A stretch of 64,000 nucleotides of DNA from Asterella californica (taxonomy: Eukaryota; Streptophyta; Marchantiopsida; Marchantiales; Aytoniaceae), in contig JAYKYS010000002.1 in NCBI GenBank assembly GCA_036924285.1, positions 2,604,001 to 2,668,000 of the forward strand, written 5' to 3'. The translations under genes and the position numbers were made by a program. Position 1 is the stretch's first letter. Every line of letters starts with the position of its first letter. The notes beneath the pieces are model-generated. The model did no database searches, had not been told where the DNA came from, and worked only from the letters and a program-made list of their open reading frames with translations. Shown piece after piece: positions 1 through 64,000 of this stretch.

Positions 1-2121
1 TTTTACCCCTTGCGAGATAAATAACTGATTGCACACCGGACATGATGTGTCTTGAATCAATCTCGATCTCATGAAAGAAAGAGTACCCATAGCTAAAATA
101 GAGACGATATCCGATCAAACGGTACTCGTAATAAAGACATCTCGAAAAGAAAACCCACTAAAAAGAAGAACCCTTGTACGTAGAGGAAAAAAACACACTA
201 AATGCAGCTAGAAAGCTCTCCAAGGTCTCTCAAAAATCCTAAACAGAAGACTCTGTAACTCTAAAATCTCAAAAAATCTAAATCTATTTAATACTCACTC
301 ATTTCTCCACAAGATGTACCAATTCTAAGACCAGAAGAAACAAAAATAGAAATGAAAATGAATATGTAAAAACACTGCAATTTCTCATCTCAACACCCTC
401 CCCCACTGTAAAAGCACTCATGTCTCCTCGCCTCCCGCACTCCGCCTCCGCTCCCCCTCTTGCATGCGCCTCCCACTCCACCTAACCCTAGCCACCATTC
501 AAGATGGTGCTCGGTGAAGCTCACTTGACTCTCCAATATCCCTACATTTCTCTTCACTGTAAAACGTCTCTCAAGCTCATCATGATCTGTTTCCTCATCT
601 TCCTAGTTTTCTCCAACATTAATACCATCTACGAGGCAAACATCAAGGTACTTTGTCTCAAGCCGCTCCGAACTAGAATGCAGTTTACGCGCTCCATATC
701 TTAACACTCACTCTACATACGGTGACAAGAGAACTTGGATGTTTTCCATGTAACATTTCTGTGTTTTTATTGTCTTTATGATATTTTGCTTGGATTATTA
801 CTTAAGGTTTAATATATTGATTTTAATTCTCTGATATGACTACATCAGAAAAATGATAAGCTATATGCGATATGGAGATTTCCAACAATTGTTTCCCGTT
901 TTCAACGCAACTTGCCTTGTAAAGGATACAAAGCAATAAGTACTATATGTGTTATTCTAAGATATGTGACGCGGTTAACTATATAGGGCCACTCAAATCT
1001 TGGGCGTAAAATATTACCATAATTACCATGAAAGATTCTACAAGTTTTTGCTATAAATTTTACTTACCACCTCTGGACGTGATACGTAAATTTTATAGTC
1101 ACTGGATGTTTGCAGTCTATGGTCGTAAAACTTATCTCTTGGAAAATATTCAAAACTTTCCAAACGGACATCTATAGAGATTTTGTTGCCCCTGACACAG
1201 CCTGACAATTTAGGCTTGTGAGTATCGGGGTGTGCGGTAGGAAACTGAATTTTCAATTTTGGGGTGTGTAGGTTATCAATGTCTACTGAGAAGGTGTTAA
1301 CTGTAACTCCATAAATGTCACATGATAAATGTAAAGTATCATTTAAATTAAAATTTGTTTAAAATATAAATACTATGTGTTATATGTCAAGTACATGCCG
1401 CGACTCTCGCACAGCATCCATAAGTGCTATATTTGCCGTCGCGCTTCAGGAGTCGTTAGTGTGGCTGCTTGTACTCTAAAACAATAAGTTTTATGAGTAC
1501 TCCAGTTTATAAACGAACTCTTCTTGCTGGAAGGGTTAGTCGATAAATTAAAGCTATTTGCATATTCCTCTCTTCCAAAATTGGAAGAGGTGAATATGCA
1601 TGCATTCTCCACTTCTTCTAGCTTTTGTGGTTCATTGTCTACGTCATATTTTTTGCATGTGTCGTCTGCATTCATTTTTCATTTATCAAACGGTGCTGAT
1701 TCGATTTTCTTCTAGATGGAGATAAGAGTAGAGAAGGTCGTACATCCGAACAAGAACCTCAATGGTTAGTAATATTTTTAAAATAGGTGTTGTGTCAAAC
1801 TATCTTAGTTCTTTATGTTAGGGGATTTTCTTCAAAATGACTATTTTTCTATATTTTTTTTGTTTCTAGAGTGATATTTCAGTCCAATGTGAAATCACCC
1901 GTCGAAGTAAAATATATACCATTCTTGCTCTTGGATGAGGTAGCGAACGATCATTAGGGACAAGGGATGTATAAACATATCAATACGAGTGTGTGCCGTT
2001 GTAACTGCAAGTGGTTATTTTAATAGCAAGACTAGACGCACTCCTTCTTTTTTTAGTTGGGCCGCTTCCGCATTGTTCAAAATCAAAATCCGCTCCTGCA
2101 TTGTTCTCTGATTGAATCTCA
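1..2121. other. No supported gene; AT-rich non-coding stretch
   Basis: I find no convincing coding region here. Short ORFs on both strands (for example 504-704 plus and 299-481 minus) lack recognisable domains, overlap in opposing frames and sit in low-complexity sequence. The only local structure is an 18-bp near-palindrome at 1561-1598, listed separately. The stretch may be host intergenic DNA or very old transposon debris. Confidence 0.5.
1561..1598. repeat. Short near-perfect hairpin
   Basis: CATATTCCTCTCTTCCAA is followed after two bases by TTGGAAGAGGTGAATATG. The arms are complementary at 16 of 18 positions. It could be a transcription-associated hairpin or a small foldback relic. No function can be assigned. 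Confidence 0.5.
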
Positions 2122-2520
2122 TACCAACAAAACTCTAGATATTTACTTGCTCCATGCCTCAAAAGGATTGATGAACTCGGTCCACTCTCTTTTAGTGAAT
2201 ACTTGCTTAATCCACCCCATCACCGGCAGCAAACAGTTCCCCAGGTTATGATGACACATCAGAATAGAACAAGACTTATATTTTAGTTTTAGATACGATG
2301 ATTATTTGACGTGTTACAATATTTTATGATTTAAAAAAATATTCCTAAATTTCTGAACCAGTTCACACACTGTTCATCATGCGCAATCGACATCAGATGT
2401 GTCACGATAACCTAGAGAACTGTCTGCTGCCCGTCAAGGAATGAAACACAACATATTCACTAAGAGGGACGTGATCCGAGTTCATCAATCCTTCTGGAGA
2501 TGGAGCAAGTAAATAATTGA
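2122..2520. repeat. Foldback element with ~150-bp arms
   Basis: The left arm (about 2122-2275) and right arm (about 2385-2520) are reverse complements with scattered mismatches and small gaps. For example, TTACTTGCTCCAT on the left faces ATGGAGCAAGTAA on the right, and GGATTGATGAACTCGG faces CCGAGTTCATCAATCC. The 110-bp loop is AT-rich and non-coding. This is the structure of a foldback/MITE-like element or a long hairpin-RNA locus. The arms have diverged enough that it is not a very recent duplication. Confidence 0.75.
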
Positions 2521-2639
2521 CAAAAGTCCAAATACATACATTAAGATGGTCATAGACGTTATGAAAATCTGAGCTGAAGAATTAAGAATATCATTATTCA
2601 CACATGAACAAATATATATTAGCATGCCTCATTGTCACA

Positions 2640-4310
2640 GTTTACGCTCCCAATCACCTTGCTCGTCGACGAGAGTTCTGGAGTTTGCTACATTTATCTC
2701 TCCCTCTCCCACAGTGGATCTGTTCGAGGGATTGGAATTATATGAAGGTCCCGGCTGACTAGTCAAGGACCGCCAACTTGCTTGCTGGCTCTGAGACATA
2801 TGCTTTTCGACGTTTCAAGCAATACTTCAGCCTTCAGGATGTTATGGCCGAGTTTGCTTTCTCTTTGGGGCTCCTTTTTACTCGTCTTCAGCTTCGGTGT
2901 GGTTCATCATGATGTACTGGATCGAGTATACACTACGATCGCGGACTCGCACTCTTTATTTCACACTTTGGTTACTCTTACTGATCTCCTCACAACGATC
3001 ATTTTCTGATCTCTATTCTCTCGTGATACTCCGTGTCTTTCCTCTCCTGCAAGTCACTCTTGGGTTTACTTTAAGCCGGATGCTGCCCTTTTGCGAGAGA
3101 AGACGGTCCAACAACATGTCTCTTCAGTTTGGCAGTATGTGCACAATGGTGGGTCCTCACTATCACTCACTCAATGTTATTTGGAAGCTTGGACAAGGAT
3201 ACGGCCCTGCATCAAGAAGCTTCAATATGCACAATCTGCCCAACTTTCCCTACTGGACGCTAGCGTCAACATCTGATACGGCTTCAAGATTCTACCATCT
3301 CTTCATCATCGATGGATAGTATTTCTCTACTCATTGTCAATGTCTGTCACCTTGAGGCCCTCCAAGCTTGTGAGCAACGCCTTTGGGCTCAAGATAAGTT
3401 CTTGCATCATTGTGATGTTTTCTCTAAATATCTTTTCACTTGATATAGAGTCAAACGAGCTCGGCTCATGTTACAGTCTCTATAACATGCAGACGGGACT
3501 GTCATTATCGACTGAGCTTAGCTGCTTCAAGAAGTCTCTAACTTTTACACTTCTCTCTACTCTCAACTGCCAATGACTAAGGAAAACTTGGTGGATCTGC
3601 AAACTCTCCTTTCACCACTACGGCTCTAGTTGTCTTCTCATGAACAATGTTGGCTCAGGGAATGCACCTCGTAGACGGAGCTCTTAGAAGTTCTCAGTGA
3701 AATGCTAAAGGAGAAAACGTCTGGTCTAGACATGATTAACACTGAGGCTTTACTAACTTTATGGTCTGTCCTTGGTGCTGACTACACTACCATGGTTCAA
3801 CAATATTGAGAAACCTGTTCTTTTCTGCCCTCGTTTCTTAGTGCATTATTCAACTTATCCCAAAAAGCATGTCTCTTCTCTCTTTGCATGACTGAGGCTC
3901 GATTACATTACTTAATATCTATTATGTGTTTATAGCTAAGGTGCCAGTGATCTGCGTAGCTATTTTGCTTCCATGGTTAGTTCCAATGCAACAACATGGC
4001 TTGATCAAGGGCAAACCAGCTCACAACTGCATTCGGATCTTTGTATTTGCTCATGATCTTCTTAAACGTTAGCGTCGGTCAGCAGCAGTCTCTTTGTTAA
4101 GACTTTGAAAGAGCATATGATCGACTTTCTCATCATTTTATATTTTATATTTTACTTTTCTTTGGCTTCGGCCACGCCTTTGTACACCTACTCTGGATTT
4201 TAACTATTAATGTTATTGCATGCGTCTTAGTCAACGGCTCTCTTACAAGAACCATATCTCTTGTAAGAGATAAGATGTTCGTCAGAGATAGTCCTTGGTT
4301 TCACGCACAT
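2640..4310 (+). mobile_element. Degenerate LINE, 5' part (endonuclease end to early RT)
   Basis: Translation in shifting frames gives a run of non-LTR retrotransposon landmarks. First comes the end of an APE-type endonuclease (FTRLQLRCG followed by LDRVY near 2880-2935). Then the endonuclease-RT linker (YFKPDAALLREK near 3067). Then RT block GLIKGKPAHNCIRI near 3990, FERAYDRLSHHF near 4108 after a frameshift, and a segment resembling the next RT block ending in LVNGSLTRTISL near 4220. Several frameshifts and stops make it inactive. It stops exactly where repeat R1 begins, before the catalytic YADD block. The missing 3' portion resembles what is found at 33.5-35.2 kb in the same orientation. 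Confidence 0.8.
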
Positions 4311-4318
4311 AAGTCTTG

Positions 4319-5132
4319 TTGCGTCAGTGGAAGTTCTTGCTCATTAGGTCATGAAACTCACAACGCTAACTTGCAAATATAATCGTTAGCGTTCATGCAT
4401 TACTCACTTTTATCTCATTTGGTTCGGATCGGAGCCGGATTGTCTCCTTAACTCTCAAGCTCAACATTCTTTAAGTCTCGATCTAGATCCGGCTAGGTCG
4501 ATCCTGAAATATGAGCAAGTCACAACATGACTTTGGGCATACTTCTCATAAAGTCCAAGGTCTTAAATAGCACACTTAACGGTCCAACCGCTCGTATCCG
4601 TCTGGGTCCAGGTTCTCGAACGGTGGTCAAACTTACCATCTCGTTCCTTAGTCTTGTCTCAACCCTTGGGTTGTTCCCAAGTCAAGAAGTCCACGTCTAG
4701 ACTAGAATGCATCTTGGTACTAGTCCCAGTCATCATCTCATGCCCCCAGAGTCCGCTCATTGAACCTTGAGGTCGGGTGACTCGTCTTGGCCCATCCCTC
4801 CTCTTTGATTCCTCTTTGAGAGATCAAAGAGGAGGGCGAGGTCTCCTCTATACGAGAATCTGATCACGAGATCGACTTTAGTTCTCAACTCTCATGTGAG
4901 TTCAAGGAGTTCTTGATATCATTTCAAAGCACTCGCATAGACCTTTCCAATGATATCTTACTCACATCGGTATCTTACTTGGAGCTCCGTCCATAGCTCA
5001 AAATGTTAATGGAGCTCCAACATCTAAAATTTTCTCGAGAAACCGTGGTCCAGTGTCATTAGGACTCTATGTTCGGATCAGTGTCCAACCAGTGTCCAAC
5101 CAGCGTCCGTCTGCACCAGACCCACATCTCGG
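4319..5132 (+). repeat. Repeat R1, copy a, left piece (LTR-like)
   Basis: This non-coding sequence is homologous, with many scattered substitutions, to 25047 onward (R1 copy b). It resumes at 15712 after the insertion of element A. The combined copy is about 1.1 kb, starts near TGTTG and ends near TGACA, which resembles LTR termini. Both copies are in the same orientation. No coding capacity was seen. It could be a solo LTR or one of a pair of LTRs of an older element. Confidence 0.7.
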
Positions 5133-5249
5133 TGTCGATGCGAGATGTAGAAGCGTCATCTGCGTAATGACCCAACCTTTCAATGTCCATGGTGGTAAAA
5201 CCCATGCACGTATCTCTAACCCCAGACGTTTCACATCAAGTTCATCAAC
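5133..5249 (-). other. Element A leader and gag start, inverted
   Basis: Read on the minus strand, this 117-bp segment directly follows the inverted LTR. It contains a block (GATGAACTTGATGTGAAAC) matching the leader just after the 5' LTR of element B (41799 onward). An ATG then opens about 20 codons (MDIERLGHYADDAS...) that would run into the gag frame at 7544 if the segment were flipped back. No TGG-initial primer-binding site is visible in the leader of A or of B. Confidence 0.75.
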
Positions 5250-7543
5250 TATCATAGGGCATGAAATGTGGTCTGGGAATACAAGGGGTATCTAGCTGTG
5301 GAGAAATACAACAAGACCTAGGACCTAACCGATGAAAACTTATGCTTTCACTATCTAATCTATCAGTCTTTTGTCTTGATTACCATCGATCTAATCTGAC
5401 CCAAGTGCAACACATGTGCATCGCGCAAACGACTTGGAGCTCAATCTTATTCTAGGTAAAAGCAGAGCTCATACACGGTACATCTCTGCTTTAGATCCCA
5501 AGCGCTTTTCATACAATCTTTCGGTAATATCCGCTTCACTACTTCTTCTCGACAAACTATCTAAATGCTAGACTCTGATCTTTTACTGTTCGCTTATACG
5601 AGCTTCGTTCAGGAAGATTTCCACAGCAAAGGCAGCCTATTATGCAAGCTTCCCAACGATACAAGGCATTTGAGCAATAAACAACCAAAGAGCCCGGAGC
5701 GTGACATTGAAGATACGGTACCTCGTAGTTGAGGATTTCTAATCGGTGACTTCAGCAAGACGTGACACCTTCGCTGATCATGGTCATATGTCAATCTCAC
5801 AATACAACTTCCTCTTCATCCTTGCAGCATCTCCAAGAAGTCCACCTCCAATCTTCAAGCCGTTTTGTCCAAGACCAACCAAGAGATTTAGGCGAAATCT
5901 CTCTTCGTCTTTCTCGTCACGCTGTAAACTGAACTTGACAACCTCGTGCTCCCACCTCGATCATCCAATTGGGCTCAAACTTCACAGGAAACCCTCTCTG
6001 ACCCTTCTCTACTACTGTATGAAATTTCAACCTCAGATCTCAAACCAACTGTCCGCAATGGATCAAGCCATCCGTCTGTGCTAACCTATGAGCTTTATAG
6101 ATCTCGATGACTAAAATCCTAGATCTCTACACATTCTCTTACCCAAATGAGCTGAAATTTCACATGTGACTAGCTGAAGAGCACACTCTCATCCTGAAAA
6201 GTTTCACTCAGAGATCCAATCCCATGTGCACGGAGCAACTCAAACTTTGAACCCAAAGAAAACTGATTTACTCATATCTCTCAACTGTAACAGCCAACTT
6301 CAATCGACCATTTCGAGAGCAAATCCAACCCAAATGTAGGATTGTGTTACATCAATGTAACCATCACAGAGTGAACTACTCGATCCCCTTGACAGCTCTT
6401 AAATATCACCTCTCAAACCCTCGGATCACTCGAAAATGTCATTCGGGGTATCGATTTGACCCCCCTGACTTTGAACGTCCATCACTCTCTCCTAAGAACC
6501 CCAAATCGGCCGATCTTTGCCTCCCGAGTGTAGCCCGACTCGAGTGCTTTCTAACAAGACCACTCACTCTTCAAATGACCTCCGAGAAGACCTCCAAAAC
6601 CCTAAAACTGTTTGTAGATCTTGAATGGAGTTGATTGGTCGGGAGTAGACCAATAAGAAAAGAGATCTGAAAATCACTTTTACTCCTACTTGGTACCGCA
6701 GAACAAACTATAACCCTAATATCCTCTCACGTCTTCAAGGCATCGGCCTCAACCTTAGGGTAATCACTCTCGTCAAACTATAGAGATCATACTTAACACT
6801 TAAGATTCAATACAAAGTCAAGATGATGACTTTGAACCGATCTACGATGAAAAGTACTACAAAAGAGAATGGAGAAGCCATCACTTGATTACAGTACTCC
6901 TCGCCAAAGTTCCTTGAGCTCCACGCACGATGATTGATCTTTCATAGACAATGACATCGAATATCCATCCAGACGTTGAAAGAGACCTTGTTGGAAAGTT
7001 CAGGTCCATTCACTCCATTCGTCAAAGTAAGATATACACTGTTAAGTCCTAATTCTCTCCGTACGTGACAATTGATAAGATCACCGGAGTAGGCAAGTCC
7101 ATCATCCCCTCCTGAACTCTTCTCCAAAGTAGACGACATAACCACTGTCGAAAGTGATCGCGGTGGATGCAGTGAAGCTTGATATGAAACGGGTTCGGAA
7201 ATGAAAGATTCGAAACTCAATCCAGTCCTTCATCCATAAATACAACTCTTGCAGTTCCTTGCTTATCTCGTAAGACACTAAGACACACTCATGAAATCCA
7301 CCCAAAGAAGAATGTCTCACGAACCTTCGACCCACTATCTTATACCTAAGTTTGACAACAAGAGCCATTCAGCGAATGTTCACTAATCACTGAGTCGGCA
7401 CATCTTATTATCGTGCGATCTCACATCCAGATCTCTGTGAACGTGACACTTAATATGCTTTCATGCGAGCTACACGAAAGGTTCACAAAACACCCAAAAA
7501 AACACAACACATGTTTTGTACTGAATTCACATGTGAGACGTCT
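5250..7543 (-). repeat. Element A 5' LTR in inverted orientation
   Basis: This 2,294-bp segment is the reverse complement of the 3' LTR at 13412-15711, collinear throughout at roughly 90% identity by eye. Examples are CTATCTAAATGCTAGACTCTG facing its complement near 15400, and the GTTACATCAATGTAACC area at 6346 facing 14590. The outer end reads TATCA where TGTCG is expected. The inner end stops 12 bp short of the LTR terminus and abuts gag. ORFs within it are shadows of LTR sequence. Confidence 0.85.
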
Positions 7544-9858
7544 GCTCCAAAAGTGACTAAGCTTTCACGGTCTGACATGCGAGTGTTTGAGATATTCACA
7601 TTGGTAATGCAACAACAACAAGCCACTGAACGAAAAGAGGTAATGGCTACTAGAGGCTTAGAATCTATTGTGAGTTTGTTGGATCAATTTGACAGAAAGA
7701 ACATCTCCAAGTACCTTAAGTACTATTCTGGGGAGATGGAGTTGAGTAAAGTCCCGAAGAGAGAGAGATGGTCAACACATTTGAGCTTGCTTTCGTATCA
7801 GAGATACAGGAGCATGTGAAAGAGATCATCCACTCTCATGGTGCTACATGGGAAGAGTTTACTTTTCAATTAAAAGAAGAATATTTTCTAGAAGATGCAG
7901 ATCGAGTGACTAAGAAGTCATTCATGCAGTGGGTAAACAAACCCAATAAAGGGCTTGTTGCTACAGAGCTATTTAGAGAGTTCGAGAGACAATTCCTTCA
8001 GTTGTCTCGGATGGAGAAGCTCACATTGGAGAACGACAAGGTGGAGCTGTTTCTGCAAGCAGCTAACAATGAGCTACAGAGTTAGTTGGAACTACTTCTA
8101 GAAAATAGGATGGAAGATACTGGACTCATGGCTGATTGGAGTAAGGCTTCTGAAGCAGTGGGTGTACTTGAGAAGCGAGAATATCAGAGAGGAAAGGTGG
8201 TGGTAAGACAAGAAGTGAGATCACCGTCAATCGTGCTACCCCGTAGGCAGTCAACAATACCTAATGTACAAGCACCTATGATACAAGTACCTCCTATTTT
8301 GTTTCTTGCTGTTCCTGTCCTTACGGTTGCACCTCAAAAAGATGCAATAGAGGAATTGGTAAAAGGGATGAGAGACTTGCAGATTAAGCTAACAAGACTA
8401 GAGGAGAAAGGAGGAGTACATGAGAGCAAAACCGCTCCAAAGCAATGATATGTGCAGAGATGTATTTGGTGCGATAGCACTGAACATCATCGGAAGGAAT
8501 GCGAAGACTTTGCTGACATCCTACGGCAAGGAGTGATTTATTGGAAGGAGGGGAAGGTTACCTTGAAGGAGACAGGTGAGATCCTCAAAACTAACTTTGG
8601 AAGAGGAGGAATGAGGTAAGTTTTAGAGGATTATCTTTCACAACATGCTGAAGTATCAGTACAAGCCGCTACTTATGGAGTTGAGGTAGTGAAAGATAGA
8701 GATAGTACTTCTGAAAAGGAAATAAAGACGAGTGAAATATGGAGTCATGTTGTGACCACAATGGAGAAAGGAAAAGCAACAAGGGGTGAGTTACTCAAGG
8801 TGGCCACGACAATCAAAGGTGCTATTGGATGGAGTGATCTAGTACATACAATGTCTGTACACGCCTACTTCGTCAAGAGTCAACATAAGGTTCTCATGGA
8901 GGAGAAGCGTAAGAGAAATGATATTGATCCTAATGAGGAGAGAAGTACTCCTAAGAGGTAGTTACGAGGAGAGAAATCTCGGCTAGATACAACACCGGTG
9001 CGAGAAGAGACTATGGAGGAAGTCTCACCATCTACCACAGAGAGGTCAGAAAGGAGTAAGAAAGATAAGCCTGCTACTTACAAGCTGCAGTCAGATATTG
9101 AAGCAGCTACAGATTTGAAGGGGGTGTTAGAAGAGAGAGTGCTCAACGCGAAGAGATCCTTGGAATAGCAAAAGAGTTCCATGATGTCTATTGACACCAT
9201 CAAGAGGAAGAGGCAGTTGACAAGAGAGACTGCTATGACGAATGCTCTAGACACGAGAATAACGAAGGAGGAGGAGCTAGAGTTAGCTGAATATTGCACC
9301 AACCATAAAGTTTGATTTGCTGTAGATGAAGATGAGAGAGATGATAGAGTTCCCTGTTACTATACTAGGGGACATTGGGCTAGAGATACTACGGAAACCT
9401 TGATGAAGATAGGAGATCTGGCAGACCCGGTGGTTGCTCTCATTGATCATGGATCTAAGATTAACATCGTGTCTAAAGATGTCTATAAACGAGAGAAGTG
9501 GCCCGTTGACATAGAGCATGGTTGGACAGCGAATAACACGCGAGGAGAACTCTACGATGCTTGTCCGGATGTAAAGATAAAGATTGGGGATGTAGTCATA
9601 GAGCAAAACTTTTTTGTTCAAGACACTACTTCGTATCCGGTGATTCTTGGACAGCCATACATTACGGTTGTAAGGCTGGAGACCAAGGTGTTGGATGATG
9701 GATCCGTGTATGCTAGGATTAGAGATCAAGACGGTAAGAGAGCAGTGCAGTTTTTGACTGTATCTCCTAACCATGAGCGCAATCGGGAGAACTTGCAGAG
9801 TGGTTCTCTTCCTAGAGTCACTGAAGAGTTTAAGGATTTTCGCATAGGATCACTATAG
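7544..9858 (+). pseudogene. Element A gag-protease, degenerate
   Basis: The capsid-like region (7544-8400) aligns in order with that of element B, with a frameshift near 7766 and a stop at 8083. The CCHC zinc knuckle CIWCDS...H...C lies at about 8459-8505. The retropepsin-like domain (9400-9858) carries ALIDHGSKIN, in which the usual D-S/T-G triad is D-H-G, and ends with ILGQPYIT and a basic tail. Additional stops are at 8446, 8617, 8959 and 9315 (the last probably CGA to TGA, by comparison with an arginine in B). A small out-of-frame patch lies near 9140-9180. The N-terminal codons were removed to 5133-5190 by the inversion. The protease frame ends at TAG 9856 inside the predicted frameshift pseudoknot. 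Confidence 0.8.
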
Positions 9859-9903
9859 AGCGAGGGTATAGTGATACTGGTACACAAAAGGAGGTACTCT
9901 CGT
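9834..9903 (+). promoter_or_regulatory. Decayed -1 ribosomal frameshift signal (element A)
   Basis: GGATTTT (9834-9840) lies in the zero frame as G GAT TTT, directly after the last -1-frame stop (TAA 9831-9833). It is one base off the GGGTTTT heptamer of elements B and C. After an 8-nt spacer, stem 1 pairs 9849-9857 with 9867-9875 (ATCACTATA/TATAGTGAT, 9 bp). Stem 2 pairs 9860-9866 with 9897-9903 (7 bp, two G-U). The result is an H-type pseudoknot with a 21-nt third loop. The pol frame downstream is homologous to that of B. Confidence 0.65.
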
Positions 9904-12900
9904 CAGCGAAGAGAAGTATCTTTTGTACATGAGTTGTGAGATTTCCTGAGAGTGGATTTGCTTTATATACACAGCTTGTTGATCTATAGAAGTGGGAGCG
10001 GAAGGCTGTGGAAAGAGTCAAAAAAGACCTAGAAAGAGCGTGTGTGCTTGACAAGGAGGATAGAATAGCGGGTGTTTACATGGAGATGAGATTAGAGGAC
10101 CCTTTGGAGGAACTTACCAAGATTGAGAGAACGAGTGAAGATCAATTGGTGGGAATAAATTCTAGAGAGCTCTACTCGATCATAAAGTCATTCCAGAAGT
10201 CAGAAGTCAAGGTTGAAACCAAGTACAAGACGGTGGATAGAAAGGTTAAGCTTGTAGCTCAACCTTTACCCGATGACTTCAACCACCAAGTTCAGCAAGC
10301 TTCCAAGGAGAAAAGCTTAAGGGATCCTCGCCAAGTGGGTCACAAGTTTACTGCAGCTACACTCAAGGAGTTGAAGGTAGGATCCACAGATTTTCTCGTC
10401 CCTATTGAAGAGCAAGAGTTCAAAGAGATGTTGAGTAAGCATGGAAAGGCTTTTTCTTTTGAAGCTTCGGAGATAAGATGTGTGGATCCGAGTGTAGTAG
10501 CTCCAATGATCATCTTTACAGTGTCGCATGCACCTTGGGACTTGAGACCAATCCCTGTACCTAGGGCTCATCTATCTAAGCTTATGGAGCTCTTGAAGGA
10601 GAAGATGCAGATGAAGATTCTCGAATCTTCATTTGCACAGTATTCCACTCGTTAGTTTAGTTCCAAAAAAGAGTGGAGCATTATGCTTCATTCAAGATAT
10701 GCAGCCGGTGAACCAAGTGACTATCATGAATACAAGGATAAGACCAATTGTATGAGAGTTTGCTGAAGCATTTGCAGGAAGAGCGATATATTTCGTGGGA
10801 GATCTCTGCCCCGGATACGATCAATTTGAACTTGCCGAAAGGAGCAAGGATGTCACCACTATGAGGACGCCGTTGAGACTGTTAAGGATGTGCACATTAT
10901 CGCAAGAGGTTACAAACTCAGTGGCGCACATGATGAATGAAATGAATTAAAATCTTATGTGATTTTATTCTGGAGAAGACAATGCCGTTCTTGGATGACA
11001 TTCCAATCAAGGGTTGTCTAGAGAGGAGAAGGATGAAGCGATAGATCAGAGGGGGTGCCGTAAGTTTGTTGTTGATCACATTGCAGATGTTGATAAGATA
11101 TTACCACGACTTGAGGAAGTCCACTTGACGTTATCAGGAGCTAAGTCCTCGTTTGGAGTGCGAGAGGTTGTGATTGTGAGACATTTGTGTGGATGGTTTG
11201 GTCGTAGACCTGACCCAAGTAAGATAGATATCATCAAACGGATGAAGGATACATGTAGTTCCCAAACTGAAGTACGGAGGTTCTTATGAGCTTGTGTGTT
11301 CTATCATGTTTGGATTCTTCACTTTGCACATGTTGCTGATCCTTTGTACGGCTTGCTTCGGAAAGACAAGAAGTTTAAGTGGGACGAGAAGCACTCAGTG
11401 GCAATTCAAAGACTAAAAGAACTGTTGTATTCCCTGCTTGTACTTCGTAGGGTCAACTATGAAGGGAATAAAGCTGTAGTTCTGACTGTTGATAGTAGCC
11501 CTATAGCAATTGGATGGGCTGTGGGGCAAGATGATGAAGGAGGGAACAGGTTTACTATGCGGTTCGACGCAAAGGTTTGAGTGAGACAAAGGAAGTATTC
11601 GCAAGTAAAGCGAGAACTATGGGGGGTGGTTACAGCTATGAAGGCTGAGAAAGATTACCTGATTGGAGCATCGGTGGTTGTGGAGACTGATTGTTTGTCA
11701 TTGTTGGGGATGATTACGAATTGTAGCACTCATGATATTGCTATGCTAAGATGGATAGCGTACATCAAATCATTGAATCCTGAATTCAAGCACATAGCTG
11801 GTAAGAATAACCCGGTAGCAGACATGTTGTCTCGAGCAAGGTATGAAGGAGAGGAAGATATGATCGAGGACACAGAGGATGTTGGCACTATCGTCTTTTC
11901 TAGAGCGCAAAAGAGAGAAGTAGTGTATCCAAAACCAGGAGTTGGACGAGGGTGAATGGATAGATATTGAGCGTTATCTTAGCACGTTGCTGAAGCACCA
12001 TGAATGGAGTGATACACATTTCAAACAGATCAGGAGGAAGGCTTACAGTACCTACTACAAGGTGGTTATCTGTGGAAGCGATCTAAGCGAGATGTTGATC
12101 TACCACAAAGAGTTGTGTGCAAGGAAGAGATGCAGACGCAACTTATTCGAGAGTTCTATGACAGTTTATGGGCTGGACATCGAGGTATTTATGCAACCTT
12201 CACAAAGCTCAAGGAGAGGTACTGGTGGCGTAACTTGTATAGAGATGTTGTGAGGTTTGTAGAATCGTGTCAGACTTGTCAGATGTACTCAGAGATCAGA
12301 CATCGAGACGGTTTGCACCCTACGTATCTGCTTGCAATCCATTACAAATGGGTAGTAGATCTAGTTATCATGCCAATGGGGATATGGTAAATACGGTATT
12401 TGGCTCTTGCTCAAGAGGATCTCTCCAATCAAGTAGAAGGACGGATTTTACGTACAAAATCCATTGAAAGAGTTTGCAGATTCTTGTTAGAGGACGTGAT
12501 TTGTAGGTACATGTGTGTTGGGAAGATTACAGCAGATCGTGGAGAGTTGAATACTCTCAAAGCTAAGCAGTTCTTTGAGAGATGCGGGGTGAAACTAGCT
12601 CTTACTACGACCTACAATCCAGAAGAGAATGCTAAGAGTGAGCAAGGTCATCCTCCTATTGTGAAAGCCATTGTGAAAGCTTGTAGAGGAAGGGTGAAGG
12701 AGTGGCTGAGGTTCTTACCTTTTGCTCTCTGGGCTGATCGCTGCACACATAGTTCAGTGATTGGGTACATGCCAGCAGAACTAATGCAAGGGCAAAAATC
12801 TATCATGTTCATTGAAGAGCATATTCCTATTTGGAGCGTTCTACCTTGGGAGGATAATATGTCTAAGGAGGATCTTCTTGCGCTTCAGATTCGTCAATTG

Positions 12901-13333
12901 GAAAGAAGACTCGAGGACCTAGAGATTGCAATTGATAGGTTGAGGAAGGCACGGTTGAAGAATAAGGGTAGGTTTGATGAGCGTCATCGATTATGGCTAA
13001 AAGGAGATTAAGGAAGGCGATTGGGTGTTGGTGTATGATAGTAGCTTGGACAACCAACACAGTGCGCATAAAAAATTCTCTAAGCAATGGTTTGGACCAT
13101 ATGTGGTTCTTGTTGTACATGACAATGTTACATATTCACGGGAGCTTGATGGATCAGAGCTCAAAGTTCTCATTGCAAGAAAGCGTGTGAAACTCTTCAA
13201 GAAGCGAGATGAAGAGATAAGCCTGGAGGAAGTCGGAGTGGAGTTTGATTTCTTGGATGACGATGAAGATGACTTAGTTATTGAGGATGCTGATAACGAC
13301 GACATCATTCAGGAGAACGAAGACGTTGTGTGA
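9841..13333 (+). pseudogene. Element A pol (RT-RNaseH-IN), degenerate
   Basis: Domains follow gypsy order. An RT-leading region spans 10008-10655. RT core pieces follow, with GYDQF near 10815 and FLDD near 10990. The RT thumb is at 11014-11289 and RNase H at 11450-11870 (LTVDSSP, KRELWG, VETDCL, ADMLSR). The integrase zinc finger is near 12130-12290 (HRG...C..C). The DDE core has ADRGE near 12535 and KSEQGH near 12640, and a GPY/F module lies near 13090. Frame is -1 relative to the protease. Breaks include TAG 10653 at a conserved tryptophan, TGA 11287, TAA 12388 at a glutamine, and several indels. The C-terminal tail is acidic, as in B and C. Confidence 0.8.
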
Positions 13334-13399
13334 TGTCGTCCACAACTTGTAAGTGTTTGTGGTGCATGTCGAAGGATGCGCAAGTTTAGAAGGGGTGGA

Positions 13400-15711
13400 T
13401 GTCGCGTTGTGAGACGTCTCACATGTGAATTCAATACAAAACGTGTGTTGTGTTTTCTTTTGTGTTCTGTGAACCTTTCATGTAACTCGCATGAAAGCGT
13501 ATTAGGTGTCATGTTCACAGAGATCTGGATGTGAGATCGCACGATAACAAGATGTGCCGACTCAGTGATCCATGAACATTCGCGTGAATGACTCTTGTTG
13601 TCAAACATAGGTATAAGATAGTGGGTCGAGGGTTCATGAGACATTCTTCTTTGGGTGGATTTCATGAGTGTGTCTTAGTGTCTTACGTGATAAGCGAGAA
13701 ACTGCAAGAGTTGTATGTATGAATGGAGGACTGAATCGAGTTCCGAATCTTTCATTTTCGAATTCGTTTCATATTAAGTTTCACTACATCCACCGCGTTC
13801 ACTTTTGACAGTGGTTCGTCGTCTACTTTGGAGAAGAGTTCATGGGGAGGATGATGGACTCGCCTATTTCGGTGATCTTACCAATTGTCACGTACGAGGA
13901 GAACTGGGACTTGACAGTGTATATCTTACTTTGACGAAGGGGGTGAATGGACCTGAACTTTCCAGCCAACATCTCTTTCAACGTCTGAGTGGATACTCGA
14001 TGTCACTGTCGACGGACAATCAGTCATCGTGCGTGAATCGTAAAGAACTTTGGCGAGGAGTACTGTAATCAAGTGATGGCTTCTCCATTCTCTTTTGTAG
14101 TACTTTTCATCGTAGATCCGTTCAAAGTCGTCATCTTGTATTGAATCTTAAGTGTTAAGTATGATCTATAAGGTTATAGTTCGACGAGAGTGATTACTTT
14201 AAGGTTGAGACCGATGCCTTGAGGCCGTGAGAGGGTATTAGGGTTATAGTTTGTTCTAGGGTACCAAGTAGGAGGAAAAGTGGTTTTCAGATCTCTTTTC
14301 TTATTGGTCTACTCTCGACCAATCAACTCTATTCAAGATCTACAAACAGCTTTAGGGTTTTGGAGGTCTTCTCGGAGGTCATTTGAAGAGTGAGTGGTCT
14401 TGTTGGAAAGCACTCGAGTCGGGCTACAGTCTGGAGGCAAAGATCAGCCGATTTGATGTTCTTAGGAGAGAGTGATGGACATTCAAAGTCAGAGGGTCAA
14501 ATCGATACCTCGAGTGACATTTTCGAGTGATCCGAGAGTTTGAGAGGTGATCTTTAGGAGCTGTCAAGGGGATCAAGTAGTTCACTCCGTGATGGTTACG
14601 TTGATGTAACACAATCCTACATTTGGGTTGGATTTGCTCTCGAAATGGTCGACTGAAGTTGGCTATTACAGTTGAGAGATATGAGTAAATCAGTTTTCTT
14701 TGGGTTCAAAGTTTGAGTTGCTCCGTGCACATGGGATTGGATATCTGAATGAAACTTTCCAGGATGAGAGTGTGCTCTATCAGCTAGTCACATGTGAAAT
14801 TTCAGCTCATTTGGGTAAGAGAATGTGTAGAGATCTAGGATTCTAGTCATCGAGATCTATAAAGCTCATAGGTTAGCACAGGCGGGTGGCTTGATCCATT
14901 GCGGACAGTTGGTTTGAGATCTGAGGTTGAAATTTCATACAGTAGTAGAGAAGGGTCAGAGGGGGTTTCTTGTGAAGTTTGAGCTCAATTGGATGATCGA
15001 GGTGGGAGCACGAGGTTGTCAAAGTTCAGTTTACAGCGTGACGAGAAAGACAAAGAGAGATTTCGCCTAAATCTCTTGGTTGGTCTTGGACAAAACGACT
15101 TGAAGATTGGAGGTGGGCTTCTTGGAGATGCTGCAAGGATTAAGAGGAAGCTGTATTGTGAGATTGGCATGGCGACCATGATCAGCGAAGGTGCCACGTC
15201 TTGCTGAAGTCACCGATTAGAAATCCTCAACTACGAGGTACCGTTATCTTCAATGTCACGCTCCGGGCTCTCTGGTTGTTTACTGCTCAAATGCCTTGTA
15301 TCGTTGAGAAGCTTGTATAATAGACTGTCCTTTGCTGTGGATATCTTCCTAAACGAAGCTCGTATCAGCGAACAGTAAAATGCCAGAGTCTAGCATTTAG
15401 ATAGTTTGTCGAGAAGAAGTAGTGAAGCGGATATTACCGAAAGATTGTATGAAAAGCGCTTGGGATCTAAAGCAGAGATGTACCGTGTATGAGCCATGCT
15501 TCTACTTAGAATAAGATTGAGCTCCAAGTCGATTGTGCGATGCACATGTGTTGCACTTGGATCAGGTTAGATCGATAGTAACCAAGACAAAAGACTGATA
15601 GATTAGTTAGTGAGAGCCTAAGTTTTCATCAGTTAGGTCCTAGGTCCTGTTGTATCTCTCCACAGCCAGATACCTCATGTATTCTCAGACCACATTTCAC
15701 GCCCTACGACA
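13400..15711 (+). repeat. Element A 3' LTR
   Basis: The 2,312-bp LTR starts TGTCGCG directly after the purine tract AAGGGGTGGA and ends CCTACGACA before the target duplication TCGG. The same purine-tract/TGTCG junction is present in elements B (47749) and C (57155). Its reverse complement forms the left end of the element. No protein-coding content was seen. Confidence 0.85.
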
Positions 15712-15997
15712 TCGGTCCGCTCAGACTCACTTCTTAGACTTACGTCTCAAACTTATCTTCCGATTCTGTTTTGAGACTTGCCCCCTTAAGTTATCATTCG
15801 TCTGGGTTCTCTTGGGATATGTCCTTACGTCTTAACCCAATATTTCAACTTTGGTTTGGAGAATCACTTAGTGTTCATCTGTTCTCAACTTCTCGATCAA
15901 GCCGTTCAGTCCTAGTCGCAACGTTCATAATCCAGCACAAGTCCCTAAGATTTTATTATTCGCATTTGCGCTCGATCTTGAGATTGAGAGTCATGAC
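15712..15997 (+). repeat. Repeat R1, copy a, right piece
   Basis: This continues the R1 homology interrupted by element A. It aligns with 25868-26153, for example TTATCATTCGTCTGGG and TTCTCGATCAAGCCGTT in both. It ends near GAGATTGAGAGTCATGACA, matching GAGATTGAGAGTCGTGACA in copy b. The first four bases are the TCGG target duplication. Confidence 0.75.
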
Positions 15998-16726
15998 ATT
16001 CACCTCTACTTTGGAGGTTGTTGTCTTCAACAATGATCTTTAAGTTAACAACAAGTTCAAAATATGTAGTCATCCTTTGGTGCCAAAATTACGTTCCGAT
16101 AGCGAATCCATAAGTCTCTTCTTGGATTGAGTCTTAAGTTGTCGCTAGAACACTTAGAAAATTCCAACTAGTCTCGAGGACGCCTAACCTCTTTCACCAC
16201 CACTAAACAAAACTAGTTGTCGATTTCTGAACATTCTACTTAAGACTTTAACTTGCTAACTTACAAGTATCCACATTTATTTACTAGGTTTCTTGAAGCT
16301 CACTTTCTGATCTCATCCTGATTTGACTTAGACGTGCGACTAAGTTTATCTTGCAGTTAGAAAACTGCAATGTAAGATCACCTCAAGCCCCAAGACAAGT
16401 GTAAACCATTCACACTCGCTTTGCCAATGCTAAGGCAAACCTAAGTCTTGATTTAGATGCTTATCCAAACCAACTTGCTTCCTTTGAGTGTGTTTCTTTC
16501 CTCCTCTTGATAACATCCTAAGCATCTGATCAGAACTAGTCATAGCCATGCACTACTAATACACCTAGACAATTTCTGAAAAACAAATTTTTTTATTTTC
16601 ATAAAATACAAGTCAAAGCTCCAAAATCCATCGGCTCAAATTGCCTCAAGTTGCTACTCGTACGATTCGTTGTTCCTTCACTACTCGCTGGAAAGAGATG
16701 TCCTCATCTTGCTAACGTCCTTGCTG
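15998..16726. other. Non-coding, possible 3' LTR remnant of chromovirus
   Basis: No coding sequence is recognisable. The stretch lies directly downstream (in minus-strand sense) of the chromodomain stop codon, where the 3' untranslated region and 3' LTR of the minus-strand chromovirus would be expected. A matching 5' LTR could not be found to the right, so LTR status is not demonstrated. Confidence 0.3.
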
Positions 16727-17190
16727 TCATTGTCGCTGTTTGAAGAGGTCTAATACTTCGCTTGCATGTTCCAGATCTTCCTCTAGCACACAGGTTACTT
16801 CTTTCAAATGATATCCACGCCATTTGACCAAGTACTCCGTTTGGTTGGATTTGCAGCGCAATCACAAAATGATATCTATCTCGTATTTTGCTTTTCTTGC
16901 ACGACATCAGGTTGCTTGAGAACTTATTTGCGCTCCGATCGCAAATCATCCTTGAAGTACTTTTTCAATAAAGAAATATGGAAGGTCGGATGCAATTGCC
17001 ACTTGGGAGAAAGGTCTAAAATATAAACTTTGTACAGATTCTTGACATTCCCAAAAGGTCCTGTAAACTTTGACGAGAACTTTATCGATATTTCTTCCGA
17101 AAGGGTGAAGTTCTTCGTACTCAACCATACTTCTTTGTCCGTTTGAAACTTCACCACCCGCCTTGGGGGGTAATTCAACAAATAGCTCAT
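16727..17190 (-). pseudogene. Chromovirus integrase C-terminus and chromodomain
   Basis: The minus-strand frame at 16924-17190 gives VWLSTKN...KFTGPFGNVKN...LHPTFHISLLK, a GPY/F-type integrase C-terminal module. After a frameshift, the segment ending at 16727 reads TEYLVKWRGYHLKEVTC...EDLEHASEVLDLF and then TGA. That matches a chromodomain core, including the YLVKWRGY signature. The upstream junction near 17160 joins this module directly to the protease-RT linker. Confidence 0.8.
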
Positions 17191-18620
17191 ATGTCAAGAC
17201 ATCCTCAAACTCCTTAATCACTTCACGAAGCACCTTCAGAAATTTTGTCACGTCTCTTGATGTTTCTTCTTGTCCGTCACATGCTACCAAAGCTGCAACC
17301 TGCATCAAACACATGACTCCATTGTTGAAGTCAATTTGTTTATCTTTGATCAAATTCACCGCAAAGTCATCAATTTTTCACGCTTTTCAGATTAGCCTCA
17401 CTCCCAACTTTCGCCCTTTAATTTTGACGCTCAACCTCAAAGATTTTCATCTAAGTTCCACTTTGAACTTACCCAAGAAAGTTTTTCTCATAACTGCATG
17501 GATCTCATCCATCTCGCACACCATGAAGTTCTCGATGAACTCCAACTTCTCATACGCAAATCGTACGTCCAAAGCCACTTCAGAAGTTTGATACGTCTTG
17601 TCTTTGATAAAGTGCACCTGAATAGACTTATCGGCCTTGGAGGTAGACAAGCCCAACTTTTTCACCAACTTTGGACTTATGAAGGAGTGAGTCGTTCCTA
17701 TGTCCATGAGGAAGATAACATAACATTTAGCAACTTTGGCTTGTAGAAACATCAGTTTTGGTGTCTTCTTCGTGGTTCCTAAGGTCATAGTCATCTGGTC
17801 CTCCAACAAGTCTTATGCAACAAACGCATTCATGCTACAGTTACTAACCTTAGGTTTCGTACACCTCTTAGCAATATGACCCGTCTTGTCACAATTGTGG
17901 CAAGTAAACTTAGAACCATTGTCCTTCTTAGGTGTTTGTCCCTTTGGTTTCGACCCTATTTGCTGCCACTTTGTTGTCGAGGTAGAAGAGTCCTTCCGAT
18001 CCTTCTCACCCTCATCTCAATGTCACTTGAAGTCATTGTTCTTCCTATGAATCTTATCCATGCTGCGTGGTTCAAAGAGTTTATGGTGCTAGACTTCGTC
18101 GTCTCCAATCCGCTCCGCTAGTTTCAAAAGTTTGACATATGTCTCAACTAGCTTCGACATCCGAAAGAGAGCTTTCTCCGAGCTAGGCTTGAGTCCTCTC
18201 ATAAATATAAATATCTTGGTCTCTTCAGTCCACTTGGAGAACGAATCTAGTTTGGCACTAAACTCGTGCACATAAGCACTTAAAGGTCTCCGTCTGCTTC
18301 AACTTTACTAACCCGACACCATCTCAAATTCTTTGATACTTTGGAGTGAATTGTCTCGTGAGCAACTCATTAAAATCTTTCCAACCAATCACAGAGAGGT
18401 CAAGGTATGCTCACTCCATCAGAGAAGAGCATGATCTTTTAAGAATGTAACTGCCGCACTCATCTTGTCAAACTCTTTAACATGTTGCGCCTCAAAGTAT
18501 AGATCTAACTTAGTTAAGAAATCCTTAACCTTATGAGTTCGTCTTATGATTGAAAATGACGTCGGCAGATTTGTCTTACAAAAATTTCGACCAGCCTTCA
18601 TGCATGATCTTCATCATCTT
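17191..18620 (-). pseudogene. Chromovirus gag-protease
   Basis: Gag pieces lie at 18419-18601 (KVKDFLTKLDLYFEAQHVKE...) and 18089-18271. The zinc knuckle CHNCDKTGHIAKRC lies near 17860-17905 and fits C-x2-C-x4-H-x4-C. The protease (17447-17809) contains FLMDIGTTHSFI, where the usual D-S/T-G triad is D-I-G, so activity is doubtful. A linker (VIKEFEDVLTYEL...LPPK) near 17165-17260 normally precedes RT but here meets integrase sequence. Frames are interrupted several times. Confidence 0.75.
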
Positions 18621-20627
18621 CAGGAGCTCTGTATACAGAGCTCATTGACTCCCCGCGCTTTAATCATTGGACACCGTTGGCAATACTTCATCCTATTGCA
18701 CAAGTGCCGCAGCAAGTACATGGCTTCTTGGACGTTGGGGTGAAAGCTATTTGTCAGTTTTTTTCTTTTTTCTCTGACAGTTCCCGTGGTGCCCACAAAT
18801 TATAGGATGCACAAATTTTTGAAATTTTTAAGAATAATAACTTGTTTGTATAACTGAAGAAGCGTTGTTACTTAAGGTAACGTCTTCCTTAACAGGAAGC
18901 TGATCTTAAGAGCGGTTTGAAATAATAAGTTGACTTCTTCGGAAGATGGCCGTCTTCGGAAGAGCGTCTTCTCAGTTGCGTCTTCGGAAGATGGGAAGAC
19001 GGCGGAAGATGAGAAGACGGCGGAAGATACCTGTCTTCCGGAAGACAGCGACCGCGAATGTCTAACCACGAGTTTTCGGGTAAAACAGTAGGTGTACCTA
19101 CTGGGTCGCACCAAATAGGTAGGTAGGTCGGGGAAGACACCTAAGGTCGAAAACCCCTAATCTGCGGGGAAGATGCGCAGGAAGCACATTAGGCGCATTC
19201 CAACTTCTCGCAGCACAACGCGTTTGAGAAGATCGATTTGGGAGAGTGAGCTTCGCAAGTGAGCTTTGAGAGAGGAATCGAGTGAGGACATCGAGGTAGG
19301 AGAGAACCAGTTGGCAGCTAGGCGAAGGGCGATACCGAATTGCTGGAGCACGGAAGGTAGAGAGCGAAGGCGTTTCTGTGAGCTCTCGAGAAGCTGACAT
19401 TGGAGAGTAGCGAGTAGAATCGAAGGTAGAACCGAGGCGTGGCCAGAAATTGACAGCAGGCGCAGTCGTGAGGAGTCGCATTGGAGCTAGGACCAGAGCC
19501 AAGAAGCGAGCAGAGGTCGAAGGCAACTCGGGGAGCAGAAGAAGACTGTAGAGGTTCTTCCTCACGTTCTTTCTCTTTCCCACTTCTTCTCGCCTTGGTC
19601 TGGTATTCCCCGCGCTTCCTTGGTTGTATGCAGGCAGCCTGATCGATTATCCCCCACCCCCCATTCTTTCTATTGAGACATTGGACGCGGAAGCGCTGCC
19701 CAATTTCTGTCAGACATCTTCCTACTCCTTCCTAAGTTCAATTCGAGCTTCCCTACACCCCGGCCCCAAATTGACGATCTCAACTACCAATTTCTCTACC
19801 CTACTACCTCTCTACCCTCGAAACCTGGAACAGAAGACGATTCGGAAGATGGGATCATCTTCGGAAGACGCTTCTTAAACTTGACTGTCTTCGGAAGACT
19901 GTCTTCGGAAGACCATCTTCGGAAGACTGTCTTCGAAAGTCGTCTGAACACAATTCGTATCAAGAGTGGATTTGCTTTGCTTTTGTGTTAAGAGAGACTT
20001 GGTACGAATCCTGAGAGGTGTGGTGAGTTGTTTTGTTATTTCGAGAAGTTGGAAGTCGAGAACTAGGCCTGTGCCTCCTGGTCTTCCAAGCTTCTCAACT
20101 CCACATCTTCCTAGAGAGACTAGAAGACTGGAAGGCTGGCAAAATGAGCGAGAAGACGTGAGGGTCCATTCGGGTCTCTTATGTCCGATCCATAGCAGCC
20201 ATTCCTTCTTCTTCCCAAACTTAGAAGAGAGTCGTGAGAATACTTGCTGGCAAAATCTGGAGAATGGTCGAGGGTCATGTCTTCCCACCGAGCAGCAAGC
20301 TTCTTCTGAGTGCGTATGAGAGGTGAGAAGTCAGAAGAACAGAGTGCAATTGTCTTGAGTCTGTTGTGAGGATAGATTGCGCGTAGGAAGACGAAGACAG
20401 GTGAGACCAGTGAAGGGAAGTCTGACTTCGGGAGGTCTTCCGAGAAAGACATTGAATCGGAAGCTGTCCCAAGTGTCTTCCCAGAGGCCACTGTCACCGC
20501 AGGAGCCCGCAACTGACTTCTGAACTTGTCATACACTTTATGTTTCGCGAATCTTGTATCTTCTGATAGGAAGTAGGATGTAATGCAAGGTGGGTTGTCT
20601 TCTTGGTAATCCATGCGAGGCCTTGCT

Positions 20628-20633
20628 TATATA
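20628..20633 (+). promoter_or_regulatory. Possible TATA box
   Basis: TATATA in the context CTTGCTTATATAGG lies 200 bp upstream of the ATG at 20829 and is the best TATA-like match before the long ORF. It is weak evidence on its own. Confidence 0.3.
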
Positions 20634-20828
20634 GGATTGTTTAGATATGGCTCGGAAGACGAGAGCTATCTAGGAAGTACGGTTAGAATCCCGGAAGACG
20701 GAGTAGCTGTCTTCTGGAAGACTAGTTTCGTCTTCTGAGAAGTAGAAGCTAGACTATGGGCGCTTGGGAAGGACTGAGCCTTCAGCTCATAGTAGGTGCT
20801 TGTGGCTTAGTGCAACAGATCTTCCAGC

Positions 20829-23147
20829 ATGACGATGCATCCGCGAGGCTTGGTGTTACCAGCGGCAGAATTGGCCGAGGCCACTCCTTTCCTCAAGGAG
20901 TTGGGTCTCGACTTCTTTCTGTGGGATTGGAACCTCGCAGACCAGGGACTTCTGGAGGAAGTGTGGGCAGCGTTACCACCTCGTAACCGTGTACCTGCGA
21001 AGGCAGGAGTAGCTCGAGGAAGGTCATCTTCCTGGACTGAAGATTGGTGGTGCAGGGCTTTTCACAGACCAGAGTCCGAGAACCGAGGATATTGTTACGA
21101 GAAGAAGATCTTGCCTAGGATCGTGACTTCGTGGCATGTGCCTGGGAGTACCACCTGCCTTTTCGTGGAAGACAGGCAGGGGAGGAACGGTTGGAAGATA
21201 AAATCTTACCGGGAGCCGAAGAAGCGACTTCTGGCGAAGTTGTTTCTGCATCTCTTTCCCAAGGGGAAAGCGCAGAAGACAAGGTACTTAGGAGATCAGG
21301 ACGTGGAGTTCTTGGAATCAGTGTGGGATGACAAAGTGCCCATCTACTAGGGCGCGTACATCCACAACTACGTATAGACGAAGCTAGCATACTTGGATAC
21401 CCCGGCGGGAGGACACTTGACGCCCTTCCTCTGCTACTTGTATGTAGCCATGGGGGATCTTAGGGAAGATCAATTGGCAGGGTATGGACCAACGGAGCGA
21501 CAGGAGATGAAGGAGGAGACCTCAGAAGACGATGACCGAGAGACAGCAGCAACGCCCCCTCCCACTCTGATGCCACAGCTGAGGCCCGGCTCTCACCAGA
21601 AGACGCTTCTGGTGAGAGAAGACGAGTCTAGTGGGTCGGAAGATGCCACGTCATCGAGGAAGATGAGTCTCAGAAGTGTATCGAGGACGCTCATCTCCCT
21701 CATTCATTCAGGATCGGAGTCCGACTCGGAAGAAGACCTGCTGAGTACCCGATCAGAGCAGAAGACCGCTTCTGCAACGCCTGGGAGTCTTCCGAAGACT
21801 CCAGAAGACAAGAGAAGAAGGGACGCTCCTGCTGCGATGCGAGGAAGCGCAACGAAGAGAGCCGCTCCTGCGATGAGGAGTCTTTCACCCCGGAAGATGA
21901 GAAGAGTAGCTTCTTCTCGTGCGCAGAAGATGAAGGCCATTGTGGTGGAAGAGGCTTCCTTACCTCTGGAGGACGAAGTCGACACCGCGGAGCGAGTGGT
22001 GGAGATGAACTTGTCTTCCGCAGGAAGACGACTGGAGGAGTTCAGTATCTACTTCTAGAAGGAGATCTAGCCAGCTATGGAGTTGCTGGAGAAGAGGACG
22101 AAGGCACAGGAGAGGCCCTTACAACTTGGATTCGGCCTGCGCACCTTGCTGCGACAGGGAGAAGACCAGAAGAAGACGGAGTCGCTGGAAGCTAGCCTCC
22201 GCACCACGGAGAAGCTTGCAGCCGAGTACAAGGCGGAAGCAGCCGCTTCTGCCAAGGAGCTGGTGCAGCTTCGGAAGAGCAACCAGGAGTTGCAGGCGCG
22301 GGTACAGCAGCGTGATCAGGAAGTCCTCCGAGTGCGAGAGAAGATCACCACCCTCGCAGAAGAGCAGACCACCTGGAAGACGCAGCGAGAAGCCGCAGAA
22401 GCGCGAGCTGCAGTTGAGAAGACGCAGCGGGAAGCAGCGGAGGCTCGTGCACAGAAGATGCTGGCACAGTCGGTGGAAGCGCTTCGGAAGAAGTTCAACT
22501 ACACTGCAGGTAGGAAGTTACTTATCTTAGCTAGAGGATGGGACAGCGAGTCCAAAGCAATGTTGGTGGAATGCCGGGAGAGCATGTTCAGGTACTTAGA
22601 TCGGCAGATAGAGGGAGTGAAGACACTTTATGGTCTTCCCTCGCTTCCGGCACATGCAACCGCATCTTCCCAAGCTCCAGCACCCTCGACTGGATCCGGA
22701 ATGGAGAAGGAGGAGTTCGACCTTGCTGTGCACTTGATGGTGACAGCGTTGGAAGCCGAGAAGACTCCAGAAGACGCCCCGTAAGACAAGATGTCTTCTG
22801 GAAGACAAGAAGACAAGCCGTCTTCCCAAGTATTTCGCGTGGAGGAAGCGACTTCTCCGGATCCCTATGAGGTCCCCATGGTCCCTAGTACCGCACCCGT
22901 GCCTCAGAAGACGGAAGAAGCACCGGTCGATTCCGTTTCCCAGAAGACGATTCTGTCTTCCGAAGCAGAAGCCGAAGCCGAGGAAGACGCAGCAGCAGCG
23001 ACAGCAGGGCCAGCAAGAGACGATGAGGAGGAAGCCACCTCAGTGACATCCGAGGTAATTGCAGGGCTTTCTAGCTTATCAGAAGCCGCGTTAGGAGCTC
23101 CGATAAGAGCAGATCAGGTAGAGATTACCTCCGTGCAATCTGAGTAG
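20829..23147 (+). pseudogene. 773-codon ORF broken by five in-frame stops; unknown, gag-like
   Basis: One frame runs from ATG 20829 to TAG 23145 with stops at 21348 (TAG), 21375 (TAG), 22056 (TAG), 22068 (TAG) and 22782 (TAA), and no frameshift. The N-terminal part (about 200 residues) is Trp-rich and globular-looking, with WDWNLADQ and SWTEDWWCRAF. The middle is Ser/Glu/Lys-rich and probably disordered. A long coiled coil follows at about 22080-22480 (KTQREAAEARA repeated twice), then a short helical region. The C-terminus is acidic and Ala/Glu-rich. I do not recognise the family. The coiled-coil plus disordered layout and the lack of enzyme motifs suggest a structural protein of a transposon. 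Stops at presumed CAG/CAA codons would need only C-to-T changes, or readthrough. Confidence 0.55.
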
Positions 23148-23159
23148 TTAGTAACTCCA

Positions 23160-25046
23160 TTGACAATTCTAAATATAGTAAGATCGAACATGCTATCTTA
23201 AGGGTGGCAGTTTTTCCGTGTAATATTAGTTAGGACACCATGTGGTAGCATAGGTAGCGTAGGAGGGACAAGGTGGATAGCCAATTCGGGCAGGGGAACC
23301 GCTTGCATGTGAGGTGACAACCTCCTGTCAGCGCCTCTCTCTCCCTGGTGGTCGTCTCCCCTGGTTCTCATGGCAGCGACATAAGTAAGATCGCAGAGTA
23401 GGAGATAGAGTTCTGCCAGTTCTGTAGAATTCTGTAGCTACTGCACATACACATCGATTCTATGGTGCAGGCAGACGAGACACATTAGAGCAGAGACACA
23501 GGATAGATAGTTCTTCGCACTACACCCGTTGTTGGAAACATACGAATAGTCTTGGAATACACAGGAGGGGTCTGCATACTCTTACCAGCAATGGTTCGAA
23601 GATGTAGATAGAAGTAGTAGACAGTCTAGGAACAGGGAACGGCATCCTTGTGCAGTCCTGTTAGCTAGATTGGTGTGTCGAGGAGTAGACGCAGGAAGTA
23701 GAGGGAGTGAGCTTCCCAATGCCATTGTGACTTCTTCTCGGGGAATAGATTGTGGATTTGAGTGCAGAAACTTTGCTCATGTCTTTTGGATGGTGGGTTC
23801 CTTGAATTCGCTCCCAATTGTACATGGGAAGTGTTCTTCTTGAGTGGCGGTGACTGTTAACAGTTGTGGAAGTGTAGCTTGGCTCGTTTAGTAGAGCACT
23901 TGGGATCTACGTACGAACGGTCTTATGGGTAAGGGATCCCAGAAGACAGAGCAGTCAGAGCAGCGAAGTGAAGAAGAAAGAAGCCTTCTTCTCACAGCAG
24001 AAGACGACATCCTCGAGTAGAAGACGGTGCAACAGTACTCACGTTTGTTGTCTTCCTCCCCAAACTATTACAAGCAGGAATGACTTGTTAGTCAGGATCC
24101 GGACTAGAAGCCTGTCGGAATCTTAATTTACTCTTTTCATCTTGTTTTCTCTTGTTTGGATTTTCTTATCTTCCCCATCTTCTCCCATCTTCCTCATCTT
24201 CTTACCTTCTTCTAGTGAGCTTCCGAGACTTCTATTGAGCTTCCGTGAAGGTGAATGTCGTTGTAGTGCTGCAGGAAGACCACTTCCGTAGACAGAAGCT
24301 TGGGAAGGCTACAGGGGACATACACCCTGTGATTAATCTAACCCGTTGGAATGTGAGTGTGAGAAGAAGATGTAACGACCGTTGCTAGTCGACTTCTGCG
24401 AAGCAGGACAGCCTTCTGGAGGTGTGAGAAGACGAGCTGAACCCCCAGAAGACGAGAATCGCTTCGAGAAGACGGTATCGAGAAGACCGGAAGAAGCAAC
24501 CTGGAAGCAAGAAGATCGTCTTCCCGAGCTTCTCTGTGGATAATTGTGTGATATTTTAGTTGGTAGTTGTTTGTTTAGTTCCAGAGCACCATGCGGCGTG
24601 TCTGGAAGACGTGTGATTTTGTGTGGTTTTGTGAGAAGACGGAATTTTTAGACAAAATCCGTGTGTTTGTGTGTTTGAACAGATCCTAGAACTTAGAGCA
24701 GCGATTACTTACGTAAATCCTATGTGGGAACGATATCTTGTATACTAAATGGGCAAAAGGAGTAATCCTGCGTCACTACAGTTCCCTGGGGTGTTTATCG
24801 TCCTCTGATTGTAGCTCAGAATTAGCTTGAGTCGATCTAATCCTCATGTCAGCCGTCACTCGTTTCTTGGACTTCCCCTTGGAACTCTATCTCACTTTAG
24901 TCATTGCTCCAAGCGTTCACTTAGAAAGTTGATTCACTTTGTATCTCGCGTCCTTTCTCAAGCGTCCAGCCTTCAACTGATATCTACAGTTCTCGTTCAT
25001 TGAAACGTTGACTCTGATATCACTTTTCGTGCACCTACTGCCTTGT
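23160..25046. other. Non-coding right flank of GAAGAC-rich element and spacer
   Basis: No ORF of interest was seen. GAAGAC/GTCTTC motifs continue to about 24640. From there to R1 copy b at 25047 the sequence has normal composition and no recognised feature. Confidence 0.45.
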
Positions 25047-26153
25047 TGAGCAAGCAGAGGCTCTTGCTCAGTAGGTCACGAAACTCACAACGCTTACTTA
25101 CGAATCATAATCACATGTTAGCGTTCATGCACCACTCACATTTATCTCATTTGATCCGGACCGTCTCGCTAACTTTCGAGCTCAACATTCCCTAAATCTC
25201 GACCTAGATCCGGCTAGATCGGTCCTAAAACATGAGCTGGGACTTCTTATAAAATCCAAGGTCTTAAACGATACCTCCAACACACCTAGCAGTCCAATCG
25301 CTCGTGATGTCTGTCTGGATCCAAGCTCCCAAATGGTGATTAAACCTATCGTCTCGTTCTTTAGTCTTGTCCCATTCCTTGGATTGTTCTCAAGTCTAGA
25401 CGTCCATGTCTAGAACAGAATGCACTTTGGTACTATTCCAACCATCACCTCATGCTCCTAGAGTTCTTCCGTCAAACTTGGGGTCAGATGACTCGTCTTG
25501 GTCCACCCAGACATCGAGTCCTTCTCATATATATTTCTGGAGATCGGTGGCTCCTTCCTCTTCTTTGGTCCTTGAAAATTATACCCGATCACAAGGTGAG
25601 TCGTAATTCTCAGCTCTGATGTCACTTCAAAGAGTTCTTGGTATCATTGGAGAGCTCTCGCCGAGTCTTTCCAATGATACTTTATGCCTCGATGATGGTA
25701 CCTCGAGATCTTACATGGAACTCCGCCCACGATATAAAATGTCATTGGAGCTCCAACACCTAGCATTTTTCTGAGGAACCGTAGTCTAGCGTCAGACTGG
25801 GACCTCATGGTTTGGACCAGCGTCCGATCAGCATCCGTTTGCATCGGACCCACATCTCGGTCCTCTCGGCTCCACATCTCAGACCCACGTCCCAGCCTTC
25901 GTTTCTGACTTACATTTCGGTCCATTTTCAGACTCGTCTCCTTAAGTTATCATTCGTCTGGGGTCTCCTTGGGATCCTTTATGTTCTATATTCAATGTTT
26001 CAACTTTGGTTAGGAGAACCACTTAGGGTTCAATTGTTCTCAATTTCTCGATCAAGCCGTTAAATCATACTCGTAACTTTCACATACTAACGCAAGTTCC
26101 TAAAGTTCTGTTGTTCGTGTCTGCGTCCGATCTTGAGATTGAGAGTCGTGACA
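25047..26153 (+). repeat. Repeat R1, copy b (uninterrupted)
   Basis: This 1.1-kb non-coding repeat matches 4319-5132 plus 15712-15997. It preserves the empty target site of element A near 25858-25868 (ATCTCGGTCC). Both R1 copies have the same orientation, about 9 kb apart once element A is subtracted, which is compatible with LTRs of one old element or two solo LTRs. The short ORFs within it (e.g. 25812-26063) are not conserved between copies. Confidence 0.7.
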
Positions 26154-26439
26154 CTGGCACCACTACTCTTCGCACTGGAGTCGGTCTTGTTTGTCCTCTT
26201 GTTACAGAATGCAATTGCGAATGACACCGGATCATCAAGTGGTGCTACAAAGTGACTGATTAACGTCTCCTTAACACGCACGAGTTAAATATCATTAAGT
26301 ATTGCGTCGCGAGCACCAAAGAAGACTGTCACAACCCAGCAAGTTTGAAGCCGATGACATGGTATGCTGAGTCAGTTTGACATCGATGACATGACATTGA
26401 TTGAGTTTGAGTTAGTGACACACGCTCGACTCAGTTCGG

Positions 26440-26935
26440 AACTGGGACCACAGGTTACTACTGAAATACGAATTCGAGAGAGCAACCAGAGACGGGGAGA
26501 TTTGTTTTGAACGAGGTCTTTTGTTGCGAGAAGGAGAATTTTGTAGGTATTTCCTAGAAGTCATTTCGGTTCTATGGAAATCTTTTGAGAGAGCGAGAGG
26601 GTCCATGCTTAGAGCCACAGGACTGTGGAAATCTTTCAAGAGGCATTTCCTACAAGGCATTTCCTAGCCACAAGACTGCAGAAATCGAGACGAGAGAGCG
26701 AGCGAGCATCATGCATGTGGTTCTGCAGAAATCCACAGAGAGAGCGAAAGAAGCCACAGACTGTGGTAATCTTTCGAGAGAGCAAGAGGACCTGTGCTTA
26801 GAGTCACAAGATTGCAGAAATCTTTCAAGAGAGCGAGAGGGCCCGTGCCATAGCCACATGACTGCAGAAATCTTTCGAGAGAGCAATCGAGCCTGTGCTA
26901 GAGCCACAAGACTGCAGAAATCTAAAGGGTGTGTT
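26440..26935 (+). repeat. Satellite array in left MULE terminus
   Basis: Imperfect units of about 50-60 bp carry GACTGCAGAAATCTTTC followed by GAGAGAGCGAGAG and GCCAC. The reverse complement of this unit makes up the larger array at 31860-33310. The ORFs that span it are repeat artefacts. Confidence 0.75.
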
Positions 26936-27031
26936 TAGTAACGAGCGCGTTTTCTAACGAGCGACCAGAGCACGGCTCAAATTTGGACTGTAGGCTACAA
27001 GGAGAGCAACCAGAGACATGTCTGCTTTGTT

Positions 27032-27694
27032 TTGAGCGATCAAAGACAGACACGTTTTGTAATGACTGCACGCATCAGTCACTTGGAAGCTCTGCGACAG
27101 CATTTAGAGAGAGAGGAAGCATGTAATCACGTTCCTCTCAAGGTCCGGATTGTGAAGTACAGTGAGGAAAGATTTCGCACTTACGACGGATGTGCATCAT
27201 GTGAAAAGAAACTGGAGTCCACGGAGGCATATTGTTCAAGTGCCGAAAGATTACTATGTCGTTGAATCGGCGCTTTCGTTTGCAATTATTAATTGAGGAT
27301 GAAAATGCAGAAAATTGGGCTATTGCATGAGACAGTGCACGAGACTTTCTAAGCATGGATGCGACTATCTTTGCTCTATTGGAACTGAAACGTGAGGATA
27401 CGACTGTCTTGGATATGTTAATTAATCAAGAGTGGATATGTCACTTGACTGTCGAAGATGCGAATTACATACAAATTGACAGAGCTGAGTCATGCTCTAA
27501 ACGCACTATGTTTTCTCTTCAGTCTCAGAGTAGTGTTACGAGCTTGGGTGCTTCAGTAGCTTTCATCGATGGTGATGAGGATAAAACTATCGATATGAGT
27601 AATGCTGAAACTGGTAAGGTGCATGAGATAAGCTCGAATTTGTGCAGAAGCATTTCAGACCTGTTTGCTGTTAGTTTTCTCCTTGGTTTTTTTT
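27032..27694 (+). pseudogene. RPA70 C-terminal OB-fold-like fragment
   Basis: In two frames joined near 27230-27260 the translation gives VRIVKYSEERFRTYDGCASCEKKL, then FKCRKITMSLNRRFRLQLLIEDENAENWAIA, then DFLSMDAT. That resembles the zinc-ribbon and OB-fold of the large subunit of replication protein A: C-x2-C, a second cysteine pair now damaged, then the R-x-R-L strand and an acidic D/E-N turn. A frameshift and a TGA at about 27331 break it. Plants carry many RPA1-like genes, and Helitrons also encode such proteins. Its place inside a MULE suggests gene capture. Confidence 0.55.
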
Positions 27695-27825
27695 GACACA
27701 GTATGTGTATGTATTATTCTTCTACTCGTTGGAATAACATTATTAGCAAAGATTAGGTGAAATGCATCGAGCATAATGCATTATCCTTATCGTCACTGCG
27801 AACAATATTAGCAATGATGATGGGG

Positions 27826-27900
27826 AGTTCTTGCGAGCCAAGTTGGTGGTCGGATGGGTTCAACTCCCATCGCAAGATCCATCGCACATTTGTCTTCTCT
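27826..27900 (+). repeat. tRNA-like / SINE B-box remnant
   Basis: GATGGGTTCAACTCCCATC forms a 6-bp stem with the 7-base loop TTCAACT, as in a tRNA T arm, and contains a B-box-like GGTTCAA..CC. The spacing to any A box is too short and no acceptor or anticodon arm forms. It is at most a remnant of a tRNA-derived SINE, or coincidence. Confidence 0.25.
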
Positions 27901-28570
27901 TCCTTTCAATTTACTTTGTCTTTGTTCTCCTTCTATTTTTCTCAAGTCTTGGTTTAGCTTTTTGTACTCGTGACAAGTGTATTTTGGAGTGGTTGGTTCA
28001 TTCTTGATCAACTTCAAACCGGCAAGCAGCAAAAAATGAAGGCGCGAAGTGAGGTAGTTTTGCATATATCAGAGAAGCGCGAGGAAAGGAAATTCAAATT
28101 CTGTCACGATTTATGAGCTTCGTTTGGATTTTTCCGTTCTTCTATTGAGAGGACTCGAGAGGCTTCCTCTAGAGGAAGGAAAGGAGGGATAAGGTCCACG
28201 AGGCAAAATTGTTCTGAGAAGGTGGTGGGCATGTCAACTCTTCGTGAGAAGATACGGTTCGCATCCTTAATTGTATATGGTTCTTAATAGGCGCCGGCTT
28301 TTTACCTCGCGATGTCCTGCTTTGCACTTGTGTCGGAGGGTGGGGGGGGAGAAGTTCTCAGATTATCCATTTTATGGATGTCTTTTCTACAAGATGAAGA
28401 TGAAGGTACTTGGCTGCTAGCGACAGAAGATAGATGATTCTCGTCGAAACTCGGTAGGATTAGGACTAGCTGGAAAGCATCGGTCTTGCTGGAGCAGGTC
28501 GATCTCAGCTGAAGGTCTACACCACAACATCCAAAGCTGGCGTTGTCTTTCGAAATGATACTGGAATTCC

Positions 28571-28630
28571 TAATGTTTTGTAACCCTCGATAATGTTTTG
28601 TAACCCTCGATAATGTTTTGTTATCCTCGA
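28571..28630 (+). repeat. 20-bp tandem repeat x3
   Basis: TAATGTTTTGTAACCCTCGA is repeated three times head to tail. The first two units are identical and the third differs at two positions. A 154-codon minus-strand ORF (28302-28766) crosses it, but it has no recognised domain and I do not call it a gene. Confidence 0.85.
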
Positions 28631-29079
28631 TAACAGTTCTGTGAAATTGGTGCGATGAAAGTGGACATGGTTCAGTGTACAACGCTTTACGCTCTGATTC
28701 GTTAGCATAAGCGACGTATTGCACTTGTATTCTGTAGCTAGCGAAGCCTATTTGTTGTGATTCCATAACATAACTAAGTGCGTTAAAAAGTGTGGCTTCC
28801 TCTAGTATACAGCCGTTTACAACTAAAGTTTTTTTCTGCTATGCAATTCACTTGTATTACACTTCCAGGCGCACGAAACGTTGCAATGGATTTCTCTGTT
28901 TATTAAACGAAAGCAAGTGGAATGTAGATATGGATGGGTGTCAGAAGCGCAGAAGAGGGATGTATAGGCAAGAAACCTGATCAAAGCAGAAACAAAGAAT
29001 GGCTGGACCTCAACAAATGTAGTTTAAAGAGTTATCAAATAATCAATTCTGATTCGTTTAACTCTGACTCTAATCGATC

Positions 29080-29190
29080 CTCTATACTCGTCCGTCCCAC
29101 CCTTGTTCCCTTTGCCAGGATTTGAACTTGTTTTACCTCTCAATTAGAGGACAAGGGTCCTCCCACCCAAAGAAATAAACAAAGTATAAA
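29080..29190 (-). repeat. Possible tRNA-derived SINE fragment
   Basis: On the minus strand CCTCTAATTGAGAGG resembles an anticodon stem-loop. It is followed 9 bases later by AGTTCAAATCC, a B-box-like T-arm motif. The stems are imperfect. It could be a decayed SINE head, and no tail or target duplication was found. Confidence 0.3.
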
Positions 29191-29529
29191 AATGTAACGA
29201 ACTATCACCCTTACATGTAAACTATACTATGGACAAAGTAAACTAAATTGTTAGAATACAAAGTAACATAAGAATACAAAATGACAAATACAAAGTAACA
29301 TAAAATATAAAACATATTTACATCCGTTTATAGTCAACTCCAAAACACGTTTACAGTCAAACTCCAAATCCCAACATATGTAAATGATTACATTAAAACA
29401 TCAGCAGGACCACTGGTAGTCCATGTTGGTTGTTGTGTCCGACTCGATATTGCTCGAGTACACTCCTCAATACGTTTGGAGAAGACACTGAAACATTTCT
29501 CCATTTTAGCTATAAATAATTCATTATCT

Positions 29530-31490
29530 CACTCACGCAACAAAAAAGACTCGAACTGTGCGAACTTGATTCTAGCTTGGTCTATCAGAGTTTCAACTGA
29601 AGACAGAGTGTCCTCGTCAGAAACTACAACCTGCGGATCAAAGTCGGCAATGAACTCCTCCACATGCCATGGGTTTCTGGATGCTGCAACAACCTCGCGA
29701 GTCAGTATGCTGCGATCTGCTTGAAAAGAATAAAAAGGCCAGTCATGTCTTCGCTGCGTCCTCTCATACGCAAGAAATGTATTAGTCATTGCATTGAAAG
29801 CATGAACAAGGTGTTTGCATAGAAGATAACCACAATTTAAAAACTGGGAACAACTGCAAACCTATTTCTCCAAGGAACTGTATATCTCAGATGCGCATCC
29901 TCAGATACCTCCGCAGACAAGCATCTTCTCCATACTAGTCGAAAATCTTTCCACGAAGAAGGATAGAAACGTCTATTATGTATCTGACTCAACTGAATTT
30001 GTAAGTCAGATATCAAAGTCCCAACCAGAATCTCACAGAGTCTATCAAGTCTAGGACGATTGCAAGAGTACTTATAATCATATTTCAACTTACGGCAGTG
30101 ACTCTCAATGATGTTTGTTGTCCGTGAAAAACAAAGCACGAGTTTTGCATAACGACTAAACAACACCCACCTACAGGCTTATACCACTCGTTCTAGAGAT
30201 ACGCCCATAAATGAACAACTTGTCTGGAATAACACCATGTGTAAGCTTCCTCATCACACTTTGCATAGTGTTCCTCCGCAGACAAATACATATTAGGCCC
30301 AACAAGTATCAAGGGATGCACATTAAAGTGTTGTGTAAACCAAGTACATATTTCTCTCCTTAAGTTCACATGGACGATATTACCACGAACATCCTCTGCA
30401 GAGATAGTCCACGATGGATCAACAAATGGAAAAACAGAAGCACCAAAACTACAATCATAATGACTTACAATCTTATTTATCTGCATGATACGTGTTTCCA
30501 CTGCCGCTTGTGCATGTCGAATATACATCTGAACATAAGTTTTCACAAGAACTGACTGCAACGCTCCTATTTGACCTTGGTCTTTGTCAGTGAGTACAAA
30601 GAGAGGCCTCAGTCCTTCTTCTAACAATGCACGAAACCACTTGACCAACACAGCACTCTGAGTGCGTTCACCTTCACGAACAGAGCAAGAGCTTTTCCCC
30701 TTGTCTCCATACTTACGGGAAAAGAACATATACGTTAAAGGAAGAACAAAACCTCCCACGTTCGCATTCATCGCAAATAGTTCAAATCTTATTGCATTCG
30801 TCTTAAACGTACTATCTATGATCACCTTGTAACAGTATCTTTATGATGGAGAAAAGGTGTGATGAATGCAAACATAGAACAATGCTCCTCATTCTCCTAC
30901 AACAAAGACTTGAAGCCATTAGCCTTGTACGTGTCTGTTTCAATCAATAAAGACGCAGAGTGTAGTTGATCTCCCATATTCCGAATGTAAGTATGTGCTA
31001 AAACTGCAGCAATATGATAATTCACCTGAATTCTCGTTATCATACTAGGCTCTAGAAGTTTTTGCAAGCATAGAGCCTTGGTCTGAAGCAACTGATCTTG
31101 TTGATCTCTCCAAGGTCACATGTGAAAGTCCGAACTATACAAGGCTCTATGCTTGCAAAAACTGGTATGATCTTGTTCAACAAGATCAGTTGCTTTGAGA
31201 ACTGACATTTCTGTATCAAACTCGAACTCCGAGAGAACTTCGTCAGACAGTGAAATACAAATGTGCAAGACAACCGATCCATTACTCATTTGTTCGTCCT
31301 CAAAGATTGAGGATACAACATCCAAAAAGTCGTCCAAACTACACTTCACAGTTTCTAGGACATTCGTATCAACCGCTACATCATCTACATAGTTCTCGAT
31401 GTCATCGGACCTTTTAAGTTTAGATGCACATTTGTTGCACCTCTTGTAAGTTCGCGCGGTGCAAGCGGATTTGGAACATTTTGCTCTCGG
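29530..31490 (-). pseudogene. MULE transposase, degenerate
   Basis: The minus-strand reading gives a Cys-rich start (KCSKSACTARTYKRCNKC near 31440-31490) and an N-terminal region broken by a local inverted duplication at 31056-31197. The catalytic core is at 30193-30825: IIDSTFKTNAIRFELFAMN with the first Asp, then FVLTDKDQGQIGAL with the second. A C-terminal module follows at 29837-30166 (TTNIIESHCRKLKYDY...RPRLDRLCEILV), and a tail to 29530. This order and these motifs fit the MULE DDE transposase family. Stops between segments make it non-functional as a single protein, though some breaks could be introns. Confidence 0.75.
31056..31197. repeat. Local inverted duplications inside MULE transposase
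   Basis: AGTTTTTGCAAGCATAGAGC at 31057 recurs inverted as GCTCTATGCTTGCAAAAACT at about 31143-31162. AAGCAACTGATCTTG at about 31086 recurs inverted as CAAGATCAGTTGCTT at about 31181. Each block is inverted, but the block order is kept. This is not one simple palindrome and looks like a template-switch product. Confidence 0.8.
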
Positions 31491-31859
31491 ATAAAACTAG
31501 TGATGGATAGGATTCTATCGCATCTACTACATGTTTGCACCCTAAATTCAATCCAGATAAAATTACAAGCAAACCTGAAACCGAACGGTGAGATTTGAGT
31601 TTAGGGTTTAGGTTTTAGACAAATAATCTCACCAACGTAGAATTAACCAACCAAAGATTGTCTTACAGAGATAACAATATCTGTCTCAATCTGAAATCTA
31701 ACCACTGGAAAATACTTCACAACACACCAATCATGGAGAATACATGAACTCCTTCGCAAGAGATGATTCGAAACATGGACACGGAAACAAACCACTTAGT
31801 GTAGAAGATTTGCCGATCGAAGACAAATCACCTCCAGCCACCAGCGGAACCAGAAGCCA

Positions 31860-33310
31860 CCAGCCCTCTCGCTCCTTCACAATGAATGAGCAGGAGCAAG
31901 AACGAAAAGAGCGCTCTCGCTCGCTGAACGTATGCACGATTTCACGATTTCTAACTTCAAAAGCTCCACGCTCGCTGAACGCATGCACCGTCAAACACTC
32001 TTGTAGAACCTCAAGCACTCTCGCTCGCATGCAACATGCTCGCTCGTTCGAACGAAAAATTTCCGCAATCTTGTGGCTCTAGCACGGGCCCTCTCGCTCT
32101 CTTGAAAGATTTCCACAGAATCGTCAAGCACTCTCGCTCTCTCGAACGATTTTCACAGAACCGTCAAGCACTCTCGTTCGTATGCACGATGCTCGCTTGC
32201 TCTCTCGAAAGATTTCCGTAGTCTTGTGACTATGGCACGAGCCCTCTCGCTCTCTCCAACGATTTTCGTAGAACCGTCAAGCACTCTCGCTGGCATGCAC
32301 GATGCTCGCTCGCTCGCTCGAATGATAGATTTTCATAGTCCTGTGACTATGACACGAGACCTCTCGCTCTCTCGAACGAGGAATCTTAAATGAAACTGAC
32401 GCAGAATCAAAGTGATGTTGTCCTGTGGCTCTAGCACGAGCTCTCTCGCTCTCTCAAACAATTTTCACAGAACCATCAAGCACTCTCGCTCGCTCGCTTG
32501 AACGACAGATTTCTACAGTCCTCCTATGGCTATGGCACGAGTCCTCTCCTTTGCTCGCTCGCTCGAACGACAGATTTCTGCAGTCCTGTGGCTCAAGCAA
32601 GAGCTCTCTCAAACGATTTCCGCAGAACCGTCAAGCACTCTCGCTCGCTCGCTCGAACGACAGATTTCTGCAGTCCTCCTGTGACTATGGCACGAGCCCT
32701 CTCCCGCGCTCGCATGCTCGATGCTCGTTCGCTCTCTCAAAAGATTTCTGCAGTCCTGTGGCTATGACACGAGTCCTCTCGCTCTCTCGAACGATTTCCG
32801 CAGGAACCCTAAACCAAAATGCGTTGTCTTGTCGCCCTCTCGTCCTCTCGCTCTCTCGAATGATTTTCTGCACACCGTCAAGCATTCATGGAACGATTTC
32901 TGCAGAACTACATGCACGATGCTCGCTTGCTCTCTCGAAAGATTTCTGCAGTCATGTGGTTATGGCATGAGCCCTCTCGCTCTCTCGAATGATTTTCGCA
33001 TCGTCAAGCACTCTAGCTCGCATGCACGATGCTCGTTCGCTCTCTCGAAAGATTTCTGCAGTCATGTGGCTATGACACGAGTCCTCTCGCTCTCTCGAAT
33101 GATTTTCTGCACACCGTCAAGCACTCATGGAACGATTTCCGCAAAGCTGCATGCACGATGCTCGTTCGCTCTCTCGAAAGATTTCCGCAGTCATGTGGCT
33201 ATGGCACGAGCCCTCTCGCTCTGTCGAAAGATTTCCGCAGGAACCATAAACCAAAGTGACATGAACTCTCGTCCTCTCGTCCTCTCGCTCTCTCTCTCGA
33301 ACGGACGGTA
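31860..33310 (-). repeat. Satellite array in right MULE terminus
   Basis: About 1.4 kb of head-to-tail variant units alternate a GAAAGATTTCYGCAGTC..GTGGCTATGGCACGAG type with a GATTTTCACAGAACCGTCAAGCACTC type. They are separated by CTCGCTCTCTC tracts. The array is the inverted counterpart of 26440-26935 and about three times longer. All ORFs across it are repeat artefacts. Confidence 0.85.
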
Positions 33311-33539
33311 AACGGATGCGGATGGACAGAAAATGACAACAGACGGACGGCACATGGCAACCGCTAGTTGACGGCATGGGCAAGTGACTGATAAGTGACT
33401 TAGGGAGTCGATCAGTGACTCAGCATGTCACGTCGATATCTCACGATCACGACGGTGTGACACTTAATGTCATTTAACCCACGCGTGTCGAGGTGGCATT
33501 AATATGCTACTTTGTAGCACCACTTTACGGTCCAGTGAC

Positions 33540-35215
33540 ACCATTTGCACATCTAGGCTCGAGTCCCTAGGAACTGTTGAAATTAATTGCTACACGGACG
33601 AAACAACATTCTTCCTCTTGTTGGACGAAACTTCCTTTTGTGTCCTCTCTGGCCTCCTCGCCTTTTATCAATCGGTCTCTGGTGCTAAGGTCAACATGGC
33701 TAAATCAAATGTGGTGATCATCTGTCGATATCAGCCCCCTCCGACGTGGCTTCGGTGACTACCCTTTAATCTGCAGAACAGACACCCAGTAGTCCGGTAC
33801 ATGGGTATCCCGGTTGGTTCTGCTATTCAGCACGCGGATCGATGGAGGTTCTAAACTCAGAAAATTAATCTATTGTTAGATACGTTCTCCTCCTCGTATT
33901 TTTCTTTCCAAACTCGGGTGATAATTTTGCGATTTCTTCTAGCGGTCTTCTTTCTGGGTACTATTCTCCTTCGTCGCTCTCAAGTTTGTCTTCTTAATCG
34001 TCTTTTCCGACATTTCGTTTGGGACCACGACAATCAAGGCAATCATAAAATACTCTTAGTGGACTAGCGGGTGTTATGCTTCCTTGTCAACCAAGGTGCA
34101 TTGGTTTTTTTGACTTATCTTTGTTTCAAACTTCGCTTCTTGTCAAACTAGTCGAGGATCTCCTCGTTCAGCGCTTTCTTCTCCCCCTGGAATGTTCCCC
34201 TTTCTCTCCCTCTTTCTCTGCCCCCCCATTCTTCTCTTAGAATCCTCCTGCTCTCTATTTGCTAGACTCCTTGTCCTTCTCGGAAGTCATCACACTGGTC
34301 CATTTTGTTCGGCTTCTTCCTTCCTCTGATTTACCTGCTCTGTTCTTTCTGTCCTAGCTGCTAGGCATTTCTCGCATTACTCAGCTCCCTCTCGTTCTTT
34401 CAGACCACCTAGATGTCTTCCACTCGCTATCTCGTCTGGCCACCCTACTCCCACTCCTCTCTTCAAACACATGGCAGGATCCAGCTTATTGGTCATTCCT
34501 CTCTGAACCACTGTCAAGCACTTGTCCTTCCTTCAACTTAGCGGTAGCGGACACTTATCATTATCTTTCTACTGTTAAACATCATCTCTATTTGACACTG
34601 CTCAACCAACGTTGGAGCATTGACTGGGATCGAGACACTTGGTATCAGTTCTGGTCTCGTCTATCTTGCACTCTCGCGATCTGCTCTTCTTATGGCGTGT
34701 GATTAATCATGTCTTCTATAGGTATACGAGCTCAACTAGTTACCGGGCTGCCTCAACACTATCCTGTCTGCAGGTCTGATTCAGAGGATATTTCGCACAT
34801 CATCGCTCGTTGCTTCATTCGAAGACGATCATGGTCTTCCCTTACTCTCCTATTTCCAATCTTGAAGGATGACATGCTGGCTGTGGTTACTGGCGGCTCT
34901 TTTTTACTCCTCCTTTCCTCAGTTTTACAGAAGCCCCTCCTTATCCGTTCTCTGTTCACATCATTACTTGCGGTTCACAGCCGGCTGGCTTGGAATCATC
35001 GATGCACTTGGCTCTATGACAATCGACGTCCACTTTTCTATCCTCTTCAAGCTGTTTATTTGCTTCTACATTTATTTTTCGGTGGCACTCTATCACGCGA
35101 CATCTGAGAGCTCCTAACGTCAACTTCGGCTTGGCCAGCACCTTCTTACTTCCTTCTTTACTGCTCAGACAGACCGTTCGTATATCTTGTTTCTGCTTCT
35201 CGAGGATAAAAACGT
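33540..35215 (+). mobile_element. Degenerate LINE, 3' part (RT palm to zinc-binding tail)
   Basis: The region starts at the RT catalytic block, read as CYTDETTFFL where YADD is usual. It continues with FYQSVSGAKVNMAKS, then YMGIPVGS near 33800 and LLDTFSSSYFSFQTRVIILRFL near 33870. The C-terminal RNA-binding region has CRSDSEDISHIIARC near 34758. Frameshifts and stops are present. It covers the domains missing from the LINE piece at 2.6-4.3 kb, in the same orientation. Confidence 0.8.
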
Positions 35216-35321
35216 GACCCAATGAATAGCAAACGGATGGGAAGATCCCATCAAGCCTCACAAGGGAAAGAAGGACCCGAAGGGCCAAGCAACAACCACT
35301 CCGAAGGGAAGAACATCGGGG

Positions 35322-36122
35322 CTAAGCCCCGCTATCAGTAGCTCTAAAATCGTCTGTCGTATCTATAATGTTGGAGATCAAAAAATCAGTATCTCTACAA
35401 ACAACTGGCGCACCTGAAGAGGCATCACCTATTGCGATTGCCCTCCTATGAACTGCTCCTGCTAAAGCTCTCTGTAGAGCAACGGAAACTTGCTGCCTAA
35501 AAAACATGATGCAGAAAGAAAGAGAAAGTGGTACTTCTTGACGCCTCTCATGATAGACTCTAGCACAGTCTCTCAGAAAGACGTCGAACTCCAAATCTGT
35601 CGATCCGTATATCTCCAAAGCTAAAGGGATGAAGCGATGTCTCACTTGCATACCCTTATACTTGGTCACCTTCGCTGCTGCCGCCACGCCTGCAGCCCAT
35701 CCTGGGGGATGGGTGATCACTTGAGCCATCACTGAGTCCCGTGTCGGATCCGTGACAACCACATCAGCCACTGAGACTTGATCATCTCTCATCATGTACA
35801 AGTCAGCTCTCACTGATCCTCCTGTCTGAAGGACATACCAACGCTCTCTCCACGTCATGTGACCGCTCTCCCGTGCTAAGACAAACACGACGTCTCTGAT
35901 GACATCGTGGGTAGCTATCCGCTCTCCACCATGAGGACATCGAGCAAGATGGCGACCCATTGTGTCGAGCGGGACATCGCACTCACAAGTGGATAGTGTC
36001 GAAGCAACAGGCTGTACCAAGCCTAGGTGGAACCTCATCGCTGTAGAGAAGATAGTCGGTACGAGTCGGAACGCTCTAATGCAAGGTCGAGCTATGAGCC
36101 AAGAGCCTGCGCCCTTGCCCAA
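35322..36122 (-). CDS. Intact 266-aa ORF resembling a restriction-like endonuclease domain
   Basis: The protein has a zinc-binding-like stretch at residues about 46-75 (CECDVPLDTMGRHLARCPHGG). A PD-(D/E)xK-like pattern follows: RADL at about 105, VADVVVTDP at about 117, and AAKVTKYKG at about 150. This order, CxC...H..C..GG...H..IRD then D, D, K-x2-KY, is like the C-terminal endonuclease region of some non-LTR retrotransposons. No RT is attached upstream. The frame is open over 800 bp while the neighbouring LINE is full of stops. It could be a recent fragment of an element or a stand-alone gene. Family assignment is by motif pattern only. Confidence 0.5.
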   Translation of the reverse strand: MGKGAGSWLIARPCIRAFRLVPTIFSTAMRFHLGLVQPVASTLSTCECDVPLDTMGRHLARCPHGGERIATHDVIRDVVFVLARESGHMTWRERWYVLQTGGSVRADLYMMRDDQVSVADVVVTDPTRDSVMAQVITHPPGWAAGVAAAAKVTKYKGMQVRHRFIPLALEIYGSTDLEFDVFLRDCARVYHERRQEVPLSLSFCIMFFRQQVSVALQRALAGAVHRRAIAIGDASSGAPVVCRDTDFLISNIIDTTDDFRATDSGA

Positions 36123-37156
36123 ACAAGAGCGGAGTCGAGCTTACTGCTTCTCCGTGTTTTAGCTTGTAAATAATACTGGAGACTTGAATCGTAAGGCTTC
36201 CAGTTCTCTCTTTAACAGCCTTGATGCTGTCGAGGGTGCACGTCGTCACTCACTAGTTTTCGAGCCTGTCCGTTTATATGCTGATCCTCTTCTCTCTTAT
36301 AACCGAGTACCATGCACCCGCTAACAATACATTGAGGTTTGCAGGCTCTCCGGCAGGGGCATCTCCGCTTAACGGCACTCCATGTATCAATGTTTCTTCC
36401 TTATAAATAAAGTTCTCTAGGTGTATTGTCACCCTTTCTACAAGAATAAAAATAAAAATAAACGCGAGAAAATACTGAAAATACCTCTTAAATAGAACAA
36501 ACAACTATTTGTAAGTTTTCGTCCTCTTGCGAGTTCTTTCCAGATCGTTCATCGGCTATTCAAATGCATCACAACAAGACAAACATGTTAATAAATATTT
36601 CTCTGATGTGTCCGGAGGTCTATTCTGTCAAGTAGACGGTAAGTTACGCAAATGCATAGCAAAAAAGTGACATGCGAGTCGATTTGGGTAAGACTCCGGT
36701 GGAGATTCACTGGAGAAGGGAGACGCCTGTCCATTCGTTTAGCTTGGCACTGTTGGCTACAGTGCCCGGGGATTTCCGGAGTATAGTGTTATGACTTCCG
36801 GTCGTTTTTCACGATTACCGGTCTTGACCAAAATCTGCCGGCAATTTTTCGAGAGAAAAGATTGAGATTTTAGTGGAAATTAGACAACATTTCCTGCAGC
36901 AAAAAGTAAGATTTCTTGTTTCCCTCTCCATCCACCGGAAATGTAACGATTTTCGACAAAAACCTTCCCGAGCACTGGTTGGCAAGCCCCGTTGTTCCCT
37001 TGAGTTTAGACAAGGTCACGGGAATCAGGGTCTTGTATCCTGTGCTCCCGACACTACCACGCATTTACTGCAGCGTAGATGTGCTGACTCACTGCCGAGA
37101 AAGCGTCCGAACGTAGTGGCATATTCGTACGTTGCACGTTATTTGAGTTTGAAGAC
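36123..37156. other. Intergenic region upstream of LBD gene; nothing recognised
   Basis: No gene, repeat or clear promoter element can be supported. Short ORFs here have no domains. The region presumably includes the upstream regulatory DNA of the LBD gene. Confidence 0.4.
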
Positions 37157-37510
37157 GTTTTGAGGAACGTCTTGAGATTCTCTTAGCGGTTTCATAGCGG
37201 TACCTTCGTTTTGAGGAACCTCTTGAAATTTCCTTAGCTGTTTCATAGCGGTACCTTCGTTTTGAGGAATGTCTCCCAATTTTCTTACCGGTTTCATAGC
37301 GGTACCTTCGTTTTGAGAGGAACGTCTTGAAATTTGCTTGAAATTTGCTTAGCTGTTTCATAGCGGTACCTTCGTTTTGAGGAACGTCTCGCAATTTTCT
37401 TAGCGGTTTCACAGCGGTACTTTCGTTTTGAGGAACGTCTTGAAGTTTCCTTAGCTGTTTCATAGCGTCTGGAAATTTTCTTAGCGGTAGCGGTACCTTT
37501 CGTTTACATA
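37157..37510 (+). repeat. 51-bp minisatellite, about six units
   Basis: Units start with GTTTTGAGGAA at 37157, 37208, 37259, 37309, 37374 and 37425, and each ends with CATAGCGGTACCTTC or a variant. The fourth unit carries an internal duplication. Because 51 is a multiple of 3, a minus-strand ORF reads a 17-residue repeat (SKRRYRYETAK...), which I regard as an artefact. The array ends about 20 bp before the LBD start codon, so it occupies the likely 5' UTR or core promoter. Confidence 0.85.
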
Positions 37511-37531
37511 GCGGGATCCTTGAGAAGCAGG

Positions 37532-37951
37532 ATGGCGAGTACGAGCGCTTGTGGATCCAGTGGCTCCCGCTCGCCATGTGCAGGTTGCAAACACCTTCGG
37601 CGGAAGTGCACCAATGACTGCGTCTTCGCTCCGTATTTCTCGCCAGAGCAACCGCTGAAATTCTCTAGTGTTCACACGATATTTGGTGCCAGTAATGTGA
37701 CCAAAATCTTGAGTGACTTGCCACTCGAGAGCAGATCCGATGCAGTTAATTCCTTAGTTTACGAGGCGGAGGCACGAATCAGGGACCCAGTGTACGGGTG
37801 TGTTCAAGAGATTTTCAGCAGACAGCAACGAGTCTCAGAGCTCCGGCTGGAGATCGAAGCTCTGAAGCAGAGCGTAACAACGATGGAATCGAAAGGAATT
37901 CGACCTCCATTCTTTCAGGGACTTCCGTCGAGAAGAAAAGGGGATTATTAA
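37532..37951 (+). CDS. LOB-domain (LBD, class I-like) transcription factor
   Basis: The 139-residue product carries the LOB-domain zinc-finger-like motif C-x2-C-x6-C-x3-C at residues 16-30 (CAGCKHLRRKCTNDC). Then come the GAS block (FGASNVTKIL), the DPVYGC signature and a leucine-rich coiled-coil-like stretch (VSELRLEIEALKQSV), which marks class I. Such proteins are nuclear DNA-binding regulators of organ boundary and meristem development. I chose ATG 37532; an in-frame upstream extension uses only a TTG. The protein is short because little follows the LOB domain, and the frame is uninterrupted. It is the one apparently intact host gene in the window. AATAAA at about 38262 is a possible polyadenylation signal. 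Confidence 0.93.
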   Translation: MASTSACGSSGSRSPCAGCKHLRRKCTNDCVFAPYFSPEQPLKFSSVHTIFGASNVTKILSDLPLESRSDAVNSLVYEAEARIRDPVYGCVQEIFSRQQRVSELRLEIEALKQSVTTMESKGIRPPFFQGLPSRRKGDY

Positions 37952-38046
37952 CAAGCTGCGTACCGCAGTGTGTGATAGTACTCTGACAATGACAATGACG
38001 ATCAATGGGTGATAGTCCTTTGACCATGATGATAAATGGGCCCCAG

Positions 38047-38117
38047 TATGCTCAATTTACAGTCGCGGCAATCATTGGCAATCATCAATGATTGCCACTA
38101 CAGTAAATTGAGCATAT
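38047..38117. repeat. 70-bp hairpin downstream of LBD gene
   Basis: TATGCTCAATTTAC pairs with GTAAATTGAGCATA. An inner stem GGCAATCATTG pairs with CAATGATTGCC around a short loop, with 3-4 unpaired bases between the stems. It may be a small MITE, or a folded 3' UTR element of the LBD transcript. Confidence 0.8.
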
Positions 38118-38119
38118 TT

Positions 38120-39350
38120 CGACGTTGTTGTAACGTTTACTGTATATAATGTGTATATAATGTGTAATTCGGCACATGTTTCAACATTGTCGGACAGCCT
38201 GTGCTGGTGGGGGCTGTGGAGACCTATTTTTCATTACATGTACATGATTTCCCTTTTGTGGAAATAAAGGAGTTCTGGAAATAAGGAGTTCTTCTGACCG
38301 TCGAGTCGGTGTCACAAAACTGACAAGTAAATGCAACTCTCGCACGTAAGAGGTTAATGAGAATTAGAGGTCCAGTAGTAGCTCGCGCAGGGGCTTAGTG
38401 GGACATAGGCGAGTTCAGTTCGGTATGTATAGTTCGAGTCCACTGGATGCACTTTTTACTGTATTTGAATGCAATGACGGTAGGAGAACACAAAAACCCT
38501 TGTTGCGAGAGCGAAAGAACTGCTCGTAAAACCTGTGTTCAAACATGGATTTTGCTTGCACACGCTGTACTGTAAGTGGTCGTGGACGGTGACAGGAAGA
38601 CAAGATGAGTCGAAAATCCTGTTCTTTGTTCATCCCTCCGTTCCGTAGAATGATAGATGTTTTGTGAAAAGAATAAGAAAGCTGTTTTGTCAGTTCTGGT
38701 TCGTAGCGTAAGCACGACGAAGGCGCGTTCCTGAGAAGGTCCCCATGGCCAACAGGAACTAGAAGGCGAAATATTGTTTATTGGAAATCTGGCGAATTTT
38801 CTGGGATGGGTTCAGTTTTATATAACTGAACCCTTCACTCTCAGCTATCAGCTGGACTGTGACTGACGTATAGCTCAAAAAGGCAATGCAGCCTGTGAAG
38901 AAAAGGAGAGTTCGTAATCTTAGTTGCTAGCGTTTTGGATGGAATGATGAATTTCTAGATTGAATTCATTCATGAGCGCATGAGAATTATTGTTCCTCCT
39001 TGTACTGGAGCTGCTGGGGTAATCTCTGAGTTACAAAGACACAAACGCATTTCGATGCACACGGTACTTGTCTAATCATGAGCACGCCTGGTCCACCTGC
39101 GTGAGCACAGTGATTGAAGAAATTTCTTCCTGAACCCTCGAGGACATCACGGCGTCGACAAGAATTCGTCGAGACCGTTTGCATGTCCATCCACGAAGGA
39201 CATTCAAGGGTTAACTAAAATCGACTAGTTACTGGTAGTATCTACTTCTTCGTAGTGTATGAGGATAGTTCTTGCATCAAACTGCTATACCCATGGGCCG
39301 GCATACAACTTCTTTGGAGTATTTCTTGTAACAAACTGCGTTTACCTTCC
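38120..39350. other. Intergenic; nothing recognised
   Basis: No supported gene. Direct TGTATATAATG repeats near 38140 and an AATAAA at 38262 could belong to the 3' end of the LBD transcript. The rest has no recognised feature. Confidence 0.4.
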
Positions 39351-39354
39351 TCAG

Positions 39355-40330
39355 AGGGAAAAGCTGAACACTGAAGAATTAGAAACCGGTGACCTAGAGC
39401 ACGTGCCGAGTATAGGTGCTTTGGCGTCCTCATTGCGTTGTTGCCTTCAGGCAAGCTTCTCAGTACAACATCCACCACCATGGCTTCCAAGACTGATTGA
39501 CAGTTTTTCTCACACCCGCCTCAGCTAAATGAATCCTGTCTTAATTAATCTGCACGATTGTCGAAGTTATTCTTGTAAAGATTCACTGTCAGCTGTTGCA
39601 GATATCTATATACTAGACGGACATGGGTTTTCCCATATGAGATGTTTTGGAGAGAAGTTCTTTCTTTGGAGTCCCGAAGCACCTGCGGATCCAAGGACCA
39701 CGAAGTCCTTTCACGTATTCCTTATCCTGTATACCACAGTCTCAAACAGATTCTAAACGTTATGCAGGAAGCAGAGGAGTTACCGAAAGATTTACTAAAC
39801 TAGTTGATCATCAACTTTTCGGATACCACACAAATTCGATTTCGGAGGTGGTCAAGTTGTACCAAAACCTCGATGTTAAGCACACACCATTGACTCTAAT
39901 GCTCCACAGGTATGATGCACGATTCGCTGTTTAGTGATGGTATCCTTTGATGCTTTCCTTCAGTATGCATCGTTTTAACTTCTGGTTTGTTAAATATGAA
40001 TTTGCAGTTTGAAGTGCCGACACCACCATTACAACTCGTTGTTTTTGCGCATGCTTGCGGGAGTTGCCTCCCTCTGCACTTGACCTATTTGATCAGGATG
40101 AGTGCTTTGCTTCGCCAGCCAGTCACCTTTTTCAACTGACAAATCAGATTCTTTCAGTGCTCTCCCTTGCTACTGCGAGAAAACTGGTTCCTTTGACTAA
40201 CGGCATTCATATGCTGCCTTCCCTTTATCAAAGAAGGACTAATGCACTAGTCGTCGGGAGATATGTTGACTTTGTTTTTCGCTGCCGAAACTTAGTTCAG
40301 TTCTTGGAGGGAAAAATGCCTTGTTTTACA
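39355..40330 (+). pseudogene. IFT52-like pseudogene (C-terminal half)
   Basis: Three-frame reading recovers, in order, HEVLSRIPYPVYHSLKQ and MQEAEELPK (about 39680-39785), FTKLVDHQLF..., SISEVVKLYQNLDVKHTPLTL (to about 39900), FEVPTPPLQ (40009-40035), and RELPPSALDLFDQDECF with FQLTNQ (40058-40140). A weaker tail follows to about 40330. This matches my recollection of the C-terminal region of the intraflagellar-transport protein IFT52 in content and order. A GT...AG interval (39911-40008) lies where coding resumes, so an intron was kept. At least three 1-nt indels break the frame. A weaker IFT52-like stretch at 39355-39450 may be an earlier exon. I infer a degenerate unprocessed copy. Confidence 0.55.
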
Positions 40331-40379
40331 CCCGTTACGAGGCCCATAATCTTCATATACTCTTGGACAAACATTTGAC

Positions 40380-41590
40380 ATCTTTCACAAAGGCCAGGCG
40401 AGTGACCATGGCTGTTACTGGGAGTGTAAAGGTGCTGAAAAGGAGGACCTTAATTACTGCATTACAGAGCAGCTGCATGTCTTGGTTTGAAACCTGAGGT
40501 ACTGTAGTACTTCGACGTCACTTTATCCGAAATAAGAGATGGGATTCATCAGCACCTTGTCTTTCCGAAGATAACGATTAGCAGTGTATGACGCAATTAG
40601 TGAACGGTTCTTTCTGCTACTCATAGAGAAGCTAACGAACTGTCAAGAAAGTTTCATTAGTACAAAGTCCTGAATTCTGGGACTGATTTGTGTTCTTTAA
40701 ACATATGTTTACGTCTGTCCAGATCGCAGGAGTTGCGTCCGAATCCAGCTCGAAGGACGAGAGAGTGAAAATGAAGATCCATTTCTTACACCAAATACTG
40801 AAGAGTAGATACACGCTTCTTACATCAGCGCTTTTCTCAAGGTAACTTGAAGAGTAAGTTGCCGGGATTGTTGCAGCTCAAGATTGTGATCTATGAGTCA
40901 AATAAGGTGTTTATCTATGTCAGCAGTAATTGAGTCCATTTCTGGTGTTCAACCGCGTAACATCCGGTCAGTCCCTGATATCAAGGTAAAAGATTACGCG
41001 AGTTTCCAGAGACTCTGGATGGGTGAGGAGAGCGCTGCGGGTTGAACCATGAAGAACCCGGAGGAACCCGGAATGTTAGAGCTACATATGAACGTCACAG
41101 TTCCTCCACTGAAGAGAGAACCGATTGGGGACAATTGTAGAATATCTACGAGAAGCTATGAGTCTCTTGACTTTAACCACTCGAGCAGCGAGAACACTAA
41201 CATAGTTTCTTGTACATTTGTGCGTGTAGAGAGAAAGTGGGCATGACAGTAAATTTCGAGATATCACTAAAGAATGCACAGCTTTGTCTCTCACCGCATC
41301 TAGTGATACTGAATTTGAGCTTCCGATCGTTTGCAGATGAGGGGACCGTTGTCTCACGCGGCAAGAATATGCCTGTAACTAAGTGATAGAATGCGATTTT
41401 AGTGATCACTGTGATCCATTCATCCAAGCCATTCCATTGAGTTGCCATTGCTTTAATTTTCCTAATCACTTGCAATGTTCATCACTCGATTGCGTCATGT
41501 GCTCAAAGAAGCCTGCTGAAGAATATGGTTGTTCGTGAAATCATGCTGTTCATGAAGTGTGATAAATCACTTCCAGCTAAGTCAAAGTTC
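40380..41590. other. Intergenic; nothing recognised
   Basis: No gene or repeat can be supported. Small ORFs on both strands have no domain content. A faint histone H4-like reading near 40340-40470 was considered and rejected. Confidence 0.4.
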
Positions 41591-41597
41591 CACTTCA

Positions 41598-41787
41598 TGT
41601 CAAAGTTCACCGCCTAAGCCTATTACCAGCAGTGAGACCTAAATTTCACTTTTGAGCATATCAGAGGATCCTACACTCCTGTGTGAGTGTTTATAGCTCC
41701 TGTTGTGACCTGAAAGCCAACCTCTTGAGTAAACAACCACAGCCAGAAGCCCGGCACTTTCCTAGGTAGACGGATCACATTCCGACA
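41598..41787 (+). repeat. Element B 5' LTR remnant
   Basis: It matches the last 184 bp of the 3' LTR (48932-49115) nearly base for base, from TGTCAAAGTTCACCGCC to CCGACA. The leader after it lacks a TGG-initial primer-binding site. It shares GATGAACTCGACGTGAAAC with the leader of element A. Confidence 0.85.
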
Positions 41788-41863
41788 TACTCTCTTTTTG
41801 ATGAACTCGACGTGAAACACCTAGGGTGGGAGTTTTCTTGAGAGTGTTACAAGATCAGATATC

Positions 41864-44236
41864 ATGGCCAACCAAGGATCATCAAGTGGAGGTGCTGCTG
41901 CTGCTCAGCAACCTATTCAGTTTGATGCTGCTACGATGAAGATGTTCCTGGCTTTTTCCATGTTCATGTAGCAGCAGCAGAGCAAAGAGAGGAAGGAGGT
42001 GTTAGCAACCAAGGCGTTGCAATCTGTGGTGCACTAGATGGACCAGTTCAAAGGTACAGATATTTCCAAATATGTGCGATACTATGCTAGGGAGATGGAG
42101 GTGAACAAGGTACCTGAGAAGGAGATGGTGGAGAACTTTGAGCTTGCTGTTGTCCCTGAGATTCGTGGACGTGTGAAAGAGCTCAAGCAGCAGCAAGGAC
42201 AGAGTTGGGAGAGCTTTATGCGAGCTTTGAAAGAGGAGTACTACACTGAAGATTCAGAGAGGGTGACCAAGAGAACATTCTTGGAGTGGGTGGTTAAGCC
42301 TAACAAAGGTTTGTCTGTAAATGAGTTGTTAAGGGAGTTTGATCGTCAGTATGCTCAGCTTTCTAGGACAGAGAAGCTTACACTAGAGGTGGAGAAGACC
42401 GAGCTTTTCCTACAAGCAGCGGACGTGACTATTCAGGAGAAGCTTGAGCTGTTGCTGGAAGACAAGAGTGAGGAGAGAGGATTGAAGCCTGACTGGAAGG
42501 AGGTTGAAGAGACTGTCTCTTTGCTGACCAAGAGACAAAGAAGAAGGGACAAGGTGGTGGTAAGTGAAGCAGCACCTCTGATAATTCCTGTCAAGCAGTT
42601 GCCTACTAAACCCACTTTGGTAATTACTAGAGAGGAAGACTCATCGCTTGATGAGTTGATTAAGGGTATGAAGGAGCTTAAGCTTAAGCTCACTAGGTTA
42701 GAAGAGAAGGAGCAGAATGTACAGCCTGCTATGTAGAGACCTCAGATGAGAGAAGGCTTTGTTCATCGTTGTATATGGTGTGATAGCTTAGACCATGTAA
42801 GAAGAGATTGTGGAGAGTTTTCAGATGCATTGAGGAAGGATCTGATCTTCTTCAAAGATGGTAAGATCCATCTAAGAGAGACTGGGATGATGTTGGGAAC
42901 CAACTTTGGCAAGGGTGGTATGAAGAGACTTGTGAATGAGATATCAGCATCACATGCTGTTTCTCTTGTGAATGCTGCTACCTGTGGAGTGAAAGTGGAG
43001 ATGGAGAGAGAGAAAGAGACTACTGGGTTGTGGTCAAATGTAGTGCGGTCCGTAGCTAGAACAGAGCTAGACAAGGATGTGCTACGAAGGGTTGTCAACT
43101 CAATTAGAGAAACTACAGGATGGAATGACCCTGTGGATACTATGTCAGTGCATGCTTATGTTGCAAGAAGTCATCATGAAGCTGTACTAGAAGAAAAACG
43201 CAGGAGAGAGGATGCAGGTGAGACTTCTACAGCCAAACGACCTGCTACAAGAAGTGAAATGGCTAGACCAGAGGCAAGGCAGGAGACAACACCTACTCGG
43301 GAGGAAACTATGGAGGATCTACCACCTACAACACCAAAGGAGAAGGAGAGAAGCAAGGAGAAGGGTAAGATGCCTGCATACAAACTTCAGTCTGACATTG
43401 AGATTGCTACAGACCTGAAGCAGGTGTTAGAGAATCGTATCTTGAATGGGAAGGTTGAGTTTACCTTGGGTGAGATTCTTGGGATTGCAAAGCGTGAGTT
43501 CCATGAAGTTATCATAGATATCATCAAGAGGAAACGTCAGATTTTGGGTGAAGCAGCTACGCTTAACGCTCTAGGGACCAAACTGTCGGAAGATGAGGAA
43601 GATGAGATTGCTGGTTATTGCTCTCAAGCATCAGAGGGAAGATCAGATCAGCACGTGAGGTTTGAAGATGAGGTGGAAGCATCACAGAAGAGCCATTACT
43701 CTCACAACCATTGGGCAAGAGCAACCACAGAGACCTTAGTGAAGTTGGGAGATCTGGAGGAACCTGTGGTGGCATTGATTGATCACGGCTCAGAGATTAA
43801 TCTGATGTCTAAGGAGCTGTACAAGCGTGGGAGGTGGCCTATAGACACCGACCATGGATGGCTTATCCGTGCTGTCAACAACCAGAGGGGAGAACTCTAT
43901 GGTGCTTGTCCCAACATCAAGATAACTGTGGGTGACATCAGTGATGTTCAGAATTTCTTTGTGCAAGACATGTCAACGTATCCTATCATTCTAGGGCAAC
44001 TTTACATTACTGCTGTTAGAATGGAGACACGAGTTATGGATGATGGTTCAGCTTATGCTAGGATACGTAGTAGAGACGGCAAAAGAGCTGTTCAGTTTTT
44101 GACCGTTGCTGCAGAACATGAGAGGAATCGTGATAGCTTGAGAGACCGTCCACTACCTAAGATTACTCAGGAGTTTAGAGAGTCTAGGGGTTTTGGCAGA
44201 GTATCATTGAAGAGCGAGACTTCAACGGTACAGTAA
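41864..44236 (+). pseudogene. Element B Gag-Pro polyprotein
   Basis: A single frame of 790 codons is interrupted by TAG at 41969, 42035 and 42734, and ends TAA 44234. Capsid-like residues (about 60-260) include FELAVVPEIRGRVKEL. The CCHC knuckle CIWCDSLDHVRRDC lies just after the third TAG (about 42773). A long linker rich in charged residues follows. The retropepsin-like domain near 43750-44110 carries VVALIDHGSEINLMS (D-H-G instead of D-S/T-G), ILGQLYIT and a basic tail. The three TAGs could be single C-to-T changes at CAG. No other defect was seen. Confidence 0.82.
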
Positions 44237-44251
44237 AGCTAGGATTCTCGC
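44188..44251 (+). promoter_or_regulatory. Putative -1 ribosomal frameshift signal (element B)
   Basis: Heptamer GGGTTTT (44188-44194) is phased G GGT TTT in the protease frame, right after the last -1-frame stop (TAG 44185-44187). Stem 1 pairs 44207-44212 with 44220-44225 (TTGAAG/CTTCAA). It extends outward to 44201-44205/44227-44231 across one mismatch, which gives a 6-nt spacer. Stem 2 pairs 44214-44219 with 44246-44251 (GCGAGA/TCTCGC). This makes an H-type pseudoknot around the zero-frame stop at 44234. Confidence 0.75.
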
Positions 44252-47200
44252 CTGATCCAGTAGAGCAGGAAGCTTTATCCACTGGCTTCTTAGGACTGAC
44301 ATCATGTGGATCAGTGTGTTATAGGAAGGTTGAGAATCTGAAGAAGTTTGAGAGACAACATGTGAAGTGTGTACAGTAATCTTTGTGGGATAGTGGAGAG
44401 TTAGCAGGAGATGAATACATATCTGGAGTGTTTGAAGAGCAGTATTTGGTAGATACTATAGGGGAGTTGAAATCTATAGTAGAAAGTTCTATAGATGATG
44501 TAGATAGAGTGGTGAGAGTGAGCTCCAAGGAGCTTTATGATGTAATTGATAAGTTTATAGATCGACAAGAGGTGTATGTGGAGACCAAGTACAAGTCAGT
44601 GGCAAAGAAAGTCAAACCAGTGGCTTTGCCTTTACCACTCGATTATAATCAGAAGATGGAGCAAGCTGCACGAGAGCCGACGCTCAGAGGACCGAGAAGA
44701 ATTGGGCACCAGTTTACAAAAACAACACTGAAGGAGTTGAGGATTGGAGGTGATGGATTTCTTACCGAGCAAGAGAAGAAGAGCTTCAAGGAGATGCTAT
44801 CTAGGCATGGTAAGGCGTTTGCGTTTGAGTCACATGAAGTAGGATGTGTAGATCCAAGTGTAGTTGCACCTATGGTAATCTTTACTATACCGCATGTGCC
44901 TTGGAATCTACGTCCTATCCTTATGCATAGAGCTCATCTGCCAAAGCTGATAGACTTGCTCAATGAGAGGATTAGGATGGGTATCTTGAAACCATCTATA
45001 GCTCTCTATTCTAGCAGATGGTTTACTGTTCCGAAGAAGAGTGGAGCTTTGAGATTCATTCAAGATATGCAGCCAGTTAACAAAGTGACTATCAGAAATA
45101 TGGGTATAGGACCTATTGTAGACGAGTTTGCAGAGGCTTTTGCTGGTCGTGCTATCTATTTCATGGGAGACTTATATTCAGGTTATGACCAGTTTCAATT
45201 ATCCTCTGAGAGTAGAGACTTGACTACAATGAGGACACCTTTGGGGTTACTAAGGATGTGCACCTTGCCGCAAGGTGCTACCAATTCTGTAGCACATATG
45301 ATGAATGGCATGAACAAAGTTTTGACGGATTTCATTCCTGAAAAAACTATGCCATTCCTTGATGATGTGCCGATCAAAGAATGTGCTGAGGAGGAGAAGA
45401 ATGAGGTAATGGATCAGAGGGGGTGCCGTAAGTTTGTTGCAGATCATATAGTTGACTGCGATAAGATATTGAGTCGACTGGAGGAGGTTCATTTGACTTT
45501 ATCAGGAGCAAAGTCTGTATTTGGAGAACAAGAGGTGTTGATTGTGGGGCACCTATGTGGATCTTATGGTCGGAAACCTTGTCCAAACAAGGTTGATGCC
45601 ATTCGAAGGATGAAGGAGACATGTGGGTCAGTTACCGAGGTGAGAAGGTTTCTAGGTGCATGTGTGTTTTATCATATATGGATTCCACACTTTGCACATG
45701 TAGCAGATCCATTGTACAAGCTGCTGAGGAAGGGGCAAAGATTTCAGTGACAAGAGGAGCAAAGCGAGTCTATGAGGAAGTTGAAGGATCTTTTGGCTTC
45801 ACCGCCAACTCTACGGAAGGTAACATATGAGTTGGGCAGATCTGTTATCCTTACTGTTGATACTAGTCCTATAGACATTGGATGGGTTGTAGGACAAGAT
45901 GATGAGGATGGAAATAGATATGTGGTACGTTTTGGAGCTAAGGTGTTAAGTTCACGGCAGAGAGACTACCCTCAGGTCAAGAGAGAGCTATGGGGAGTAG
46001 TTACTGCGATGAAGAGTGATAAGGAATACTTGATAGGAGCACCTGTGGTTGTGGAGACATATTGTTTACCTCTCTTAGGAATGATCACTAGCTGTACAAC
46101 TCCAGATATTGCTATGTTGAGGTGGATAGCATATATCAAGTCCTTGAACCCAGAGTTTAGACATATTGCAGGGAAGGACAATCTTGTGGCAGATATGTTA
46201 TCAAGGGCTAGGTATTACGATGAGAAAGAAATGATAGATGATCAGGAGGATGTGGGAACAGAGTTCTATTCTAGTGCTCTTGCTAGAAGAGATAGAAGCT
46301 ATTTTGCAGCCCCGTTGGAGTTTTTTGAGAAAACTGTGTATGATAGCGAGTGGTTGGATCTTGGGCGTTATTTGAGTTCACTGGAAAGGCAAGAAGGCTG
46401 GTCTGATGCAGATTTCAAGAGGATCCGTAGAATAGCTTATGGTTACTTTTTACATGGAGGACATCTATGGAAGCGCCCTAAGCTACAAGGAGGTATACCG
46501 CAGCGGGTAGTATGTGACCTGGAATTGCAGCAGAAGCTGATCAAGGAGTTCCATGAGAGTCTATGGGCCGGTCATAGAGGAGTTTGGGCTACATTTGCCA
46601 AGATGAAGGAGAAGTATTGGTGGAAGGGTATGTATAAGGATGTAGTACAGTTTGTTTCATCCTGTATATCTTGCCAGATGTATTCCAACGTACGTCATCG
46701 TGATGGATTGCATCCTACTTATCCTTTAGTCATTCATTACAAATGGGTAGTTGATCTGGTAACTATGCCGTTTAGGCTTGGACAAATGAGGTATCTAGTC
46801 TTGGCTAGAGAAGATCTATCTAACCAAGTTGAAGGTCGTGCCCTGAGGACGAAGACCACTGCTAGTGTCTGCCGCTTTCTACTTGAAGATGTTATTTGTA
46901 GGTATGGGTGTGTGGGAAAGATCATTGCAGATAGGGGTGAGCTGGATGCACAAGAAGCAGTTGAGTTCTTCAAGCGATTGAGAATCAAGTTGGCGTTAAC
47001 CACTGCTTACAATCCTGAAGGGAATGACAAGAGCGAAAGAGGTCATCCGCCGATCATCAAAGTTTTGGTAAAAGCTTGCAACGGTAAGATCCGTGAATGG
47101 TCTAGACTGCTACCATTTGCTTTGTGGGCAGATCGTACAACTCATAGTACCGTTACAGGTTACATGCCAGCAGAGTTGATACTAGGGCAAAAACCTGTGA

Positions 47201-47700
47201 TGCCGATTGAGGAGGTTGTGCCTACTTGGAATGTTTTGCCATGGGAAGATGTAAGAAGTACGGAGGATCTTCTTGCATTAAGGATCCAGCAATTAGAACG
47301 AAGACCTGAGGATGTTGCCAAAGCTGTGGAAAGGTTAAAGACTGCTAGAGAGAGAAACAAAAACAGATTTGATAGAACGCATAGATTACGACCCAAACCA
47401 GTTAAGGAAGGTGATTGGGTGTTAGTCTATGATAGTAGTCTTGATAATCAGCATAGCGCTATCAGAAAGTTTTCCAAGAGATGGTTCGGACCTTATGTGG
47501 TGTTAGAAGTTTATGATAATGCCACATACTCTTTGAGAGAGTTAGATGGTGCAATGCTCAAGATACCAGTCGCAGGGAAGAGAATCAAGCTCTTTAGAAG
47601 GAGAGGGGACGACCAGAACATTGCAGAGCTTACTGAGGATGAAGCTGAAGACTCAATGGAGGTTGAAGATGAATTTGAAGCTGAAGCTGAAGAGTCTTGA
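44195..47700 (+). pseudogene. Element B Pol (RT-RNaseH-IN), two stops
   Basis: The frame is open from 44188 to 47700 except TAA 44377 and TGA 45748 (a tryptophan in A and C). RT: GDLYSGYDQFQL near 45168 and the catalytic block MPFLDDVP near 45350. RNase H: LTVDTSP near 45853, KRELWG near 45982, and ADMLSR near 46189. The third acidic residue reads VETYCL at about 46054 where A and C have VETDCL. Integrase: zinc finger FHESLWAGHRG...CISC (46540-46680), then DDE residues in VVDLV, IADRGE and KSERGH (46750-47040). A GPY/F module (WFGPYVVLEVYD) lies near 47485, followed by an acidic tail. There is no chromodomain. Confidence 0.85.
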
Positions 47701-47748
47701 TCTTGATCTGGCACATACCGGAGGATGTGCAGGTTCAGAGGGGGTGGA

Positions 47749-49115
47749 TGTCGCGCTACTTGGCGGCTACATGCTTGACTTCTACTCCGACGCTTAGGTT
47801 TAGTAGTTCTAGAAGTTAGCTCATACTACTTCTAGTCCTTTATGTATATGTTTGACACCTTTGCATACGGTGTTAATACTATTTTGAGTCCTAGTAGGCT
47901 GATAGTATGTTAGTTATCTTGTTCAAGCATTTGTGCGCTTGTGCAAGTGACTTCTTACTTGTCTATGATGTTCAATGTACATAACTTAGGGTTTCCATGC
48001 TGATAGGGGTTTGAGCTCATGGGTTGTACTTACTTGTCGTCTATGCACGCTTTCTAGCTAATTTAAGTTATTTTTCAGGGCTATATGTCATTTTAGGTAG
48101 TTTAAGTTTTACGCTGGCACTCTAGGGGGCTTGACGTGGTAGCCTATGAGTGTAGATAAGTTACCAGGTAGTTTAAGGCACAAAAGGACAGTCAAGTGGA
48201 GCTATGAACTCCCATTGGTCCATTTTTGTCTTTTGTAAAACTCTAAGTTTAGAAACAGAGCTCTAGAGGAGAGTTCGAGCATTTGATGAGGTATCTTAAA
48301 AAATCTGAGAGCACAGGAAGAGAGAGCTCGTCGTGCCAAGCACTGTCAGTGAAATTTTTGCTCGATTTGGATCAATAAACAAGGAGTTATGCTCAATTGA
48401 AGTTCAGATTGTGTCAAAACTGCATCACTTTTGTTGATTTTGGGGTTTTCGGTGCCAATTGCAGCAGAATTGAGGAAATCACTTCAAAACTTCGTGGTTG
48501 CGTTCACTGTCAGGAGGGCTACGACTGTCCAAAAAGTTTCGAATCATTTGAGTGATTGAGTAATTCAGGGCGGCCGCTAAAGCAGAGGGGGTCTGAAAAG
48601 CTCTTAATCTAGAGCAGCGACTTCAGAGGAGGAGATCTGGAGTTCTGTGTACATTCAGGAGTCCCAACTTCACAGGGATGTTCAGCATCCTATAGACTTC
48701 AAATACTGTGAGAAGATTTGAAATTCATCGAGCCAATTCTCTGTTCTAGGTCAGAATAGCTGTCTAGGTACCAGAAATTGCCATAATTCTCTTACTCAGA
48801 ACTTTTCTGTCAACATCTTGGTGCTAGAATTAAATCTCAGGCTGAAACTTCGTGTGAGTGTTCAGTAGTACCTCATTTGCATGTAGGGGAAGTTTAGAAG
48901 TCTAAACCTTCATAGTTTTCCTCTCCTTGTGTGTCAAAGTTCACCGCCTAAGTCTATTACTACCAGTGAGACCTAAATTTCACTTTTGAGCATATCAGAG
49001 GATCCTACACTCCTGTGTGAGTGTTTATAGCTCCTGTTGTGACCTGAAAGCCAACCTCTTGCAACCACAGCCAGAAGCCCGGCGCTTTCCTAGGTAGACG
49101 GATCAAACTCCGACA
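47749..49115 (+). repeat. Element B 3' LTR
   Basis: The 1,367-bp LTR starts TGTCGCGC after the purine tract GAGGGGGTGGA and ends CTCCGACA. Internal blocks (e.g. CTCATGGGTTGTA, GAACTCCCATTGGTCC, GACGTGGTAGCCTATG) are shared with the LTRs of element C, so the two are sister families. Confidence 0.88.
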
Positions 49116-49538
49116 ACGTTGTAGTACTGTGTTTTGTGTAATTGTTAACTGTATCTTCGTGAGAACGATCCTTTTTTTACTATTTCCGATACTTTGGGTT
49201 TCTCTGAGTTGTTACATATAGAAACATTAAAACTTTTGGCGCCGCTGCCGGGGATACAGATTTAACTTTTACTTGAATTCAGTAAGTTGTAACCGTCGAC
49301 ATGTATGTCGGAGGGAGCACGAGCGACTTCTGAAGAAGATCAGAAGACGAGAAGGACAAGACGACCGCTGAAAGAAGATTGGTTCGGGAACAACTGTTGG
49401 AAGAAGTTCAACGCTAGAAGGAGGCAACGAAGGAGCGAAGACGTCAAGCGGCTCAAAAGTGGCAGGAAGTGTAAAATCTCTCTGAAGGAACTTCATCTTC
49501 GCTTGGAAGGAGTTCAGTACCTATTTCACCGCAAACGC
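49116..49538 (+). mobile_element. Gypsy element D: 5' LTR end, tRNA-Asp PBS, start of gag
   Basis: The end of a truncated LTR (to about 49236) is followed by a tRNA-Asp-type primer-binding site. An ORF from about 49305 encodes a very basic, charged protein (TRRTRRPLKEDW...RRRQRRSEDVKRL). It is cut by the insertion of element C at 49539 and continues after 58485. Once C is removed, including one ACGC copy, the two halves join without a gap. Confidence 0.7.
49237..49254 (+). promoter_or_regulatory. Primer-binding site, tRNA-Asp type
   Basis: TGGCGCCGCTGCCGGGGA is complementary to the 3' end of plant tRNA-Asp, a primer used by many plant gypsy elements. One base differs from the usual TGGCGCCGTTGCCGGGGA. 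Confidence 0.8.
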
Positions 49539-50865
49539 TGTCGTGATGTGAATCATTTTACAGTGTAAATAATTCATCTCTCTGTCAAGCGTTAGTCTCT
49601 CTGAGTGAAATTAGGACCTCAGAGAAGTCGACACTGGAGGCTGTTATATATTTTTTGAGTCTTAGTAGGTTGATTACCATGTAGATGGAGTTAAGCTCAT
49701 GGGTTGTAATTACGTGTCGCCCATGCATGCTTCCTAGCGAGGTTAGGTTATCTTTCGGGATTACGTGTCGTTTTACATGTCTTCGCATGTAGTTTAGGGT
49801 CTATGTTGGCACTTTAAGGGCTCGACGTGGTAGCCTATGTACAAAATGAAGTCACCACGTGGTTTGGGACACAAAAGGACAGGGGAGTGAAGCTATGAAC
49901 TCCCATTGGTCCAATTTTGTCTTTGTGTACTGCTAAACTTAGTAGTAGGGGTCTTAAGAGGAGTTCAAGCATTTGGAGAGAGGACTTCGAAATCTGAGGG
50001 CACAGGGAGATAGGGTTCGTCGTGCCAAGCACTGTCAGCGAACTTTTTGATCGATTTGGAGCAATAAAGAAGGAGTTATGGCTGATTGAAGTTCGATTTG
50101 TGCCAGAATTGCAGCACTTCTGTTGATTTTGGAGTTTTCGGTGTCAATCGCAGTAGATTTGAGAAAATCGCTTCAAACCTTCGAGGTCTCGTTCATTGGC
50201 AGCAGGGCTACGACTGTCCCCAAATTTTCATGTCAATTGAGTCTGTGAGTAATTCGGGGCGACCGCTGAAGCAGAGGGGGTCCGAAAAGCTCTCAATCTG
50301 GAACAGCAACTTCAGAGAGCGAGATCTGGAGTTCTGTGTACAATCAGGAGGCCCAACTTCACAGGAGTGTTCAGCAAGCTGTGTACTGCAAATCCTGTAA
50401 GAATCTTTGAAAGTGATCGAGCCAATTCTCTGTTCTAGGTCGAAATAGCTGTCTGGGTACCAGAAATTGCCGTAATTTCTCTGCTCAGAACATTTATGTC
50501 CATATCTCGACACTCTGATTTGATCTCAAGCTGAAACTTCGTGTGTATGGTCAGTAGGGCCTCATTTACATGTAGGAGGAGTTCTGAAGTCTGAACCATC
50601 GTATGTTTCTGATTCTGGACCGTTAAAGTTCGCTGTTTGACCTTATTACTGCTAGTCTGATCTGATTTTCACTTCCTGAACATACTGGAGGGTCAATTCG
50701 ACCTGAGTGAGTGTTTATACTGTTCCCTTTTTATCTGAAGCCTACCTCTGTAGTAAGCAACCATAGCCTGAAGTCCAACACTTCTCTGAGTAGATTGAAC
50801 ACAGCCTTCAAGACCTATCACAGCCAGAAGGTTCCGCCCTTCCCAGGAAAACTCTCAACTCGACA
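49539..50865 (+). repeat. Element C 5' LTR
   Basis: It starts TGTCGTGATGTG, ends CTCAACTCGACA, and is 1,327 bp long, the same as the 3' copy. The ORFs inside are non-coding matches conserved only because the LTRs are young. Confidence 0.92.
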
Positions 50866-50867
50866 TC

Positions 50868-50895
50868 TGGTGCTTCCACTGAGAGTTGAACTCAG
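50868..50895 (+). promoter_or_regulatory. Primer-binding site, probable tRNA-Thr type, extended
   Basis: It begins two bases after the LTR. TGGTGCTTCCACTGAGAG is followed by bases that keep matching a tRNA. The reverse complement reads as CCA, a discriminator, a 7-nt acceptor strand (TGGAAGC) and a complete T arm with 5-bp stem CTGAG/CTCAG and loop TTCAACT. Plant tRNA-Thr genes start GCTTCCA as I recall, which would fit. The match covers about 28 nt where 18 is usual. Confidence 0.7.
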
Positions 50896-50938
50896 GGGTG
50901 ATTGATTGAGAAGGTTGAGTTCACTGCAAGAAGAAGAG

Positions 50939-52126
50939 ATGGATCGCGAGAGTGCTGCTGCTGCTACTTCTACGCCTGCTGCATCTACGTCTACTGCAGC
51001 TCCTTCTTTAGCACCAGCGGCTACAGCGACATCTGCATCTGGTCTAGATACGGCTGAGATTCTGAAGACACTTGCGGCCCTGGTCCAACAACATCCGATC
51101 ATTGGAGGGGGTGAGTTGAAGTCTACCAAGGCTTTGCAAGCAATTGTGAATAGATGCGGTAGATTTGAAGGTAGAGATATTTCTAGATATCTGCGTGAAT
51201 ACAGAGGAGAGATGGAACTAGTTAGAGTTACTGATGCTGAGATGATAGGGAGTTTCGAGTTAGCTGTAATCCCTGAGTTGCGGGACCGGGTTAGGGATGT
51301 ACAGAGAAGAAATCTAGGTGTCTGGATGAGTTTCGAACGATCTCTTCGAGAGGAGTTTCTCGAAGAAGATTCAGAGAGAGTCACTAGAAGAACGTTTTTG
51401 GACTGGGTTGAGCAGCAACCTGGTCGTATGATGAACCTGAATGAGATGCTGAGAGAGTTTGATCGGAGATACCGACAACTCTCAACTCTTGAGAGGATAA
51501 CCTTAGATGCTAGGAAAATCGAGCTTTTCCTGCAAGCTACCGATGATGCTACGGCAGATCGGTTATGCTTTATGTTGGCTGACCGATCGGCTGAAGGAGG
51601 AGTTACTACTGATTGGGGGAGAGTTGAGGATGCTGTTGCTGTATTGACGAGACAAAGACGTGGAAGAGTGGCTGTGGGAGGACGTCCGCTTGTAGAAGTT
51701 ACCGCTCAACCTCGCACTGCTCCTCAAGTACAGCAACCTCCGGCTCCTGCTCCCAGACCTGTTGTACCGGCTGCAGTATCTTTGATACCAGTGGTGCCAG
51801 TTCCTGCACAAAGGGCACCGGTTCAGAGACCTGCAGAGAACCATGGACAGCAGAACCAGATCGAAGATCTGATTCGGCAGATGAGAGAACTGAAGGTGGA
51901 GCTAGCTGGATTGCAGAGAGAGCAGCCGCCGGCGCCTGCTGCTGCACGTCCAGGAGGTGCTCCTGTTCGTAGATGTATCTGGTGTGACAGTCAAAATCAT
52001 TTCCGAGGGGACTGTCAAGAGCTCATGGCTGCTCTGCGAGATGGTGTGGTTCGCTACCAGAACGGTAGGCTACATCTTTCTTCTACTGGAGAGCCGTTAA
52101 GCACGCAGTTGGACGAGGAGCCATGA
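50939..52126 (+). CDS. Element C Gag
   Basis: The 395-residue product has an Ala/Ser/Thr-rich N-terminus and a capsid-like region (about residues 55-260, FELAVIPELRDRVRDV) alignable with A and B. A Pro/Val/Gln-rich linker follows, then a CCHC knuckle (CIWCDSQNHFRGDC at about residue 345) and a short tail. The stop TGA overlaps the ATG of the next ORF (ATGA at 52123-52126). In A and B this region is continuous with the protease frame, so the break here is probably a 1- or 2-nt deletion. Confidence 0.8.
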   Translation: MDRESAAAATSTPAASTSTAAPSLAPAATATSASGLDTAEILKTLAALVQQHPIIGGGELKSTKALQAIVNRCGRFEGRDISRYLREYRGEMELVRVTDAEMIGSFELAVIPELRDRVRDVQRRNLGVWMSFERSLREEFLEEDSERVTRRTFLDWVEQQPGRMMNLNEMLREFDRRYRQLSTLERITLDARKIELFLQATDDATADRLCFMLADRSAEGGVTTDWGRVEDAVAVLTRQRRGRVAVGGRPLVEVTAQPRTAPQVQQPPAPAPRPVVPAAVSLIPVVPVPAQRAPVQRPAENHGQQNQIEDLIRQMRELKVELAGLQREQPPAPAAARPGGAPVRRCIWCDSQNHFRGDCQELMAALRDGVVRYQNGRLHLSSTGEPLSTQLDEEP

Positions 52127-53474
52127 GGAGTCTACCTCAGATTACAGCTGCTGCAACTGTACATGCATTGATGGCACCACCGGTAAATCCTGATGTATAT
52201 GCCGGTCACATTGAAGTTTCTTCTAATCCTACGTTGCTAGATAGGACTACTGAGAAGAAACTTGTTCAAGTTCCTTCTGAAGTACTGAAGAGAGGAGTAG
52301 AAACTATCCGTAGGGTCACAGGGTGGGGAGATCCTGTTGATGCTGCGTCTATCAAAGCATTCTTGGACGTGGATAGACACGTTCACTGGCAGGATGCTTC
52401 TGTGGAGGAGAAGAGGCGGCGAGAAGCCTCTGAACTTGATACTGGAGTTTCAGAGGAGACTGGAGATAGACGGAGAGTCACAAGGAGGCGAGCAGCCCCT
52501 CCAGAAGACGTCCCATCTACTTCTGCAGCTCCTCCACCTGCACCAGGTCCGATGGAGGACGTGCAGAGATCCCAGCAGGAGCCAACGATTGCTGGTAGAC
52601 GGTTTACTGCCCAAGAGAAGGGGAAGGGACCGGCTTACAAGTTGGCAGCTGATATTGAGACTTCAACTGATCTCAAGAGCATCCTGGAGCAGAGAATACA
52701 ATCGAGTTTTCTCTTCGGGAGGTTCTTGGTATTGCGAAGAGGGAGTTTCACGAGCTGATCATCGACATCATCAAGCGGAAGAGACAGGTGATGTCCGAGC
52801 AAGTAGAAAGTCAGATGATTGATGTGATAGGAGCTTCTATGAATGATGCAGAGTTCGGCAAGGTGCATTTTCAGGAGGCTGATGACACAGAGTATCAGCA
52901 AGAAGCGTTGGTTGCTGGTACCAATACTGCTGAATTTGATGATGATGAAGCTGGCGATGAGAGTCCAGCTGCTGATAGTGACTTCAGGAAGAGACACTGG
53001 GCTCGTGCTACGACGGCTACACGAGTTCGTCTCGGAAGTCTTGAATCTGTTGCTGCGTTAGTTGATCACGGTTCAGAGATCAACATCATGTCACGAGAAG
53101 TGTACGAGAGAGGACAGTGGTCTATCGAACTGAACCATGGTTGGGTGCTACGAGCTGCAAACAACCGGAAGGGTGAGTTATACGGCGCTTGTCCCAACGT
53201 AAGAGTGAAGCTGGATGATGTGGAGGTAGATCAGCACTTCTTCGTGCAGTCTTTTGCTTCTTATCCTGTGATTCTTGGTCAGCCTTATATTACTGCAGTT
53301 CGAATGGAGACCAAGGTAATGGACGATGGATCTCATTATGCTAGGATCCGTAGTCCAGATGATAAACGTTCTGTTCAGTTTCTGACCGTTCGTACGAACC
53401 ACGAACGAAATAGACAAACTTTGAGAGATTCTCCTATCTGTAGGAGTAAGGGTTTTCTGAAACCACTCTTGTAG
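52123..53474 (+). pseudogene. Element C protease region, frameshifted
   Basis: The first frame (52123-52758) covers the charged linker. An about 10-nt deletion near 52700, relative to B, moves the reading to the frame used by 52788-53474. The protease carries AALVDHGSEINIMS and VILGQPYIT and ends TAG 53472. Element A has an indel patch at the homologous place. The retropepsin triad is D-H-G, as in A and B. Confidence 0.8.
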
Positions 53475-53518
53475 GTCGGGATACCAAGAGTGATGGATCT
53501 GCTACTACTATGATCCCG
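53450..53518 (+). promoter_or_regulatory. Putative -1 ribosomal frameshift signal (element C)
   Basis: Heptamer GGGTTTT (53450-53456) is phased G GGT TTT in the protease frame, directly after the last -1-frame stop (TAA 53447-53449). After a 7-nt spacer, stem 1 pairs 53464-53471 with 53485-53492 (CACTCTTG/CAAGAGTG). Stem 2 pairs 53477-53482 with 53513-53518 (CGGGAT/ATCCCG). The third loop is 20 nt. The zero-frame stop TAG (53472) lies in the first loop. All pairs are Watson-Crick. Confidence 0.8.
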
Positions 53519-56500
53519 CTTGAGCAGCCTGTGGGATCACAGCAGGCTGACGAAGAGGTTGCTCAAGATTCTGAGAACAACTACACTGTACATAGTTGGA
53601 AATCTGGTTTGATGACTTTTAGTTCTGATGATTGGAGTGAGTTCACGCAAGTAGAAGATCTGACTGAGAAGAGTAGAAGACAGATGGAGAAATATGCAGA
53701 AAATCTGCGTTGTACAGGAGTTTTGAATGAAGGTGAGATGATTTCTGGTGTTTACGAGGAGTTCGTAGGTGTACAGTCTTTTGTTCGATGGCTGGATGAT
53801 GTAGATAGGTTGATGGAGCAGATGGGAGGAAGGGTGGTGATCCCTATCCACTCTCGTAAGGTCTATGAGGAGATTGTCTCGTGCTTGCAATCTCGTCCTC
53901 ATCCGAGACTGGAGAGTGGATGGAAGGATGCAATCTGCTGGTGTGGCTCTCGTGAAGAAGCAGAGGTTCACACCAAATACAAAACTGTAGCGAAGAAGGT
54001 GAAACCAGTGGCAACCCAGTTATCTGTTGATTCACGACAGCAGATGGAGTTAGCGGCCACTGAGCTTGTACTGAGAGATCCTAAACAGATAGGACACGAG
54101 TTTACTCAAGAGACACTCGAGCAGCTCCAGATAGGAGGGGGTGGCTTCTTGACTGAAGTGGAGAAACGAGCTTTTGAGCAGATGATAGTTAGCCATGGTA
54201 AGGCATTTTCTTTCTCAGCTGGAGAGATTGGTTGTGTGGATCCTAGTGTGATAGCTCCGATGGTTATCTTCACTGTTCCTCACGTACCTTGGGACTTGAA
54301 GCCGATTCCAGTCCCTCGTGCCTTGCTACCGAATGTTATTGACTTACTGAAGGAGAGGATGCGGATGGGTATTCTTGAACCATCTATGGCTCCGTACTCT
54401 AGCCGATGATTCACAGTACCTAAGAAGACAAGAGCTTTACGCTTCATCCAAGACTTGCAGCCTGCCAACAACATCACGATACGAAATGTTGGAACAGGAC
54501 CTGTGGTTGATGAAGTAGCCGAGGCATTTGCTGGAAGATCTATCTATTCTATTGGAGATCTGTTTTCAGGTTACGATCAGTTTCAGCTTGCTTTGGAGAG
54601 TAGAGACTTGACTACCATGCGTACACCTTTGGGGTTGATGCGGATGTGTACTCTTCCTCAGGGTGCGACAAACTCAGTAGCTCATATGCAAAACGCGATG
54701 CATAAGGTGTTACGAGAGTTTGTACCTGAGGTTACCATCCCATTTCTTGATGATATACCCATGAAAGGCTGTCCGGTGGAAGATAAGGACGAAACTATGA
54801 CTGCTGATGGTTGCAGAAAGTTTATTGCAGACCACATCCGAGATGTGGAGAAGATTCTGATGCGCTTGGAAGAGGTACACCTCACTTTGTCAGGTACCAA
54901 ATCTCGTTTTGGAATGTCAGAGATTGTGGTGGTTGGTCACTTATGCAGTACTTTTGGAAGACGGCCGAACCAGAGAAGGTAGATGCTATAGCAAGGATAG
55001 CAGACTGTACCAATATCACTGAGGTTCGCCGATTCTTAGGAGCTTGTGTGTTCTTTCGTGTGAGTATTCCTCATTATGCACACATTGCCGAGCCTCTGTA
55101 TGCACTCTTGAGGAAGGGAAAGAGGTTTACTTGGCGGCGAGAACATCACGAGACGATGGAGCAGCTGAAGGAGATTCTGAAGTCTCCACCTGTACTAAGG
55201 AGACTTAGCTACGAGAGCGGAAGACCTATCATACTGACTGTTGACACGAGTCCAAAGGCGATTGGATGGGCAGTCGGTCAAGAAGATGCAAAGGGCATGC
55301 GGTTTGTTTCTAGGTTTGGAGCTCGGATCTTAACAGATAGACAACGTAACTATCCTCAAGTGAAGCGTGAGTTGTGGGGAGCTGTTACTGCTATGAAGGT
55401 AGACCGAGAATTCTTGATAGGTGCACGTGTGGTACTAGAAACAGACTGTTTGCCTTTGCTAGGTATGATAGCAAACTGTAATACTCCAGACATAGCAATG
55501 CTACGATGGATTGCTTATATCCGGAGTATGAACCCTGAGCTGAAGCATATAGCAGGAAAGGATAATCCTGTTGCAGACATGTTATCTAGGGCTTGTTATA
55601 CAGATGAGGAAGAGATGATTGCAGAAGTCGAAGATGAAGAGAAGAGAGACGTTTGGTGCCAAGTTGGTCAGCAGACTTCAGACTTGGAACCACTGCCGTT
55701 CTACGAGGAGTTCTACACGAAAAAGTTCCGCGATATCGGATACTATCTGAGTTTATTATGCAGAAGAGAAGGATGGAGTGATGCAGAGTTCAAGGAGCTC
55801 AGAAGAAAAGCGTACGGTTACCTTCTACGTGAAGGTTATCTGTGGAAACGTCCGAAGAGAAGAGATGGGATGTTGGCTAGAGTAGTGGATGATCAACCGA
55901 CGAAGCTGAATCTGCTGAAGGAGTTTCATGACACATTGTGGGCTGGACACCGTGGAGTTTGGGCTACGTATACGAAGATGAAGGAGCGATACTGGTGGAA
56001 GGGTTTGTATCAAGACGTAGTGGATTTTGTTGGGTCGTGTCTGCACTGCCAGTTCTACTCTAAAGTCTGTTACAGAGATGGACTTGTACCTACCTACCCA
56101 CCTAGTATTCATTTTTCGTGGGTCCTTGATCTTGTGATGATGCCGCCGGGACTATGGGGGATGCGTTACTTGGTGTTGGCTCGAGAAGATCTCTCCAACT
56201 ACGTGGAGGGGCGAGCACTACGAACGAAGACTACAGAGAACATATGTAGATTCGTGCTGGAAGATATTATCTGTCGTTACGGATCTGTTGGAAGATTACG
56301 AGCAGATAGGGGTGAGCTGAGAGGTGCAGAAGCGAAGGAGTTCTTTGCTCGTTATGAAGTAAAGCTTCGACTTACTACTGCCATGAATCCAGAAGAAATT
56401 GGTAAGAGTGAGCGAGGACATCCTTCCGTTGTTCACGCTTTAGTGAAAGCGTGTGATGGTAGGCCTAGAGAATGGCCGAGACTACTTCCATTTGCTTTAT

Positions 56501-57108
56501 GGGCTGATAGAACTACACACTGTACCACGACTGGCTATATGCCAGTTGAGCTTATGTTGAGACAGAAACCGATCATGCCTGCTGAGGAGGACTTCCCTAC
56601 GTGGGCTACGCTACCGTGGGAAGATGGTATAGATCATACTTCACTCCTTGCTTTACGAACTAGGCAGTTGGAGCGAAGGGAAGAGGATCTTGCTGAGGCG
56701 CAAGAGAAGCTGAAGGTGGCTCGAGTCAGAAACAAAGAGCGTTTCGACAAGACACACCGACTACGATCAAAGCCAATACGTGTTGGTGATTGAGTTCTGG
56801 TGTATGATAGCACGCTGGAGAACCAGCATTCTACACTTCGTAAGTTCTCGCGAAGATGGTTCGGGCCTTATGTTGTGTTAGATGTATACGAGAATGCCAC
56901 TTATAGTTTACGAGAGCTAGATGGTACTCCTTTGAAACTATCTGTGGCTGGCAAACGAGTGAAGTTGTTCAAACAACGTGGAGGATCAGTAGATTTGTTC
57001 AACTTTCTGGAGTCTGAGCAAAGGATAACAAGAGATGACGACGTCTCCACTACTGAAGAGGTTGAGGCGGAGGAGAGTGATGACGATGATGTACAAACAG
57101 AAGACTGA
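53457..57108 (+). pseudogene. Element C Pol (RT-RNaseH-IN)
   Basis: The RT frame opens at 53450 and runs to TGA 54407 (Trp in B), then on to about 54962, where a 1-nt loss shifts the frame. RT has GDLFSGYDQFQLA and IPFLDDIP. RNase H (about 55228-55590) has LTVDTSPKAIGW, KRELWG, LETDCL and ADMLSR, all acidic residues present. Integrase has FHDTLWAGHRG...CLHC, then VLDLV, RADRGE and KSERGH. TGA 56791 replaces the Trp of GDWVLVYD. The GPY/F module (WFGPYVVLDVYE) and an acidic tail end at 57108. Both stops are G-to-A changes at TGG. Confidence 0.85.
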
Positions 57109-57154
57109 AGAGGTTGGCACATGCCGGAGGATGTGCAGGTTTGGAGGGGGTGGA

Positions 57155-58481
57155 TGTCGTGATGTGAATCATTTTACAGTGTAAATAATTCTCCTCTCTG
57201 TCAAGCGTTAGTCTCTCTGAGTGAAATTAGGACCTCAGAGAAGTCGACACTGGAGGCTGTTATATATTTTTTGAGTCTTAGTAGGTTGATTACCATGTAG
57301 ATGGAGTTAAGCTCATGGGTTGTAATTACGTGTCGCCCATGCATGCTTCCTAGCGAGGTTAGGTTATCTTTCGGGATTACGTGTCGTTTTACATGTCTTC
57401 GCATGTAGTTTAGGGTCTATGTTGGCACTTTAAGGGCTCGACGTGGTAGCCTATGTACAAAATGAAGTCACCACGTAGTTTGGGACACAAAAGGACAGGG
57501 GAGTGAAGCTATGAACTCCCATTGGTCCAATTTTGTCTTTGTGTACTACTAAACTTAGTAGTAGGGGTCTTAAGAGGAGTTCGAGCATTTGGAGAGGGGA
57601 CTTCGAAATCTGAGGGCACAGGGAGATAGGGTTCGTCGTGCTAAGCACTGTCAGCGAAATTTTTGATCGATTTGGAGCAATAAAGAAGGAGTTATGGCTG
57701 ATTGAAGTTCGATTTGTGCCAGAATTGCAGCACTTCTGTTGATTTTGGGGTTTTCGGTGTCAATCGCAGTAGATTTGAGAAAATTGCTTCAAACCTTCAA
57801 GGTCTCGTTCATTGGCAGCAGGGCTACGACTGTCCCCAAATTTTCATGTCAATTGAGTTTGTGAGTAATTCGGGGCGACCTCTGAAGCAGAGGGGGTCCG
57901 AAAAACTCTCAATCTGGAACAGCAACTTCAGAGAGCGAGATCTGGAGTTCTGTGTACAACCAGGAGGCCCAACTTCACAGGAGTGTTCAGCAAGCTGTGT
58001 ACTGCAAATCCTGTAAGAAGCTTTGAAAGTGATCGAGCCAATTCTCTGTTCTAGGTCGAAATAGCTGTCTGGGTACCAGAAATTGCCATAATTTCTCTGC
58101 TCAGAACATTTCTGCCCATATCCCGACACTCTGATTTGATCTCAAGCTGAAACTTCGTGTGTATGGTCAGTAGGGCCTCATTTACATGTAGGAGGAGTTC
58201 TGAAGTCTGAACCATCGTATGTTTCTGATTCTGGACCGTTAAAGTTCACTGTTTGATCTTATTACTGCTAGTCTGATCTGATTTTCACTTCCTGAATATA
58301 CTGGAGGGTCAATTCGACCTGAGTGAGTGTTTATACTGTTCCCTTTTTATCTGAAGCCTACCTCTGTAGTAAGCAACCATAGCCTGAAGTCCAACACTTC
58401 CTTGAGTAGATTGAACACAGCCTTCAAGACCTATCACAGCCAGAAGGTTCCGCCCTTCCCAGGAAAACTCTCAACTCGACA
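57155..58481 (+). repeat. Element C 3' LTR
   Basis: The LTR starts TGTCGTGATGTG after the purine tract GGAGGGGGTGGA and ends CTCAACTCGACA. It is about 98% identical by eye to 49539-50865. Confidence 0.92.
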
Positions 58482-59712
58482 ACGCGTTACGAGAAAGACG
58501 AGCGCACGTACTGGAAAAAGAAGGGGGACATCGAATCTTCATACTCGAGCGTACGGAGTGGAGAGAGTTCACCTAAAGACGCATCATGGTTACCATTTCC
58601 TTCAAGGACCACAAGTTTACATGAATCTCTGTTTGAATCAGCGAGAAAAGACGAGGATATCCGAGCTGAAGATGAAGAGACAGATAGAGAAGAATCACCT
58701 TCGCTTCGAAGAGTGGAGTTGTTTCAATCTTCATCTTCATCTTCATCTTCAAGTTCAGCGCAGTCAGAATCTAACATTTTGACAACTCTTGCGGAAGATC
58801 CAAATTAGAAAGTGGAAGCGGCCTTTGAACTGATCGTCAAACATGGGCCAAAGATCACAAATTTTGTAGAACTCTTGAAGAAACAAAGAGGACAAGAATT
58901 AATTCGAGAATTATTACCATTGGGATCACCTGCCCTTCGAATCCCAAATCTTAGACCTCAGGGTACTCCAGGAGTATCGCTCTTTAAGATACGAAGTCAA
59001 GAGGCTCCTACCTCGTCTTCACCCAAGAATGAACATGACATAAGACGAGAAAATATTCATTCAGTTGAAGACACCTCGGCCGAAGTAACTTTACCCGAAG
59101 TAAACCTCTCGAATATCAGAGTGAGAACCGCAGTTGTGAATGCTCTTGCCAAGTTGACTCTTCGACCATTAAGCAATTTGTCGAGTGCAGGATCAGTGGG
59201 GATTTCAAACTTGACGGTACCAACAAAATAGAGTCGGGGACAGCAGTCAGCAGTTCCACCTTCTACACTACCGCATACAATGACAGGAGTACCATTTCCG
59301 TCAGGGGCGTCACCTTTCACTGGCCAGAATTATCCAAAATTTGATGGGGAAGATTCTGACAGTGATGGAGATGGAGAGAGTGCCGACTCCTTTGTCAAAC
59401 AATTTGAAGCGATATCTCACGCAAACAAAAAAGACAATGACCCTGATCGGACGAGGATTTTTCCCAGTTTGTTGAAACACGCAGCCTGAAAATGGTACAG
59501 TCATGCCAATTTAACTCCAGCAATTATCTCTACCTGGGATTTAATGAAGAACGAATTCCTCAAGAGATTCAGAGAATTGAACTATAACAGGCATGTACTG
59601 CACAAAGTAAACAGTGTTAAACGAAAGAGGAAAGAATCTTTGAAGAGTTATGTCCAGAGATATTATGGAATCTTGGATAGGCTACCTGCCAACGGAACAC
59701 ATCCAAGTAATA
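58482..59712 (+). mobile_element. Gypsy element D, continuation (gag)
   Basis: After the ACGC duplication the basic ORF of element D continues. At 58812-59231 it is preceded by a stop, and at 59280-59489 the reading has SPFTGQNYPKFDGEDSDSDG and EAISHANKKD. At 59544-59705 it has EFLKRFRELNY...KRKESLKSYVQRYYGILDRLP, which resembles a retrotransposon gag (capsid) domain. TAG/TGA stops separate the pieces. The plus-strand homology ends abruptly near 59712, where minus-strand element E begins. Confidence 0.7.
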
Positions 59713-62700
59713 TAATAATATATCTTGTATGTTGTGTTCTTCATGAGCTTCCTCCATAATATTGATTTTTTATTGTTGGAGATGCATCTCTTGAGAATGT
59801 TATCGCTTTCTCTTTTGTAAAAGATTCCTTCAATGAGTGTGTAATTCTTTGTGTTGTGAATGAATTTTTTTCTTCTATGAAGTGGAACATCCAAGTGTAT
59901 TTCTCCCCTCTCAAGATACGTGCATATTTTTTATTGCAAGTTCTAGTTTTGGATCTTCATGAGAAATTTTTTCTTGTTCTTCGTCTGTTTCTCCTCCGTC
60001 TCTATTGTTCTAGATGTTCTCATCCGGATTCGTGTCTCTGATTGGTGATGATGTGATTGTCAGGATTTCTTCGATTGAATCTCCTTCCTATTCTTTCTTG
60101 CGTCTTGCTTCAACTCGACTCAGTTGGTCAGCTAATACATTAATTTTGCTGGGTAAAAGATGAATGTGAAGTCAAATTCTTAGAAGAGTAATATCCAACA
60201 AGCTATCCTTTTTTTGATATGTGCTTTATTAACTAAATAAGTCAAAGCTTGGTGGTCAACGAAGAAGATGAATTTGTTGTCTAACAGATAATGTCTAAAC
60301 TTCTTTACTGCGTATATCATTATTGGTGCTTCTCATTCTGTGGTATTATAGTTTTGTTTGTTGGATTCAAAATCCAAGATGCTAAATAAATGGATAAATA
60401 TGTTGTTGATATACTTGGTTGTGTTAGAATTGCTCCAATGGCTACTCCGGATGCATCAGCGTGAATGTGGAAGAGATTATTCTAGTGTGAAATCTGAAGA
60501 ATATGTGCTTGTGATATCGCCTTGTTAATTGCTTGGAATGAACTCGCATTCCTCTGTCCAAACGAACTCCACTCCATTCTTGTTTAATTGATTCATTGAT
60601 TGAATAAGTTTTCTAAATTGATAAATGAATTGTTGATAGTAGTTTGGCATCCCATTGAATCTTTGGACTTCTTTTTTGTTGGTTGGTGGAAGTTGATCAA
60701 CTATCCATGTGACTTTCTCGAGATCCACCAGTAAACCTTGTTTATAGATAATGTAATCCATTAGTACTTCATATGATATCCAAAAGGTGCATTTTGGAGG
60801 GGTGAGACTGAGTCGGTGTCGTTGATATTGCTCAAAATATTTTTCAAGTTGTCATAAATCACAATCTTTGTCATATATGGTCAAGTCGTCTAAGAAGACT
60901 TCCATGAAGAAGCCCACGTATTGATCAAAATTTTATGCAATAAGTCTTTGGAAAATTAGTGGTGCACCACTTAGTCCAAATGACAATTTTACATAAGCTG
61001 AAGCTCTCCAAGGTATAGATATTGTTTTTTATTGATCTTTTTTTTGTAATTTGAACTTGGTTATATCCATCCATGAATGAATAAGCTTCTTGTCTCGCAA
61101 CTCCGTCTAGTATTGCATCGATGAACAGTAATGAAAATGGACTTTAAACATGTGTTTGATAAGTTTTCGATAATCTACACACATCCATAAAGTTCTATTT
61201 TTTTTGGAGAACGATGACTATGAATGATAGCCACTCGTAACTGTTTACAGGAAAGATGAATTTTATTTTGAGCAGTTTATTGACTTCTACTTTCACTTTT
61301 CTGCATAGTTAGGATTCATCCGGTATGCTCCTTGAATCGTTGATACAGCTGTTGGTAGTAGTTTTATCCGGTGTTCACAGATGTGTGTAGGTACTCCTTT
61401 TATGTTTTAGTTTTCCACATTAGGTAATCGTGCGTTTGGATCTTTACGTCCATCACTCCGTCCTCTATCACGTCCTCTTCCTCCTCGAGGATGGTTTTCA
61501 ATACTCTGAATTTGGTTGGTCAGAACATTCTTCTGTTTATTTCTGAAATCATATAGCATTCTTAAGTGTTATGAGAGCTCGTATTGCACAAGTGTCAATG
61601 CTTTCTGGTGTCCTTCATTTTCTTTGTTTGTTCTCCATTGTTCCTCATAAGCGTTTTTAGCTTAAGTAGTAATGTTTCTTCTCTCTTTTATTTGCATTTT
61701 ATTGTTTTTTCTTCTTCGTATCTTGACTGTCATCACTATCCACCTCTCCAGTTTCGAGTTCCTGAAAATAGTATTTGTCCTCAACTACGTATCCATCTTG
61801 TAATTCAATAGCTCTTTATCGTTGTCATAGTCCAGTTCATCTACATTTGCATAACCTCTATCTTCCACATGATGTAAGTATTTAGACCGTATTGCACTTC
61901 ATATAATATTCCAAAGCTGCTATATGTAGGTCTGGGTCTTCATGTGGTTTCTCTTTTAATAATGACGTGGACATACAGAATCATGATGTCATTCTAGTTT
62001 GGTTTGAATTCAGTACATGATTGAGATTGGTAGTAAGAATTGGATTGGTAATAGGATTTGGATTGGTTGGAAGATTTGGATTGAAATGGTTTGTGGTGAA
62101 GAAGTTTGTGTATTTCAAATTGTATTATTTATAGATAGAAGAACAGTTGCTAGATTGATCGTGTTGTTAGTCGTTATTTTTCGTGTTGAGTAGTGTTGAT
62201 TGATGAAGTTTACTGAGTAGTGCTTGATATGCGAAAAGTACTTGGTTTAATGAGCGGATGCTGTTGTTGGAGAAAGGATTGGAGAAGATGATCATATCTG
62301 TGTTTTAGCTTTTGTGCTCGATGATGTCTCTCTTTCTTTTCTCAAACGTATGTAAGATAGTAGGTTTTCCTTGACAATGTTCAATCTAAAAATAATTTCC
62401 AATCTCTCATCTGGTTCTAATGTGAGCAAACATCTATGTTGAAAATTTTCTGTTTCTTCATTTTCTAGTCCGGATGTGGGTTCAAAGAACTCCATCTGAT
62501 TCGTTTGAGAAATAGTAGCTTTAGAACCACTTGTCACTTGATGTCCAGATTACAGTTTCAAGCATTTTTTTTCTTTAAGTACTTGTTGTTCATCGTATTT
62601 CTGTAGAAGGAGAGTAAATTTCTCTCGTAATTTCCTCAGATCTTCATGATTTTAAGTCTTTGTTCGGCTTCCTTGGTCGATAATACATCCAATATCACAT

Positions 62701-63420
62701 GTAGATCGCTATCATTTTCATTCAAGATCTTCTGATGAAAAGTTCATCTACTTGATGATTTATATAACTCTTTGAAGTCAATCTTCCGGATTGATTTTAC
62801 ATCATCTTCTGACATGTCTCCAGACATGGTTTTGGATGAGTAGTCTGATTGTATCTTCCATGTTTCTTGGGACTATTTCAAAGACTCCATGTTTGATCTT
62901 TAACTAGAACAACATTCCAGTGTTATAGAGTTGGATAACAACTTTGAGATTCCTCTAGCAGAAATGTAGTATGATGCTAAGATCTCTTTTTTGGGATTAT
63001 GCAACAACACATTACCTATACAAAAATTGTTTACGGGTGAAAATAGAACTATGTTGTTTCTGTTGGTTTCCAGTCAAATGTACACGACCATGTTGCAATT
63101 GGATTTCGATGATAAGGAATGTAATCTGTATCGAGATTTAGGGCCGGCATTCTGTCTGCAAGTTTTCAGTGTTGTAATAATTCTGTTTTTCATCTATTTT
63201 GTAGACTAATTCTTCTGGTTGTAGCGAGTATACTTCGATAATTTCTCCTTCTGGTTCTTCATCCGACCAAGTCGGTCAATTATCTCTCATTCACTTGCTT
63301 AATTATACCAGTGTCTCTTCTCTTTCCGTGTTGCAGACAATCTGCTCCAGGTTCATCGCTTAAAGATCCTGCTGGTTACAACTTGCGCTTGTTGTGTTCC
63401 TCAACATGGTTGCCAAAATG
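59712..63420 (-). mobile_element. Gypsy element E remnant (minus strand)
   Basis: Reading the minus strand from right to left gives a possible gag piece (62292-62537) and a Gly/Arg-rich stretch (PRGGRGRDRGR near 61490). The RT start follows (HRIKLLP...YRMNPNYA near 61320-61380), then RT catalytic VFLDDLTIYD near 60885, the RT connection (60525-60761, with NYYQQFIYQF), RNase H (LLDNKFIFFVDHQALTYLVNK near 60210-60270) and the integrase zinc finger (YTLIEGIFYKR..., 59690-59890). Many frameshifts and stops show it is dead. The integrase is cut at the junction with element D. Confidence 0.75.
60525..60761 (-). pseudogene. Element E RT connection fragment
   Basis: This 78-codon open stretch reads GLLVDLEKVTWIVDQLPPTNKKEVQRFNGMPNYYQQFI...FVWTEEC, the conserved segment between RT palm and RNase H in gypsy elements. 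It is the longest uninterrupted piece of E. Confidence 0.75.
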
Positions 63421-64000
63421 TTATTCATGATATACACTAGTACGCTAGAGTCTCTTGTTGGTGGATCTGAGTATTGATTTCATCATGAAACATATAATCA
63501 GAATCAGTACACAAGTTTTTTCTAAAATTATAAATATTCTTTATACAGAATTTCTCTGATTTTTGATTGATCGATCGAAGAATATGATCTTCATAGACAA
63601 AGTTCTTTATATACTAGTCATTTAGCAACACGTTGGTAAACCGTTAGACCAAGATCAAGAACTGCCTAATTGTCTAACAGTCGGATATATTCGGATGTCA
63701 ATCCATAAGACTAACTATCCGAACTAATCCGTATCTGATAACATCTCCGGATATACAATGTGATTCTGGATATTCTTATTGTATCCATCTGGACTATCTC
63801 TCGTATTAATCCATCATGCCATCCGGATGATACTTCTGATTTGTCCTTTAAAATTAGGTGAACACTAAAGTAACACTCTCATATGAGAACATTAAGACAA
63901 CATACTTCTCTCATGTGTGTGAATATTTCTCTTAAGTATATTTCCGAAACCAGTCAGCATGTGAGTCTCTACCAATAGTTTTTTATACTTTTTTACTACA
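63390..64000 (-). other. Possible PBS and 5' LTR of element E; nothing certain
   Basis: On the minus strand TTTTGGCAACCATGTTGAGG near 63395-63415 is in the right position for a primer-binding site upstream of E. The AT-rich sequence to the window end would then be its 5' LTR. I cannot match it to a specific tRNA or to a second LTR copy, so this stays tentative. Confidence 0.3.

Follow-up and report, generated by a model that had tools for sequence, protein, structure and literature searches.

The window analysed here is a stretch of 64,000 nucleotides from contig JAYKYS010000002.1 of Asterella californica, and it holds the elements A, B and C, whose coordinates are given below on the forward strand. 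Element C is an LTR retrotransposon (49539-58481) bounded by a 5' LTR (49539-50865) and a 3' LTR (57155-58481) that are 98.1% identical over 1327 bp. Its termini are TGTCG...CGACA and, as judged by eye, it is flanked by the target-site duplication ACGC (49535-49538 on the left, 58482-58485 on the right). The Gag ORF, with the CCHC knuckle RCIWCDSQNHFRGDC, lies at 50906-52126 and is broken in this copy; elsewhere in the family it is in the same frame as Pro. The Pro-containing end of Gag-Pro (VDHGSEIN ... LGQPYITA) is a 268-codon ORF at 52671-53474, with its 0-frame stop at 53472-53474. Pol starts in the -1 frame with a linker and the N-terminal part of RT (53450-54409), and the remaining RT, the RNase H and the integrase, assigned with Pfam and fragmented in this copy, occupy 54410-56793. 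RVT_1, RT_RNaseH, RT_RNaseH_2 and Integrase_H2C2 scored above their Pfam cut-offs. The Gag and Pro pieces gave no match in the Pfam scan and were identified through the CCHC and VDHGSEIN...LGQPYIT motifs and through their relatives. With the integrase core (rve) scoring under its cut-off and Gag and Pro assigned by motif, the order Gag, Pro, RT, RH, IN between LTRs fits Ty3/gypsy. The pol pieces of B and C, covered in C up to its last 104 codons, gave no Pfam match to a chromodomain. Just inside the 5' LTR, at 50868-50893, TGGTGCTTCCACTGAGAGTTGAACTC resembles a primer binding site; its tRNA complement would reach the T arm.

A candidate -1 frameshift site lies where the Pro and Pol frames of element C begin to overlap. 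The last stop of the -1 frame, TAA (53447-53449), directly precedes the slippery heptamer GGGTTTT (53450-53456), phased as G GGT TTT in the protease frame and followed by a spacer of 7 nt (53457-53463). The 5' arm of stem 1, CACTCTTG (53464-53471), forms eight Watson-Crick pairs with the 3' arm, CAAGAGTG (53485-53492), and the 5' arm of stem 2, CGGGAT (53477-53482), forms six with ATCCCG (53513-53518), leaving a third loop of 20 nt (53493-53512). The sequence-only reading of this DNA had placed the RT-RNaseH-IN ORF in the -1 frame relative to the protease ORF, with the heptamer opening the overlap just after the last -1-frame stop and an H-type pseudoknot of 8 and 6 pairs beyond a 7-nt spacer; every one of its coordinates proved correct. 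Among the heptamer types searched, the one at 53450 is the sole in-phase slippery heptamer in the Pro ORF, and none is found in phase over the 320 codons that follow that ORF.

Using a pseudoknot search with thresholds of our own (spacer of 4-13 nt, stem 1 of at least 6 pairs and stem 2 of at least 5), the best result at the site was exactly the fold described above, and 5 of 1000 dinucleotide shuffles scored as well. When the search was slid along element C, 59 of 5794 positions scored at least as well as the site, and the best twelve positions listed (53490-53504) correspond to a different fold just downstream. In a fold computed without pseudoknots, the 3' arm of stem 2 sits in a competing hairpin. 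Since 59 positions are as good, fold energy in C is not decisive by itself, and it is the comparative evidence that decides. These positions, together with several other frame breaks that are private to element C, would favour the view that the shift arose by chance mutation as this copy decayed, the heptamer and stems being coincidental.

To weigh this view, we turned to other copies in the genome (516.7 Mb), comparing for family C the best-scoring 40 of 3267 first-look candidates; as the best-scoring 40 per family, the copies compared are close kin and not independent. All 39 other copies of C retain the -1 phase and have the 0-frame stop 7 codons past the heptamer, which reads GGGTTTT in 36 and GGATTTT in three. 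Every pair of stem 1 is kept in the 39 copies and every pair of stem 2, with G-U allowed, in 37, and in 36 the -1 frame has no stop over the 150 codons past the site. The codon just upstream of the heptamer is TAA in 19 copies and CAA in 20. Regarding the three other frame changes of element C (in gag, pro and pol), they are absent from 29 other copies wherever the alignment reaches, with the exception of L018, where two of the three places are covered by large deletions particular to that copy. The -1 step at 53450, on the other hand, is common to all 29. As other copies carry this step and the other breaks are private to C, the step is not private decay, and element C is a dead copy carrying its family's signal.

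Elements A and B share 64.8-70.9% DNA identity with C in the matching coding pieces. B has the heptamer G GGT TTT at 44188-44194 with Pol in the -1 phase, a spacer of 6 nt (7 in C), a stem 1 with 11 of 12 pairs and one fixed mismatch (44201-44212 with 44220-44231) and a stem 2 of six pairs (44214-44219 with 44246-44251); the letters of its stems differ from those of C. Its pseudoknot was equalled by 3 of 1000 shuffles and, along the element, by 10 of 5562 positions, all of them at the site. Among the best-scoring 40 of 1881 first-look candidates for this family, the 39 other copies have the same -1 phase and a 0-frame stop 15 codons on, and the heptamer is GGGTTTT in 38 and GAGTTTT in one. The 11 pairs of stem 1 besides the fixed mismatch are formed in 38 copies and the six of stem 2 in all 39, with the -1 frame open for 150 codons in 38.

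An alignment of genomic copies had been suggested as a check on the sequence-only reading, and its expectations held: in none of the 39 other copies of either family do RT and protease share a frame, 36 copies of C and 38 of B have an unchanged GGGTTTT, and both stems are intact in 37 and 38, respectively (in B with its fixed stem 1 mismatch). Over the stretch seen, 15 of the 29 other copies of C and 21 of the 29 of B have Gag and Pro in one frame free of stops, and the remaining copies are broken (the alignments of L011 and L055 are shorter than the others). With one frame common to Gag and Pro in the family, a single shift would lead from Gag-Pro to Gag-Pro-Pol. The earlier proposal that these products are made by ribosomal frameshifting is in this form supported by the copies and by most of the distant contigs described below, its scheme being corrected to that single shift.

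In the stretch 42737-44236, residues 143-268 match Pfam DUF4100 (PF13352; listed as of unknown function) with 26.7 bits against a cut-off of 27.9. As the match falls between the CCHC knuckle and Pro, DUF4100 is probably a segment of retrotransposon Gag-Pro.

Element A, a decayed single copy, has its Pro and RT ORFs in a -1 relation and carries G GAT TTT at the same place (9834-9840), followed by a pseudoknot at 9845-9903 (stem 1, 9845-9856 with 9868-9879 and one mismatch; stem 2, 9860-9867 with 9896-9903) that none of 1000 shuffles equalled. Its -1 frame is interrupted by stops near the site. Where one would look for direct LTRs, the coding region of A has 2.3-kb inverted repeats on its two sides (5252-7543 and 13412-15709, 92.4% identical). 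The sequences just outside these repeats (4315-5133 and 15720-16010) match neighbouring parts of 25042-26167, which would fit the insertion of a 10.6-kb unit with inverted ends into such a sequence. Elsewhere in the window we noted a degenerate repeat block and its inverted relative (32005-33253 and 26567-26923) and palindromic, self-complementary stretches at 2140-2515 and 38047-38116.

Beyond this genome, 43 stretches of the prokaryote assemblies scanned matched the pattern, and cyanobacterial MAGs yielded eight plant-like contigs (L061-L068), of which seven belong to a Trichormus MAG and the eighth to a Synechococcales MAG. The five matches among the viral contigs scanned included no relative. 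Plant retrotransposon contigs in cyanobacterial MAGs are a probable contamination and a useful source of plant DNA; since Trichormus azollae lives in the fern Azolla, those of the Trichormus MAG are probably fern DNA. We examined the junctions of seven of the eight contigs (L061-L067). Pol is in the -1 frame in five: in L062, L064, L065 and L066, the 0-frame stop is the codon directly after G GAT TTT, and in L061 the heptamer reads G GAT TTC and the stop comes five codons later. In L062, both Gag-Pro (725 codons) and Pol (1172 codons) are unbroken from stop to stop and overlap at 2449-2461 only, so a -1 shift would have to fall at GGATTTT.

The pseudoknots of these contigs were equalled by 2 (L061), 2 (L062), 0 (L063), 48 (L064), 0 (L065), 0 (L066) and 27 (L067) of 1000 shuffles, those of L064 and L067 being weak. 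Along L066, 10 of 5460 positions were as good as the site, all of them at it; along L062, 16 of 5600 were, and of the twelve listed five lie near 2000 and seven just before the site. Spacers in the pseudoknot search ranged from 4 to 9 nt across lineages. Folded without pseudoknots, stem 1 is present by eye in six of nine lineages and absent from L062, L064 and L065. When arms were swapped among lineages, 0 of 100000 permutations did as well for each stem, a result that is partly by construction, as the arms were picked as the best pairing per lineage, so that the shuffles carry more weight; for each stem, the lineage's own 3' arm is the best partner in 5 of 9 lineages. A, B, C and the MAG contigs have the same architecture with different stem letters. 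Against a chance mutation stand both this pairing, retained with different letters, and the -1 phase itself, which is found in all the other copies of C and B, in A and in five of the seven contigs. With phase and signal common to other copies, we rejected a private mutation and regard coincidence as exceedingly improbable.

The two remaining contigs, L063 and L067, have Pol in +1 and carry no in-phase slippery heptamer, and L063 has a run of six T at the junction. They might suggest that the frames are joined by a +1 or -2 shift, or by slippage of RNA polymerase or reverse transcriptase on a T run, given that runs of 4 to 6 T are present. However, B and C have four T only, the +1 phase of L063 and L067 may come from single-copy indels, and phase, spacing and pseudoknot match tandem -1 slippage, which makes these other ways of joining the frames highly implausible.

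Codon-position diversity points to coding on both sides of the site. For positions 1, 2 and 3, it was 0.026, 0.018 and 0.125 in the Pro frame of C before the site and 0.021, 0.031 and 0.059 in its RT read in the -1 frame (29 other copies each). In B, the values were 0.013, 0.010 and 0.056 for Pro before the site (27 other copies, L040 and L042 having been dropped) and 0.013, 0.010 and 0.069 for RT in the -1 frame (29 other copies). The linkers showed a weak codon-position bias (0.041, 0.039 and 0.056 in C; 0.025, 0.015 and 0.028 in B). We also compared the three forward frames from the slip site onward among C, B, L061, L062, L065 and L066: the 12 matches with E<=0.01 were all between -1 frames, and five of them begin at residue 1. 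By this comparison, the protein of the linkers is conserved across lineages, and downstream of the slip site only the -1 frame is conserved between them. At the RNA level, variable columns in C are fewer in the stems (4 of 28) than in loops and spacer (16 of 34; Fisher P=0.007); in B, the counts were 2 of 36 in stems and 4 of 21 in loops (P=0.18, not significant). The anatomy of the site, its phase, the stem pairing across copies and lineages and the coding conservation of both frames are direct observations.

The conserved -1 frame also bears on two other routes to Pol. Translation could terminate at the Gag-Pro stop and re-initiate, or start at an internal codon: the first -1-frame AUG is 20 codons past the site in all 29 other C copies, and 6, 8, 8, 19 and 48 codons past it in L064, L065, L066, L062 and L061, respectively. 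In B, however, this AUG lies 156 codons past the site in 28 of the 29 other copies and 202 past it in one, although conservation of the -1 frame starts at the slip site; this route would moreover leave the in-phase heptamer and the pseudoknot unexplained. With B lacking a -1-frame AUG for 156 codons, we rejected re-initiation, which we hold to be very unlikely. An intron between Gag-Pro and Pol, spliced from some transcripts as in Ogre, could be suggested by some Physcomitrium and Riccia gene models that continue Pro into Pol, perhaps via predicted introns. Yet the ORFs overlap with no gap, unlike the Ogre type, in which a gap with an intron separates the GAG-PROT and RT ORFs, and the -1 frame stays free of stops for 150 codons in most copies (the counts given above), with its protein conserved from residue 1. 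On the overlap and this conservation we rejected an Ogre-type intron, for which there is hardly any room.

Among the matches listed, Pol comes closest to a protein of the liverwort Riccia sorocarpa (75%). For Pro, we took the best 120 of 248 relatives, of which 114 were recognised by motif and 96 reach past the conserved motif. As judged by script and by eye, 74 of these 96 end at F or no more than 12 residues from the homologous DF/GF; the script alone gave 78, from which P0166, P0173 and P0233 (an unrelated F) and the ambiguous P0180 were removed. The 74 include proteins of Physcomitrium patens, Riccia fluitans, the fern Adiantum nelumboides and metagenomes. The length limits of this search exclude fused Pro-RT proteins, whose absence from it is thus no evidence. 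With the Pol query (best 120 of 349 relatives), a check of 340 proteins for Pro together with RT found both in at least 27: 26 gene models of Riccia sorocarpa and the metagenome protein P0336, which has Pro and RT in one frame. In the 26 models (between P0257 and P0338), the slip-site peptide is apparently missing; they perhaps reflect predicted introns or true one-frame elements. Both P0336 and these models count against universality of the -1 arrangement.

Taken together, we consider with a probability of about 0.92 that the site is a programmed -1 frameshift signal that would set the ratio of Gag-Pro to Gag-Pro-Pol in a Phygy-like, non-chromodomain Ty3/gypsy clade. A ribosome translating Gag-Pro would arrive at G GGT TTT (or G GAT TTT) and be stalled by the H-type pseudoknot 4-9 nt downstream; both tRNAs would re-pair one base back, in a tandem -1 slippage, and RT-RNaseH-integrase would then be translated in the -1 frame. 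Without slippage, a ribosome would terminate 0 to 15 codons later. That slippage occurs, at what rate, and that it serves particle assembly is what we infer from the site and its conservation. A broader reading seems probable to us: a Ty3/gypsy clade of liverworts, mosses and ferns would long have used an alpharetrovirus-style switch of Gag-Pro, -1 and Pol, in which the letters of the pseudoknot turn over and the fold is kept. Plant LTR retrotransposons would have in it, within the scope of our literature searches, their first -1 recoding signal, and a single genome would carry this signal in very large numbers. This clade-wide reading is made less likely by the 26 Riccia models, which may be one-frame elements.

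How plant LTR retrotransposons produce more Gag than Pol has so far been answered in part, and a -1 pseudoknot signal between protease and RT is a directly testable mechanism, whose many natural variants offer material for structure-function work. If the reading is true, plant ribosomes have long been exposed to host-encoded -1 signals. It may also account for split genes, and perhaps for false introns, at the Pro-RT junction in such genomes.

In alpharetroviruses, Gag and Pro share one frame and Pol follows in -1 after the protease, with a slippery heptamer and a pseudoknot. Our elements resemble them in this layout; these are animal retroviruses, and we claim no relationship. A -1 heptanucleotide shift is also used by animal LTR elements whose pol lies in -1 and by PEG10, which has a pseudoknot, although in the part of the review available these are surveyed as gag-pol shifts and not in plants; the plant split-frame elements known in 2003 are given there as having pol in +1 (PMC5009743). 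The routes to an excess of Gag over Pol that we met in the accessible parts of the plant LTR retrotransposon literature are splicing (EVADE, Ogre), separate RNA pools (BARE) and frameshifting in general terms; frameshifting and splicing are mentioned in such terms in the available part of PMC12786077. In the portions at hand, PMC7466625 does not contain the word 'frame', nor PMC12885004 'frameshift', and none of the titles and abstract openings listed in searches of the open-licence literature describes a -1 pseudoknot signal for LTR retrotransposons of plants.

According to the accessible part of a survey, most plant groups have one ORF and some two (PMC6317226). In the same source, Ogre, a plant Ty3/gypsy element, joins its ORFs by intron splicing, in contrast to the overlap and recoding proposed here. 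Phygy, like our elements, is described there as a short non-chromovirus, and its insertion preference is given as NCGN; it differs in being described as specific to P. patens, and the part of the account available reports no frameshift signal for it (PMC6317226). The ACGC duplication of C fits NCGN, in one element only, and Pro relatives of the family are present in P. patens.

The heptamer GGATTTT departs from the strict X XXY YYZ pattern. In a plant virus RNA, changing GGAUUUU to GGGUUUU gave 112% of wild-type frameshifting, according to the accessible part of that study, in which PEMV RNA2 has GGAUUUU, BYDV has GGGUUUU and RCNMV also carries a -1 signal (PMC4737148). As far as that part describes them, these viral RNAs share with our elements the same two heptamers, a 0-frame stop at the slip site or close to it and a structure about 5 nt downstream. 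They differ in that PEMV combines a large bulged stem-loop with long-distance pairing to express a viral RdRp, whereas here a compact H-type pseudoknot would serve a retrotransposon Pol (PMC4737148).
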